DNA of 38,063 bases from a virus. The stretch covers positions 1 through 38,063 of IMG/VR virus record IMGVR_UViG_3300032326_001618; one strand, 5' to 3'. The notes below the pieces were generated by a model. The model worked only from the letters and a program-made list of their open reading frames with translations. It was not told the DNA's origin and ran no database searches. The translations under genes were made by a program, and so were the position numbers. Position 1 is the stretch's first letter; the number at the start of each line of letters is the position of its first letter. Shown piece by piece: positions 1 to 38,063 of the stretch.

Positions 1-611
1 CCACTACCCTTCACTGTTTTAAAGAATCTTTCTCTAGCAACAGCAGGATCATATTCTGCTTTACCTGTTGGATCATTATTAATTAAAACAAATTTATCAC
101 CAAATGCTTGTTTGTATGTATCAATATTACTATTTACACCAGCCCATGTTTTAACAACAATTGCAGGTGCTAATGCACGATCACGACCAGCATTACGTTC
201 TAATGATGTATAAGGTGAAACCCAAATCATGACCATCATTGTATCGTATCCTAATGCTTCTAATTCAGCTTTTTTCTTTAATAATGGTTTACTAGCAGCA
301 CCAGTACCATCAATAACAATATCTTTCTTTTCACCTGATAATTGTGCAAATTTTTCTTTAGTAGATGCTTGAGCACGACCCATCAATTTAGCTGCTTGAG
401 ACAATTGATCTTGACTGAAATCTGCGATTTTCATGCCTAAACCTGCTGCTTTCAACAGTTCTTCATAGGTGTCATCGACATTGATTACAGTTAAATTTTT
501 CGGTATTAACTGCGCAGATACGAATGTTTTACCAGAACCAGCAGGGCCCGCCATGAATATGGCTTTAGGTTTGCCTTGCGCTTCTTTTAGTAAATCTAGT
601 AACTTAATCAT
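1..611 (-). CDS. P-loop kinase (zeta-toxin/polynucleotide-kinase-like), C-terminus cut by window edge
   Basis: The reading frame is open from an ATG at 609-611 to the left edge, giving 203 residues without a stop, so the C-terminus lies outside the window. A Walker A motif GPAGSGKT sits at residues 22-29, right after a hydrophobic strand (KAIFMAG). A second strand, DIVIDGTG near residue 100, looks like the Walker B or substrate-binding strand of the AAA_33/zeta-toxin class of small-molecule and nucleic-acid kinases. I infer ATP-dependent phosphotransfer, but the substrate cannot be told from sequence. T4-type phages carry similar-sized kinases for nucleotide or RNA-end repair, and a toxin-type kinase is also possible. 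The leader holds an ATATTTATA-type motif 7 nt before the ATG and the hairpin that ends the receptor gene upstream. Confidence 0.75.
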   Translation of the reverse strand, partial: MIKLLDLLKEAQGKPKAIFMAGPAGSGKTFVSAQLIPKNLTVINVDDTYEELLKAAGLGMKIADFSQDQLSQAAKLMGRAQASTKEKFAQLSGEKKDIVIDGTGAASKPLLKKKAELEALGYDTMMVMIWVSPYTSLERNAGRDRALAPAIVVKTWAGVNSNIDTYKQAFGDKFVLINNDPTGKAEYDPAVARERFFKTVKGS

Positions 612-618
612 ACGTGAA

Positions 619-626
619 TATAAATA
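619..626 (-). promoter_or_regulatory. TATTTATA motif before kinase gene
   Basis: On the coding (minus) strand the bases read TATTTATA, ending 7 nt before the kinase ATG. It is one of about ten intergenic copies of this motif in the window. The reverse complement TATAAATA equals the core of T4 late promoters, but here it points away from the gene. Role inferred only. Confidence 0.4.
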
Positions 627-652
627 GGTGACCTGGACAAGCCAAGCCACCT
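626..652 (-). terminator. Hairpin ending the TonB-dependent receptor unit
   Basis: The minus-strand RNA can form an 11-bp stem (AGGUGGCUUGG with UCCAGGUCACCU, two G-U wobbles) around a short loop of about five bases. It lies 23 nt past the receptor stop codon and is followed by an AU-rich tract rather than a pure U-run. The position fits a terminator of the receptor gene with partial read-through into the kinase gene. A second ATATTTATA motif (652-660) abuts its 5' side. Confidence 0.6.
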
Positions 653-674
653 ATAAATATTAGAAAGTATAATA

Positions 675-3600
675 CTATCTACCGAAGATATAACGGATAC
701 CTAACTGAGCAGACCATACATCAAATACAGATGAATTGTATTGATATGAATCTCTAGCTAAGATAGTAGTACCATCTGTTAATCTTTGAGTTGCTAATCT
801 AAATGTTGGAACATTTGTAACTGCATCTCTGCTTACAAAGTTCAAGATTTGAGGAGCAGTTGCTCTTTGTGATATACCGAACTTATTATCAACCATGTTA
901 CCAAAGTTCAAGATATCAGCTCTGATTTGAAAAGCATTTCTCTTACCACCAATCTTAATAAAGATATCTTGTGCTACTGATAAATCGAATCTGTGTAAGT
1001 AAGGTAATAAACCACCATTTCTTTCAGCGTATTTACCATTACGAGTTTTTAAGTAATCGTCTTGGTTTACAAAATTCCAAAATGCAGCTTGTTGTTCTGC
1101 TTCTGTATACACTCTTGTACCAACTGTTAATGGTGCAAATCTGATTTCATTCCATTCTTTAGGAACATAAATTAAATCATTGTTATTTACTCTATCACCA
1201 TTTAAGTCACCTGCTACGATATAAGAGAATGGATTACCTTGTTGGCCTACATAACCTAAAGTGATTGTTGTAGCACCACCGTACTTAGAACCATACTCAA
1301 TTCTGTAACCTAATAAACCTACAAATCTATTTTTAACAAATGCATCTGCAAATGATAAATCTAAATTATTGTTACCTGCAATTGATAATGCTGATTGCCA
1401 AGAACCACTAGCAATTGAACCTGCACTCATAAAGTCTTTTGAGTTAGCAGTTGTCCAAGCGAATGAACCCCAGAAACCTTTTTGGTATGGTTTTTCTAAT
1501 TTCAATGTTAATGATTCGTGGAATGCACCATTCTTACTTGTAAGAACTGCTGCTCTTGAAACATTATTATTTACTCTAACTGTAGCATCAGAACCACCGA
1601 AACGAGGTCTGTTATCTACTCCACCTAAAGTTCCAACTGGAGCCTTTAAGTTAGCTTCGTAGTAATGAACTGCATTAAGTGTTTTATTATACAAATATTC
1701 AGCACTTGCTACTAATCCGAAAATTGGTAACTTTTGATCAACTGCTAAGTTAGTTTTCCAAACTTGTGGAAACTTATAGTTAGGATCTGTTAATGCTAAA
1801 TCAAATGTAGATGGTAAAGTTGGAGTTGATGGGATAAAATATTTGTTAGGATCTGCAGTAAAGCCATATTGAGCTGCAGCAGCACCACTAACATCAATAA
1901 ATCCAGTTAACACACCATTATTACCGATTTGGTTAGATAAGAATACATAAGGAGGACGACCTGTAAATAATCCAGTACCACCTCTAAATTGTGTTTTCTT
2001 TTGTCCTTTCACATCGTAGTTAAAACCTAATCTTGGTTCAAACAATACTTGCGTTTTAGGCATTACACCTGTATTCCATTTTTCACCGTTTGCAAATGTC
2101 ATTGCAGTGATTGCTGGATTTTCAAGTGCTGTGTTTTCGAAATCAATAATATTTGCTCTAACACCAAATGTTAATTTTAAATCTCTAGTTGCGTTATACT
2201 CATCTTGTAAGTATAAATCCAATCTATTTGATTTTAAAGTTTGCATTGGTTCAATTGCTCCTGGTAATGCAGAATATCTGAATTGGAAACGAGCAGGTGC
2301 AAATGTAGATGGTTTACCACCATTAGCTAATGATTGATTAGCCGCAGTATAGAAATCAGCTAAACTATTGAAAATATAAACACCATTTGAAGCAGGGAAG
2401 AACAAGTTATTTGATTGATACTTTTGGAAGTTGAAACCACCAACTAATGTATGCTTACCAGCATATTTTGTTAAGTTGTTAGTTACATTAAAAGTATTGT
2501 AATCTAATTTATTACCTGGAGTAAATGGATCGAATCCAACTGATGTTAATGTGGTTGAACCTTGTAAGATATCAATTGTTGGGAACATTTGGCTCATATA
2601 ACCTCTGTTCTCAATTTGCTTATCATAAGAAACAATTAAGTTATTGTATAATGTATTTGAAATCTTAGAGTTTAATTCAATTACCGCTGAACGAGTGTTA
2701 TCCTGAATAGTGTAACCACTATTTTGGAAACTCATTGCGTTAATGTTTCCTGTTCTATTACCGAAACCTGCAGATTGTGAATTTGAAATTCCAATTTGTG
2801 CTTCAGAATTATGGAATACATAACGTGCAGTTAATTTATTATTTGCGTTAATGTTCCAGTCAACACGAACTAAGAATTTATTAGATGTGTTTGTGTTAGA
2901 ATAACCTTCAAATGGACCAGTTTCATAATTAAACTTGTCTTTCATGAATTTAGAAAGATCAGTTAATTGTTGAAAAGTTGGTCTTGATACTTGTGAACCT
3001 GCTAATGGAGAACCTGTAGAGATCCAAGTTGTACCTGGTTCAGTTCTTTCAATTGATTCATAGTTACCAAAAATAAACAATTTGTTTTTAATAATTGGAG
3101 CGCCTAAACGGAAACCTTGTACTTTCTCATCAAATTTAGATGGAGTTACTTTTGTTCCTCTTGCATTGTTACCTACATAACGAGATGAATTATCACGTTG
3201 TGTTTGATAAACACTACCTTCAACTTCATTTGTACCTGATCTTGTTACAGCGTTAATACCAGCACCTGTAAATCCAGATTGACGAATGTCAAATGGTGCT
3301 ACGTTAACTTGTAATTGATCAATCGCGTCTAATGAAATAGCGCTTGCTCCAGTTCTACCACCTGCTGATGCAGATGAACCTAAACCGAAGTTGTTGTTGA
3401 ACTGAGAGCCATCAATTGTAAAGTTGTTCATACGAGAGTCTTGAGCACCAAATGAAGAACCATTACCGAAAGGATTGTATTTGGTAATACCTTCGATTGT
3501 TCTAGCACCTGTAATAGGGATGCTTTGTAATTCTCTACGTGTAAACTGTTGGGCTGCTCCTGTTTTTTCTTTAGAGAACAGACCAGATTTAGTACCTGTT

Positions 3601-3953
3601 ACAACTACTTCTTTTAATGCAGTTGCTTCATTTACTAATTTAAAATCTACGTTTGATGCTACACCTAATTGAGTGTTTACATCTTTTTCCTCACCTTTTC
3701 TAAATCCTACATACGAAGCATGGATTGTATATGGCCCACCTACTCTTACAGCAGGTAAAACATAAACACCATTCTTGTTTGTAATCGATTTGTACTCAGT
3801 GCCTGTTGGGGTGTGTGTTGCATGAATTACAGCACCAACCAACACTTCTTGTTTTTCGTTCTTAACAACACCAGAAATAGATGAGGTGGTAACTTGACCA
3901 AATCCCATCAAAACTGATACTGAAAGAAGTAACGATAAAATCGCTTTTTTCAT
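675..3953 (-). CDS. TonB-dependent outer-membrane receptor, Oar-like, carried by the phage
   Basis: This is a 1092-residue intact protein. I start it at the ATG at 3951-3953 because MKKAILSLLLSVSVLMGFGQ is a clean signal peptide; the frame stays open further upstream, but that stretch runs through the terminator hairpin. Residues about 24-108 form a carboxypeptidase-regulatory-like beta domain, typical of Bacteroidetes receptors. A TonB-box-like KEVVVTG (114-120) follows, then a plug domain (about 128-260, including a NNFTIDGSQFNN segment) and a long beta-barrel ending in GIRYIFGR. The family sits in the outer membrane and imports ligands using TonB energy; many members are phage receptors. 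Neighbours on both sides are phage genes, so this looks like an acquired host gene. It has a terminator-like hairpin in its leader and another after its stop. Role in the phage is unknown: receptor exchange, superinfection control or nutrient uptake are all possible. Confidence 0.92.
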   Translation of the reverse strand: MKKAILSLLLSVSVLMGFGQVTTSSISGVVKNEKQEVLVGAVIHATHTPTGTEYKSITNKNGVYVLPAVRVGGPYTIHASYVGFRKGEEKDVNTQLGVASNVDFKLVNEATALKEVVVTGTKSGLFSKEKTGAAQQFTRRELQSIPITGARTIEGITKYNPFGNGSSFGAQDSRMNNFTIDGSQFNNNFGLGSSASAGGRTGASAISLDAIDQLQVNVAPFDIRQSGFTGAGINAVTRSGTNEVEGSVYQTQRDNSSRYVGNNARGTKVTPSKFDEKVQGFRLGAPIIKNKLFIFGNYESIERTEPGTTWISTGSPLAGSQVSRPTFQQLTDLSKFMKDKFNYETGPFEGYSNTNTSNKFLVRVDWNINANNKLTARYVFHNSEAQIGISNSQSAGFGNRTGNINAMSFQNSGYTIQDNTRSAVIELNSKISNTLYNNLIVSYDKQIENRGYMSQMFPTIDILQGSTTLTSVGFDPFTPGNKLDYNTFNVTNNLTKYAGKHTLVGGFNFQKYQSNNLFFPASNGVYIFNSLADFYTAANQSLANGGKPSTFAPARFQFRYSALPGAIEPMQTLKSNRLDLYLQDEYNATRDLKLTFGVRANIIDFENTALENPAITAMTFANGEKWNTGVMPKTQVLFEPRLGFNYDVKGQKKTQFRGGTGLFTGRPPYVFLSNQIGNNGVLTGFIDVSGAAAAQYGFTADPNKYFIPSTPTLPSTFDLALTDPNYKFPQVWKTNLAVDQKLPIFGLVASAEYLYNKTLNAVHYYEANLKAPVGTLGGVDNRPRFGGSDATVRVNNNVSRAAVLTSKNGAFHESLTLKLEKPYQKGFWGSFAWTTANSKDFMSAGSIASGSWQSALSIAGNNNLDLSFADAFVKNRFVGLLGYRIEYGSKYGGATTITLGYVGQQGNPFSYIVAGDLNGDRVNNNDLIYVPKEWNEIRFAPLTVGTRVYTEAEQQAAFWNFVNQDDYLKTRNGKYAERNGGLLPYLHRFDLSVAQDIFIKIGGKRNAFQIRADILNFGNMVDNKFGISQRATAPQILNFVSRDAVTNVPTFRLATQRLTDGTTILARDSYQYNSSVFDVWSAQLGIRYIFGR

Positions 3954-3971
3954 CTGTGTTTTGTTTTGGTT

Positions 3972-4002
3972 AAAAAAAAGAGCGGAGACAATGCCCCCGC
4001 TC
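3972..4002 (-). terminator. Strong intrinsic terminator or attenuator in the receptor leader
   Basis: The minus strand forms a 10-bp GC-rich stem (GAGCGGGGGC with GUCUCCGCUC, two G-U wobbles) with an AUU loop, followed at once by eight U residues. It is the best intrinsic terminator in the window. It lies only 18 nt before the receptor ATG, so a promoter between it and the gene is hardly possible. Either it ends transcription from the primase/nuclease genes, or it acts as an attenuator that receptor transcripts must read through. Confidence 0.8.
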
Positions 4003-4064
4003 AAAGCGTTATATATATTTGTATATATTTGTTGTAACAATATGAAAATTTTTGGTTTTCAAAC

Positions 4065-4073
4065 TATAAATAT
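4065..4073 (-). promoter_or_regulatory. ATATTTATA motif upstream of the receptor leader
   Basis: The coding strand reads ATATTTATAG just after the stop of the nuclease gene and about 110 nt before the receptor ATG. If this motif is a promoter, the receptor mRNA would carry a leader of about 100 nt containing the hairpin at 3972-4002. It is the only copy of the motif that lies far from its gene. Confidence 0.35.
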
Positions 4074-4074
4074 G

Positions 4075-4857
4075 TTAAGAAATCTTGACAGATGTAGGTA
4101 ATAATTCAGTCATCGGCTTGAAGTCTGGATTTTCTAAAGTATATATTTCGTATATATTTTTAAACATTTTAAAGTTTTGCTCAATATCATTAACAAACTT
4201 TAATTCCCATCCTTTACCTTGTATCTTTCCATTCTTTCCTTCACCACGTGTATTTGCCTTAACCCATAAAATACCTGTGTGAGTTACTTTTTCATCATGT
4301 GTTTCATTCCATGCTTGAGCATAAGCAGCTAACTGTAAGTCATAGCTAGTATGTAATGAATTAGATGTTTTAAGATCTAATAACCAAATATTTTCAAACA
4401 TTCTAACAACTAAATCGGCTGTACCAGCATATTTGTGTTCGTCTGAGAATAAGTGGTATTCGGTTGCTATTAATTCTGGTTTGTGTGTATTCCAAAAATC
4501 AGCAAAGCGTAAAATCATTCTCCAAACATCTAAGTTATACTTAGCGTTTCCAAATTCATCTATCCAAGTAATTTCTTTACCATTTAAAAAATCATCTACA
4601 GCATTGTGTACTTGAGTACCTTCGCCTGCTGCTTTAGCTGCGATAATATCGCTATTATGTCCTACATCTTTTAACCAAGAATGGAAAAATTGATTTTTAG
4701 GGAAATAATTTAAAACTGACGTTACTGAAGGATAATAATTGCCTTCTCGTCTGTAGAATCTACTGTCCAAAACATTAACTTGTTTGTCCCCTTCAGCGTA
4801 TTCAATAATACGTTTGATTTTAGGGTCTTTGATAATGTTTACGTTTTTTTCGATCAT
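4075..4857 (-). CDS. PD-(D/E)XK nuclease, RecB/Cas4-like
   Basis: A 260-residue protein with the ordered motifs of the RecB-type nuclease family: GTQVH (80-84), a conserved Glu in ATEYHLF (E133), GTADLV (D148), the catalytic DLK (D161, K163) and the Q-x3-Y motif QLAAY (Q175, Y179). Members cut or resect DNA ends using a metal ion; phage versions act in recombination, replication or host DNA breakdown. No iron-sulfur cysteine cluster is visible, unlike classical Cas4. Its ATG overlaps the stop of the primase gene by four bases (ATGA), which suggests translational coupling and a shared role in DNA replication or processing. The exact substrate is not predictable. Confidence 0.85.
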   Translation of the reverse strand: MIEKNVNIIKDPKIKRIIEYAEGDKQVNVLDSRFYRREGNYYPSVTSVLNYFPKNQFFHSWLKDVGHNSDIIAAKAAGEGTQVHNAVDDFLNGKEITWIDEFGNAKYNLDVWRMILRFADFWNTHKPELIATEYHLFSDEHKYAGTADLVVRMFENIWLLDLKTSNSLHTSYDLQLAAYAQAWNETHDEKVTHTGILWVKANTRGEGKNGKIQGKGWELKFVNDIEQNFKMFKNIYEIYTLENPDFKPMTELLPTSVKIS

Positions 4858-5801
4858 ATGTTTTGTAATTTTTTCTCAAGCAAACTTTGAAAAGTCAAAG
4901 GTTCTGTATGCTCAAGAGTATTTAAAAATGCCTCAAACCCGATTTCGTTTGCATCTTTACCTTCTAATTCTACCATATAAACCTCTTTACCATACGACAT
5001 TAATTTTTCGGCATGTTTAAGAGCATCTTTTTTAGCATCATTATCTAGTGCAATGTAAATTCTATCAACGCTTGATTTTACTAGTTTTTCCATTAGTTTG
5101 TTATGTAACACTTTACCTAATAATGGAATAACGTTTCGTTTAATAGTGATTGCATCAAACATACCTTCACAAAGTATGATTGGTGCATCCCAGTTTATGT
5201 ATAATTCTAAACCTATAACTTCTTTAGATGCTACAGGTGGGTTTTTGTATTTACGATCTGAATCTTTATAAGCGCGAGCAACAAAATAATTTAATATTCC
5301 GTTTGCATCATATGAGGGTATAATTACTCGTCCAACATACGAACCTTCTTTACAGAAACCAATATTGTATTTTAAAATATCATCCATAGTTACGCCTCGT
5401 TTCTTTAAAAATCGTAAAGCGTGTTTAGATTCAATTTGAGCTATTCTATCAGTAACGAACGTAGAATGGTCATTAAATGCGATAAATTCAGCGGGTAAAG
5501 CGAGTGCCTCAGTAGATACAATGTCTTCCACATTTGTAGGCTGAATGAGCAGACTTAGGTCAGTAAATTTGTCTGGTGTTGCTTTTGCCTGTTTAAATAG
5601 GGTACGTATAGTTTTACCCTTAGTATCACATACCCAACAATGCCAAAAATTTTCCTTTTTAGCTGTGGTACGTAATGATACTTCTAGTTTGTTCTTATGA
5701 TGAGAACAGAATGGACACTTAAAAGCATAGTTACCTTTGCTCGTTGGTGTTCCTTTACCTAAAACAGATTCTACTAATACTAGTAGAGCAGCATTTTCCA
5801 T
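4854..5801 (-). CDS. gp61: DnaG/gp61-type DNA primase
   Basis: A 315-residue primase, close to the length of T4 gp61 (342). An N-terminal zinc-binding domain shows C29-P-F-C32 with His 34/35, then C55-W-V-C58. The TOPRIM core carries the acidic motif CEGMFDA (E212) and the metal-binding ALDNDAKKD (D253, D255). The enzyme would make RNA primers for lagging-strand synthesis together with a phage helicase, which is not in this window. It is the first gene of a coupled pair with the RecB-like nuclease. The leader has no Shine-Dalgarno sequence. The family assignment is secure; the gp61 name is inferred from the T4-like context. Confidence 0.9.
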   Translation of the reverse strand: MENAALLVLVESVLGKGTPTSKGNYAFKCPFCSHHKNKLEVSLRTTAKKENFWHCWVCDTKGKTIRTLFKQAKATPDKFTDLSLLIQPTNVEDIVSTEALALPAEFIAFNDHSTFVTDRIAQIESKHALRFLKKRGVTMDDILKYNIGFCKEGSYVGRVIIPSYDANGILNYFVARAYKDSDRKYKNPPVASKEVIGLELYINWDAPIILCEGMFDAITIKRNVIPLLGKVLHNKLMEKLVKSSVDRIYIALDNDAKKDALKHAEKLMSYGKEVYMVELEGKDANEIGFEAFLNTLEHTEPLTFQSLLEKKLQNI

Positions 5802-5819
5802 AACCGGAAATATAATAAT

Positions 5820-6275
5820 TTACTCTGCCGAAATCAAATCTTTTCTATAAAATTTACCTAGTATATTGTCGTTCATGTATCTGTCGTCTTCTAGAACGTT
5901 GTACTGGAATAAACATTTAGTTTCCCAATATGTTAATTCCTTTTTATTTCTACATAACATTAATACGTAACGTTTCAGTTCGTCCTTTGGTAATGATTTT
6001 ACTTCAGTATTAGAACCATAGTAAGTTTTCCAGTCGCTTTCTTTAATTACTATTTTTTTAGATGGTCTTTTACCTCTAGTAACAGGAATCTCAGCTAACT
6101 CTTTCTTACCTAATTTTTTTGTTTGTGTGTGTTGAAATGCTTTTTTACCAATGTATGTACGGCCTGTTTTTAAATGAACAGTCATGTAGACGTATCCATA
6201 ATACTCAGTAAAATCGAATGTGGAATCGTTAATCATATCCTCTACCTCAGTAGCAGGACCTAAAACTTGAAACAT
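5820..6275 (-). CDS. GIY-YIG-like phage endonuclease
   Basis: A 151-residue protein with a GIY-YIG-like core: YGYVY (26-30) and GRTYIGKK (38-45) would be the two name-giving strands. Further on are a DWKTYYGS segment (81-88), a Glu in TYWETK (E118) that could be the metal ligand, and a late MNDNILG segment. Similar small proteins are common in T4-like phages and are usually annotated as putative endonucleases. It may be a free-standing homing-type or host-DNA nuclease. It sits directly upstream of the primase gene with an 18-nt gap. Family call is by motif only. Confidence 0.65.
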   Translation of the reverse strand: MFQVLGPATEVEDMINDSTFDFTEYYGYVYMTVHLKTGRTYIGKKAFQHTQTKKLGKKELAEIPVTRGKRPSKKIVIKESDWKTYYGSNTEVKSLPKDELKRYVLMLCRNKKELTYWETKCLFQYNVLEDDRYMNDNILGKFYRKDLISAE

Positions 6276-6293
6276 AACTATTATTTTATTTTA

Positions 6294-6905
6294 TTATATT
6301 AAACCCATACCTGCCACTATTTCAGCTACTTTATCTCTTTGATAAATATGAACTTCATTATCTGATAGTTCTTTTATTAAAAAGCCTTCTTCATCTTTAT
6401 AATGACTATAAACGTCTATGTATATAAAATTTTCTTCAGAACATTTCTGAATTAAAAGATTATTTAATTTTAAAGTATATCTAGCTCTATCTTCATCAGC
6501 TCCAATAAATGGATAGTTTGGATTATTAATAGATTCATCAAACGTTCCTGAATAAAACTTAACAGGAGGTACTACACTCATTACTGCTATATCTGAATGG
6601 ACTGTTTTAATATAAGTAATATAGTTATTAACTAATGTTTCTATTACTTCATCTTCATCTCTTCCTTCTTCTGTTATTTGTTTATTAATATGACATCTAA
6701 CATCAATCTCTCCAAATGCCATTACCCATAATCCTTCATTTGTAACTTCACCTGTGCTAAGAAATAATTCTAAATATTCTCCTAAACCTCTAGTACCAAC
6801 TCTATACATAGTAGTAGGTCCAATAGGGATAGTAGATATCTTATCTGAGAATCCACTTAGTGTTCCTGCGTGTGAATCTCCTAAACAATAGATTTTGTCG
6901 TACAT
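6294..6905 (-). CDS. SGNH/GDSL-like hydrolase
   Basis: A 203-residue protein that starts with a strand and the block I motif GDSH (D10-S11-H12), the catalytic-serine block of SGNH esterases. A block III-like GEIDVR (65-70) and a C-terminal Asp/His pair (D182, H186 in SDNEVH) complete a plausible triad. There is no signal peptide. Such enzymes remove, or occasionally transfer, acyl groups on carbohydrates. Since the next genes upstream are a structural protein, a Pro/Ser/Thr-rich protein and then a glycosyltransferase block, a role in tailoring a glycan is a reasonable inference, but the substrate is unknown. Confidence 0.7.
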   Translation of the reverse strand: MYDKIYCLGDSHAGTLSGFSDKISTIPIGPTTMYRVGTRGLGEYLELFLSTGEVTNEGLWVMAFGEIDVRCHINKQITEEGRDEDEVIETLVNNYITYIKTVHSDIAVMSVVPPVKFYSGTFDESINNPNYPFIGADEDRARYTLKLNNLLIQKCSEENFIYIDVYSHYKDEEGFLIKELSDNEVHIYQRDKVAEIVAGMGLI

Positions 6906-6908
6906 AAT

Positions 6909-7286
6909 TTAAGTGTCATATTTAACTACAAACGTCATGTCTGTATAAGGTGAAATTAATATTGGTTTACCAAATTTAGCAACTGCTAATAATTCGTTAT
7001 TATCATTATATAAACCTAATGCAGTTGCATATGGTGTAAAATATGATCCTGAAGGTAAATTAGAACCAGTAGCAAAATGTTTTAAAGTATTATCTAAAGA
7101 ACCTGTTAATGTATATTCATCACTACCTGGTTTTTTAATTATATATTGACTGCCTGATACAAGTAATGTTGGGTTGTAAGACAAGTTATATTCACTTTCT
7201 TGAATAACACAGCGCACTTCGTTTTCATAAACGATATGTTCATTTTTAAAAAGTATTGAAAAAGATCCACTGTGTATTGTTGCCAT
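6909..7286 (-). CDS. Small virion-type protein sharing a C-terminal module with the 17.85-18.83 kb gene
   Basis: A 125-residue protein of unknown function. Its C-terminal half (GLYNDNNELLAVAKFGKP and a final beta-like segment) matches the end of the 326-residue protein at 17850-18830, sharing the exact core YNDNNELLAVAK. At DNA level a run of 26 bases is identical (6985-7010 and 17926-17951). It looks like a stand-alone copy of that structural module. Closely packed between the SGNH hydrolase (3-nt gap) and the Pro/Ser/Thr-rich protein (9-nt gap), it is most likely a tail or baseplate accessory component. Confidence 0.65.
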   Translation of the reverse strand: MATIHSGSFSILFKNEHIVYENEVRCVIQESEYNLSYNPTLLVSGSQYIIKKPGSDEYTLTGSLDNTLKHFATGSNLPSGSYFTPYATALGLYNDNNELLAVAKFGKPILISPYTDMTFVVKYDT

Positions 7287-7295
7287 TGTTTAATA

Positions 7296-8057
7296 TTATC
7301 TTTGATTACCTAAGTATACATCAACAAAATAACTGTTTCCTAGAGTAGCTGTAGTAAATACACCACCACAAGAAGTTTTATTTTCTGTAGGAGCTAAAGC
7401 TGTTTGGTAATAAGGGCTACAAGCATCTGGTATACTATTAATGTAATTGTATATAGTTGATAATTGGTAACTGAATGCTTTAACAGTATGTAATGCTACA
7501 ACATAGAATTGAGTACCGTTTGGTATGCTGAAAGTGTATGAACTATTACTTGTTAATGGAGATCCAATTTGTGTAATAGTATTTCCGTTAAATAATGTTA
7601 CACTACCTGCGTTACCTGAATCTATTGTTAAGTTAACTGTAATGTTAACTAATGGAATCGTTGGTGAAGGGGTAATAGAAGGGGTTGGTGTAGGAGTTGT
7701 AGTTATCGTAGGAGTGATTGTTGGTGTTCTAGTTGGGTCTGGAGTTCGTGATGGTGGGAGTGGAGATTGTGTTGGTGTTGGTGATGGAGATGCGTTTGGT
7801 GTTAGTGATGGTGTTGGTGATGGAGATGGTGGGATTCCCACAATGTTTTTAATTACAGTTCGTGTCGCACAAGCAGGATTTACATTCACTACTGAAATTT
7901 GAGTTGTTGCATCAGAAACGTTTGTTTGAAATCCTTGTTGAAGTGATGTTAAACTCAAATTAGAAGCAAGTTCTTGGCCTGTATTATAGTTGTAGACGTT
8001 ATAAGGTCCTGGTGAAGTAACACTTCCTGTAAGCTGTACGTAAATTATCTGTGCCAA
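7296..8057 (-). CDS. Pro/Ser/Thr-repeat stalk protein (short form)
   Basis: A 253-residue protein in three parts: an N-terminal beta-like domain (1-74), a Pro/Ser/Thr-rich stalk (about 76-135, repeats such as TPSPTP and RTPDPTRTP) and a C-terminal beta-like domain with two cysteines. The only usable start is a TTG at 8055-8057, two codons after an in-frame stop, so the start codon is unusual. The [10 protein letters not shown] pattern recurs in the larger protein at 15846-17843. I infer an extended fibre or decoration protein. The stalk would be a natural target for O-glycosylation by the enzymes encoded next door. Host-binding specificity cannot be read from sequence. Confidence 0.7.
7653..7832. 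repeat. Degenerate repeat encoding a Pro/Ser/Thr stalk
   Basis: About 180 bp of imperfect short repeats coding for PT/PS-rich residues 76-135 of the protein at 7296-8057. It is related in wording to the longer array at 16203-16913, suggesting exchange or common origin. Confidence 0.7.
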
Positions 8058-8077
8058 ACTATGTTATGTTTTGTATA

Positions 8078-8086
8078 TATAAATAT
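8078..8086 (-). promoter_or_regulatory. ATATTTATA motif before the short stalk gene
   Basis: Coding-strand ATATTTATA ending 20 nt before the TTG start of the short stalk gene and just after the stop of the bifunctional glycosyltransferase gene. This marks a possible transcription start inside the glycan block. Confidence 0.4.
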
Positions 8087-9781
8087 TTAATTCTCACGTC
8101 TTTCTTCAGGCTTATACCATATTATTCTATTATGGTTAATTGGTGATGCTAGTAACACAGCAGGGTGCAAATTGCCTTTGCGAGTTTCTTGAAACATGTG
8201 ACTCATCCACGTTTGTTCGTACGGGTGTGCCCATTTTAAATTGATAAACATTTTTTTATTACCCTCTTTACTAACAATCATAGGCCAGTTTGCATAGTAA
8301 ATTTCGCCAGAAATATAACTTACCCCATCTAATACGTTAATATTGTTAAATTGAGTGCGTGGAGCATTGTTATCTAATCCATTTACAGGCAATCTATCAT
8401 AATGAGGCCATATTTCTGTTCTAACACCTTGTGGTACATTATACCAAGATACTTGAATATTATTATCCATGTATACCTCCGTATATGATAATTTAAGATA
8501 ATCAAAATTTTCTTTAATCATTATCTTGTGAATAGTGTCATACAGATTAGGGATGAATTGTCTAAATCCATTTCTACAAAATTTACCTTCCATAGTAGGG
8601 GTGTGTAAACACATATCATCCTCTAAAAATACATAATAATCGCTATCTGACTCGTGAAAATGTTCTGCTGCAAGCTGCCTACCCCCACATATACCTCCGT
8701 TTTTACCGGTTATTATGTGCTCAAAACCATATTTATCTGCTATTACCTTATTATCTAATCTTGCTTGTAATTCAGTAGAATTATCAATAAGTATTTTGCG
8801 AGTACGATTTAACCATTCAGGATGTTTTTCATAACTATCCAACAATGTTTGTAGTTGTTGTGGAAAATTAAACGTCAACACATATAAAGATGTTTTTACA
8901 TCTAAATGTGATTTGTTGCTTTGAACAAATTGTATACGGGATTCTGGTATTGGTTCTAAGGCAACTGTATTTTCATCTAGTGCTTGAATAAATTTTATAA
9001 TTAATCCATTTCCATCTAAAGCATATCGTCTATATTTTTCTGGTTCTAGATAGGACATTATTAGAAATATACTTTCTTCAGTTCCCATTAAACCTTCAGA
9101 TAAAGATCTATCTAATATTGAATAATACAAACCATTAGCCTCGTGTATTGCTTGCTTAGTTCCTCCAAATAATCCTCCTCTACAAACCCACTTAGCAGTA
9201 TCTTCACAATATCTGTTTATATCTTCAAATTTAAAACCGTGTATTTCATCTGTTGCTTCATATGGATATGATAAGAACAAAAATGGGTTTAAATAAGATG
9301 TTATTTTATCTAAAACTTTATTTTCAGTAAAGAATTTTTCATAAACAGTATTTGTAATACCAGCATCTAACCATATAAAATATTCTGAATCAAATGGGTT
9401 CCAAATGGTAACATCATGTAACATGAACATTTTAGATTGCACTATTGGGTTGTACCATTCATTAGATGCTTGAGGACTATCTTTTAACCATCCACCTTCA
9501 CCTGTTAAATTATACCAATCAGGATTAGTTCTTATTTGTTGTGTTTTATCCCAAAACGGAGAATATAGATTTTTTACATCATCTAATTCATAAGTTTTAA
9601 CAAAAGTATTTTCTGTTTTTCTTTTATTCCAAACTAAATGCTCATATTCTCTAGGAATATAAATAAATAGATTAGCATCAATATCTAAAAAATTATTAAA
9701 ATGCTGGATATAATGATCAAAAGAACGGCCTGGTCTATTTATATTCCATAACCCTGTTACTATTGTTAATTTATTGTTCAT
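8087..9781 (-). CDS. Two-domain glycosyltransferase: HtrL/YibB-like plus GT-A domain
   Basis: A 564-residue protein that appears to be a fusion. Residues 1 to about 270 resemble the HtrL/YibB-WlaTC family (IVTGLWNINR at 8-17, WLDAGI at 138-143, GGLFGGTK at 202-209, GTEESIF at 233-239). Residues about 296-564 form a GT-A/GT2-like domain starting VLTFNFPQQLQTLL, with GGICGGRQLAAE (362-373) and an acidic metal motif FLEDDM (385-390). Such enzymes transfer sugars from nucleotide-sugar donors. Two different active sites in one chain suggest sequential additions to one glycan. It is the last gene of the seven-gene glycan block, 1 nt from its upstream neighbour. Confidence 0.8.
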   Translation of the reverse strand: MNNKLTIVTGLWNINRPGRSFDHYIQHFNNFLDIDANLFIYIPREYEHLVWNKRKTENTFVKTYELDDVKNLYSPFWDKTQQIRTNPDWYNLTGEGGWLKDSPQASNEWYNPIVQSKMFMLHDVTIWNPFDSEYFIWLDAGITNTVYEKFFTENKVLDKITSYLNPFLFLSYPYEATDEIHGFKFEDINRYCEDTAKWVCRGGLFGGTKQAIHEANGLYYSILDRSLSEGLMGTEESIFLIMSYLEPEKYRRYALDGNGLIIKFIQALDENTVALEPIPESRIQFVQSNKSHLDVKTSLYVLTFNFPQQLQTLLDSYEKHPEWLNRTRKILIDNSTELQARLDNKVIADKYGFEHIITGKNGGICGGRQLAAEHFHESDSDYYVFLEDDMCLHTPTMEGKFCRNGFRQFIPNLYDTIHKIMIKENFDYLKLSYTEVYMDNNIQVSWYNVPQGVRTEIWPHYDRLPVNGLDNNAPRTQFNNINVLDGVSYISGEIYYANWPMIVSKEGNKKMFINLKWAHPYEQTWMSHMFQETRKGNLHPAVLLASPINHNRIIWYKPEERREN

Positions 9782-9782
9782 A

Positions 9783-10589
9783 TTATTTTAAATAACCTTT
9801 GTGTACAAATTCCATATAATTTTCATCCATTTGAGCTTGTCTATACAAATTACAACCCTCAGCACCCTCATGAGACGTATGACGTAACACAGGAAACGTT
9901 GTAACTCCACCTTTTTCTTGCCACTGCTCAATAGTAAGTAACTGTTCTTCATGCTCATAACATGCTACTAATTTCTTAATACCTTGTTTACCCATATAAG
10001 CAGCAACTAAAATATCATCATTCCATGAACTACCTATAAAATCTGTAAAGAAATCATCTTCAAACCATCCACGTCTATAAGATACTGTTTTATAGTGTTG
10101 TAAGTGATTTACTTCAACATCCTTAGGAACAGATACTACATAATAATTTCTTACATCTGCAAACACAGATGAATCTTCAGCTCTTACTCCATCATATCCA
10201 ACTGCTGTTCTTTTGTATTTGCTTTGATTTTTAACCTGTTCAGCTACCATCCCTGGATGGTAAACTAAGTCATCATCACAAACAATAATTATTGCTTCAG
10301 GATCATCTACACGTTTTATTGTGTGAGCTAATTTAGTAACAGGACCTAAATCTTCTAAATTATCAAATATTTTAAATTTAGGATTAGTAGTAGCTAATTC
10401 TCTCATCCATTCAGGAACTACATAAGTTTCTCCAGTATGTTTTAGTACTGAAGGTACATTAAAATGGATTTCATATTCACCTTCAAAATCTTGGTTGATT
10501 AGTGAATCAATATTACTTTTAATCCCTTCAGGATATTCTGCTACTATTCTTGTTGGTAACGTTGTTAGTGTTACAATTACTTTACTCAT
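9783..10589 (-). CDS. GT-A-type glycosyltransferase (TTLPTR/CDDD family)
   Basis: A 268-residue protein starting with VTLTTLPTR (6-14), then a segment with EDLGPVTKL (79-87) and a probable metal-binding IIVCDDDLVY (101-110). These features match small GT-A-fold glycosyltransferases. It is a paralogue of the adjacent 282-residue protein: both share TT-x-P-x-R, DLGP-[VI]-TK, VCDDD and a late Trp-rich segment with a DD pair. The 8-bp overlap with the upstream gene and the 1-nt gap to the downstream gene indicate a single operon. Donor and acceptor sugars are not predictable. Confidence 0.75.
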   Translation of the reverse strand: MSKVIVTLTTLPTRIVAEYPEGIKSNIDSLINQDFEGEYEIHFNVPSVLKHTGETYVVPEWMRELATTNPKFKIFDNLEDLGPVTKLAHTIKRVDDPEAIIIVCDDDLVYHPGMVAEQVKNQSKYKRTAVGYDGVRAEDSSVFADVRNYYVVSVPKDVEVNHLQHYKTVSYRRGWFEDDFFTDFIGSSWNDDILVAAYMGKQGIKKLVACYEHEEQLLTIEQWQEKGGVTTFPVLRHTSHEGAEGCNLYRQAQMDENYMEFVHKGYLK

Positions 10590-11430
10590 TTTCTGTATAT
10601 ATTTTATCGTGATTGTGTATTAATTCCCAAATATAATCTTCTGTACGTCCCATATGATGGCCTGCTTTTTGTCTAAATTCATAAAATCCTGAATTTGGAT
10701 ATGGAAGAGGGTAAATTATTGGGAACGTATGCGCCCCGCGTCCATGATCATTTACTGCTCTAAAGTCAGTTTCTTTATCCCAAGCAACACATCTGATATG
10801 AATTTCATATTTTTTAAGATAATAACCTACAAGAACATCATCATTATCTGAAGCTGATAGGAAGTCTTTATCTAAAAAATCATCTTTAAAGAATGATCTT
10901 TTGTAACCTACTGAATGCCAATGTCCTGGTATAACTAGTTGAGAGTCATTTTTTACAGGGAAATAAAAATGGGTTGACGGTAATGTGTATTTTTTGATTC
11001 CATCTTCTTCCCATTCTCTTTTTTCTATAGGAGAATCTCCTCTAAAAGCAATAACACATTTTGGATATTCATTCATCTTTTTCAAATGATATTCTACCAT
11101 ATCTTCATGATATAAATGATCATCATCACACACTATTAGTACATCATTAGGATCATTACATATAAAAAACGAACCTACGATTTTAGTAATAGGACCTAAA
11201 TCTTCTTCTACTCTATTAAGAATTAATTTAGGATTTTCATTTGCAAATTGTGTTAGCTCATCAGATATAATGTATTCTTCATCATTGTTATTTCTATAAC
11301 GATAAGGAATATTTAATATAACCTTATAATCAGATGTAGTATTTTGATTTAAAAGCGTATTTAAATTTTTCTTTAATTGTTCCCAATAACCCATTCTTAC
11401 AGGAACCGTTGTCAGTGATATATAAATCAT
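10582..11430 (-). CDS. GT-A-type glycosyltransferase, paralogue of the next gene
   Basis: A 282-residue protein with ISLTTVPVR (4-12), EDLGPITK (76-83) and VLIVCDDDHLYH (97-108). The CDDD is the likely DxD-type metal and nucleotide-sugar site. It is clearly related to the 268-residue protein encoded just downstream, so this pair arose by tandem duplication and probably adds different sugars or acts at different steps. Its stop overlaps the next start by 8 bp. Confidence 0.75.
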   Translation of the reverse strand: MIYISLTTVPVRMGYWEQLKKNLNTLLNQNTTSDYKVILNIPYRYRNNNDEEYIISDELTQFANENPKLILNRVEEDLGPITKIVGSFFICNDPNDVLIVCDDDHLYHEDMVEYHLKKMNEYPKCVIAFRGDSPIEKREWEEDGIKKYTLPSTHFYFPVKNDSQLVIPGHWHSVGYKRSFFKDDFLDKDFLSASDNDDVLVGYYLKKYEIHIRCVAWDKETDFRAVNDHGRGAHTFPIIYPLPYPNSGFYEFRQKAGHHMGRTEDYIWELIHNHDKIYTENE

Positions 11431-11431
11431 A

Positions 11432-12301
11432 TTATAGTTGTTTTAAAAAGCTTAAATCACAATCAGGAATATTTGGGTTGTTTGGAAAATCTAATCCCTC
11501 TATAGGATAATCCTGTGTATCTGGTTGGTACTCAGATACATATTTTCTATTTACAAATGTAAATTCTGGTACTTTAGGTAGTGTATGACCCTCGTAGGTA
11601 AATTCACCACCCCAATTATTTCCATGTACATGTGTTAATATAAAATGCTTATTTAACTTTTCCATCATTTCAACAAATTTAGATTGATTTTGTGGTTGGT
11701 CAATCCAATGTACTTCTAATATAATACCTACTGTGAATGATGCCAAATCATCTATATCTTCATTTATAACATAGTCATATTCAGCTCCTTCAGTATCTAT
11801 CTTTAAAAATACATCTCCTTCAAGTTTTAACTGATTGTAATGTTCTCTAGGTGTCTTTAAACTTAGAGCGTCCATTAGTTGTTTAGATAGTTCATAACTA
11901 TCATTTAACACTTTCTTTAAACTCTTTACAGTTTTAGTATCCTGATTGGTACTAAACATTTCTATAGCATTAATAATTTGATCTTTTTTGCTATTTAAGT
12001 TTTGGAATAATTTATTTGCTTCTTCTTTATAGTAATTACTATTACCTAGTCCTTCTGGATAGTAATACTGTTCACCAATACTCCATTTTTCTTGGTTCAT
12101 AGTATGATCAAATATATAATTTGGTTTATCATACTTTGCAATAAAAGCATCTTCATAACTTTTATCACCACCATATCCATAGGTAAGAAGTGATGTACAT
12201 TTTTCAAGTATTAATTCAGGTACTACATAACCACCATCGCTTTGGCTACCTAGTCTAATTTTGGGAGAGTTTATGTTATAAACTTTAAAATATTTTAGCA
12301 T
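11432..12301 (-). CDS. FkbM-family methyltransferase
   Basis: A 289-residue protein with a SAM-binding-like segment LLTYGYGGDKSYE (38-50) and the FkbM signature DVFLKIDTEGAEYDYV (163-178). FkbM enzymes O-methylate sugars and polyketides. In this block it probably adds a methyl group to a sugar, which often caps a glycan chain and stops extension. Between the two motifs is a Lys-rich helical insertion (about 95-145) that I cannot assign. It lies in the middle of the glycosyltransferase genes with gaps of 1 and 10 nt, so co-expression is likely. Confidence 0.8.
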   Translation of the reverse strand: MLKYFKVYNINSPKIRLGSQSDGGYVVPELILEKCTSLLTYGYGGDKSYEDAFIAKYDKPNYIFDHTMNQEKWSIGEQYYYPEGLGNSNYYKEEANKLFQNLNSKKDQIINAIEMFSTNQDTKTVKSLKKVLNDSYELSKQLMDALSLKTPREHYNQLKLEGDVFLKIDTEGAEYDYVINEDIDDLASFTVGIILEVHWIDQPQNQSKFVEMMEKLNKHFILTHVHGNNWGGEFTYEGHTLPKVPEFTFVNRKYVSEYQPDTQDYPIEGLDFPNNPNIPDCDLSFLKQL

Positions 12302-12311
12302 AGTTTTTTAT

Positions 12312-13286
12312 TTAATAAGGAAATATTTGAGCACGGTTTTCATAAAATTTTTTTAATTCATCATAGTTTTTATCTATAAAATCTTGTTTACCTATTTGAG
12401 ATGGAAAGACGGTGTTTAAAGCCCAATTCCAAAATCTATCTTCAGGATAACAATCAACTCTAAAAGAACCTTCAGATAAAGAATTATCTAAACCTAATTC
12501 AGAAGACCAAGACATAGGTTCAGCTCCTAATAAATTAAATAATATTGATAGAATATGTTCTGAATGGAGTCTCCACATTGTGTGTCCCTTTAGTATAAAA
12601 AATTGATCATCAGTTAGTACATCATATATAATGTTATCTAATAAGGTAGAAAACGTTTTTATAGATTCTTTATTAGGAAATTTTAAACTTCTAAAATTAC
12701 CATCAGTTCTTATAAATTGATCTTTAATTTCACTATCAGTAATTTTATATTTGTTATTAATAGTAGTAGCAAATTCCTTTAAAAAAGATAGTGTATTTTC
12801 ATCATCATAATACCCCGCAGGTATTACTATTATTTTATTTTGTAAGGATTCATCTGGAAATGGTGTTGTGAAGTAGTGGTTAAGTTTTTGAAAGACTTCA
12901 TCGGTTGCTATAGGAATTATATCACAGTCCATAAAAATAAACCCATCATACTCAGATACTCGTTCCCAATTAAATACAAATCTTCTTAATAGTGTTGGTA
13001 TTTGTGTATTATTTAATAAAAATTCTTCAGCATACTTAGCTTCATCAAATTTTTCTTTAGGTAGTGGTTCTAAATCAAATGACCAAGGATAACTTTTTCT
13101 CATTTCATCTATATCCTTAATTATTACATTAGATTTATGAGATATTGAATCAAAATATTCAACAGAATCGGTTAATAAAAATATATCAAAATAATCATAT
13201 GATTTATAAGTTGTAATATTTTTTAATAACCTTTCTTTATATGTTGGACCCAATGCAAATTGAGTGATTAATATTTTATTATTCAT
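12312..13286 (-). CDS. Probable GT-A glycosyltransferase (DCD motif)
   Basis: A 324-residue protein. After an N-terminal strand (KILITQFALGP) comes GFIFMDCDIIPI (115-126), with D120-C-D122 as a DxD nucleotide-sugar site like those of GT8/GT32-type enzymes. Later segments (LTDDQFFILKG, HSEHILSILFNLLGAEPMSW) fit the acceptor half of such folds. The family is not certain, but position in the block and the DxD make a sugar transferase the best call. The gap to its upstream neighbour is 2 nt. Confidence 0.6.
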   Translation of the reverse strand: MNNKILITQFALGPTYKERLLKNITTYKSYDYFDIFLLTDSVEYFDSISHKSNVIIKDIDEMRKSYPWSFDLEPLPKEKFDEAKYAEEFLLNNTQIPTLLRRFVFNWERVSEYDGFIFMDCDIIPIATDEVFQKLNHYFTTPFPDESLQNKIIVIPAGYYDDENTLSFLKEFATTINNKYKITDSEIKDQFIRTDGNFRSLKFPNKESIKTFSTLLDNIIYDVLTDDQFFILKGHTMWRLHSEHILSILFNLLGAEPMSWSSELGLDNSLSEGSFRVDCYPEDRFWNWALNTVFPSQIGKQDFIDKNYDELKKFYENRAQIFPY

Positions 13287-13288
13287 TA

Positions 13289-14560
13289 TTATTGATCTAT
13301 TTTATATTCTAGACGTTCACACCACCCTTTAGCATCACTGTAAGCCCAATACACAACTCTAGCTGGTTTTTTGTCTGTTAGGAAAAATTCTTCATAATGA
13401 ATATTTCTACCATTATTAAAATTAGTAATCTCTTGTTGATCAATATATTTGGTATGAATTGCTTTACCATCCTCATCATCAAATGCTACTAAAACAAATT
13501 TATAATCAGTATCAGGGAAGAAATTTTTATCTACTGTTACCAAATAATAAAATGATCCCATAAACGATTGTTCCCACAATTCATCATTTTGAATTAATGG
13601 GTTAGGAGGGAAATGATTCTCTAAAGTATATTTCTGTACTGCCTTTTTCTTAAAATTAAAACCAGCATATTTTTCAAAATCACGTAATGTTCGTACAGTA
13701 CCTAAATCATATCCTGTTAAATCAACACTTGAATCTTCTTCAGTACGCAATAAACATCTAATTTTCTTTCGTGCTGTATCTTGTTTATGCCACCACTCAA
13801 CACCTAATTTAGAATCATCATCCCATTTTAATATACCTGATCTTTCCTCTCTCATTGTAGAATGCCAAATTACTAATTTATGAGGATGAAACATATCGTA
13901 TCCGTGAGTGTATGAACGAACAGTTAAATTTAATTCTTCACCACTGAAATAAATATCAGGATCGTGTCTTATTTCTTTTGCCCATTTACTTCTAGCAAAA
14001 CAGAAATGTCCTGATAAAAAACGTGACATTGGTGGTTCTTCCATATGTTGCCATCCTTCTAATAATCCGGGGCGTATAAAAATAGTACCATGCGGATAAA
14101 AACAAGCAAACTGTTGTTGCCAAGGTTCCATTGAACGTCCTTCAGGGTCATTTAATGGGGTGTAAAGTGGCAGATAAGCAGCCAATATAGGTTTATATCC
14201 TTTTTCTTCTAATTTACTATGCATATCAATCAAAGTAACATCCCAATCTTTAGCAAAACGGTGATGTGAATCTAATTGCAATATATAGTCTTGATTAGTT
14301 AATAAGTTTTCATTTATTTGAGCACGAGCCCAAGGTAAACCTTGAGATTCAGTATATAATACATCTATAATATGAAAACGTTTATCCTTTCTAAATTCAT
14401 CCAAATTATCAAATGTATCATCAGGATGATATTGTCTACAAATACCAAAATGAACACGCTTAGGATATTTTGCCTTTGCTAATGCATCTTTAATAGTAGG
14501 AACCAATTCAGGATCTCTATATGCTGGTAAGTGTATTAGTATTGTTTTTGTTTTACTCAT
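13289..14560 (-). CDS. GlcNAc-transferase-like protein (PF11397 type), copy 1
   Basis: A 423-residue protein with the signature order of the 'Glycosyltransferase (GlcNAc)' family, known from the Skp1 hydroxyproline GlcNAc transferase of Dictyostelium: LPAYRDPEL (11-19), a GxCRQ segment, ESQGLPWARA (71-80), the DxD-like QLDSHHRF (95-102), and a later SGEELNLTVRSYTHGYDMF region. A C-terminal beta domain of about 100 residues follows. The enzyme would add a sugar, possibly GlcNAc, to a protein or glycan. It is followed and preceded by other glycan genes and overlaps the related upstream gene by 8 bp. Confidence 0.8.
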   Translation of the reverse strand: MSKTKTILIHLPAYRDPELVPTIKDALAKAKYPKRVHFGICRQYHPDDTFDNLDEFRKDKRFHIIDVLYTESQGLPWARAQINENLLTNQDYILQLDSHHRFAKDWDVTLIDMHSKLEEKGYKPILAAYLPLYTPLNDPEGRSMEPWQQQFACFYPHGTIFIRPGLLEGWQHMEEPPMSRFLSGHFCFARSKWAKEIRHDPDIYFSGEELNLTVRSYTHGYDMFHPHKLVIWHSTMREERSGILKWDDDSKLGVEWWHKQDTARKKIRCLLRTEEDSSVDLTGYDLGTVRTLRDFEKYAGFNFKKKAVQKYTLENHFPPNPLIQNDELWEQSFMGSFYYLVTVDKNFFPDTDYKFVLVAFDDEDGKAIHTKYIDQQEITNFNNGRNIHYEEFFLTDKKPARVVYWAYSDAKGWCERLEYKIDQ

Positions 14561-15809
14561 ATTTTATAGTTTGTTCTATTACATCCATCCATCCTTTTGA
14601 TTCACTATGTGGCCATACTCTCCAACTGCTTGGTAAAGTTGTGTTTTCAAATTCTCTCCATATATGGATAAATTGATCGTTTGGATCAACATTCATCAAA
14701 TATTTTATTTCACTACCATCAGCATCTTGTCTATATAAATCATTTCCATTTTTATCTAATAAAGCTACAGCAAACATACTATAATCACTTTCAGTTATAG
14801 ATCCTTTATAAACGTCTATACACACTTTTATTTTATTACGTAATCCCGATTCGTAATCTCCTTTTGTTGGTGGGGGGTTATTGGTTAAAGTATATTCGTG
14901 AATTTGTCTTGTCTTAAATTTTAAGCCAACATAACGTTCATAGTCACTTAATGATCTTTTATTTCCAAAACCATATTTACCAAATTCTTTTTGAACACAA
15001 GAAATACAATCTTCATCCATTCCAAACAATGATCTAAATCTAGCGTATGAATTTTTATCACGTTGAGGCCAAATAGAATCATCATCCCATTGTTTTGTTT
15101 TACCGTCTCTAAAATATTCATGCCAAGCATAAATTTTATGAGGGCTAAACAAATCGTACCCATGAGTATAAGCACGAGCAGCTAATGAAGTTTCCTCACC
15201 ATGAAAATAAAAATTAGGATCGTATGGAACTTCAGCTGCAAATTTACCTAATGTAAAAATAAAATGTGCTGATAAAAAACGAGCAGGTACTGGTTCAGTC
15301 ATATCTTTCCATCCATCCAATCCTTGTGGATTTAGAAACACAGCACCTTCAGGTAAAAATCTTTGAATGTTTAACATCCACACTTCATCAATTCTTCCAT
15401 TTGGATCTTTGTCTGGGAAATATGAAGGTATATAGGCTGATAATAATGGTTTAAGGTAACCTTTACATTGTAAGTAGTGTACCATATCAATTAATTCTGT
15501 ATCCCAATTTTTAATAAATCGGTGATGTGAATCTAATTGAAAATAATAATCTTCGCCTTGATATTGTTCTTGAATTTTAGCTCTAGCCCAACACACACCT
15601 TCAGATTCCTCATATGGAATATCAATAATTCTAAATCGTGGGTCTTTTTTATATTTTTTGAGAGTATCCCATTTATCTTGCTTAGAATGCTGCCATGCAA
15701 TGCATATCACTAAATCGTCAGGATTAGCAGCATTTTCTATTAAGTTTGCTAAGGTTGGCAATAATTCGGGATCTCTATAGGCAGCTATAGAAACAAAAAT
15801 TTTAGACAT
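14553..15809 (-). CDS. GlcNAc-transferase-like protein (PF11397 type), copy 2
   Basis: A 418-residue paralogue of the next gene, with FVSIAAYRDPELLPTL (5-20), EESEGVCWARA (67-77), FQLDSHHRF (90-98), a RFLSAHFIF segment and HGEETSLAARAYTHGYDLF. The same C-terminal beta extension is present. It is the first gene of the glycan block as transcribed and lies 36 nt after the large Pro/Ser/Thr stalk gene, which encodes the most plausible acceptor in the region. Whether the paralogues differ in donor or site is unknown. Confidence 0.8.
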   Translation of the reverse strand: MSKIFVSIAAYRDPELLPTLANLIENAANPDDLVICIAWQHSKQDKWDTLKKYKKDPRFRIIDIPYEESEGVCWARAKIQEQYQGEDYYFQLDSHHRFIKNWDTELIDMVHYLQCKGYLKPLLSAYIPSYFPDKDPNGRIDEVWMLNIQRFLPEGAVFLNPQGLDGWKDMTEPVPARFLSAHFIFTLGKFAAEVPYDPNFYFHGEETSLAARAYTHGYDLFSPHKIYAWHEYFRDGKTKQWDDDSIWPQRDKNSYARFRSLFGMDEDCISCVQKEFGKYGFGNKRSLSDYERYVGLKFKTRQIHEYTLTNNPPPTKGDYESGLRNKIKVCIDVYKGSITESDYSMFAVALLDKNGNDLYRQDADGSEIKYLMNVDPNDQFIHIWREFENTTLPSSWRVWPHSESKGWMDVIEQTIKYE

Positions 15810-15845
15810 AACATTAATATAACTAATTTATTTTAGATATCCAAA

Positions 15846-17843
15846 TTATCCTTCTTGAACAGTTACTACTACAGTACTATTCTTGTTTATACTCATAGTG
15901 TAAGATTTTTGTACTTGATCACTAGCAGCAAAGTTTTGTACATCCATTTGATTAGCATCTAAATACCATATTACATAACCTACATCAGCAGCTATACCAT
16001 CAGGTGCTACTCTATCTACATAGAATGTTACATTAATATTTGATCCATCAGATGGTAAGTTAGGAACATTGAACGTAGATGAATTGAAAGTTCCGTATAC
16101 AGTTGCTTGGTTAGCTCCTGTAGATCCTTCACTTGAATAGAATTTATAAGCAATGGTAGAAGCAAATACATTTACTGAGCCGGTAGCCTGTATTGTTACA
16201 TTTGGTATTGTTGCTGATGGTGTAACTGATGGTGTTCTAGTTGGATCTGGTGTTCTAGATACAGATGGTGTTCTAGTTGGATCTGGTGTTCTAGATACAG
16301 ACGGTGTAGGTGTTAATGATGGTGTACTTGTTGGATCTGGTGTTCTAGTAATACTAGGTGTAGATGTTACCGATGGTGTTCTAGTTGGATCTGGTGTAAC
16401 TGATGGTGTTCTAGTAATAGAAGGAGTAGCAGTTACTGATGGTGTTCTAGTTGGGTCTGGTGTTAATGATGGTGTTGCTGTAACTGATGGTGTTCTAGTA
16501 ATAGAAGGTGTTAATGACGGAGTTGCCGTGATTGATGGAGTTCTAGTAATACTAGGAGTTAATGAAGGTGTAGCCGTTAATGACGGTGTTGCCGTTAATG
16601 ATGGTGTTCTAGTGATGCTAGGAGTAGACGTTATAGATGGTGTTAATGATGGAGTAGCAGTTATAGATGGTGTTAATGATGGTGTTGCTGAAATTGATGG
16701 TGTTAACGATGGAGTTGCAGTTATAGATGGTGTTCTAGTAACACTAGGTGTTAATGATGGAGTAGCCGTTAACGATGGAGTAGCCGTTATAGATGGAGTT
16801 CTAGTGATGCTAGGTGTTGCTGTTACACTTGGTGTTGCGGTAACACTAGGTGTTAATGATGGTGTTCTAGTTACTGATGGTGTTCTAGTTACTGATGGAG
16901 TAGGTGAAGGTGGGATTAATCTTACTGCAATATCAAATTCACAATCAGGAGCACCTACATTGAATCTAATTAAAGCCTTATTACTAGTAAGAACAGTTCC
17001 ACTAAACTGAGCATCTACTGTATAAAAAGCATCATATGTTCCTGGTTGGAAGAATGGGTAAGGACTAGAACTAGAAACCATACTAGCTATAGTATTAAAA
17101 CTACCTGTAAGTTTAATAACACTGCCTGATAATGAACCAGATAATGCTATAGAACTTGTTATTAAAGAACCAAATCGAGCTAAATCATTAGTTAATATAC
17201 TTCCAGTTTTATCATAATCACTTGCCTTAACATTAATAATATCAGCTACAGCAAGTGGAGGAAGAGGAAACATATTTTGATAGTCCTGGTTAGTAATTAC
17301 TGCTATACCTTGTGGGTAGAATATATTACCAATATGAGTATTACCACCATTATAAAGATTACCATTACCATCATCTGTTACATAATATGCTGAAGATGAT
17401 AATACAAAATTGTAAGGTAAAACTTTATTACCATATACTTCTTGATTAATTGTTAATACACGAATACCTTCATTAGCTCCTGTAGGAAAATATTTTTTAC
17501 AGTTAGGGTTTTCATCATAAATAAAATATGATGAAGTTGCTAATTGTCTAGATGCTGATTCGTAAAATATAGAATTAGCAAGAGATGATGTATCTAAAAG
17601 AGAACCACTAAATTCATGATAGAATAAGTGATTAATTGAGTGATAAACTAAACTTTCATATTGACCCTCTGTTACAGGATCCATAATAGAATCAAAGCTA
17701 CTAGTTAAATTAGTACCTTTGTATATTGTTACATAACTATCGTTTTCAGGATATCCTAACGTATAGGATAAATTCCATTGCTTATTGGCAGCATATGATA
17801 CCTGCGTAACATCCGATTTGTTTAGTTGTTTGAATGATGACAT
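15846..17843 (-). CDS. Large Pro/Ser/Thr-repeat stalk protein, probable virion fibre or decoration
   Basis: A 665-residue protein with three parts. Residues 1-310 form a Ser/Tyr-rich N-terminal region like other tail proteins of this phage. Residues about 311-547 are a long array of five-residue units TPS[VIL]T with variants RTPDPTRTP. Residues 548-665 form a C-terminal beta-like domain with no cysteines. A rigid proline-rich stalk between two globular ends suggests a fibre or whisker that holds a tip domain away from the virion. Almost every second or third stalk residue is Ser or Thr, so dense O-glycosylation is possible, and the glycan genes follow directly. It is preceded by structural genes (6-nt gap). 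Confidence 0.75.
16203..16913. repeat. About 710-bp array of 15-bp-type repeats (TPSxT units)
   Basis: The array encodes some 47 tandem five-residue units in the large stalk protein. On the plus strand GATGGTGTTCTAGT and close variants recur throughout. The units are imperfect but in frame throughout, which keeps the reading frame open through slippage in steps of 15 bp. Copy number may vary between relatives. Confidence 0.85.
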
Positions 17844-17849
17844 ACATGA

Positions 17850-18830
17850 TTAGTAATCTAACTTCACTCTGATTAATGCTTCTTTAGTAAAATCTTTTAC
17901 TAATGGTTTTGATAATTTAGCTACCGCTAATAATTCGTTATTATCATTATACATACCTACTGTTGTAACGTATGTTTGAGGATTATTAACTAATGTTGTA
18001 TACAATAAATTACCATTAGAATCTATAATAGATGGGTTAGTAGTATAATTGTACTCACCATTTTTTACTCTTGTAAAGAAATAGCGTGCTGAAATTGTTT
18101 CAGATGATTTTAATTGAAAGTTACCACTACCAGTCATTGCAGAGAATAATCTCAAATGATTAAAAGATGTTGTAGAACCTGTGCTATAAGAAAATGCAGG
18201 TGAATCACTACCAGTTAATGCATTAGCATTTAATACTACAATATTAAGATCTGGGAAGAATAAACCATAATATGTTGTAGGAACTCCTGAAGTATAGTAA
18301 GCTCCATTACTTCCACTAATAATATTATAATATCTATTTTCACCAATGAAACGAGTTAAATTTGTAGTACCACTATCATCTGTAAAAAACTCAGATCCAC
18401 TAACACCAGTTAATGTTAAGTTTAAAGAACCAGGTAATAAAGATTCTTTGTAACGAGCTCTAGATATATTAATTACATAAATAGCATTTGATGTAGTTGA
18501 ACCACCGTCAAAACTAAAGTTTGTTGTTTCAGTACCATAAACTAAGTTTCTGTATTGTCCATAAACTACACGTGATGGAGAATATCCAGGAACAGCACTA
18601 TTAATAGGAGCTGATCCAGATCCACTTACGTGACCAAACTGAATGCTAAATTGTACTGATGCAGAAGTAGATAGGGAAAGATTTGAATTGTAAACATCTA
18701 AATAATATTCACTATATCCGCTTTGGGTAAAAAATGAAGATAATGTGTAAGCATCTCCACTCCACAACCCGCGTACTACGGTTTCTGAACTAACTACTGA
18801 ATCTTCTGTATTATATCTTGTAAATGACAT
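17850..18830 (-). CDS. Virion structural protein, probable tail/baseplate
   Basis: A 326-residue Ser/Thr/Tyr/Gly-rich protein without a signal peptide or membrane segment. Its C-terminal part (about 255-326: ARYFFTRVKNGEYNYTTNPS, then MYNDNNELLAVAKLSKP) recurs as a stand-alone protein at 6909-7286. This YNDN..LLAVAK module appears to be a building block of contractile-tail proteins in T4-like environmental phages. It lies between the large stalk gene and another structural gene with gaps of 6 and 13 nt. Exact position in the virion is unknown. Confidence 0.7.
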   Translation of the reverse strand: MSFTRYNTEDSVVSSETVVRGLWSGDAYTLSSFFTQSGYSEYYLDVYNSNLSLSTSASVQFSIQFGHVSGSGSAPINSAVPGYSPSRVVYGQYRNLVYGTETTNFSFDGGSTTSNAIYVINISRARYKESLLPGSLNLTLTGVSGSEFFTDDSGTTNLTRFIGENRYYNIISGSNGAYYTSGVPTTYYGLFFPDLNIVVLNANALTGSDSPAFSYSTGSTTSFNHLRLFSAMTGSGNFQLKSSETISARYFFTRVKNGEYNYTTNPSIIDSNGNLLYTTLVNNPQTYVTTVGMYNDNNELLAVAKLSKPLVKDFTKEALIRVKLDY

Positions 18831-18843
18831 TGTTTATATTATT

Positions 18844-19509
18844 TTAAACTGTGGCTACTTTTTGGATGTTTAAAGGAATAGTAATTCTAGCACCACTATC
18901 TCTACCAATAACGGTAAGTGTAGTTGTTAATGTAGACAAACTTGTTCCAAATAAAGTATTAATTGTAGTACCTGTTATTGTAAATGAAGTACCAATTTGG
19001 CTTGATGATAATACAGCACCTGAAGTTGTGTTTAAACCTGTAATTCCTGGTGTTGTTACTGTGATACCTGTTCCTGCGAATGAAGATAATAATCTTGAAT
19101 CAGAAACAGTTACAATATATCCGTTTGTTTCAAATGTACTTGTAGCACCTAAGTAATTAAGCGTTTGTGGAGTAATTGTTAATGAAGCTCCTTGACGCAA
19201 TGATATACTAGTATATCCAATGTTAACAACAGGTAAACGTGATGTACCACGAGGTAGTGTTACTAACTTATAACGCATAATTTGCGTGTCTTCAGGAAAT
19301 GCTTCAATTACAGGCATATTTTCAATTGCTTCACCATAGTAAGCAGATCCTGATGGGTGATTTGGATTATACAAAGTATAATCAATTTCATCATCAGCTA
19401 ATGAAAACTGTGTGATTTGAAATGAACCATCATTACGAGCCAATAATTCGCGGCCCTTAGTGGTTAGTATTGCGTCTACAGTTACTGTTGTAGGATTTAA
19501 AATTGCCAT
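18844..19509 (-). CDS. Virion structural protein with N-terminal ILTTKGRELLARNDGSF segment
   Basis: A 221-residue protein. Residues 12-50 (ILTTKGRELLARNDGSF, then ITQFSLADDEIDY) form a conserved-looking segment that I associate with structural proteins of T4-like environmental phages, but I cannot name it. The C-terminal two thirds are Thr/Ser/Val-rich with a repetitive beta pattern, resembling an Ig-like domain. It starts a set of structural genes preceded by an ATATTTATA motif. Likely a baseplate or tail-tip component. Confidence 0.65.
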   Translation of the reverse strand: MAILNPTTVTVDAILTTKGRELLARNDGSFQITQFSLADDEIDYTLYNPNHPSGSAYYGEAIENMPVIEAFPEDTQIMRYKLVTLPRGTSRLPVVNIGYTSISLRQGASLTITPQTLNYLGATSTFETNGYIVTVSDSRLLSSFAGTGITVTTPGITGLNTTSGAVLSSSQIGTSFTITGTTINTLFGTSLSTLTTTLTVIGRDSGARITIPLNIQKVATV

Positions 19510-19530
19510 AATTCTTTATGTTGTATATAC

Positions 19531-19539
19531 TATAAATAT
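19531..19539 (-). promoter_or_regulatory. ATATTTATA motif before structural gene 18844-19509
   Basis: Coding-strand ATATTTATAG, ending 21 nt before the ATG and in the 46-bp gap after the 1467-residue protein. This spacing would suit a phage promoter with a short leader. Confidence 0.45.
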
Positions 19540-19555
19540 ATTAAATTGTTAATTT

Positions 19556-22500
19556 TTAAACGGTGTTTATTGTTATTCCTGATTGGTTTGATAATATTTT
19601 TGATTTAACCTGTCTAGTTATTGTATCAATGTTTTTTAACACATCTGGTGATAGGTTATCAGGTATTACAAACCCATATGACGTAGTACCATCTTCTTTA
19701 TCAAAAGATAAGTTAATATTTGTTTCATCTGGTAGCTTAGATAATAGTAATAAGGTACTTACTGTTGTGTTTGTGTAAGATCCTGTTAGGGCTAAATTAC
19801 TAACTAAATTTGGTGTTACTCTTAAATTTAATCTACTTGAAGTATCAAATGATATATTATTAACATTTAACTCTTGATATTGAGTATTATTATTATAATA
19901 AACTAGAAGTGTATCTCCAACCTTAGGTGAAAAAGTATAATCAGTATTACCATAACGTCCGTGTAAACCTACAGAACTTGTAGCAGGTAAATATAAGTAA
20001 TCAGTGAATCCAGATAAACTTTGGTTAAGTACTAAAGTATCAACACCATTAGTTGTTTGAATAAATTGAGCTGCAGAACTAGTAGCAAAAGGATTAATTC
20101 CAGAAGATGCTAAAGAGTTTCTTAAACCATCAAATACAGTTCCTTCACCTGTACGTGTTAAAGAAGCTGTAAAATTATTACTTGATAAAGCAAATTGTCT
20201 TAATTGAAAATATATTTGATCACCTGGATTAAAGTCTCTAAATGAACTTGTAGTATTAAATACAAGAGTAGTACCTAAAACTCCTGGTGTTGAGTTAAAA
20301 GTTAGAGTTTGTGATGCTAAATTTACATTATTGAAAGTTGAACCTGATACTACTATATCAAACTTATAAGTTACACTTTGAGATGTTGTTGGAAACTGAA
20401 CGCTAATTCCAAAATTAGCTGAAAAGGCCATATTGGCATTTTGAGGTACACTATAAGTAGGGAAATTATTCACAAAATTAGTAGATCCTGTAAATCTAAA
20501 GTTAGAATAGAAATTATTACCTCTTGTAAAGTTTTCATCAATTACATCAAAAACAGGATATATACTACTTGTTCCATTAGTTATATTAGAACCTGTATAT
20601 CTTAAAGGAACACTACCACTTATAAAGAATCCACTATTATTAAGATGCATCAAAATAGAATTACCTTTACCAACATATTGGAAATATAATTTTTGATCAG
20701 ATCCACTATAATATAACATTGGATGGTATGAATAACCACTATCAAAAATAGTTTTAGGACCATCTGTTGTTTTTTGGTCACTATATTGTTGGTTATCAAA
20801 TTGAGCTACAATAGCGTTTTTCCCAAGTTTAAAAGTATTTTGAATTTCAATCCAATGGTTATCAGATGTATTTTCTGGTGATTGATTTAATTCTGTTAAG
20901 CTACCACTTTCATCAACTAGATATTTTAAAGCAGTTGTATTACGAAGAGGTAAAAAAGAACTACTTACTATTTGTGTAAATAATCCAAATTTTTTCACGT
21001 AATGATCAATAGCAGCTGTTTTACCAAATGACTTATCTCCATCATATGTTGCTGATGCTGAAGTGTATGTGTTATAATTTAAACTAGAAACTTTAACTCC
21101 ATCATAACGTGGTAAGTTGTATGAATCTAAAGATAAATAAGAATCTTGTAATGATGCTGTTGATAAAATATTTATAGATCCTAAACCAACATATCCATTA
21201 CTGCCTGAAACTTCTAATATTCTTCTTGATTTTGAAGAAATACTATCAGGTACATTATTTAATAATACATTAAAATCAGAATGGATAAAGGTATTATTAT
21301 TTATACTTTGACTAATACTGTTAGCTGCATTCCATGAAGAGGTATCATATAAATAAGGATTATAGTTACTCGCTACAAAATAATTATTATATATATCAAC
21401 TATACTACCGCTAATTTCACCTGTATAGTAATCAAACTTATCACCAGCTAAATTATTGTAATATAGATCGTAAATAGGTTCTATTATTGGGCCTGTAATT
21501 TCTCCATCTTTTACAATTTCATTACTTGTGTTATTTGGACGAGCATAAGACCATTTATTCCTTTCTAAAACAGGAGAATTAATAGTGATACCTGTAGAAA
21601 GACTAGTTCTTGCAGGAACATAATCTTCTAACATCTTAAACATTGAATTATCGAAAAACTGAACTAAACGGATAAATCCATTATAGTCCATTAAGGATCC
21701 TGTAAATCCAGGATATGATCCAGTTCCTCCAAAGTATATATTTCTTTGAATAATTAAATCATTATATGAACCACTATAAATTTGTCTAGGATCACCTATA
21801 AAATTATCTAAAATCCAGTTTGGATTATTAGATGAAATTGATTTAGAAATATAGGTGTCAATTTGACTTTGTGGAGAAAAAGAAATATCAACATAATGTT
21901 CATCTGCTGTTCTAAAATTAGAAGAGGCTGTTGTGTATTGAAGTACACTAGTATATGGTGATAAAACACTACCAGAAGTACCATTTACACTTGCAGTAAT
22001 ATTATTAATAATTCTAACTTTATCATTATTATAACCTGCTAACAATCCTGTTTTTGTAGAACCTCCAAACTCTTTTACATTTAAAATACTGCTTGTAACA
22101 GCACTACCTGTAGGAGTATAAAAAGTTGAACCTGAAATTGTGTAATAGTCTTGGTTTAATATACCAAATGTAGAAAGTAATGTTCTTAAACCAGCAACAG
22201 TACCTTTACGTTGTAATAATAAAGGTAAGTTATGGTAAATACGTTTATAAGATTCTGCTAAAATATCTTTTTTAGGAATGTTATTAATATAACTTCCAGT
22301 AGCAGAAAAATCATTTAATGAACCACTATAACTAGCACTTCCTGTATTAGCACCTATTAAATAATTAGCAATATTTTGATTACCAAAACTGTTAAATATA
22401 CTTATCCCTAAAGATTGTAACATATTGTATACAACATCCTTAGAAATACCTATTTCTAGATTATTATTAGATAAAGTTATACTTGGTATTGATTGAATAT

Positions 22501-23959
22501 AAATCCAAATATTATCAAAAAACTGACCCATCATGTTCAAGAAGGTCACATAATTGTCGTTTGCTGGATCATCTACTACATAGCCTGGTACTGAGTATTT
22601 AAAGTAGTTAACATTAGTTAAATCATAATCTTCAGCATGTGATGTGGAAGAAGAGTACCAAGTAGAAACCACTGATGATGTAGTTGGTTGGAGTTGATAT
22701 GGTTTAGAGTTATTTGCTTTTGGATAAGGAGTAATACCAAATCTATCACTTGAAACTAAACTACCTGATTCAAAATATAAAAAATTCTCAAATCCATCAA
22801 AATTTGAAATAATATTATTAATACTAGAAGATAATGTGTTTATTTCTGTTTGAAGACTACTTGAAAAACTACCTGAAATACTTCCACTAATTGAAGTATA
22901 AGTTGGATAAAGTGCTATTAAGTTATTATAGTTTTCGATCTGTTGTACCTTGGTAAAAAAGTTATTTACACGAGATAAAGCCGATCCAAAAGTTACAAAA
23001 CTTGGAAATCCACTTTCAGTTCCTGTATTTCCACCATAATTAATATTAATATCAATACTTTGAGAAGCATTTAATTTGAATAATCCTTCTTCATCATTAG
23101 AAAAATTATTTAAATAAGGAGAATCAGTTGAGTTAAGTCCAAATCTTGATAAATTACTAAAATTAGGACCTCTTAAAATGCTACCCGTTGGGGCGGATAG
23201 TAAAGCATCTAAATTAATATCAAAAACATATGGTGTAGAAATTTCTTCTACAACCCATAAAGATGATTTATCAGAAATACTATCATCTAATTCATTATAT
23301 AATTTAAACAATATTTCATAACCCGTATCAGCTCTATTTAAAACAACATTAGTAACAAGTTCTTGTATATTGTTTCCAAAATTTAAAAGAAATGGGTCAA
23401 AAAGTGAAGATGAGTCGTATGAATTAATTAAAGCAAGAGAACCTGTTTCAATTTGATTATCTGTTAGTACTACAGATCCAACTCTAATTTCAGTTCTATC
23501 AGGAGATATTTCTTTAATAAATAATTCTGCTGATGGGTAACTTGAAATTTTATTTTTAAATATGTTATATTGAACCTTAAACTCACCCGATGTATATCCT
23601 AAATTTAATAAATCCTGTACTGGATCTATTTCAATTACAGGGTAGGTAGAAGATGTAGTATTTGTATTAGAAGTAGTTCCTACTTCAGCTCCAGTTGCTG
23701 TAGTGTTAGTAGTATTAGTTTCAGGGGTAACTCCTGGATTTAATGATAAATCTGAGGGTAATTTGTAACTACGGTAGTTATAATTATTATCTAATGGATT
23801 ATCAGTAACATCATATACATGATATTCTATATAATCTTTGAAAGGGTCAAAGTTTTTTGTAATATTTAAAGAAGTAATTAACCTTAAGTCATCAGTTGTA
23901 TAACGTGATACTTGAGTTGTACTTAAAATACTTCCTACTATTTTGATGTTTTCTGCCAT
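19556..23959 (-). CDS. Giant virion structural protein (1467 aa), baseplate-type
   Basis: The longest protein of the window, rich in Ser, Asn, Tyr and Gly and free of membrane segments. An internal region at about 566-600 (YKRIYHNLPLLLQRKGTVAGLRTLLSTFGI in part) resembles the LP-LL-x-x-KGT-x-x-GLR motif of tail protein I-like baseplate proteins, followed by a long region of SGS-containing strands. A segment near 1035-1080 (WIEIQNTFKLGKNAIVAQFD) looks like a lectin-type beta sandwich. Size and place next to gp6-like and DNRLRE-like genes suggest a baseplate wedge protein of gp7 type, but I see no convincing gp7 match. There is a 46-bp gap before the next gene. Confidence 0.7.
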   Translation of the reverse strand: MAENIKIVGSILSTTQVSRYTTDDLRLITSLNITKNFDPFKDYIEYHVYDVTDNPLDNNYNYRSYKLPSDLSLNPGVTPETNTTNTTATGAEVGTTSNTNTTSSTYPVIEIDPVQDLLNLGYTSGEFKVQYNIFKNKISSYPSAELFIKEISPDRTEIRVGSVVLTDNQIETGSLALINSYDSSSLFDPFLLNFGNNIQELVTNVVLNRADTGYEILFKLYNELDDSISDKSSLWVVEEISTPYVFDINLDALLSAPTGSILRGPNFSNLSRFGLNSTDSPYLNNFSNDEEGLFKLNASQSIDININYGGNTGTESGFPSFVTFGSALSRVNNFFTKVQQIENYNNLIALYPTYTSISGSISGSFSSSLQTEINTLSSSINNIISNFDGFENFLYFESGSLVSSDRFGITPYPKANNSKPYQLQPTTSSVVSTWYSSSTSHAEDYDLTNVNYFKYSVPGYVVDDPANDNYVTFLNMMGQFFDNIWIYIQSIPSITLSNNNLEIGISKDVVYNMLQSLGISIFNSFGNQNIANYLIGANTGSASYSGSLNDFSATGSYINNIPKKDILAESYKRIYHNLPLLLQRKGTVAGLRTLLSTFGILNQDYYTISGSTFYTPTGSAVTSSILNVKEFGGSTKTGLLAGYNNDKVRIINNITASVNGTSGSVLSPYTSVLQYTTASSNFRTADEHYVDISFSPQSQIDTYISKSISSNNPNWILDNFIGDPRQIYSGSYNDLIIQRNIYFGGTGSYPGFTGSLMDYNGFIRLVQFFDNSMFKMLEDYVPARTSLSTGITINSPVLERNKWSYARPNNTSNEIVKDGEITGPIIEPIYDLYYNNLAGDKFDYYTGEISGSIVDIYNNYFVASNYNPYLYDTSSWNAANSISQSINNNTFIHSDFNVLLNNVPDSISSKSRRILEVSGSNGYVGLGSINILSTASLQDSYLSLDSYNLPRYDGVKVSSLNYNTYTSASATYDGDKSFGKTAAIDHYVKKFGLFTQIVSSSFLPLRNTTALKYLVDESGSLTELNQSPENTSDNHWIEIQNTFKLGKNAIVAQFDNQQYSDQKTTDGPKTIFDSGYSYHPMLYYSGSDQKLYFQYVGKGNSILMHLNNSGFFISGSVPLRYTGSNITNGTSSIYPVFDVIDENFTRGNNFYSNFRFTGSTNFVNNFPTYSVPQNANMAFSANFGISVQFPTTSQSVTYKFDIVVSGSTFNNVNLASQTLTFNSTPGVLGTTLVFNTTSSFRDFNPGDQIYFQLRQFALSSNNFTASLTRTGEGTVFDGLRNSLASSGINPFATSSAAQFIQTTNGVDTLVLNQSLSGFTDYLYLPATSSVGLHGRYGNTDYTFSPKVGDTLLVYYNNNTQYQELNVNNISFDTSSRLNLRVTPNLVSNLALTGSYTNTTVSTLLLLSKLPDETNINLSFDKEDGTTSYGFVIPDNLSPDVLKNIDTITRQVKSKILSNQSGITINTV

Positions 23960-23965
23960 TTATAC

Positions 23966-24316
23966 TTACTGTAGTAAAGATTGTTCTCTAATTGTTGTTA
24001 CTGTTGTTTGTATATCCAATAATTGTTGTCTTAATGAAGTAATTTCATCTAACAATGCTTGAACATCCGTATCATCTATTCTTACATTTAATGTTCCTGC
24101 TATTCTTTCTAATAATTGTCTTAATACATCTTCTGGGATTACACCATATAATGAATCGAATAGAGCTAAAAAATCTTCTAATGTGAAAGTAGGAGCAGCA
24201 TCTAATTGTGCAGCGGCATCTGTACTTGCAGGTGGAAGTTGATTAAATTGTCTATTAACTACTTTATCAAAAGCATCTTTATCAAAGACTGTTTTTTCTA
24301 ATGGTATACGAGACAT
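23966..24316 (-). CDS. Small coiled-coil protein of the baseplate block
   Basis: A 116-residue acidic protein. The N-terminal third is polar; residues 42-70 form a helix (TFTLEDFLALFDSLYGVIPEDVLRQLLERI) and residues 80-116 form a probable coiled coil (ALLDEITSLRQQLLDIQTTV). No family recognised. It shares its start with the stop of the DNRLRE-like gene (1-bp overlap) and is 6 nt from the giant structural gene. I infer an assembly factor or a small structural subunit of the tail. Confidence 0.55.
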   Translation of the reverse strand: MSRIPLEKTVFDKDAFDKVVNRQFNQLPPASTDAAAQLDAAPTFTLEDFLALFDSLYGVIPEDVLRQLLERIAGTLNVRIDDTDVQALLDEITSLRQQLLDIQTTVTTIREQSLLQ

Positions 24317-25425
24317 TATCTTATAACTTTAAAATAGTAATTATTATCAGATACAATTGTTTCTCCTGTTGAAAGTACAGTTTTAAATAATAATTTATAA
24401 TAACGTTCAGGTTCTAAACCATTCATGTAAACATCAAAATAATTACCTGTTGAATCACAACTAATCTTAGTGTAATTCATGTCGTAATCTACGACAATTT
24501 CTTCGGTATCCAAGTCCTTTATTGACCAATATGAAGAAGATGGTAAAGCTTTATTTACAAGATAATTTGAAGTTGTTCTAAATTCTCTAGTAGGATATGT
24601 ATCTCTTGCATTTACTCTAAAACGTTGAACTGAATCTTGTTGAAATTCACCTTTATTATTACCTAATGTAGTTACAAATAAACTAGAGCTAACTACAGAT
24701 AAAGATCCTGTGTTATATAATGAATCATCCCATCTAATTTCTAAACATGGAGGATATATTGTATGAGTATTGTTAGAAAAATATTTTGTTTCAAATGAAG
24801 ATGCTGATGGGTTAAATTCTATAGATGATGAATGCTTTAATAAAAAACCGCTATTTGCTATAGAACCACTATACCAAGCTTTCACCGTATTTGTTACTAA
24901 TAATTCAATATCTTTAGAAGTATTATTGCTAAAAGATTGAGTTGATCTATATAAAGAACCGGTGTACCATAACCCACCACCTAATGTTCCTCCTACTTTA
25001 TAAGAACCTGTTGTACCTGTTGGGAAATTACCATTAACCCACCATGGAGTAGTGCCATCAACTGAATCTCTATATTGCCAGCTAGCTCCATCTGTTGTAG
25101 CAGGTGAATTACCTAATTTACCACTACCTACATTCCAGCTTCCTGAAAGTGGGTGACATATTAAATTATAGTCTAATGGTAAAGATGAAGCATCTGCTAA
25201 GTATAATTTTAAATAAGTATCAAAGGTTTTACCTGATACCTTATTTTGTATTATATCTACTATTTGAGATGTAGGAAATTGTATAGCACCACGTGATACT
25301 TCATTAGTACCATCAACGGTATAAAATGTACTAAGCTCTATTATTTCATCTAAACCCGTATTAGTTGTTGGGTAAAATGAATACAGAGTAGCACTTTTTT
25401 CAGGAAATATTTTATATATAGCCAT
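24316..25425 (-). CDS. DNRLRE-like beta-sandwich tail protein
   Basis: A 369-residue protein. The first two thirds follow the DNRLRE/CBM-like pattern: RGAIQFPTSQIVDII (an R-x-x-I-x-F start), a TYLKLYLADASSLPLDYNL strand, a SGSWNVGSGK turn, a W-rich segment and then DIELLVTNTVKAWYSGSIANSGFLLKHSS. The last 100 residues look like a fibronectin-type fold (EPERYYKLLFKTVLSTG). It has no enzyme motif. Position just before the giant structural protein suggests a baseplate or fibre-attachment role. Function inferred from fold likeness only. Confidence 0.65.
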   Translation of the reverse strand: MAIYKIFPEKSATLYSFYPTTNTGLDEIIELSTFYTVDGTNEVSRGAIQFPTSQIVDIIQNKVSGKTFDTYLKLYLADASSLPLDYNLICHPLSGSWNVGSGKLGNSPATTDGASWQYRDSVDGTTPWWVNGNFPTGTTGSYKVGGTLGGGLWYTGSLYRSTQSFSNNTSKDIELLVTNTVKAWYSGSIANSGFLLKHSSSIEFNPSASSFETKYFSNNTHTIYPPCLEIRWDDSLYNTGSLSVVSSSLFVTTLGNNKGEFQQDSVQRFRVNARDTYPTREFRTTSNYLVNKALPSSSYWSIKDLDTEEIVVDYDMNYTKISCDSTGNYFDVYMNGLEPERYYKLLFKTVLSTGETIVSDNNYYFKVIR

Positions 25426-25442
25426 AATTAGTAATTACTACA

Positions 25443-25451
25443 TATAAATAT
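25443..25451 (-). promoter_or_regulatory. ATATTTATA motif before the DNRLRE-like gene
   Basis: Coding-strand ATATTTATATG, ending 17 nt before the ATG and just after the endolysin-like gene. It would allow separate transcription of the tail block from the lysis-type enzyme. Confidence 0.45.
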
Positions 25452-25469
25452 GTTAACTACCAAACTATT

Positions 25470-26312
25470 TTATGCCAACAGATGGTAATATTCTTTAAAG
25501 TGTTTAATACGATCTGGTAATCCTATCGTACCTCCATTAACACGTTTAGTAATTGACGTAACAACTGCATCAGTTGCACCGCCATCTGCCATCTTGTGTA
25601 AGTTGTTCTTAGTAAAGAACCAAGCTGCTGATAATAATGCATATTGTGATGCTACTAAATCAGGATTGATTGTCATATCAACACCAATTGATTTACCAAA
25701 TGCTGTATAGTTATCTTTACCAGTTAATTGGATATAACCACGTCCTCTAAATTTGTAACCATCACCACTTGCTTCAGAACCATTACCCATTCTATTAGAG
25801 TAAACTTTATTAGCGATTTTTTGTGGATTTCTATTATAAGGAGCAGCTGCTGCTTCTGTTGGAAAATATTTTTTAAATATACCATTTAAACCTTTTGCAG
25901 AGTAATTTAGGTTTTCTTGTGTTAAACGGAAACCACCTGATTCATGACCACATTGAGCTAAAAAGTGTGCTAAACGTAAAGGAGTATTAATACCAAACTT
26001 AGCTGCAGTATCAGGAATCATTGCTATTACAGCGTCAGGAATATGTCCTTTTAATTTATCTAATTTTAAACCACCTGTATTAGCTACAGGAGCAGGAGTT
26101 GGAGCAACAACAGGAGTTGGTGCCGATTCAGTATTCATTATTTTATTCCAAGTAGTATCACCTACAATTCCATCGGCTGTAAGACCGTTTTTTGCTTGCC
26201 ATTCTTTTACTGCCGTTTCTGTTTTAGGACCAAAGTTTCCAATTGCTTCAATACCTAACTTCGCTTGTAATAACTTTACATTTTCGTTATTATCACCTTT
26301 TTTTAACAACAT
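25470..26312 (-). CDS. GH19 muramidase/chitinase-type endolysin with peptidoglycan-binding domain
   Basis: A 280-residue protein with a peptidoglycan-binding domain (residues about 3-60, NVKLLQAKLG with GDTTWNKIM at the end), a Pro/Ala/Val linker (61-80) and a GH19 catalytic domain (85-280). The likely catalytic residues are E124 in QCGHESGG and E133 in TQENLNYS; GRGYIQLTGKDNYT is the substrate-cleft segment. GH19 phage enzymes cut glycan chains of peptidoglycan. No signal peptide, so it would need a holin or be carried by the virion. Its place inside the baseplate genes suggests a role in entry as well as or instead of lysis. The spike protein has no lysozyme domain, so this enzyme may replace it. 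Confidence 0.88.
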   Translation of the reverse strand: MLLKKGDNNENVKLLQAKLGIEAIGNFGPKTETAVKEWQAKNGLTADGIVGDTTWNKIMNTESAPTPVVAPTPAPVANTGGLKLDKLKGHIPDAVIAMIPDTAAKFGINTPLRLAHFLAQCGHESGGFRLTQENLNYSAKGLNGIFKKYFPTEAAAAPYNRNPQKIANKVYSNRMGNGSEASGDGYKFRGRGYIQLTGKDNYTAFGKSIGVDMTINPDLVASQYALLSAAWFFTKNNLHKMADGGATDAVVTSITKRVNGGTIGLPDRIKHFKEYYHLLA

Positions 26313-26332
26313 ATCTTTTAATTTTTAATTTT

Positions 26333-28150
26333 TTAATAAGTTACAACTCTACCTTGAATATCTGTATCTGGGTATCTAACTTCAAATATTGAAGGATCTG
26401 CTGATGGGTAAATATTTCCATTTCTGGTAGCACCTGCTATATCATATCCTAAAGTAGAATAAGTAACTCCTGTAGTGTCTTGTTTATTTACTATTTCTAA
26501 CTTAACAACAGATTGTACTCCTTTTGTTTGTAAAAGAAGAACCATTACTTCTGAAAGGATTATTGGGCGATTAATTTGCCAATTATTTATATTAAAATAA
26601 TTTTTTAAATTGTTAATACAATCTTGTAACACAGTTTGGTTATTAAAACCACCTACAATAGAAATATCAAAATTAACCCCTATATTAATATAGAAAGCAT
26701 CCTTTATATTAATGGCATCTGTTACCATTCTATATTCATTCAAATATGTAGATAAATTTTCTTTTAGGGTTGTTGTAGCTTGGGTTAATTGTTTATTTGA
26801 ATTAAAAGCTAAAACATACATGTCTAACGACAATGGGTTAGAAGTAGATGTTGGTGCTACTGTTGATTGTGGGTTGGAATTTAAATCTTGTGTAACATAT
26901 ACTTTAGATATACTACCATAATCTGATGGAAGTGATAGTGCTCTAACAATGTAATCATTTTTAGTTACAGCACGTAATTGAGATGAGTGAGCATACAAAG
27001 CATTATTTCTAATTTCTTCTATTTCATCAGCACTTTTACCCCCAGATGAAGGATTAGGATTAGTTGATACTACACTATTCTTAATAACATCATCTACAAT
27101 ACCCGATTTAAAATAAACTTGAGAAATATCTATATTTGTTAAATCATTTGCTACTACATTTGACTGAACACCCCCTCCAGTTAAATATCTTACTGTTAAA
27201 GTAGTATTTGATGGAGCTAAACCATATTCTTGAGTATAAAATATTGAAGTTTGATTATAATTATCTAGTAAATCTGAAATACCTGGTACTAAGCCTAATT
27301 GGATGTTATCTGGAGTTGGGATTATATTACCATCGGATTTATTGGATACACCTGCTCCAAATTCTAATTGCAAAGTATCATCTGATAGAAGTCTTGATAC
27401 AAATCTACGAGGAACTCTTCTTAATGTTAATAAATAAGGAACTTGATCTGAATTATAAGTTGGATTAGCTAATTTATCGTATATAGTGGATTGGGCTAAA
27501 TAAGGTACTTCATACCATATATTTCCATCACTATCTGTTATATCTAAAATCTGTAATATATTAGTATCAACTATATTTACTGTAGAAAATTTATTTGGGT
27601 TTCCAAAATCAAAAGTTGTTACTTTTATTTCTGCTGATATAACAGGAATTGATTTTTTAACTAAAAAAGTATTGCTGTCATAGAAAGTAATAGTAGCATC
27701 ACTAATATCAGTAAAATCTAATTGTTTTGTTGTTAAAAATTTTATACCGGTTGATGCAGAAGTGATTGAAGTGTTCGAGGGAATAATTAATCCAAATTGT
27801 GTATCAGGTACTGCAGCTCCATTTACAATAGTAGAAGGCATTAATTGAAATACATCTAATACTGTTGAAGAAGCATATGATGCTTTAGGACGATATCCTA
27901 AAACATATGACATAGCATATAAATTTTCTTTTTCTTTAGCGTATAATAAGTAGTTTTCTTGTACTTGGTTATCAAGATAAAATGACATCACATCACCAAC
28001 ATATGAAGCCATCTCAATAAACATAGCTCCTGGATTTGCATCTGAGAAGTCATTGTATGCTGTTGGAAAATAGGTTTTAGCGTAATTGATTAAATTAGCT
28101 TTAAAATCACTAAAATCTTTATTTAAATATGATATATTTTTATCTGCCAT
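26333..28150 (-). CDS. gp6: Baseplate wedge protein, gp6-like
   Basis: A 605-residue protein with the N-terminal signature of T4 gp6-type wedge proteins: KNISYLNKDFSDFKANL, then FSDANPGAMFIEMASYVGDVMSFYLDN, and the LGYRPKAS segment. A central stretch with GAGVSNKSDGNIIP and the ELRSQ-like NALYAHSSQLRAVTKNDY region fits the baseplate J-like domain family. Gp6 forms the wedge ring of the contractile baseplate. Length (T4 gp6 is 660) and order next to gp25 agree. The gene precedes the endolysin-like gene with a 20-nt gap. Confidence 0.88.
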   Translation of the reverse strand: MADKNISYLNKDFSDFKANLINYAKTYFPTAYNDFSDANPGAMFIEMASYVGDVMSFYLDNQVQENYLLYAKEKENLYAMSYVLGYRPKASYASSTVLDVFQLMPSTIVNGAAVPDTQFGLIIPSNTSITSASTGIKFLTTKQLDFTDISDATITFYDSNTFLVKKSIPVISAEIKVTTFDFGNPNKFSTVNIVDTNILQILDITDSDGNIWYEVPYLAQSTIYDKLANPTYNSDQVPYLLTLRRVPRRFVSRLLSDDTLQLEFGAGVSNKSDGNIIPTPDNIQLGLVPGISDLLDNYNQTSIFYTQEYGLAPSNTTLTVRYLTGGGVQSNVVANDLTNIDISQVYFKSGIVDDVIKNSVVSTNPNPSSGGKSADEIEEIRNNALYAHSSQLRAVTKNDYIVRALSLPSDYGSISKVYVTQDLNSNPQSTVAPTSTSNPLSLDMYVLAFNSNKQLTQATTTLKENLSTYLNEYRMVTDAINIKDAFYINIGVNFDISIVGGFNNQTVLQDCINNLKNYFNINNWQINRPIILSEVMVLLLQTKGVQSVVKLEIVNKQDTTGVTYSTLGYDIAGATRNGNIYPSADPSIFEVRYPDTDIQGRVVTY

Positions 28151-28152
28151 TA

Positions 28153-28563
28153 TTATGTAAATTGTACTGTTACTTGATCAGGGGTATTAGAAATTCTTAA
28201 ACGATAGTTTATAGTTACATTTAAAGTATTATCATCAATATTAGATTCAACATCAACATTTTCTAACTCTACTTCAGGAATAAAAATATTAATAGCGTCT
28301 ATTATTTTTACTCTTAGTAAATCTATACTAGTTGTAGTTATATTGTCAAATAATGATCTTCTTAAATCAGCGCCAAACTCAGGATTCATTATTCTTTCAC
28401 CCTTATCTGTTAGTAATAAATTAATCAAATTAGATTTAATTTGTTCTTTAGTACTATAGGTTTTATTAAATACACCAGGTGCATTAAAAGGTAAAGATAC
28501 CCCAATAACAATATTCTTTTGTAAATCCAGTGGATTTACTCGTATCGTTTGAGGTATGGGCAT
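28153..28563 (-). CDS. gp25: Baseplate wedge protein, GPW/gp25 family
   Basis: A 136-residue protein of the GPW/gp25 family, seen by INLLLTDKGERIMNPEFGADL, the R-x-x-P-x-F-G signature, then RRSLFDN and a C-terminal beta part (VNVTINYRL-like). Gp25 is a core wedge component of contractile tails, type VI secretion and related machines. T4 gp25 is 132 residues, a close match. It is 2 nt from the gp6-like gene, the standard order of this pair. Confidence 0.9.
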   Translation of the reverse strand: MPIPQTIRVNPLDLQKNIVIGVSLPFNAPGVFNKTYSTKEQIKSNLINLLLTDKGERIMNPEFGADLRRSLFDNITTTSIDLLRVKIIDAINIFIPEVELENVDVESNIDDNTLNVTINYRLRISNTPDQVTVQFT

Positions 28564-28564
28564 A

Positions 28565-28948
28565 TTATCCTAAATTTTTAAGACCCGCTTTTTCTTGCGG
28601 TGTCATATTATTTGCAGAATCAACTAAAAAAGCTAAATATGGATTGACAGGTTCACCTGTAGTATCATCCACTCCATCCTTTATTACTTCTAAAGGTACA
28701 CTTGATTGATATTGAGATTGTGCGGGAGTAGACATACCAAACATAGATCCCATTTTTTCTGCTAATTGATTGCGCACTGCTGGGTTAGCAGGTTGTATAT
28801 CATTGCTAGTAAAAGACATGGTACGGTTTTCACGTAATGCTTTTTTATCTTGTTTAGCCATGTGCTCTTCAAGAATGTATGGTAATTCTTCATGAATAGC
28901 ATCAATTACTGCTTCTTTGATTAATTTTTTAAATACTTTGATGTTCAT
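28565..28948 (-). CDS. Small hypothetical protein of the baseplate block
   Basis: A 127-residue protein. I chose the ATG at 28946-28948 because the longer frame would begin with a TTG inside the upstream gene, while this ATG has an ATATTTATA motif 3 nt ahead. It begins MNIKVFKKLIKEAVIDAIHEELPYILEEH, an amphipathic helix, followed by a polar stretch and a C-terminal segment VNPYLAFLVDSANNMTPQEKAGL. No known family; could be a short structural or chaperone protein. It abuts the gp25 gene (1-nt gap). Confidence 0.6.
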   Translation of the reverse strand: MNIKVFKKLIKEAVIDAIHEELPYILEEHMAKQDKKALRENRTMSFTSNDIQPANPAVRNQLAEKMGSMFGMSTPAQSQYQSSVPLEVIKDGVDDTTGEPVNPYLAFLVDSANNMTPQEKAGLKNLG

Positions 28949-28951
28949 AAT

Positions 28952-28960
28952 TATAAATAT
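28952..28960 (-). promoter_or_regulatory. ATATTTATA motif 3 nt before the start at 28948
   Basis: Coding-strand ATATTTATAATT-ATG. The 3-nt gap leaves no room for a normal leader if the motif were a -10 box, so at this site it may serve translation or be a leaderless start. Confidence 0.4.
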
Positions 28961-28961
28961 T

Positions 28962-30452
28962 TTATCCTTGTAAATTTTGTTGATCAATAATTAATTTTAA
29001 CTGAGATACTAATTGTTGGGGATTTAGAGTGAATGAATAGTCACTTTTTACCTGTTCAACTCCTTTAGTATTAATAGCCACGGCATAATGGCGTTTATTT
29101 CCTTTTACTACAAATTTTGGATCATTTTCCTGTTTAAGAACAAATTGGAATCCTTTGTAACTGCCTAGATTATTTAAACCATTATTATTTGGTATAATCT
29201 GATTTGAAAGATTTGTTAATGATGATATTGAAGAATTTGCCAATATATCTTTTAACGAATCAGTACTAGCTGATGGATTTTGTTGTGCTAGTAAATTAAG
29301 TAATGAAGAAGAATTACGTAATCTATTTGCATAGTCGTCATCTGATTCTCCAGCTTTTCTATTGATATCTGAAGTTGGATCTTCACTAGATGCTACTATT
29401 TGGCCTATGTAATCAAATAATTCATTATCATCTAATAAATCTAATGTTTTATCTTCTATTCTTTGATTAATTTCTCTTAATTGTCTTTTTAAATCTTCTA
29501 AAATAAAGATAGCTGATGTTAACATAGGTATTAGTATTGATAATGTTACTCCAATACCATCGCGAATTTGTTTAGCATTAGCCCACAATATGGTTAACTT
29601 TTTAGCTATAGGTGCTGGAAAGCCTGGTATTGCATTTAACAAAGCTACTAGTATACCAAATATAGTTAATATTACATTCAATGTTTGTAATACTTTTAGT
29701 ACAGCTCTTATTCTATTTTCTTGTTGGTTGATAGTACTAATAGCCCCATTACGAGCTATTCTAGCCTGATTTAGTTGAGGTAATGTAACGGCATTATCAA
29801 TAATTTCATTTGTTTTATCTACTAAATCCTGTAATTCAGCACTATTAGCTATAACCTTAATTAATTCACCAGTTAAAAAAGCTGCAGTTATTTGTACTAG
29901 TGTTTTAAATATATTGTTTTTTAGCTGTTGAACTTTTTCAGATTTATAAAGAGCTTTTAAAGTTTCTCTATTTAACTTTTTACCAGCAACTTTAGTTTTA
30001 AATTCTAAATAATCTTGTTTTATTTTATTATAGGGACCTAAAATTATTTTTTGTAATCTATCTTCTAATCCTTTTAAATTTCTATCAATTATCTTTTTTT
30101 CTTCTTCATATGAAAAATTTTCTAAGGCAACAGCAGCTTGATATTCTTCATCTGATAGAGTAGGAGGAGTTTCAATTATTCTTCCAAATTCATATGTTGT
30201 AGTACCTGTATTTTGTTTTGATAATTCAATTAATTTTTTAATATGATTTTTTTCAAATTCTATTTTTCTTAAAATTGTTCTTTGAATTTCATCTTTTAAT
30301 TTTTGAACAATACCTAAGGCGGCTGCTATTACTTGTTTTTTAGCATTATCAATTAACTGTTGTCCAAAAGCTTGAGGATTTTGAACAGTAGATATAATGT
30401 TATTTATATTTGGTGGAACAAGAGATGATAAGTTAGATTTTAAATCAGCCAT
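28962..30452 (-). CDS. Large helical protein with hydrophobic core, hub/tape-type candidate
   Basis: A 496-residue protein, mostly helical and charged. Residues about 100-200 have long Lys/Glu-rich heptads. A hydrophobic segment at about 250-275 (VLKVLQTLNVILTIFGILVALLNAI) and another at 300-320 (LSILIPMLTSAIFILE) could insert in a membrane. The C-terminal 70 residues form a separate beta-like domain. No family recognised. Location between the spike and gp25 genes suggests a baseplate hub or membrane-interacting tail component; other roles are possible. Confidence 0.6.
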   Translation of the reverse strand: MADLKSNLSSLVPPNINNIISTVQNPQAFGQQLIDNAKKQVIAAALGIVQKLKDEIQRTILRKIEFEKNHIKKLIELSKQNTGTTTYEFGRIIETPPTLSDEEYQAAVALENFSYEEEKKIIDRNLKGLEDRLQKIILGPYNKIKQDYLEFKTKVAGKKLNRETLKALYKSEKVQQLKNNIFKTLVQITAAFLTGELIKVIANSAELQDLVDKTNEIIDNAVTLPQLNQARIARNGAISTINQQENRIRAVLKVLQTLNVILTIFGILVALLNAIPGFPAPIAKKLTILWANAKQIRDGIGVTLSILIPMLTSAIFILEDLKRQLREINQRIEDKTLDLLDDNELFDYIGQIVASSEDPTSDINRKAGESDDDYANRLRNSSSLLNLLAQQNPSASTDSLKDILANSSISSLTNLSNQIIPNNNGLNNLGSYKGFQFVLKQENDPKFVVKGNKRHYAVAINTKGVEQVKSDYSFTLNPQQLVSQLKLIIDQQNLQG

Positions 30453-31681
30453 TATATAGTAAACGTTGAGTTAGATAATAATTTTTGAAGTCTATCGTAA
30501 AGTGGTTTTAGTTGAGTTTGTAAGGCCTCAGCAGATCCTTGCATTTTAGCTAAAGGACTACCTTCGGCATTGGTAGAAGTAGCTGTTAAAGAAAGAGCAA
30601 ATGAATCTAAAGCTGTTAATAAACTTAACAAAAAATTAGTTGTTTGGTTACCTAACAATACAGGTTCTGAAGCAGGGGTATTATCAAATCTAGTACCTAA
30701 AATTATTTTTGGTGTAGGGCCAACTGATGTTGCTGGATTTGCTTCTTTAATATTTAAGTATATATTTTTACCAGCATTTAAGTTAATAATATTATTAGTA
30801 CTTATTTCTATATTAGTAGAAGCAAATAACATTACATCATCTTTTTTAGCGTTAATTACTACTCTATCAGCGTTTATTATAGCTTGTGAATCTACATAAT
30901 CTATTAAACTTGGGGGAAGTGTAATTGGATTAATAGGATCTTTAACTTCAACTTTTAAGGGTATCCTTTGGTTAGAAGTTAAATAAATAGAAGAAGCTTC
31001 ATCATTAATGGATTCAAGATAATAATCTTTAGTTTTATCATAAGCATGACCATTAGCAATTATAGTAATAGGATAACCCTCAATTCCAACATCACTCCAT
31101 TCATTTCTATTAGAAGCTACTCTCATTGTACTTCCAAATCTAATAGAATTTCCTTTTCTACCTTGAATAATATGATCACCTTCATAATTCAATAAATTTC
31201 TAACAGAAGGATCTTCAATAAAATATTTACCTAAGGGAGATTTTGAATTAGCTGTTTGAGAATTTACTTGAGATTCACCCCATAAATTCATTGGGGTTAA
31301 ATAATATTTTTGTGTTGAACTAGGAGTAATTTGAGAAGCTGGGGATGGTAAATCTACGATGTATATTAATTCTCCTAATAAAGGATAATAGCTATAATTT
31401 GGAAATAAAGGTTTTGCAATATCACATTTATCAAATAAAGTATCACTATTAGATGGATCTTGATCTTTAGCGTTATTATAATCTAGAAAAAACACAGTAC
31501 CAATACCTCCATATTTACCTACTCTATCAAACTGTTTTGCTGTTGGAGTATTATTAGTTGTAACAACACCCATTACTTTTCCAACTTTTAAAGAAGGTGG
31601 AGGTGTTATAGGAAAAGGATTTGAACCTTTACTTATACCTGCAGATAAAAGACTTACCCCTGTTTTAATTTGTAAAGACAT
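30452..31681 (-). CDS. Baseplate central spike, gp5-like without lysozyme domain
   Basis: A 409-residue protein. After a proline-rich start comes an OB-fold-like region (residues 32-110, GKVMGVVTTNN ... GELIYIVDLPSP), then a GRKGNSIRFGS segment (174-184) as in gp5-type spikes, then repeats (270-330, ADRVVINAKKDDVMLFAS and IINLNAGKNIYLN) that fit the triple-stranded beta-helix needle. Spike proteins pierce the outer membrane. T4 gp5 carries a lysozyme domain between these parts; here it is absent. The C-terminus (340-409) is helical. One-base overlap with its downstream neighbour. Confidence 0.75.
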   Translation of the reverse strand: MSLQIKTGVSLLSAGISKGSNPFPITPPPSLKVGKVMGVVTTNNTPTAKQFDRVGKYGGIGTVFFLDYNNAKDQDPSNSDTLFDKCDIAKPLFPNYSYYPLLGELIYIVDLPSPASQITPSSTQKYYLTPMNLWGESQVNSQTANSKSPLGKYFIEDPSVRNLLNYEGDHIIQGRKGNSIRFGSTMRVASNRNEWSDVGIEGYPITIIANGHAYDKTKDYYLESINDEASSIYLTSNQRIPLKVEVKDPINPITLPPSLIDYVDSQAIINADRVVINAKKDDVMLFASTNIEISTNNIINLNAGKNIYLNIKEANPATSVGPTPKIILGTRFDNTPASEPVLLGNQTTNFLLSLLTALDSFALSLTATSTNAEGSPLAKMQGSAEALQTQLKPLYDRLQKLLSNSTFTI

Positions 31682-32079
31682 TACTTAGTATTTTCGTATT
31701 GTAATTGTTGTTTTTGGGGAGCTTGTTCTAATAATTTTTTACCCTCTTCCTCAATTGCTTTTTGTTCTTCTAATAAAGCATTAATTTCGTCCATATTGAT
31801 TAAATCTTGCCCAGCATTAGCATTAACACTTGATGCACGTTGTGCGATAGCTGCCATTTTAATTAACTGTTCGTTATTTTTTACATTAACATCAATTAAA
31901 TCTTTAACAGTAGGCATTAACATTACTGCAGAACCCGCGTTAGATGTTGCCATAGGTTTCATAGTATCAATAAATTCACCTATTTGTTTGTCAATATCTT
32001 TATTGTTCTTATGTATTTTTTTAAACAAATCCGATAAAGACATACCATCAAATACGGTTACGTCATCAAAATTAGCCAT
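31681..32079 (-). CDS. Small acidic/helical protein of the baseplate block
   Basis: A 132-residue helical protein with a Met-rich middle and C-terminal Glu/Gln-rich helix (ALLEEQKAIEEEGKKLLEQ). No family recognised. It overlaps the spike gene by one base, and coupled translation suggests it acts with the spike, possibly as a chaperone or spike-assembly partner. Structural origin is likely but unproven. Confidence 0.5.
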   Translation of the reverse strand: MANFDDVTVFDGMSLSDLFKKIHKNNKDIDKQIGEFIDTMKPMATSNAGSAVMLMPTVKDLIDVNVKNNEQLIKMAAIAQRASSVNANAGQDLINMDEINALLEEQKAIEEEGKKLLEQAPQKQQLQYENTK

Positions 32080-32093
32080 AAAATGCGTTTACG

Positions 32094-32107
32094 TATAAAT
32101 ATAAATA
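32094..32107 (-). promoter_or_regulatory. Double TATTTATA-type motif before the 31681-32079 gene
   Basis: The coding strand shows two overlapping copies (TATTTATATTTATA), ending 14 nt before the ATG of the small helical protein gene, in the 29-bp gap after the sigma factor gene. Confidence 0.45.
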
Positions 32108-32108
32108 A

Positions 32109-32891
32109 TTAAATTTTTATATACCCATGCTCATAATATTCATTATACAGTCGAACACGCAATATATCCAACTTTTTAATAATCTTAGTAATCTGAGGGG
32201 TGGATACATCTGTCATTTCGCGAATATAGATGTATAATGCTTTTTTATTAAATATCTCTAGCGTTTCACGCTTACGAAATAATTCAATAATAGCATCTGC
32301 TGTCTGAGCGTCGTGTTGTTTTGGGAATAGGGTATGGATATGTTTATCAATATACATTATATACTGATTGATGAATAGATTTGGAGAGTGCATTTCATCA
32401 ATAGCATCCATTGATTCATATAGTTGGGTTTTATCCTCATCTATATCTTCAACATCAGCTTTTTCCTGTAGCTTTTTATAATTATTTTCATTATAAACAA
32501 TAAGGTAACGTTTAGCAATAGTTCCAAAGTAACTAAATGCTTTACCCTTTTCAGCCTTATATAAGTGTAATTTTTCAAGCAAAAAAGTAATAACTTCATG
32601 CTTCAGTTCCTCAATTGTATCTGTATCAGTATAGTAGAACTTAAACGTATGAATAATATTTTCGGCTAATTTATAAAAGCCATATTTAATACGCTCATTA
32701 TAAATGCGATTACGCTCAGCCATATCTTCAGTAATGAGATATTCCACAATCGCATCCTCAGTATCTTGAGTAAAATAAATTCTTGGTTCTTTTGGTTTAC
32801 GTTTACGAGGTTTACCGCGTTTAGTTAACGCTATCGTTTCGTCATCATCACCGAATATATCGTAATCGTAATCTTCTTCATAGTATGCCAT
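32109..32891 (-). CDS. gp55: Late-transcription sigma factor, gp55-like
   Basis: A 260-residue protein related to T4 gp55 by an N-terminal acidic and then basic region (KRGKPRKRKPKEP), a region 2-like helical part (FTQDTEDAIVEYLITEDMAERNRIYNERIKYGF, HEVITFLLEKLHLYKAEKGKAFSYFGTIAKRYLI) and a C-terminal helix-turn-helix-like end (TDVSTPQITKIIKKLDIL). Gp55 binds host core RNA polymerase and directs it to late promoters, aided by the sliding clamp. T4 gp55 is 185 residues; this one has extra termini. It is the natural candidate to recognise the AT-rich motifs described elsewhere. There is a 53-nt gap before it. Confidence 0.7.
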   Translation of the reverse strand: MAYYEEDYDYDIFGDDDETIALTKRGKPRKRKPKEPRIYFTQDTEDAIVEYLITEDMAERNRIYNERIKYGFYKLAENIIHTFKFYYTDTDTIEELKHEVITFLLEKLHLYKAEKGKAFSYFGTIAKRYLIVYNENNYKKLQEKADVEDIDEDKTQLYESMDAIDEMHSPNLFINQYIMYIDKHIHTLFPKQHDAQTADAIIELFRKRETLEIFNKKALYIYIREMTDVSTPQITKIIKKLDILRVRLYNEYYEHGYIKI

Positions 32892-32944
32892 CTGTTGTCT
32901 TATTTTTAATAGACATGATACGAAAAGAAAGGAACGTAACCAAA

Positions 32945-33226
32945 CTAGTTCTTAATAGAAGAATTAAATTCACTAATCATGTTTTGGATCTCTCTTAAGT
33001 TAGTAAAGAAAGTTCCTACTTCATCATCGGCTTCAAAAGCTCCTAATCTATCTAACTCTTTTAATTTAGCATCCGAATTAGCAACTATAATACTAATAGC
33101 ATCTAAGTACTCTTGCTGTTTAATAACAGCCGCTTCTAATGCATTATTACGTCTAACTAATAAAAAGGCACCAATAATTGCTAATTCAATAATATGAATT
33201 AAAACCACCCAAAATGCTATCATCAT
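32945..33226 (-). CDS. Small membrane-anchored protein
   Basis: A 93-residue protein with one N-terminal membrane helix (residues 3-24, IAFWVVLIHIIELAIIGAFLL) followed by positive residues (RR) and a cytoplasmic helical region rich in acidic residues. No family recognised. It could be a small inner-membrane accessory or an anti-host factor. It is 3 nt from the upstream coiled-coil gene, so they are likely co-transcribed. Confidence 0.6.
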   Translation of the reverse strand: MMIAFWVVLIHIIELAIIGAFLLVRRNNALEAAVIKQQEYLDAISIIVANSDAKLKELDRLGAFEADDEVGTFFTNLREIQNMISEFNSSIKN

Positions 33227-33229
33227 AAA

Positions 33230-33427
33230 TTATCCTCTAAATTGTTGTTCAAAATCATCGGGCTCAACGGAAATAATTTCACGTATAGTCTCGATTTGTT
33301 CTTTTAATTGTTCAATAGTTTCAAGAATAGAATCTTGAGCTACTCCTCTATTTACTTGCAATTGGATTTTACCAGCAATCGCTTCTAGTTGTGTTAATTT
33401 ATTTAACGCATTATCTTTGTATCTCAT
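33230..33427 (-). CDS. Small coiled-coil protein
   Basis: A 65-residue protein, almost entirely helical with leucine/isoleucine heptads (KLTQLEAIAGKIQLQVNRG, TIEQLKEQIETIREII) and an acidic C-terminus. No known family. It starts an AT-rich gene pair with the membrane protein gene and has an ATATTTATA motif 14 nt before its ATG. Confidence 0.55.
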   Translation of the reverse strand: MRYKDNALNKLTQLEAIAGKIQLQVNRGVAQDSILETIEQLKEQIETIREIISVEPDDFEQQFRG

Positions 33428-33441
33428 AGTATATGTTTATA

Positions 33442-33450
33442 TATAAATAT
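33442..33450 (-). promoter_or_regulatory. ATATTTATA motif before the coiled-coil gene
   Basis: Coding-strand ATATTTATATATAAAC, ending 14 nt before the ATG. The 150-bp region 33428-33578 upstream holds no convincing gene. Confidence 0.4.
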
Positions 33451-33564
33451 ATGTGTTTTTCCGTTTCCGCTACCCCTGCTACCATTCACGTTTCTTCCCA
33501 TCCAACCCGTTCAAACCAACCGTAGGTGGAAGTTACGAAAACTTTTTTATACCTCCAAAGAAGA

Positions 33565-33585
33565 AGAGTAACTTTTGGTTACTCT
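33565..33585 (-). terminator. Hairpin at the end of the 33579-33836 gene
   Basis: AGAGTAAC and GTTACTCT form a perfect 8-bp inverted repeat with a five-base loop; the stop codon lies inside one arm. T-rich sequence on both sides would let it act on either strand, but only the minus strand is transcribed. Confidence 0.6.
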
Positions 33586-33836
33586 TTATTTCTAAATGAT
33601 TTTAATTCTTCTCGAATCATATTTTTTAAATGTTCCTTGACTGAATTAATCTTTGGGGATTGATTTAAAACTTGATTAATAGTCTTAATTGCGATTGGGT
33701 CTGTAACATCAAACTCAAACGTATTATCTAATTTATTATCTTTAATATCAAAACTATCAACTTTAACTCCGACACGTTCTATTTTGTTAAGAAACGCTGC
33801 TTTGTCTTCCAATTTTATTTTGTAATGTTTTGTCAT
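33579..33836 (-). CDS. Hypothetical protein, 85 aa
   Basis: Polar alpha/beta protein (MTKHYKIKLEDKAAFLNKIERVGVKVDSFD ... DPIAIKTINQVLNQ) with a basic C-terminal helix (LKNMIREELKSFRNKE). No family seen. The upstream ATATTTATA motif lies 3 nt before the ATG and the gene ends in a hairpin, so it forms a single-gene unit. Confidence 0.55.
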   Translation of the reverse strand: MTKHYKIKLEDKAAFLNKIERVGVKVDSFDIKDNKLDNTFEFDVTDPIAIKTINQVLNQSPKINSVKEHLKNMIREELKSFRNKE

Positions 33837-33839
33837 ATC

Positions 33840-33848
33840 TATAAATAT
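33840..33848 (-). promoter_or_regulatory. ATATTTATA motif before the 33836 start
   Basis: Coding-strand ATATTTATAGAT-ATG; again only 3 nt separate the motif from the ATG. Confidence 0.4.
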
Positions 33849-33911
33849 TAATTTTTAATTTTCTACTCAAGTTGCTTGTACTACCACTAAGACTACTCTT
33901 ATACGTATATA

Positions 33912-34169
33912 CTAGATATCCAAGTTTTTTAGGTCCTCTAACCAATTGTTTTCGGTCCTATTATCCCACCTTACACCTACACCATCAACATATTTGCGAA
34001 TATAAGTTGGTCCGGTTTGTGTAATGTCACGATAATAAGAAATAACTTCCCATTTAGGATCAAGTGGATCGGGAGTGAGAGTATAAGCGTGAGCTTTCTG
34101 GCATACGAATGGATCATTTATATCCAGTAACTCGTAATTAGACTGATCGTCACGTGTGATATTTTTCAT
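33912..34169 (-). CDS. Hypothetical protein, 85 aa
   Basis: A small, acidic and aromatic protein (MKNITRDDQSNYELLDINDPF, then PKWEVISYYRD and WDNRTENNWLEDLKNLDI). No family recognised. Its leader carries the TGGCAC box at 34207-34212 and an AATAAGTT-ATG context shared with other small genes here, which supports it as a real gene of the accessory region. Confidence 0.5.
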   Translation of the reverse strand: MKNITRDDQSNYELLDINDPFVCQKAHAYTLTPDPLDPKWEVISYYRDITQTGPTYIRKYVDGVGVRWDNRTENNWLEDLKNLDI

Positions 34170-34178
34170 AACTTATTT

Positions 34179-34212
34179 ATTTTACTGGGTAATATAGGTA
34201 AGAGTCGTGCCA
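34179..34212 (-). promoter_or_regulatory. TGGCAC upstream element C
   Basis: Coding strand: TGGCAC (34207-34212), then 22 nt to TAAAAT (34179-34184), then AAATAAGTT and the ATG of the 85-residue protein gene. It aligns without gaps with elements at 35585-35618, 36688-36721 and 36944-36977. Confidence 0.55.
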
Positions 34213-34218
34213 CAACCA

Positions 34219-34386
34219 CTAGTTTGTTGAACCCGATGTTGGTTGAACAACATTTTGTTGTAGTACGGCCGCGTCCCATTCTTCAAGTGTAAGACCGTGT
34301 TGTTTTGCTGTTTCCTCACGCAATTGACGCGCGTATATTTCAAACGCTTCTTTGGTTAATAATATTTCGCCGGTGTATTTTTTCAT
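34219..34386 (-). CDS. Hypothetical protein, 55 aa
   Basis: Starting at the ATG at 34384-34386 (MKKYTGEILLTKEAFEIYARQ), this is a short helical protein ending in a Gln/Ser/Thr-rich tail. The frame extends further upstream, but only through promoter-like, repeat-rich sequence. No family recognised. It ends 7 nt before the TGGCAC element of the next unit. Confidence 0.5.
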   Translation of the reverse strand: MKKYTGEILLTKEAFEIYARQLREETAKQHGLTLEEWDAAVLQQNVVQPTSGSTN

Positions 34387-34452
34387 ATCAATACATATAA
34401 TGTATATACTTTGTCGTGACAAAAAAATCGTTTAAAAAGAGATTTTGAGATT

Positions 34453-34671
34453 TTACAAAGTGGGTGCAAAGGGGTTATTTTGGAATTGTGGATATGCGTA
34501 TATACTGTCGGGGCGTAGAGATCGTATTTTCGTTGAGAATACACCGGGTGCGCTCCTTTTTTGTGCATGCCGTCGATGGACCGCAATTGGCATGGGAGCA
34601 TTCCGCGCACGCTCCGCTATCGATCCGCTAGCAACGACAAAAGACCAACTACCGTCAGCCTTTTTGTACAC
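34453..34671 (-). CDS. Uncertain short reading frame, GTG start
   Basis: A 72-residue frame with a GTG start inside the second half of a direct repeat (VYKKADGSWSFVVASGS ... Arg-rich middle). It follows the small membrane gene by 23 nt. Arg and Ala are unusually frequent and the codons are GC-rich, unlike its neighbours. A competing 97-residue frame exists on the plus strand (34445-34738). I cannot tell whether either is real. Confidence 0.2.
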   Translation of the reverse strand: MYKKADGSWSFVVASGSIAERARNAPMPIAVHRRHAQKRSAPGVFSTKIRSLRPDSIYAYPQFQNNPFAPTL

Positions 34672-34689
34672 GCGCGATCTTTTTGTACA
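34660..34689. repeat. Tandem direct repeat CTTTTTGTACA x2
   Basis: Two exact 11-bp copies 19 bp apart (two helical turns, near-perfect operator spacing) just after the stop of the small membrane gene. A paired binding site for a regulator is possible. Confidence 0.5.
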
Positions 34690-34694
34690 ACGCG

Positions 34695-34793
34695 TTACTC
34701 GTGCATATTTTTTGTATGGTCATACTCTAGCACGATAATCTTAACCACACTGTAAATACCGATGAAGATCAATGTTAATAGTAATGTTTGCAT
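34695..34793 (-). CDS. Micro-protein with one membrane helix, 32 aa
   Basis: An ATG at 34791-34793 opens a frame of 32 residues: MQTLLLTLIFIGIYSVV, then KIIV, then a polar tail EYDHTKNMHE. The first 21 residues form an obvious membrane helix with a lysine at its end. The ATG lies 10 nt past the stop of the EF-hand gene. Short size makes it easy to miss, but composition and position speak for a real single-span membrane micro-protein. Confidence 0.5.
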   Translation of the reverse strand: MQTLLLTLIFIGIYSVVKIIVLEYDHTKNMHE

Positions 34794-34803
34794 ATACTGG
34801 TTA

Positions 34804-35007
34804 TTATTTATTTAATTTTACCTCGTCCATCATACGTTTGTATTCAGCAGGTGATTCATCACCGTAGCCTTCACCTTCATCACCCATACCTAATTCATTC
34901 AGTATTTCGATCGCCTCGGATTTACTTACCCATCCATTACCATCTACATCTACTAGGTTACCTACATAGTACATGTCATTCATGTTCATTAATTCGTTTA
35001 CGTTCAT
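34804..35007 (-). CDS. EF-hand calcium-binding micro-protein
   Basis: A 67-residue acidic protein with a canonical EF-hand loop at residues 20-31: D20-V-D22-G-N24-G-W26-V-S28-K-S-E31, where positions 1, 3, 5, 7, 9 and 12 are correct calcium ligands. The C-terminus is Glu/Asp-rich. The domain binds Ca2+ in bacteria and eukaryotes; a single EF-hand might dimerise or bind a partner. The gene sits 2 nt after the 53-residue gene in a packed micro-operon. Role in the phage is unknown. Confidence 0.65.
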   Translation of the reverse strand: MNVNELMNMNDMYYVGNLVDVDGNGWVSKSEAIEILNELGMGDEGEGYGDESPAEYKRMMDEVKLNK

Positions 35008-35009
35008 AT

Positions 35010-35171
35010 TTAATTGTTTAATTGTGTTATCAATTTATTACCTTCGTCTTGACTACCCACGGGTATCATTCTGTTGTTTCCCAACACGTACCATCCATCG
35101 TAACGTTCTTCCACTCGTAGTGGACCACTTAAATCGAATGACTCACCGTCTGTAAATGTTAATTTGCTCAT
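35010..35171 (-). CDS. Hypothetical protein, 53 aa
   Basis: An ATG at 35169-35171 opens 53 residues: MSKLTFTDGESFDLSGPLRV, EERYDGWYVL, then GNNRMIPVGSQ and a short helical end. The pattern looks like a small beta barrel. It lies 2 nt before the EF-hand gene and 2 nt after the 29-residue frame, so it reads as one unit of a tight operon. No family recognised. Confidence 0.55.
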   Translation of the reverse strand: MSKLTFTDGESFDLSGPLRVEERYDGWYVLGNNRMIPVGSQDEGNKLITQLNN

Positions 35172-35173
35172 TA

Positions 35174-35263
35174 TTATATTTTAATTGTGTGATATTTTTT
35201 ATTATTATATTTCAATTCGAACTTACCGTATACATCTATATATTGCTCTATCGTTATCATCAT
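35174..35263 (-). CDS. Possible micro-protein, 29 aa
   Basis: From the ATG pair at 35258-35263 the frame codes for MMITIEQYIDVYGKFELKYN then NKKYHTIKI, ending 2 nt before the next start. The stop-start spacing fits an operon. A caveat is that a TGGCAC-like element (35287-35292) would place its -10 position on top of this start, so the frame may be inside the leader instead. Confidence 0.35.
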   Translation of the reverse strand: MMITIEQYIDVYGKFELKYNNKKYHTIKI

Positions 35264-35292
35264 GACATGAATATACGAACCGAACTATGCCG
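35258..35292 (-). promoter_or_regulatory. TGGCAC-like element I
   Basis: CGGCAT at 35287-35292, then the same CGGTTCGTAT-like spacing as the element at 35585-35618, but the -10 position reads CATGAT. It overlaps the end of the 96-residue gene. Weak copy of the shared element. Confidence 0.35.
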
Positions 35293-35575
35293 TAGCACGT
35301 TTCGGTTGGTATTGGTTATTATATTGCTCGATGATCGGTTTCATGTGTGCATCGATCGCATCAGCGTCCGCTTTGGTCTTATCGCTCGACCAGTTCAACA
35401 CACATGTATCATGTGAGCTGCGATGCCAAGTGATCGTATCGTCTGCACTGGTGTAATCGTGTGGGGCGAATAATACGGTACCATCACCCTCGTCATCGTG
35501 TATTTCGTATCCCATTGACTCAGCAAACGCGTACGCTGCTTTATTAATTGCACTTCTAATTTCTTTCTTGTTCAT
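35285..35575 (-). CDS. Hypothetical acidic protein, 96 aa
   Basis: A 96-residue protein, mixed alpha/beta: MNKKEIRSAINKAAYAFAES, then an acidic DDEGDGTVLF region and HRSSHDTCVLNWSSDK, then a helical KADADAIDAHMKPIIEQYNN and a basic tail. No known family. Its upstream TGGCAC element and terminator hairpin (35632-35655) define a clear transcription unit. Confidence 0.6.
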   Translation of the reverse strand: MNKKEIRSAINKAAYAFAESMGYEIHDDEGDGTVLFAPHDYTSADDTITWHRSSHDTCVLNWSSDKTKADADAIDAHMKPIIEQYNNQYQPKRATA

Positions 35576-35584
35576 GTTTTAATT

Positions 35585-35618
35585 TTTATAGCATCAAGAT
35601 ACGAACCGTATTGTGCCA
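35585..35618 (-). promoter_or_regulatory. TGGCAC upstream element A
   Basis: TGGCAC (35613-35618), 9 nt, CGTATCTTGATG, TATAAA (35585-35590), then 9 nt to the ATG. It shows the full pattern and the strongest TATAAA in the set. Confidence 0.6.
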
Positions 35619-35631
35619 GACACATTAGAAG

Positions 35632-35655
35632 GAGCCCGGGTAGAAACCCGAGCTC
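35632..35655 (-). terminator. Hairpin after the 35683-36069 gene
   Basis: Minus-strand RNA pairs GAGCUCGGGU with ACCCGGGCUC (10 bp, one wobble) around a UUCU loop. A U-run is missing, so it may be a weak or factor-dependent terminator, or an mRNA end-stabiliser. Confidence 0.55.
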
Positions 35656-35682
35656 GATCAATTAAAAATTAAAAGTATGAAC

Positions 35683-36069
35683 CTAATTTAGAGCTACTTT
35701 TCCGCTCAATATATCTACCTGGGTACCTTCAACTGTGAAGCAGTCCCATTCATTTTCATTATTATAAACGTACACGTAATCTACCCCGTAATCACAACCC
35801 ACGTTCATTAGCTGGTCTGGATCAACGTCCCTAGCTTCAACCATACCATACGGTTCGTTTCGATCGCGGTGATATGCTTTGCACGTAGCTGGTGTTTCAG
35901 CTAGCGAGCTCAGATCCCCCAATTCCAACAGATCAAATACTGCGGACGGGGAAGTGTAATTATCCACTAGCAGCTGACCGTTATGCTCTGGGTAACCATC
36001 CCAGTGGCAATAAATAATCTTAGTGATCCCATTATCCAAATTCATCCCAATCAATGATCTTGTAGCCAT
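35683..36069 (-). CDS. Conserved phage protein, MATRSLIG family
   Basis: A 128-residue protein starting MATRSLIGMNLDNGITKIIYCHWDGYPEHNGQLL. This N-terminal pattern (MATRS, then IYCHWDGYPE) is frequent in proteins of T4-like and other large phages that lack an assigned function. Later segments include LLELGDLSSLAETPA and a Tyr/Asn-rich end. Leader shows AAAAGTT-ATG. Probably an early or middle accessory gene. I cannot give a mechanism. Confidence 0.65.
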   Translation of the reverse strand: MATRSLIGMNLDNGITKIIYCHWDGYPEHNGQLLVDNYTSPSAVFDLLELGDLSSLAETPATCKAYHRDRNEPYGMVEARDVDPDQLMNVGCDYGVDYVYVYNNENEWDCFTVEGTQVDILSGKVALN

Positions 36070-36118
36070 AACTTTTATTTTAATTTTAATTTAATAACGT
36101 GAAGGTAAGTAATAATAT

Positions 36119-36343
36119 TTAGCCTTCCAAATAAACATGCTGCTTTACTCCATGTAAGCTACTCACTTTCAGCTCACGCATCCAGACAAACTGGTCTGCT
36201 GGACGATCACTAGGGACGTATGTGTGCTTCGGTTGCTCAACGCCGTATTCCAAATTGATCGGCTCACCTTGCACTCGCATTCCAAACATAAACGTTAATA
36301 AAAAGCTAATAATAGTTTCTTTAATATAAAATACTTTACTCAT
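36119..36343 (-). CDS. Hypothetical protein, 74 aa
   Basis: A 74-residue protein with a short hydrophobic N-terminal stretch (IKETIISFLLTFMFGM), too short and polar for a confident membrane helix, followed by a polar part with PSDRPADQFVWMRELKV. No family recognised. Its leader has TTAAGTT-ATG and lies just after the tandem hairpins of the AT-hook gene. Confidence 0.5.
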   Translation of the reverse strand: MSKVFYIKETIISFLLTFMFGMRVQGEPINLEYGVEQPKHTYVPSDRPADQFVWMRELKVSSLHGVKQHVYLEG

Positions 36344-36361
36344 AACTTAAGTTTAATAATG

Positions 36362-36401
36362 AAAAAATGATCCCCTCACCACACCAACAGGCTCGGGGAT
36401 C
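36362..36401 (-). terminator. Intrinsic terminator after the small AT-hook gene
   Basis: GATCCCC and GGGGATC form a 7-bp stem; on the minus strand it is followed by ATTTTTT. A second hairpin (GGGTT/AACCC, 36402-36417) lies between this one and the stop codon. The pair ends the small AT-hook gene. Confidence 0.65.
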
Positions 36402-36418
36402 GGGTTACTCCTAACCCA

Positions 36419-36661
36419 CTAAGCCATCACTGACTCAGATTTAGTTTTCTTCGGTGCGCCACGCTTGATCTCAATTCCGGCTGCGATCTTAGCTGCCTTA
36501 GCCGCTAATTTAGCTTGTCTAGCACTTGTCTGGCTAGCTGGGCGGCCTCTACCAATTGATAATCCTTGAGCTGCTCTTTGAGCACGCGCATCTAATCTTG
36601 CTTGACGAGCTGATCCAGCTACTACTGGACGACCTCTTTTACCTGTTTTTTCTACTGACAT
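36419..36661 (-). CDS. Small AT-hook DNA-binding protein, internally duplicated
   Basis: An 80-residue, basic protein. It carries AT-hook cores KRGRP (8-12) and GRGRP (37-41), plus a degenerate KRGAPKK (66-72). About 29 residues repeat: RP-x4-SARQAR ... IGRG and RP-x3-TSARQAK ... IKRG, so the protein arose by a tandem duplication. AT-hooks bind the minor groove of AT-rich DNA, as in HMGA proteins. No other domain is seen. It is preceded by the TGGCAA-type element (36688-36721). In an AT-rich genome it could organise DNA or steer transcription. Confidence 0.7.
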   Translation of the reverse strand: MSVEKTGKRGRPVVAGSARQARLDARAQRAAQGLSIGRGRPASQTSARQAKLAAKAAKIAAGIEIKRGAPKKTKSESVMA

Positions 36662-36687
36662 AACTGTTTGTTTTTTTTATTTTAATT

Positions 36688-36721
36688 ATTATATTGTAAA
36701 TGTCGGGACAAAACCTTGCCC
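36688..36721 (-). promoter_or_regulatory. TGGCAC-type upstream element E
   Basis: GGGCAA (36716-36721), then spacing equal to elements A and B, then TATAAT (36688-36693). It precedes the small AT-hook gene with a longer leader (26 nt) than the other copies. Confidence 0.5.
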
Positions 36722-36728
36722 CAAAAAA

Positions 36729-36932
36729 TTATTTAGTTAACGCTTTAGCCATACTATCACTACCACATCTCACCCCAGCGTGGAACATGTACAAAACATC
36801 TATTGGGCTAGTTAGCTCAAACTTGATCTGGTTTTGTTCCTCATTATACTCATCCACAATAACTCTGTCTGCACCTAACATTTCAACGATGTAAGGAACT
36901 CTATCCTTACTAATACACAATTCTATTATCAT
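36729..36932 (-). CDS. Hypothetical protein, 67 aa
   Basis: A 67-residue alpha/beta protein (MIIELCISKDRVPYIVEML, then an acidic EYNEEQNQIKFELTSPIDVL, then FHAGVRCGSDSMAKALTK). No known family. Its leader has AATAAGTT-ATG and the complete element B. The C-terminus ends directly before element E of the next unit. Confidence 0.5.
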   Translation of the reverse strand: MIIELCISKDRVPYIVEMLGADRVIVDEYNEEQNQIKFELTSPIDVLYMFHAGVRCGSDSMAKALTK

Positions 36933-36943
36933 AACTTATTAAT

Positions 36944-36977
36944 TTTATACCATCAATGTACGCACAAAACAGTGCCA
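36944..36977 (-). promoter_or_regulatory. TGGCAC upstream element B
   Basis: TGGCAC (36972-36977), TGTTTTGTG, CGTACATTGATGG, TATAAA (36944-36949), then 11 nt to the ATG. It aligns base for base in length with element A. Confidence 0.6.
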
Positions 36978-36988
36978 CACAACAAAAA

Positions 36989-37639
36989 CTAGCGTGTTGC
37001 TTTAGGTCGACCCCTGCGTCCGCCCGATCTGGCTCTGGTTGCTGCTTTAGCTGCGGTTGCGGCTGCTACCTGAGCTGTGGACAAAGCCGGGCGCCCGCGT
37101 TTACCTCCACTAGTGGTCTTTACCGTCTGGGGCTTCGCGATCCCAGAAGCCGGTCTACCACGCTTACCTCCGCTACGCTGCGCGCGCAAAACACGTTCCG
37201 CTTCGCGTGCTGCCTTCACTGCTGGATCAATTGCTGGTCTACCCCTGCGGGCCCCCTCCACCTTCTCCTTCGGTGGTTTAGAACCGCGCTTCAAAGCACG
37301 TTCACGTTGCGCCTGGGCTTTCTCTGCTTTACGCATCATTTTGTCCAATGTTTTCTTATGTTTAATAACGGCTGGGTGCAAAATAACTTGATCGAGATCG
37401 TAGCAACGGATGCCACCAGACTCATCACGCACCTCATATCCACCGTTGGGCCAAAAAGGAGTACCTGGTTCGTGTCGCTTGATGAGAAAAAAGAATAAAC
37501 GCTTCTCATAAAAAAATGGAGCGGGTAAAACACGTTCACGGGGTTTGGGGCTGGCTAACACTTCCTCCACATCACTATATGTTAGGTATGTACCCAACTT
37601 CGCACCACCCACAATAAAATCTTTTTCAATAACTTTCAT
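36989..37639 (-). CDS. Large AT-hook protein with four hooks
   Basis: A 216-residue basic protein. Residues 1-95 form a folded domain of unknown family (aromatic, with VLPAPFFYEKRLFFFLI). From about 96 on it is Lys/Arg/Ala-rich with four AT-hook cores: RRGRPA (131-136), KRGRPA (159-164), KRGRPA (180-185), RRGRPK (208-213). The last three are preceded by SGG. DNA binding in the minor groove is likely; several hooks suggest bridging or bending. The 3' half is GC-rich (Arg/Pro/Ala codons CGC, CGT, CCC) against an AT-rich background, a sign of different origin or of strong amino-acid bias. First gene of the accessory block as transcribed. Confidence 0.75.
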   Translation of the reverse strand: MKVIEKDFIVGGAKLGTYLTYSDVEEVLASPKPRERVLPAPFFYEKRLFFFLIKRHEPGTPFWPNGGYEVRDESGGIRCYDLDQVILHPAVIKHKKTLDKMMRKAEKAQAQRERALKRGSKPPKEKVEGARRGRPAIDPAVKAAREAERVLRAQRSGGKRGRPASGIAKPQTVKTTSGGKRGRPALSTAQVAAATAAKAATRARSGGRRGRPKATR

Positions 37640-37648
37640 AACTTTTTA

Positions 37649-37681
37649 ATTATACATAAATTTAAGAAAAAAACTTTGCCA
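37649..37681 (-). promoter_or_regulatory. TGGCAA upstream element F
   Basis: TGGCAA (37676-37681), then a poly-T stretch, then TATAAT (37649-37654), then AAAAAGTT-ATG of the large AT-hook gene. The spacing is 1 nt shorter than in A, B, C and E. Confidence 0.5.
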
Positions 37682-37770
37682 AACAAAACATTACTAAAAC
37701 AAAAAAAAAAAACAAAAGCAAATTGGTAGCAAGTTACGAAAAAATTTTGACTAAACCAAATACTTGTTTT

Positions 37771-37980
37771 TACTACAAAACTTAGTACTACAAATAGTAG
37801 TCAGCAACTACAAAATGTAGGTATATACTGTCGATAAAAAAAGGTGTGGAGTGGCGCAGGAAAAAAATATGGGGTCGCAACACAACCATCCCCATACACT
37901 CGCTACATTACATATACGTTCGCTACTAAGCGGTGTAGTTACTACAAAACTACTACACGTCTACTACACGTTGTAGGTAC
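37771..37980. repeat. CTAC repeat cluster (iteron-like)
   Basis: ACTACAAA occurs at 37772, 37787, 37807 and 37941. The last is followed by ACTACACG at 37952 and 37963, so three copies repeat with an exact 11-bp period. Inverted partners give short palindromes (GTAGTTACTAC at 37935-37945, CTACAAAATGTAG at 37808-37820). The 11-bp phase puts binding sites on one helix face. Confidence 0.6.
37868..37896. repeat. Inverted repeat TATGGGG/CCCCATA
   Basis: Seven-bp arms with a 15-base loop between the two groups of CTAC repeats. No U-run follows on either strand, so an operator is more likely than a terminator. Confidence 0.4.
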
Positions 37981-38011
37981 TTGACACACAAAACTATATT
38001 AGGTGGGTGAC

Positions 38012-38054
38012 AAAAAAATCGCGTTTACCGCGCAAAAAATGCGAGATAAACGCG
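38012..38054 (-). terminator. Intrinsic terminator of the gene beyond the right edge
   Basis: CGCGTTTA and TAAACGCG (8-bp arms, 19-base loop with an inner CGC/GCG pair) are followed on the minus strand by seven T residues. It would end a minus-strand gene whose coding part lies to the right of the window. Confidence 0.6.
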
Positions 38055-38063
38055 TTACTCTTA

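Follow-up and report, generated by a model that had tools for sequence, protein, structure and literature searches.

To our knowledge, glycosylation of the virion has been demonstrated in only a few phage groups. In Gram-positive bacteria, serine-rich-repeat adhesin loci encode private glycosyltransferases (GtfA/GtfB) beside the repetitive adhesin that they decorate, along with an accessory Sec system. Among phages, mycobacteriophages such as Che8 are known to O-glycosylate virion proteins (Freeman et al. 2023, as cited in PMC11256854). Among eukaryotes, GT60 enzymes form GlcNAc-alpha-Thr on the mucins of Trypanosoma cruzi (PMC9472816).

Here we analysed a window of 38,063 nucleotides (IMG/VR record IMGVR_UViG_3300032326_001618), a fragment of a T4-like, Bacteroidota-type phage. 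Its minus-strand block at 6294-17843 has two Pro/Ser/Thr stalk proteins around glycosyltransferase (GT)-type genes and an FkbM methyltransferase gene. The comparative tests described below favour dedicated O-glycosylation of virion stalks, and the block is very probably an exchangeable fibre cassette serving this modification. As in mycobacteriophages, the glycosyltransferases are phage-encoded; virion glycans are known there and proposed here. A difference is that the proposed acceptors here are the long stalks of fibre-type proteins whose genes adjoin those of the enzymes. Of the two types of first enzyme discussed below, c1 was not found in Che8, and a tally of c0 hits by organism contained no mycobacteriophage; the capsid and tail proteins of Che8 have C-terminal ends without Thr runs. 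By analogy with the serine-rich-repeat adhesin loci, a glycosyltransferase set is encoded beside a repetitive protein, here the proposed acceptor; a Pfam scan of ten block proteins revealed no GtfA/GtfB-type or SecA2/SecY2 genes.

Organization of the block and its stalk proteins

Table 1. Genes of the block and of its flanks, in order of decreasing position in the window.
Feature	Position	Strand	Remarks
Conserved protein of the tail module, upstream of the slot	18844..19509	-	immuto gp107
Fibre-type protein, comparison anchor	17850..18830	-	relatives: Flavobacterium phage immuto (gp106), Mel-JY01, RM378
Stalk protein 1, 665 aa, proposed acceptor	15846..17843	-	TRF array; relatives with and without stalk
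c1 enzyme, candidate PF11397/GT60-type polypeptide GlcNAc-transferase, phrog_24687	14553..15809	-	Pfam E 6.7e-71, PHROG E 7e-153
Second PF11397/GT60-type enzyme	13289..14560	-	Pfam E 3e-51
Conserved 324-aa protein, variable cassette member	12312..13286	-	GT-A-like by DxD-like motif only
FkbM-family methyltransferase, possible glycan cap	11432..12301	-	PF05050 E 1.2e-7, over cut-off
GT2-type glycosyltransferase	10582..11430	-	PF00535 E 1.2e-6, over cut-off
GT2-type glycosyltransferase	9783..10589	-	PF00535 E 5.6e-6, over cut-off
HtrL_YibB domain (residues 6-227) and second conserved half	8087..9781	-	PF09612 E 1.1e-12, over cut-off
Stalk protein 2, 253 aa, proposed acceptor	7296..8057	-	TRF array; relatives in the same place
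Stand-alone C-terminal 'YNDNNELL' domain	6909..7286	-	in many relatives that lack GT genes, fused to the stalkless fibre protein
SGNH/GDSL-like protein, accessory	6294..6905	-	GDSL_2 E 0.0044, under cut-off
SegE-type GIY-YIG endonuclease-like gene, end of variable slot in relatives	5820..6275	-	PF19835 E 7e-23

The genes are tightly packed, with successive gaps of 6, 36, -8, 2, 10, 1, -8, 1, 29, 9, 3 and 18 bases, and promoters or terminators within the block showed no excess over shuffles. All ORFs and the operon-like packing proposed in the initial annotation were recovered. It had also placed six GT-type genes and an FkbM gene between the two stalks; the placement and the FkbM assignment stand, but the product of 12312-13286 is GT-type only by a DxD-like motif, with no convincing match in Pfam, PHROG, NCBIfam or PDB. 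Profile comparison gave no signal of kinship between this protein and either 8087, relatives of which occur in most c1 cassettes, or c0. The SGNH hydrolase, thought to share this interval, in fact lies beyond the second stalk and outside the cassette core; its sequence carries GDSH and DxxH motifs and matches the GDSL profile weakly, and a relative was found in one other related contig only.

Stalk protein 1 comprises an N-terminal domain common to stalkless relatives, a stalk of 254 residues (positions 303-556) built of TPS[VIL]T-type repeats, and a C-terminal tip domain. Stalk protein 2 has a small N-terminal domain, a stalk of about 86 residues and a C-terminal domain. The first stalk alone holds 118 Ser/Thr, which bears out the earlier description of long repeat stalks with dense candidate sites. 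The best 60-residue S+T+P fraction was bimodal over 5919 ORFs of related loci, with a median of 0.25 and a separate class above ~0.62, so the stalks are not a matter of chance composition. Since three to five different codons each are used for Thr, Pro and Ser, it is the protein pattern that is kept, and not a DNA repeat alone. Both proteins are placed in the tail module, and their relatives fill the fibre slot. The predicted structure of a stalkless relative of stalk protein 1 was of low confidence (pLDDT 59) and matched mostly uncharacterised phage proteins.

Stalks, sugar genes and the type of the first enzyme

The variable fibre slot, which the block occupies in the window and which is defined as the interval between relatives of 17850 and 5820, was compared across 65 related loci. 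A stalkless fibre protein with zero sugar genes filled 34 slots, a stalk with GT genes 20, a stalk only 10, and GT genes with a short Thr run only the last one. Local GT genes were thus accompanied by a stalk in 20/21 loci, the lone exception being the slot with the short Thr run (Fisher p 2e-8 for the association over 65 loci). On the tree of the anchor protein, GT presence changed eight times; the stalk moved likewise in about four of the five supported independent pairs and never in the opposite direction. The intervening genes are of kinds typical for glycan synthesis: they encode GT2, GT6, GT25, GT34 and GT32-like enzymes, methyltransferases, a carbamoyltransferase, a hexapeptide transferase and an epimerase. 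GT2 genes are common in related phages both with and without stalks. A c1 gene without a Pro/Thr stalk was seen in several loci on short fragments and on one 104-kb record (L031). Among isolates with c1, XacN1 has 91 and RAS14 76 TP[ST]xTP[ST] sites; 11 stalkless contigs have 0-1 such sites each, and immuto and Mel-JY01 have none. For XacN1, two or more glycoproteins of the virion have been reported (PMC5852040).

The first gene after the stalk encodes either c1, as in the present window, or c0 (phrog_4417, labelled 'unknown function' in PHROG), and the two are mutually exclusive. Stalks paired with c1 are Pro-rich (13.1-25.6% Pro, n=43), and those of sister cassettes that start with c0 are Thr-rich and Pro-poor (1.5-11.5% Pro, n=59), with zero overlap between the ranges. 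Within a single lineage of 56 loci, c0 and c1 were swapped three times; the stalk chemistry changed every time, and no locus was discordant. The same matching holds in unrelated Bacillota phages. Phylogeny-corrected sign tests did not reach 0.05, because the independent swaps are few (3-8). As a held-out test of stalk prediction, loci were retrieved by c0 alone: a Thr-rich stalk lay at most two genes upstream in 71/78 cases, compared with 9/1028 for other genes as background. The proposal that the phage builds a glycan on its own fibre-type proteins is therefore supported at the level of gene comparison by co-occurrence, by the non-overlapping Pro contents and by the c0-only retrieval.

The c1 enzyme at 14553 scored 240 bits and the enzyme at 13289 175 bits against PF11397 (cut-off 21); the two are 39% identical, and such pairs usually stand in tandem. 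An LDSHHRF motif is invariant in 18 phage members and includes a DSH-type motif, the metal/nucleotide motif of the GT60/PF11397 family. With profile scores so far over the cut-off, the phage enzymes resemble the polypeptide alpha-GlcNAc-transferases of this family (T. cruzi OGNT and Dictyostelium Gnt1), and the mucin substrates in T. cruzi resemble the phage stalks; unlike those enzymes, the phage versions have no membrane anchor, and their activity is predicted. No convincing sequence relatives of 14553 or c0 were found in the PDB. In bacteria, S/T/P-rich proteins made up 15/301 genes at most two genes from c1 relatives versus 0/397 at five or more genes. Hydroxyproline is an unlikely acceptor, because the prolyl-hydroxylase family PF13640 is absent from 13/14 c1 records.

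Candidate pathway and alternative explanations

We propose that soluble phage-encoded enzymes act in the cytoplasm, first the pair 14553 and 13289, of which 14553 is the likely initiating enzyme. Host UDP-GlcNAc would probably supply the first sugar, GlcNAc, which would be attached directly to Ser/Thr of the stalks in 15846 and 7296. The GT2-type enzymes together with 8087 would then extend the glycan, and the FkbM enzyme may add a methyl cap. Presumably mounted on the virion, the tail-module stalk proteins would probably turn into stiff, mucin-like, protease-resistant fibres that hold the tip domains away from the particle.

Alternatively, the enzymes might remodel a host surface polysaccharide, as in seroconversion or superinfection exclusion, and adjoin flexible stalk proteins by chance. 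Phage GT clusters are often read in this way, and a jumbo-phage review treats them as capsular polysaccharide modification systems (PMC7824862); moreover, envelope glycan loci typically contain genes for GT2, FkbM, epimerase and acetyltransferase enzymes. However, gtr-type seroconversion involves a membrane flippase and membrane GTs, and the window's block encodes neither: its enzymes have no clear membrane segment, with a top hydropathy of 1.06 over 19 residues. In addition, the enzyme type predicts the stalk chemistry without overlap, sugar genes are lost along with the stalk in relatives, and c0 adjoins capsid and tail proteins with poly-Thr tails. We consider host-surface remodelling improbable.

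A second alternative holds that the stalks are unmodified disordered spacers, and that stalks and sugar genes were gathered in a hypervariable slot by recombination without an enzyme-substrate link. The GIY-YIG endonuclease-like gene at the slot end could drive such exchange. Moreover, 10/30 stalk loci lack a local GT, and their records, some of them >130 kb, carry neither c0 nor c1; a stalk is therefore possible without these enzymes, and the initial expectation that relatives keep stalks and glycan genes together is borne out only in part. Nevertheless, recombination without a functional link leaves the constant pairing of c0 with Thr-rich and c1 with Pro-rich stalks unexplained, even in unrelated Bacillota phages, and this explanation is very unlikely.

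It is well established that some phage glycosyltransferases use hypermodified DNA bases as substrates, which offers a precedent for activity on phage DNA or on an intracellular small molecule. Such activity is hardly credible here, as polypeptides are the substrate of the closest characterised family, PF11397/GT60 (PMC9472816), and the neighbouring genes to which the block is linked belong to the tail rather than to nucleotide modification.

Distribution of c0 and its threonine-rich partners

Besides the proposed stalk glycosylation at the present locus, the comparison points to a possible wider pattern. The c0 enzyme is absent from the window and has no Pfam match; its fold is predicted to be GT-A, similar to glycogenin, LgtC and the Skp1 galactosyltransferase (Z about 15). 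A pattern scan of 84,980 bacterial species, with narrow patterns, detected no c0 homologs, and in the open-access literature we found no paper tying threonine-rich or polythreonine phage proteins to glycosyltransferases. We regard as reasonably likely a widespread, modular virion O-glycosylation with an enzyme-acceptor code, in which phrog_4417 would glycosylate poly-Thr tags and enzymes of the GT60 type would serve Pro/Ser/Thr stalks. The pairs would be swapped among phages of Bacteroidota, Bacillota, Actinomycetota and Pseudomonadota, and poly-Thr tails on siphophage major capsid or tail proteins would be the acceptors in many. Across many related phages the stalk type can be predicted from that of the first enzyme, so phage particles that bear sugars may be much more frequent than has been assumed. 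This matched code, drawn from comparison alone, makes phrog_4417 and the repetitive stalk proteins one testable system. It is relevant to the ways in which phages may protect or lengthen fibres and tail tubes, and is a candidate source of soluble protein glycosyltransferases whose substrates are simple and repetitive.

Poly-Thr proteins accompany c0 in all 11 isolate phages examined; among them are major capsid or tail proteins that carry poly-Thr tails. The system spans phages of several phyla and includes prophage bIL285 of Lactococcus lactis IL1403, a widely used laboratory strain, in which prophage orf45 is phrog_4417 and the major tail protein has the C-terminus TTTTTTTTTRHD.

Organization of the block and the variable fibre slot

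The 38-kb virus sequence is a fragment of a T4-like phage, with gp6- and gp25-type baseplate proteins, an endolysin, a large tail protein, a primase and an exonuclease. All genes around the block lie on the minus strand and are transcribed in the order 18844, 17850, stalk 1, 14553, 13289, 12312, 11432, 10582, 9783, 8087, stalk 2, 6909, 6294 and 5820 (genes are named by lower coordinate), with -8 to 36 bases between consecutive block genes. Pfam supports five of the six glycosyltransferase-type genes proposed in the initial annotation, but not 12312, and bears out the FkbM methyltransferase. The SGNH gene (6294), previously placed between the stalks, actually lies outside stalk 2, and its SGNH assignment is weak.

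Features of the window and of related loci (L-numbers)
Location	Strand	Feature
15846-17843	minus	Stalk 1, Pro/Ser/Thr repeat protein
14553, 13289	minus	PF11397 (GT60 polypeptide GlcNAc-transferase family), Pfam over cut-off
12312	minus	No family assigned by Pfam scan
11432	minus	FkbM, Pfam over cut-off
10582, 9783	minus	GT2, Pfam over cut-off
8087	minus	HtrL_YibB, Pfam over cut-off
7296-8057	minus	Stalk 2, Pro/Ser/Thr repeat protein
5820-6275	minus	SegE-like GIY-YIG gene
675-4040		TonB-dependent-receptor/Oar-like outer-membrane protein (OMP_b-brl_4 + carboxypeptidase-regulatory domain)
3-650		Small protein, N-terminal MIKL.DILKE
L169:16088-16474, L051:19128-19892		ORFs with N-terminal MIKL.DILKE
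L331:2164-2926, L333:1508-2210		Terminal Thr run overlapping a second poly-Thr ORF in a different frame
33300-38063		GC up from ~0.30 to 0.39-0.45, coding density down

Flavobacterium phage immuto shares the gene order of the window apart from the contents of a slot between gp106 (corresponding to 17850) and gp100 (5820), which holds gp105-gp101, of which three carry a tail fibre or tail spike annotation; Microcystis phage Mel-JY01 has a similar arrangement. In IMG/VR relatives retrieved with 17850 or 18844 as query, the slot takes one of two forms: a short, stalkless relative of 15846, most often with a 6909-type domain at its C-terminus, or stalk proteins, alone or accompanied by additional genes. 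The additional genes fall into clusters of GT2, GT6, GT25, GT34, GT32-like and HtrL_YibB, several methyltransferases, a carbamoyltransferase, a hexapeptide transferase and a nucleotide-sugar epimerase. The set differs between phages, as would be expected if the glycan were under diversifying selection. In relatives the slot ends at the SegE-like gene, which the immuto annotation calls 'NAD synthetase' and which might promote the exchange of cassettes.

A census anchored on 17850, irrespective of stalk or glycosyltransferase presence, covered 65 distinct loci with the slot end within 10 kb, a limit that drops the longest cassettes, the window's own included. Neither stalk nor glycosyltransferase was present in 34 loci and both in 20, consistent with the two being kept together, but 10 loci have the stalk only; in the remaining one (L116), a phrog_4417 enzyme (c0) is accompanied by no more than a short Thr run.

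Pairing of the first enzyme with the stalk

The first gene 3' of the stalk usually encodes either a PF11397 enzyme (c1), as in the window, or c0, and the two never co-occur in any of the 65 slot loci. All 43 distinct c1-associated stalks are Pro-rich (13.1-25.6% Pro), whereas the 59 found with c0 are all rich in Thr and poor in Pro (1.5-11.5% Pro), with zero overlap between the ranges. The pairing was first spotted in the initial locus sets and then checked on loci retrieved by c0 alone, where an S/T-rich stretch occurs in one of the two upstream genes in 71 of 78 cases versus 9 of 1028 other genes, a test that is only partly independent because some loci share contigs with the first set. Unrelated lineages among these loci (L299-L323) likewise have an S/T-rich stretch upstream. 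Within one lineage of 56 loci with a common anchor, the tree shows three switches of enzyme class, each accompanied by a switch of stalk type (discordant loci, 0/56); a formal p value would need more than these three independent swaps.

c0, c1 and their relatives in isolate phages and bacteria

c0 is a 318-aa family without a Pfam match, labelled 'unknown function' in PHROG. The matches of its AlphaFold2 model (16 members; pLDDT 78, pTM 0.84) are all GT-A enzymes, namely glycogenin, Skp1 galactosyltransferase (6mw5), LgtC and UGGT, with Z of 14-15, and an HDxD motif is invariant. By its predicted fold, c0 is a glycosyltransferase.

Relatives of c0 are found in 74 isolate phage records, chiefly of Lactobacillus, Enterococcus, Staphylococcus and Lactococcus phages. 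All 11 examined contain poly-Thr proteins, often as tails of the major capsid or tail protein, such as the MTPs of phiFL1C (...GTTTTTSTTTTTTSSTTTTTTTQASSK), 1706 (...VTTTTTTTTTTHHD) and bIL285 (...TTTTTTTTTRHD) and the capsid protein of 4995_1 (...GTTTTTTKPTTTTTTTQA). In isolates L328, L331, L333, L334, L335 and L337, c0 adjoins or lies near major capsid or tail proteins that end in poly-Thr. The poly-Thr codon pattern has 3-22 matches per genome in 11/11 c0 isolate genomes and none in six other Bacillota phages that lack c0, among them phiFL3A, which shares its genus with phiFL1. At the Thr-run overlaps of L331 and L333, the upstream gene being an annotated major tail protein in L331, a programmed frameshift could yield a minority of longer tails.

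Among the c1 isolates, XacN1 has 91 Pro/Thr repeat sites and RAS14 has 76, compared to 0-1 per record in 11 stalkless contigs and none in immuto and Mel-JY01; at least two glycoproteins were reported from XacN1 virions (PMC5852040). In bacterial genomes, 15 of 301 genes within two genes of c1 relatives encode S/T/P-rich proteins, versus 0 of 397 further off. Bacterial PF11397-type genes near Pro/Ser/Thr-rich proteins (L345-L424; e.g., Jiulongibacter L347 and Acidobacteria L418) suggest that bacteria may hold comparable private glycosylation loci.

Proposed stalk glycosylation and other window features

The GT60 enzymes of T. cruzi form GlcNAc-alpha-Thr on mucins (PMC9472816). The stalks, initially proposed as the phage's own acceptors, are most likely O-glycosylated by the window's enzymes, their virion location and sugar being predicted. 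Most likely, soluble phage enzymes would act in the cytoplasm, ahead of assembly. Prolyl hydroxylase was not found in 13 of 14 c1 records, which favours Ser/Thr as the acceptor; which sugar is attached, in what order the later steps run and whether a methyl cap is added are matters of inference. Densely coated with O-glycans, the stalk would be stiffer and better protected, and would keep its tip domain off the particle. As counter-evidence, neither c0 nor c1 was found on the whole searched records of the 10 stalk-only loci, thus stalks are possible in their absence; no Pro/Thr repeat was found in a 104-kb c1 record (L031), and GT2 genes are frequent in related phages with or without a stalk.

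Mycobacteriophages are a known case in which phage-encoded enzymes O-glycosylate the virion (Freeman et al. 2023, as cited in PMC11256854). Here, a putative private enzyme set adjoins its own mucin-like stalks. Within the open literature searched, this arrangement, the two exchangeable enzyme-stalk pairs and the predicted role for phrog_4417 are new.

The Oar-like protein has matches in related contigs, and the L062 copy has the same kinase gene downstream as the window's copy, making a true phage gene probable; isolate phages gave a single, distant near-full-length match. The MIKL.DILKE tag is common to unrelated small proteins, found in the window and in 38 ORFs of related loci, with 38 N-terminal versus 0 internal occurrences in 903,793 residues; it might target head-carried proteins to the capsid or act as their prohead-protease signal. 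The GC-richer segment is possibly foreign or misassembled.

Follow-up and report, generated by a model that had tools for sequence, protein, structure and literature searches.

Background

Bacteroidota sigma-A (sigma-ABfr) promoters carry TTTG at -33 and TAHHTTTG at -7, and transcription starts 11-13 nt downstream of the TA. Sigma-54 promoters carry GG at -24 and GC at -12. In the early region of the actinophage phiC31, repeated promoters are combined with terminators. The -7 element of Flavobacterium johnsoniae is T-12 A-11 H H T-8 T-7 T-6 G-5 (PMC6847099). The early promoters of T4 are strong matches to the host consensus, and its middle promoters rely, via MotA and AsiA, on a box at -30 rather than on a -35 element (PMC6024815). 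Cluster K mycobacteriophages possess start-associated sequences (SAS) located 3-7 bp from the start codon, which resemble a ribosome-binding site (PMC3203893). The literature searched says little about how large T4-like phages of Bacteroidota organize their transcription, and a partial literature search found no paper on the promoters of Immutovirus-like phages.

The window and its phages

The stretch analysed here (the window) is a viral contig fragment of 38,063 bases with 32% G+C. Nearly all of its real genes lie on the minus strand, in the order small-gene block (33.5-37.7 kb), a gene of 260 aa, and finally baseplate, tail and further genes. The small-gene block is present, whole or in part, in eight IMG/VR contigs. 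Judged by the baseplate wedge protein, the nearest cultured relatives are the Flavobacterium phages vB_FspM_immuto (immuto; 47% identity; 160 kb; Immutovirus). Phages with the GGCA motif described below form a clade of large contractile-tailed phages of Bacteroidota. The host of the phage in the window is uncertain within this phylum, since a TonB-receptor-like gene near one of its ends has its closest match in Sediminibacterium (71%) whereas the cultured relative infects Flavobacterium.

Three minus-strand members of the block were characterized. The first gene of the block (36989-37639) encodes a 216-aa protein with four RGRP (AT-hook-like) repeats, which is present in phages with a GGCA or GTCA box and has no match in immuto. 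Its predicted structure is of low confidence. RGRP motifs also occur in an 80-aa protein (36419-36661; 69-96% identity in eight relatives). The third member is a small protein of 128 aa (35683-36069) that belongs to phrog_1987, a family with no assigned function.

Copies of the element in the window

The original prediction was that six minus-strand gaps share one ungapped element. All six sequences are present and the element is real, but the site at 34211 does not have the common ungapped layout. Within the window alone the motif is too degenerate for significance: allowing up to 3 mismatches, TGGCAM-N11-TANNTTNATG occurs 33 times where 36 are expected. The reality of the motif is settled by relatives, through a weight matrix. 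The matrix was built from 60 sites in relatives, leaving the window out, and compared with 100 shuffled windows, whose best score averages 2.9 bits with a maximum of 11.2 bits. Four of the six sites score 23-42 bits, above the shuffled maximum.

All copies are on the minus strand. The strongest, site 36976 (36943-36983; 42.2 bits), precedes gene 36729-36932; its predicted +1 would lie near 36948, leaving a leader of about 15 nt. Two further strong copies are site 35617 (35584-35624; 36.3 bits), before gene 35285-35575, and site 35291 (35258-35298; 35.8 bits), whose predicted +1 coincides with an ATG (35263), which could make the transcript leaderless. Site 36720 (36687-36727; 23.5 bits), before gene 36419-36661, has a GACATT variant of the -7 core, and similar CCGA variants are conserved in relatives. 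The copy before the first gene of the block (site 37680, 37647-37687; GGCAAAG...TAAATTTATG) is weak (5.8 bits), and the orthologous gaps of 8 relatives hold mostly strong copies. A weak seventh copy missed by the original prediction (site 36123, 36090-36130; 8.6 bits) lies before gene 35683-36069; its score alone is within the null range, and orthologous gaps retain TTATCTTCACG or CTACATTTACG. The remaining site, 34211 (34178-34218; before gene 33912-34169), is aberrant and is not recovered by the matrix. It carries CCC for ACG, its TATATT begins one base nearer GGCA (the spacer being one base shorter), and 7 of 18 consensus bases mismatch at standard spacing. This variant is itself conserved in several relatives.

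Consensus and anatomy of the element

On the gene strand the consensus reads weak TT(G/T)G, N3, G(G/T)CA, N10, C(G/A), TAYATT(C/G/T)ACG(G/T), TATAAAATTAA and ATG. Among 81 sites of the clade, the weak TT(G/T)G occupies -7 to -4 relative to the first G of GGCA. The box is followed by A5, G6, T/C7, T13, C14, G/A15, TAYATT, C/T/G, A, C, G, G/T and TATAAAATTAA. The invariant part is TAYATTNA, in a sample whose collecting pattern favoured the A at -5. Independently of the motif pattern, any TAHHTT in front of phage genes is most often followed by A at -5. In cores gathered without using the upstream box, GKCR stands exactly at -16 from TA in 50 of 57, and TTG peaks at -23/-22 (15 of 57). Of the 103 non-redundant copies, 64 have their first ATG at a distance of 42-44 nt from the first G, and in most copies about 16-18 nt separate the end of the core TAYATTNACG from the ATG. 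The conserved downstream TATAAAATTAA could act in translation as well.

Alignment on TAHHTT would place A, C and G at -5, -4 and -3 and GGCA at -28 to -25; transcription would then begin close to the A of TATAAA. The TATAAA/TATAAT stretch listed in the original prediction is not the core -10 element: it lies outside the invariant TAYATTNA, the cultured relative immuto keeps TATATTTAG but carries TATCAATAATT instead of TATAAA, and with TATAAA as the -10 almost no leader would remain. Inspection by eye also ruled out an ECF-type promoter, the spacing from GGCA to CGT being too short.

Distribution in relatives and in host genomes

Over dozens of IMG/VR contigs, 103 non-redundant copies are found at a near-fixed distance ahead of small genes. 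With up to 3 mismatches, the pattern GGCAN10CNTANATTNACGNTATAA matches more than 100 times in 28 relatives; its reversed form matches once. The exact pattern occurs in 40 stretches of the viral collection. At up to 2 mismatches, more than 100 copies and no reversed-pattern match are counted in 28 contigs that were themselves found by the exact motif. Searching beyond the window thus bore out the expectation that the motif is enriched before genes elsewhere: enrichment before relatives' genes is strong, at a near-fixed distance from the ATG and in one orientation. The uniform orientation is weak evidence, since these phages have most of their genes on the same strand. In 12 Bacteroidota genomes (~40 Mb) the motif has 2 matches versus 4 for the control, which leaves no copies above the control level.

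Hosts and phages also differ in the -7 element, as judged from counts that rest on simple open-frame gene calls. TAHHTTTG is enriched before the genes of Flavobacterium laiguense (76 vs 12.7 in shuffles) and of one Sediminibacterium genome (26 vs 6.1). In front of phage genes its counts are close to chance or lower: 0 vs 2.6 in immuto, 16 vs 12.1 in the GGCA clade, 2 vs 3.5 in relative G015 and 3 vs 2.9 in relative G007. The phage forms show the reverse: TAHHTTTAGR before immuto genes (24 vs 1.0) and TAHHTTNACG before GGCA-clade genes (50 vs 1.9) are enriched, and neither is enriched before genes in the hosts examined.

Candidate sister promoters and spacer hairpins

Immuto carries a sister motif, AGTTGC...TTC(G/A)TATATTTAG(G/A)TATCAATAATTAAAA or close forms, in 29 plus-strand copies and one minus-strand copy that mostly precede small genes at 60-77 kb. 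Its TTG is invariant across the 22 sites examined and occupies the corresponding position, and it has no GGCA. G007 has GTCANAATC at the position of GGCA (a GTCA box). These two motifs point to a shared downstream core combined with a clade-specific upstream box.

The spacer contains a hairpin in 26 of the 103 copies. The stem sequences differ, and pairing is far better inside a copy than across copies (score of at least 18 in 20% versus 3%; mean z about 7). Several spacers of immuto contain a hairpin followed by a T-run. The spacer hairpins may terminate transcription of the upstream gene. The 70 hairpin-less copies conserve GGCA equally well, which rules out the hairpin as the whole explanation of the element.

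A candidate late sigma factor and a second motif class

The first large gene after the block (32109-32891, minus strand) encodes a candidate late sigma factor with a gp55-like fold, 95-99% identical in the nearest relatives. Its structural model, with a pLDDT of only 68, is closest to T4 gp55 (7d7c_F; Z 10.2 over 119 residues, rmsd 5.3); the other structural matches listed are almost all sigma factors, and the model appears to contain the sigma region 2 fold of the T4 late sigma gp55. Foldseek gave no PDB match below 0.001 for this model, and a profile of the candidate had no match among PDB sequences. Weak Sigma70_r2 matches, all below the curated cut-off (best E 1.8e-4), occur once per record in 7 of 11 records, that of the window being 32109-32891. 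The best match to phrog_1740 has an E of 0.005.

A second motif, ATATTTATA, is a candidate late promoter. It is found at 33442-33450 (minus strand) before gene 33230-33427, with further copies at 32094, 28952, 25443, 19531, 8078, 4065, 652 and 33840. The window contains 10 copies versus 4.3 expected, 9 of them on the gene strand, and ATATTTATA is enriched ahead of genes in relatives. In the 179-kb relative G028, 20 of 22 matches of the early motif lie at 48.4-60.6 kb, just upstream of the gp55-like sigma and structural genes, and ATATTTATA stands ahead of the structural genes that follow the sigma gene. The partition is not absolute: ATATTTATA is also found once within the early block and near some replication-region genes. 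No multisubunit RNA polymerase was detected in 11 phage records, the control genomes being all positive. A search for a single-subunit enzyme gave no match in the phages, but its control genomes were silent too, which makes this negative uninformative.

Nature of the element

The motif, its copy number, spacing and conservation, the contrast with the hosts, the hairpins and the existence of two motif classes are direct properties of the sequences. They fit best a multi-copy early promoter of the small-gene block, read by the host RNA polymerase, to which we give a probability of roughly two in three. The original prediction had left the choice between an early or middle promoter and an operator coordinating the block; enrichment before genes and promoter anatomy speak for a promoter, and the 70 hairpin-less copies, which contain no dyad, speak against an operator.

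We infer the following sequence of events. The host RNA polymerase would recognize the part common with host sigma-A promoters, namely TAHHTT placed 19-20 nt downstream of a weak -33 TTG. The phage version has N-6 A-5 C-4 G-3 in place of the host invariant T-6 G-5, and its spacer contains the G(G/T)CA box at a fixed 16 nt upstream of TA, near -28. This box may provide an extra contact for the host enzyme or be the site of a phage activator, like the T4 MotA box. Transcripts would begin near TATAAA and have A-rich leaders of about 15 nt lacking a Shine-Dalgarno sequence, and the hairpin present in about a quarter of the spacers may end the upstream transcript. The gp55-like sigma encoded downstream of the block could then shift the polymerase to the ATATTTATA promoters of the structural genes. 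The weakness of the TTG at -33 in the GGCA clade counts against an early promoter.

This weak -33, together with the near-invariant GGCA and the altered -7 end, makes activator-dependent transcription of the middle type a serious rival, possible though doubtful. A phage activator or sigma-appropriating factor would bind the GGCA box and also alter the -7 preference of the polymerase. The two upstream elements are indeed reversed in immuto, where TTG is invariant and GGCA absent. From clade to clade the box changes (GTCA in G007, none in immuto) and the TAHHTT core is constant, TAHHTTTG is not enriched before phage genes, and in T4 middle promoters, too, a box at -30 takes over from the -35 element (PMC6024815). 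Moreover, the RGRP protein (36989-37639) follows the distribution of the box. However, no activator was found, the replication genes of G028 are devoid of the motif, and the first genes need some transcription, for which no other candidate early class was found. An extension of this scheme, in which a putative factor on G(G/T)CA at -28 reprograms the host RNA polymerase early by shifting -7 from TTTG to NACG, and in which sigma appropriation evolved independently of T4 MotA/AsiA with a box changing by clade, is conjectural and should be taken as somewhat improbable.

Three other explanations were considered. An element of the mRNA leader that acts as RNA or in translation, in the manner of the SAS, would account for the near-fixed distance to the ATG and the conserved A-rich stretch. 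It is very unlikely: the conserved bases fit a -33/-7 geometry, the core stops well ahead of the ATG, and A-rich upstream sequence is ordinary in Flavobacterium (PMC6847099). An operator through which a repressor would silence the block is hardly probable either. The GGCA box does lie within the region that the polymerase would cover, but 70 of the 103 copies are devoid of a dyad; those that possess one use many different stem sequences, which disfavours a single protein site and favours a hairpin. A palindromic operator is ruled out as there is no common dyad. Finally, the motif could be the promoter of the phage's own sigma factor, 32109-32891 being the sole sigma-70-like gene found in the relatives examined. 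This is highly improbable, as the gene follows the block and adjoins the late genes, the closest structural match is a late sigma, and a separate ATATTTATA class precedes the structural genes.

On the preferred reading of an early promoter, the motif is a direct marker of early genes in many uncultured phages. The contrast with the host -7 element makes testable whether sigma-A reads it unaided or the phage alters the specificity of the polymerase. Should sigma-A suffice, the motif would also be a candidate promoter for genetic work in Bacteroidota.

Comparison with known systems

Sigma-54 promoters share TGGCAC with the element but no TTGC is found at the required spacing. The misfit already noted in the original prediction is confirmed by TGGCAC-N5-TTGCW, which is at chance in the window (12 matches vs 11.4 expected); the conserved T13 C14 of the 81 sites lies one base off the sigma-54 GC position. 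SAS and ESAS are likewise asymmetric repeats right before the start codons of non-structural genes and rare in host genomes, and about half also carry inverted repeats, as the phage motif has hairpin copies (PMC3203893). The conserved part of the phage motif nevertheless has promoter geometry and does not occupy the ribosome-binding position 3-7 bp from the start codon. The early region of phiC31 is similar in that a single promoter recurs in tandem between small early genes, in part together with hairpins that have no T-run, and differs in host, phage type and sequence.

With Bacteroidota sigma-A promoters the element shares the TAHHTT core and short A-rich leaders without Shine-Dalgarno sequence (predicted in the phage); a TTG peak 19-20 nt upstream of TA, where the host has its -33 element, is seen in 15 of 57 cores. 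It differs by N-6 A-5 C-4 G-3 in place of T-6 G-5, an extra near-invariant GGCA and a weak -33, and it does not contain the TAHHTTTG of the host -7 element. Like the early promoters of T4, it is present in many copies ahead of small early genes and has conserved bases beyond the host core. The T4 set, however, matches the host consensus strongly and the phage copies lack TTTG, which disfavours reading by an unmodified sigma-A. The T4 middle promoters differ in the sequence and position of the box and in the -7 end, and no MotA/AsiA homologue came up incidentally. They are nonetheless alike in belonging to T4-like phages with a late sigma and in combining a conserved -10 core and a weakened -35 with an upstream box peculiar to the phage. 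In both, this box replaces the -35 element at a fixed distance to the -10, a likeness that is formal only.

The sigma candidate and its upstream gap

The gap 5' of the gene for the candidate late sigma factor (32892-32960, minus strand) is strongly conserved among relatives (TTTGGTTACGTTCCTTTCTTTTCGTATCATG) and may represent a third promoter type. The sigma candidate itself carries an insertion of about 60 residues in some relatives, and in two further ones a gap of about 180 bases occupies the position of this insertion; the loci concerned are L047:3634-4596 and L082:3731-4678, and also L049 and L055.

Other genes and non-coding stretches

All genes described here lie on the minus strand. A zeta-toxin-like P-loop kinase (3-650) is located at the contig end. 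The phage contig also encodes an outer-membrane beta-barrel protein of 1121 aa (675-4040), TonB-receptor-like and containing a carboxypeptidase-regulatory domain, whose nearest cellular relatives are from Sediminibacterium (71% identity). Two proteins (7296-8057 and 15846-17843) exhibit long Pro-Thr-Ser repeats (PTPSITPTPS-like). The ATG of a possible leaderless gene of 29 aa (35174-35263) falls on the base where transcription from site 35291, a strong copy of the repeated candidate promoter motif, is predicted to begin. Long non-coding stretches occur at 34400-34780 and 37650-38063, where GACA(A)GTATATAC is repeated close to T-rich runs.

Two proteins of the small-gene block (36989-37639 and 36419-36661) include repeated RGRP motifs which resemble eukaryotic AT-hooks in appearance. 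The former is present in GGCA/GTCA phages, the relatives with a GGCA or GTCA box in their candidate early promoter motif; no counterpart was found in the cultured Flavobacterium phage vB_FspM_immuto.

A candidate late promoter

Copies of ATATTTATA are found on the minus strand at 652, 4065, 8078, 19531, 25443, 28952, 32094, 33442 and 33840, ahead of structural and other genes. This sequence is a candidate late promoter and is similar to the T4 late box TATAAATA, read on the opposite strand.
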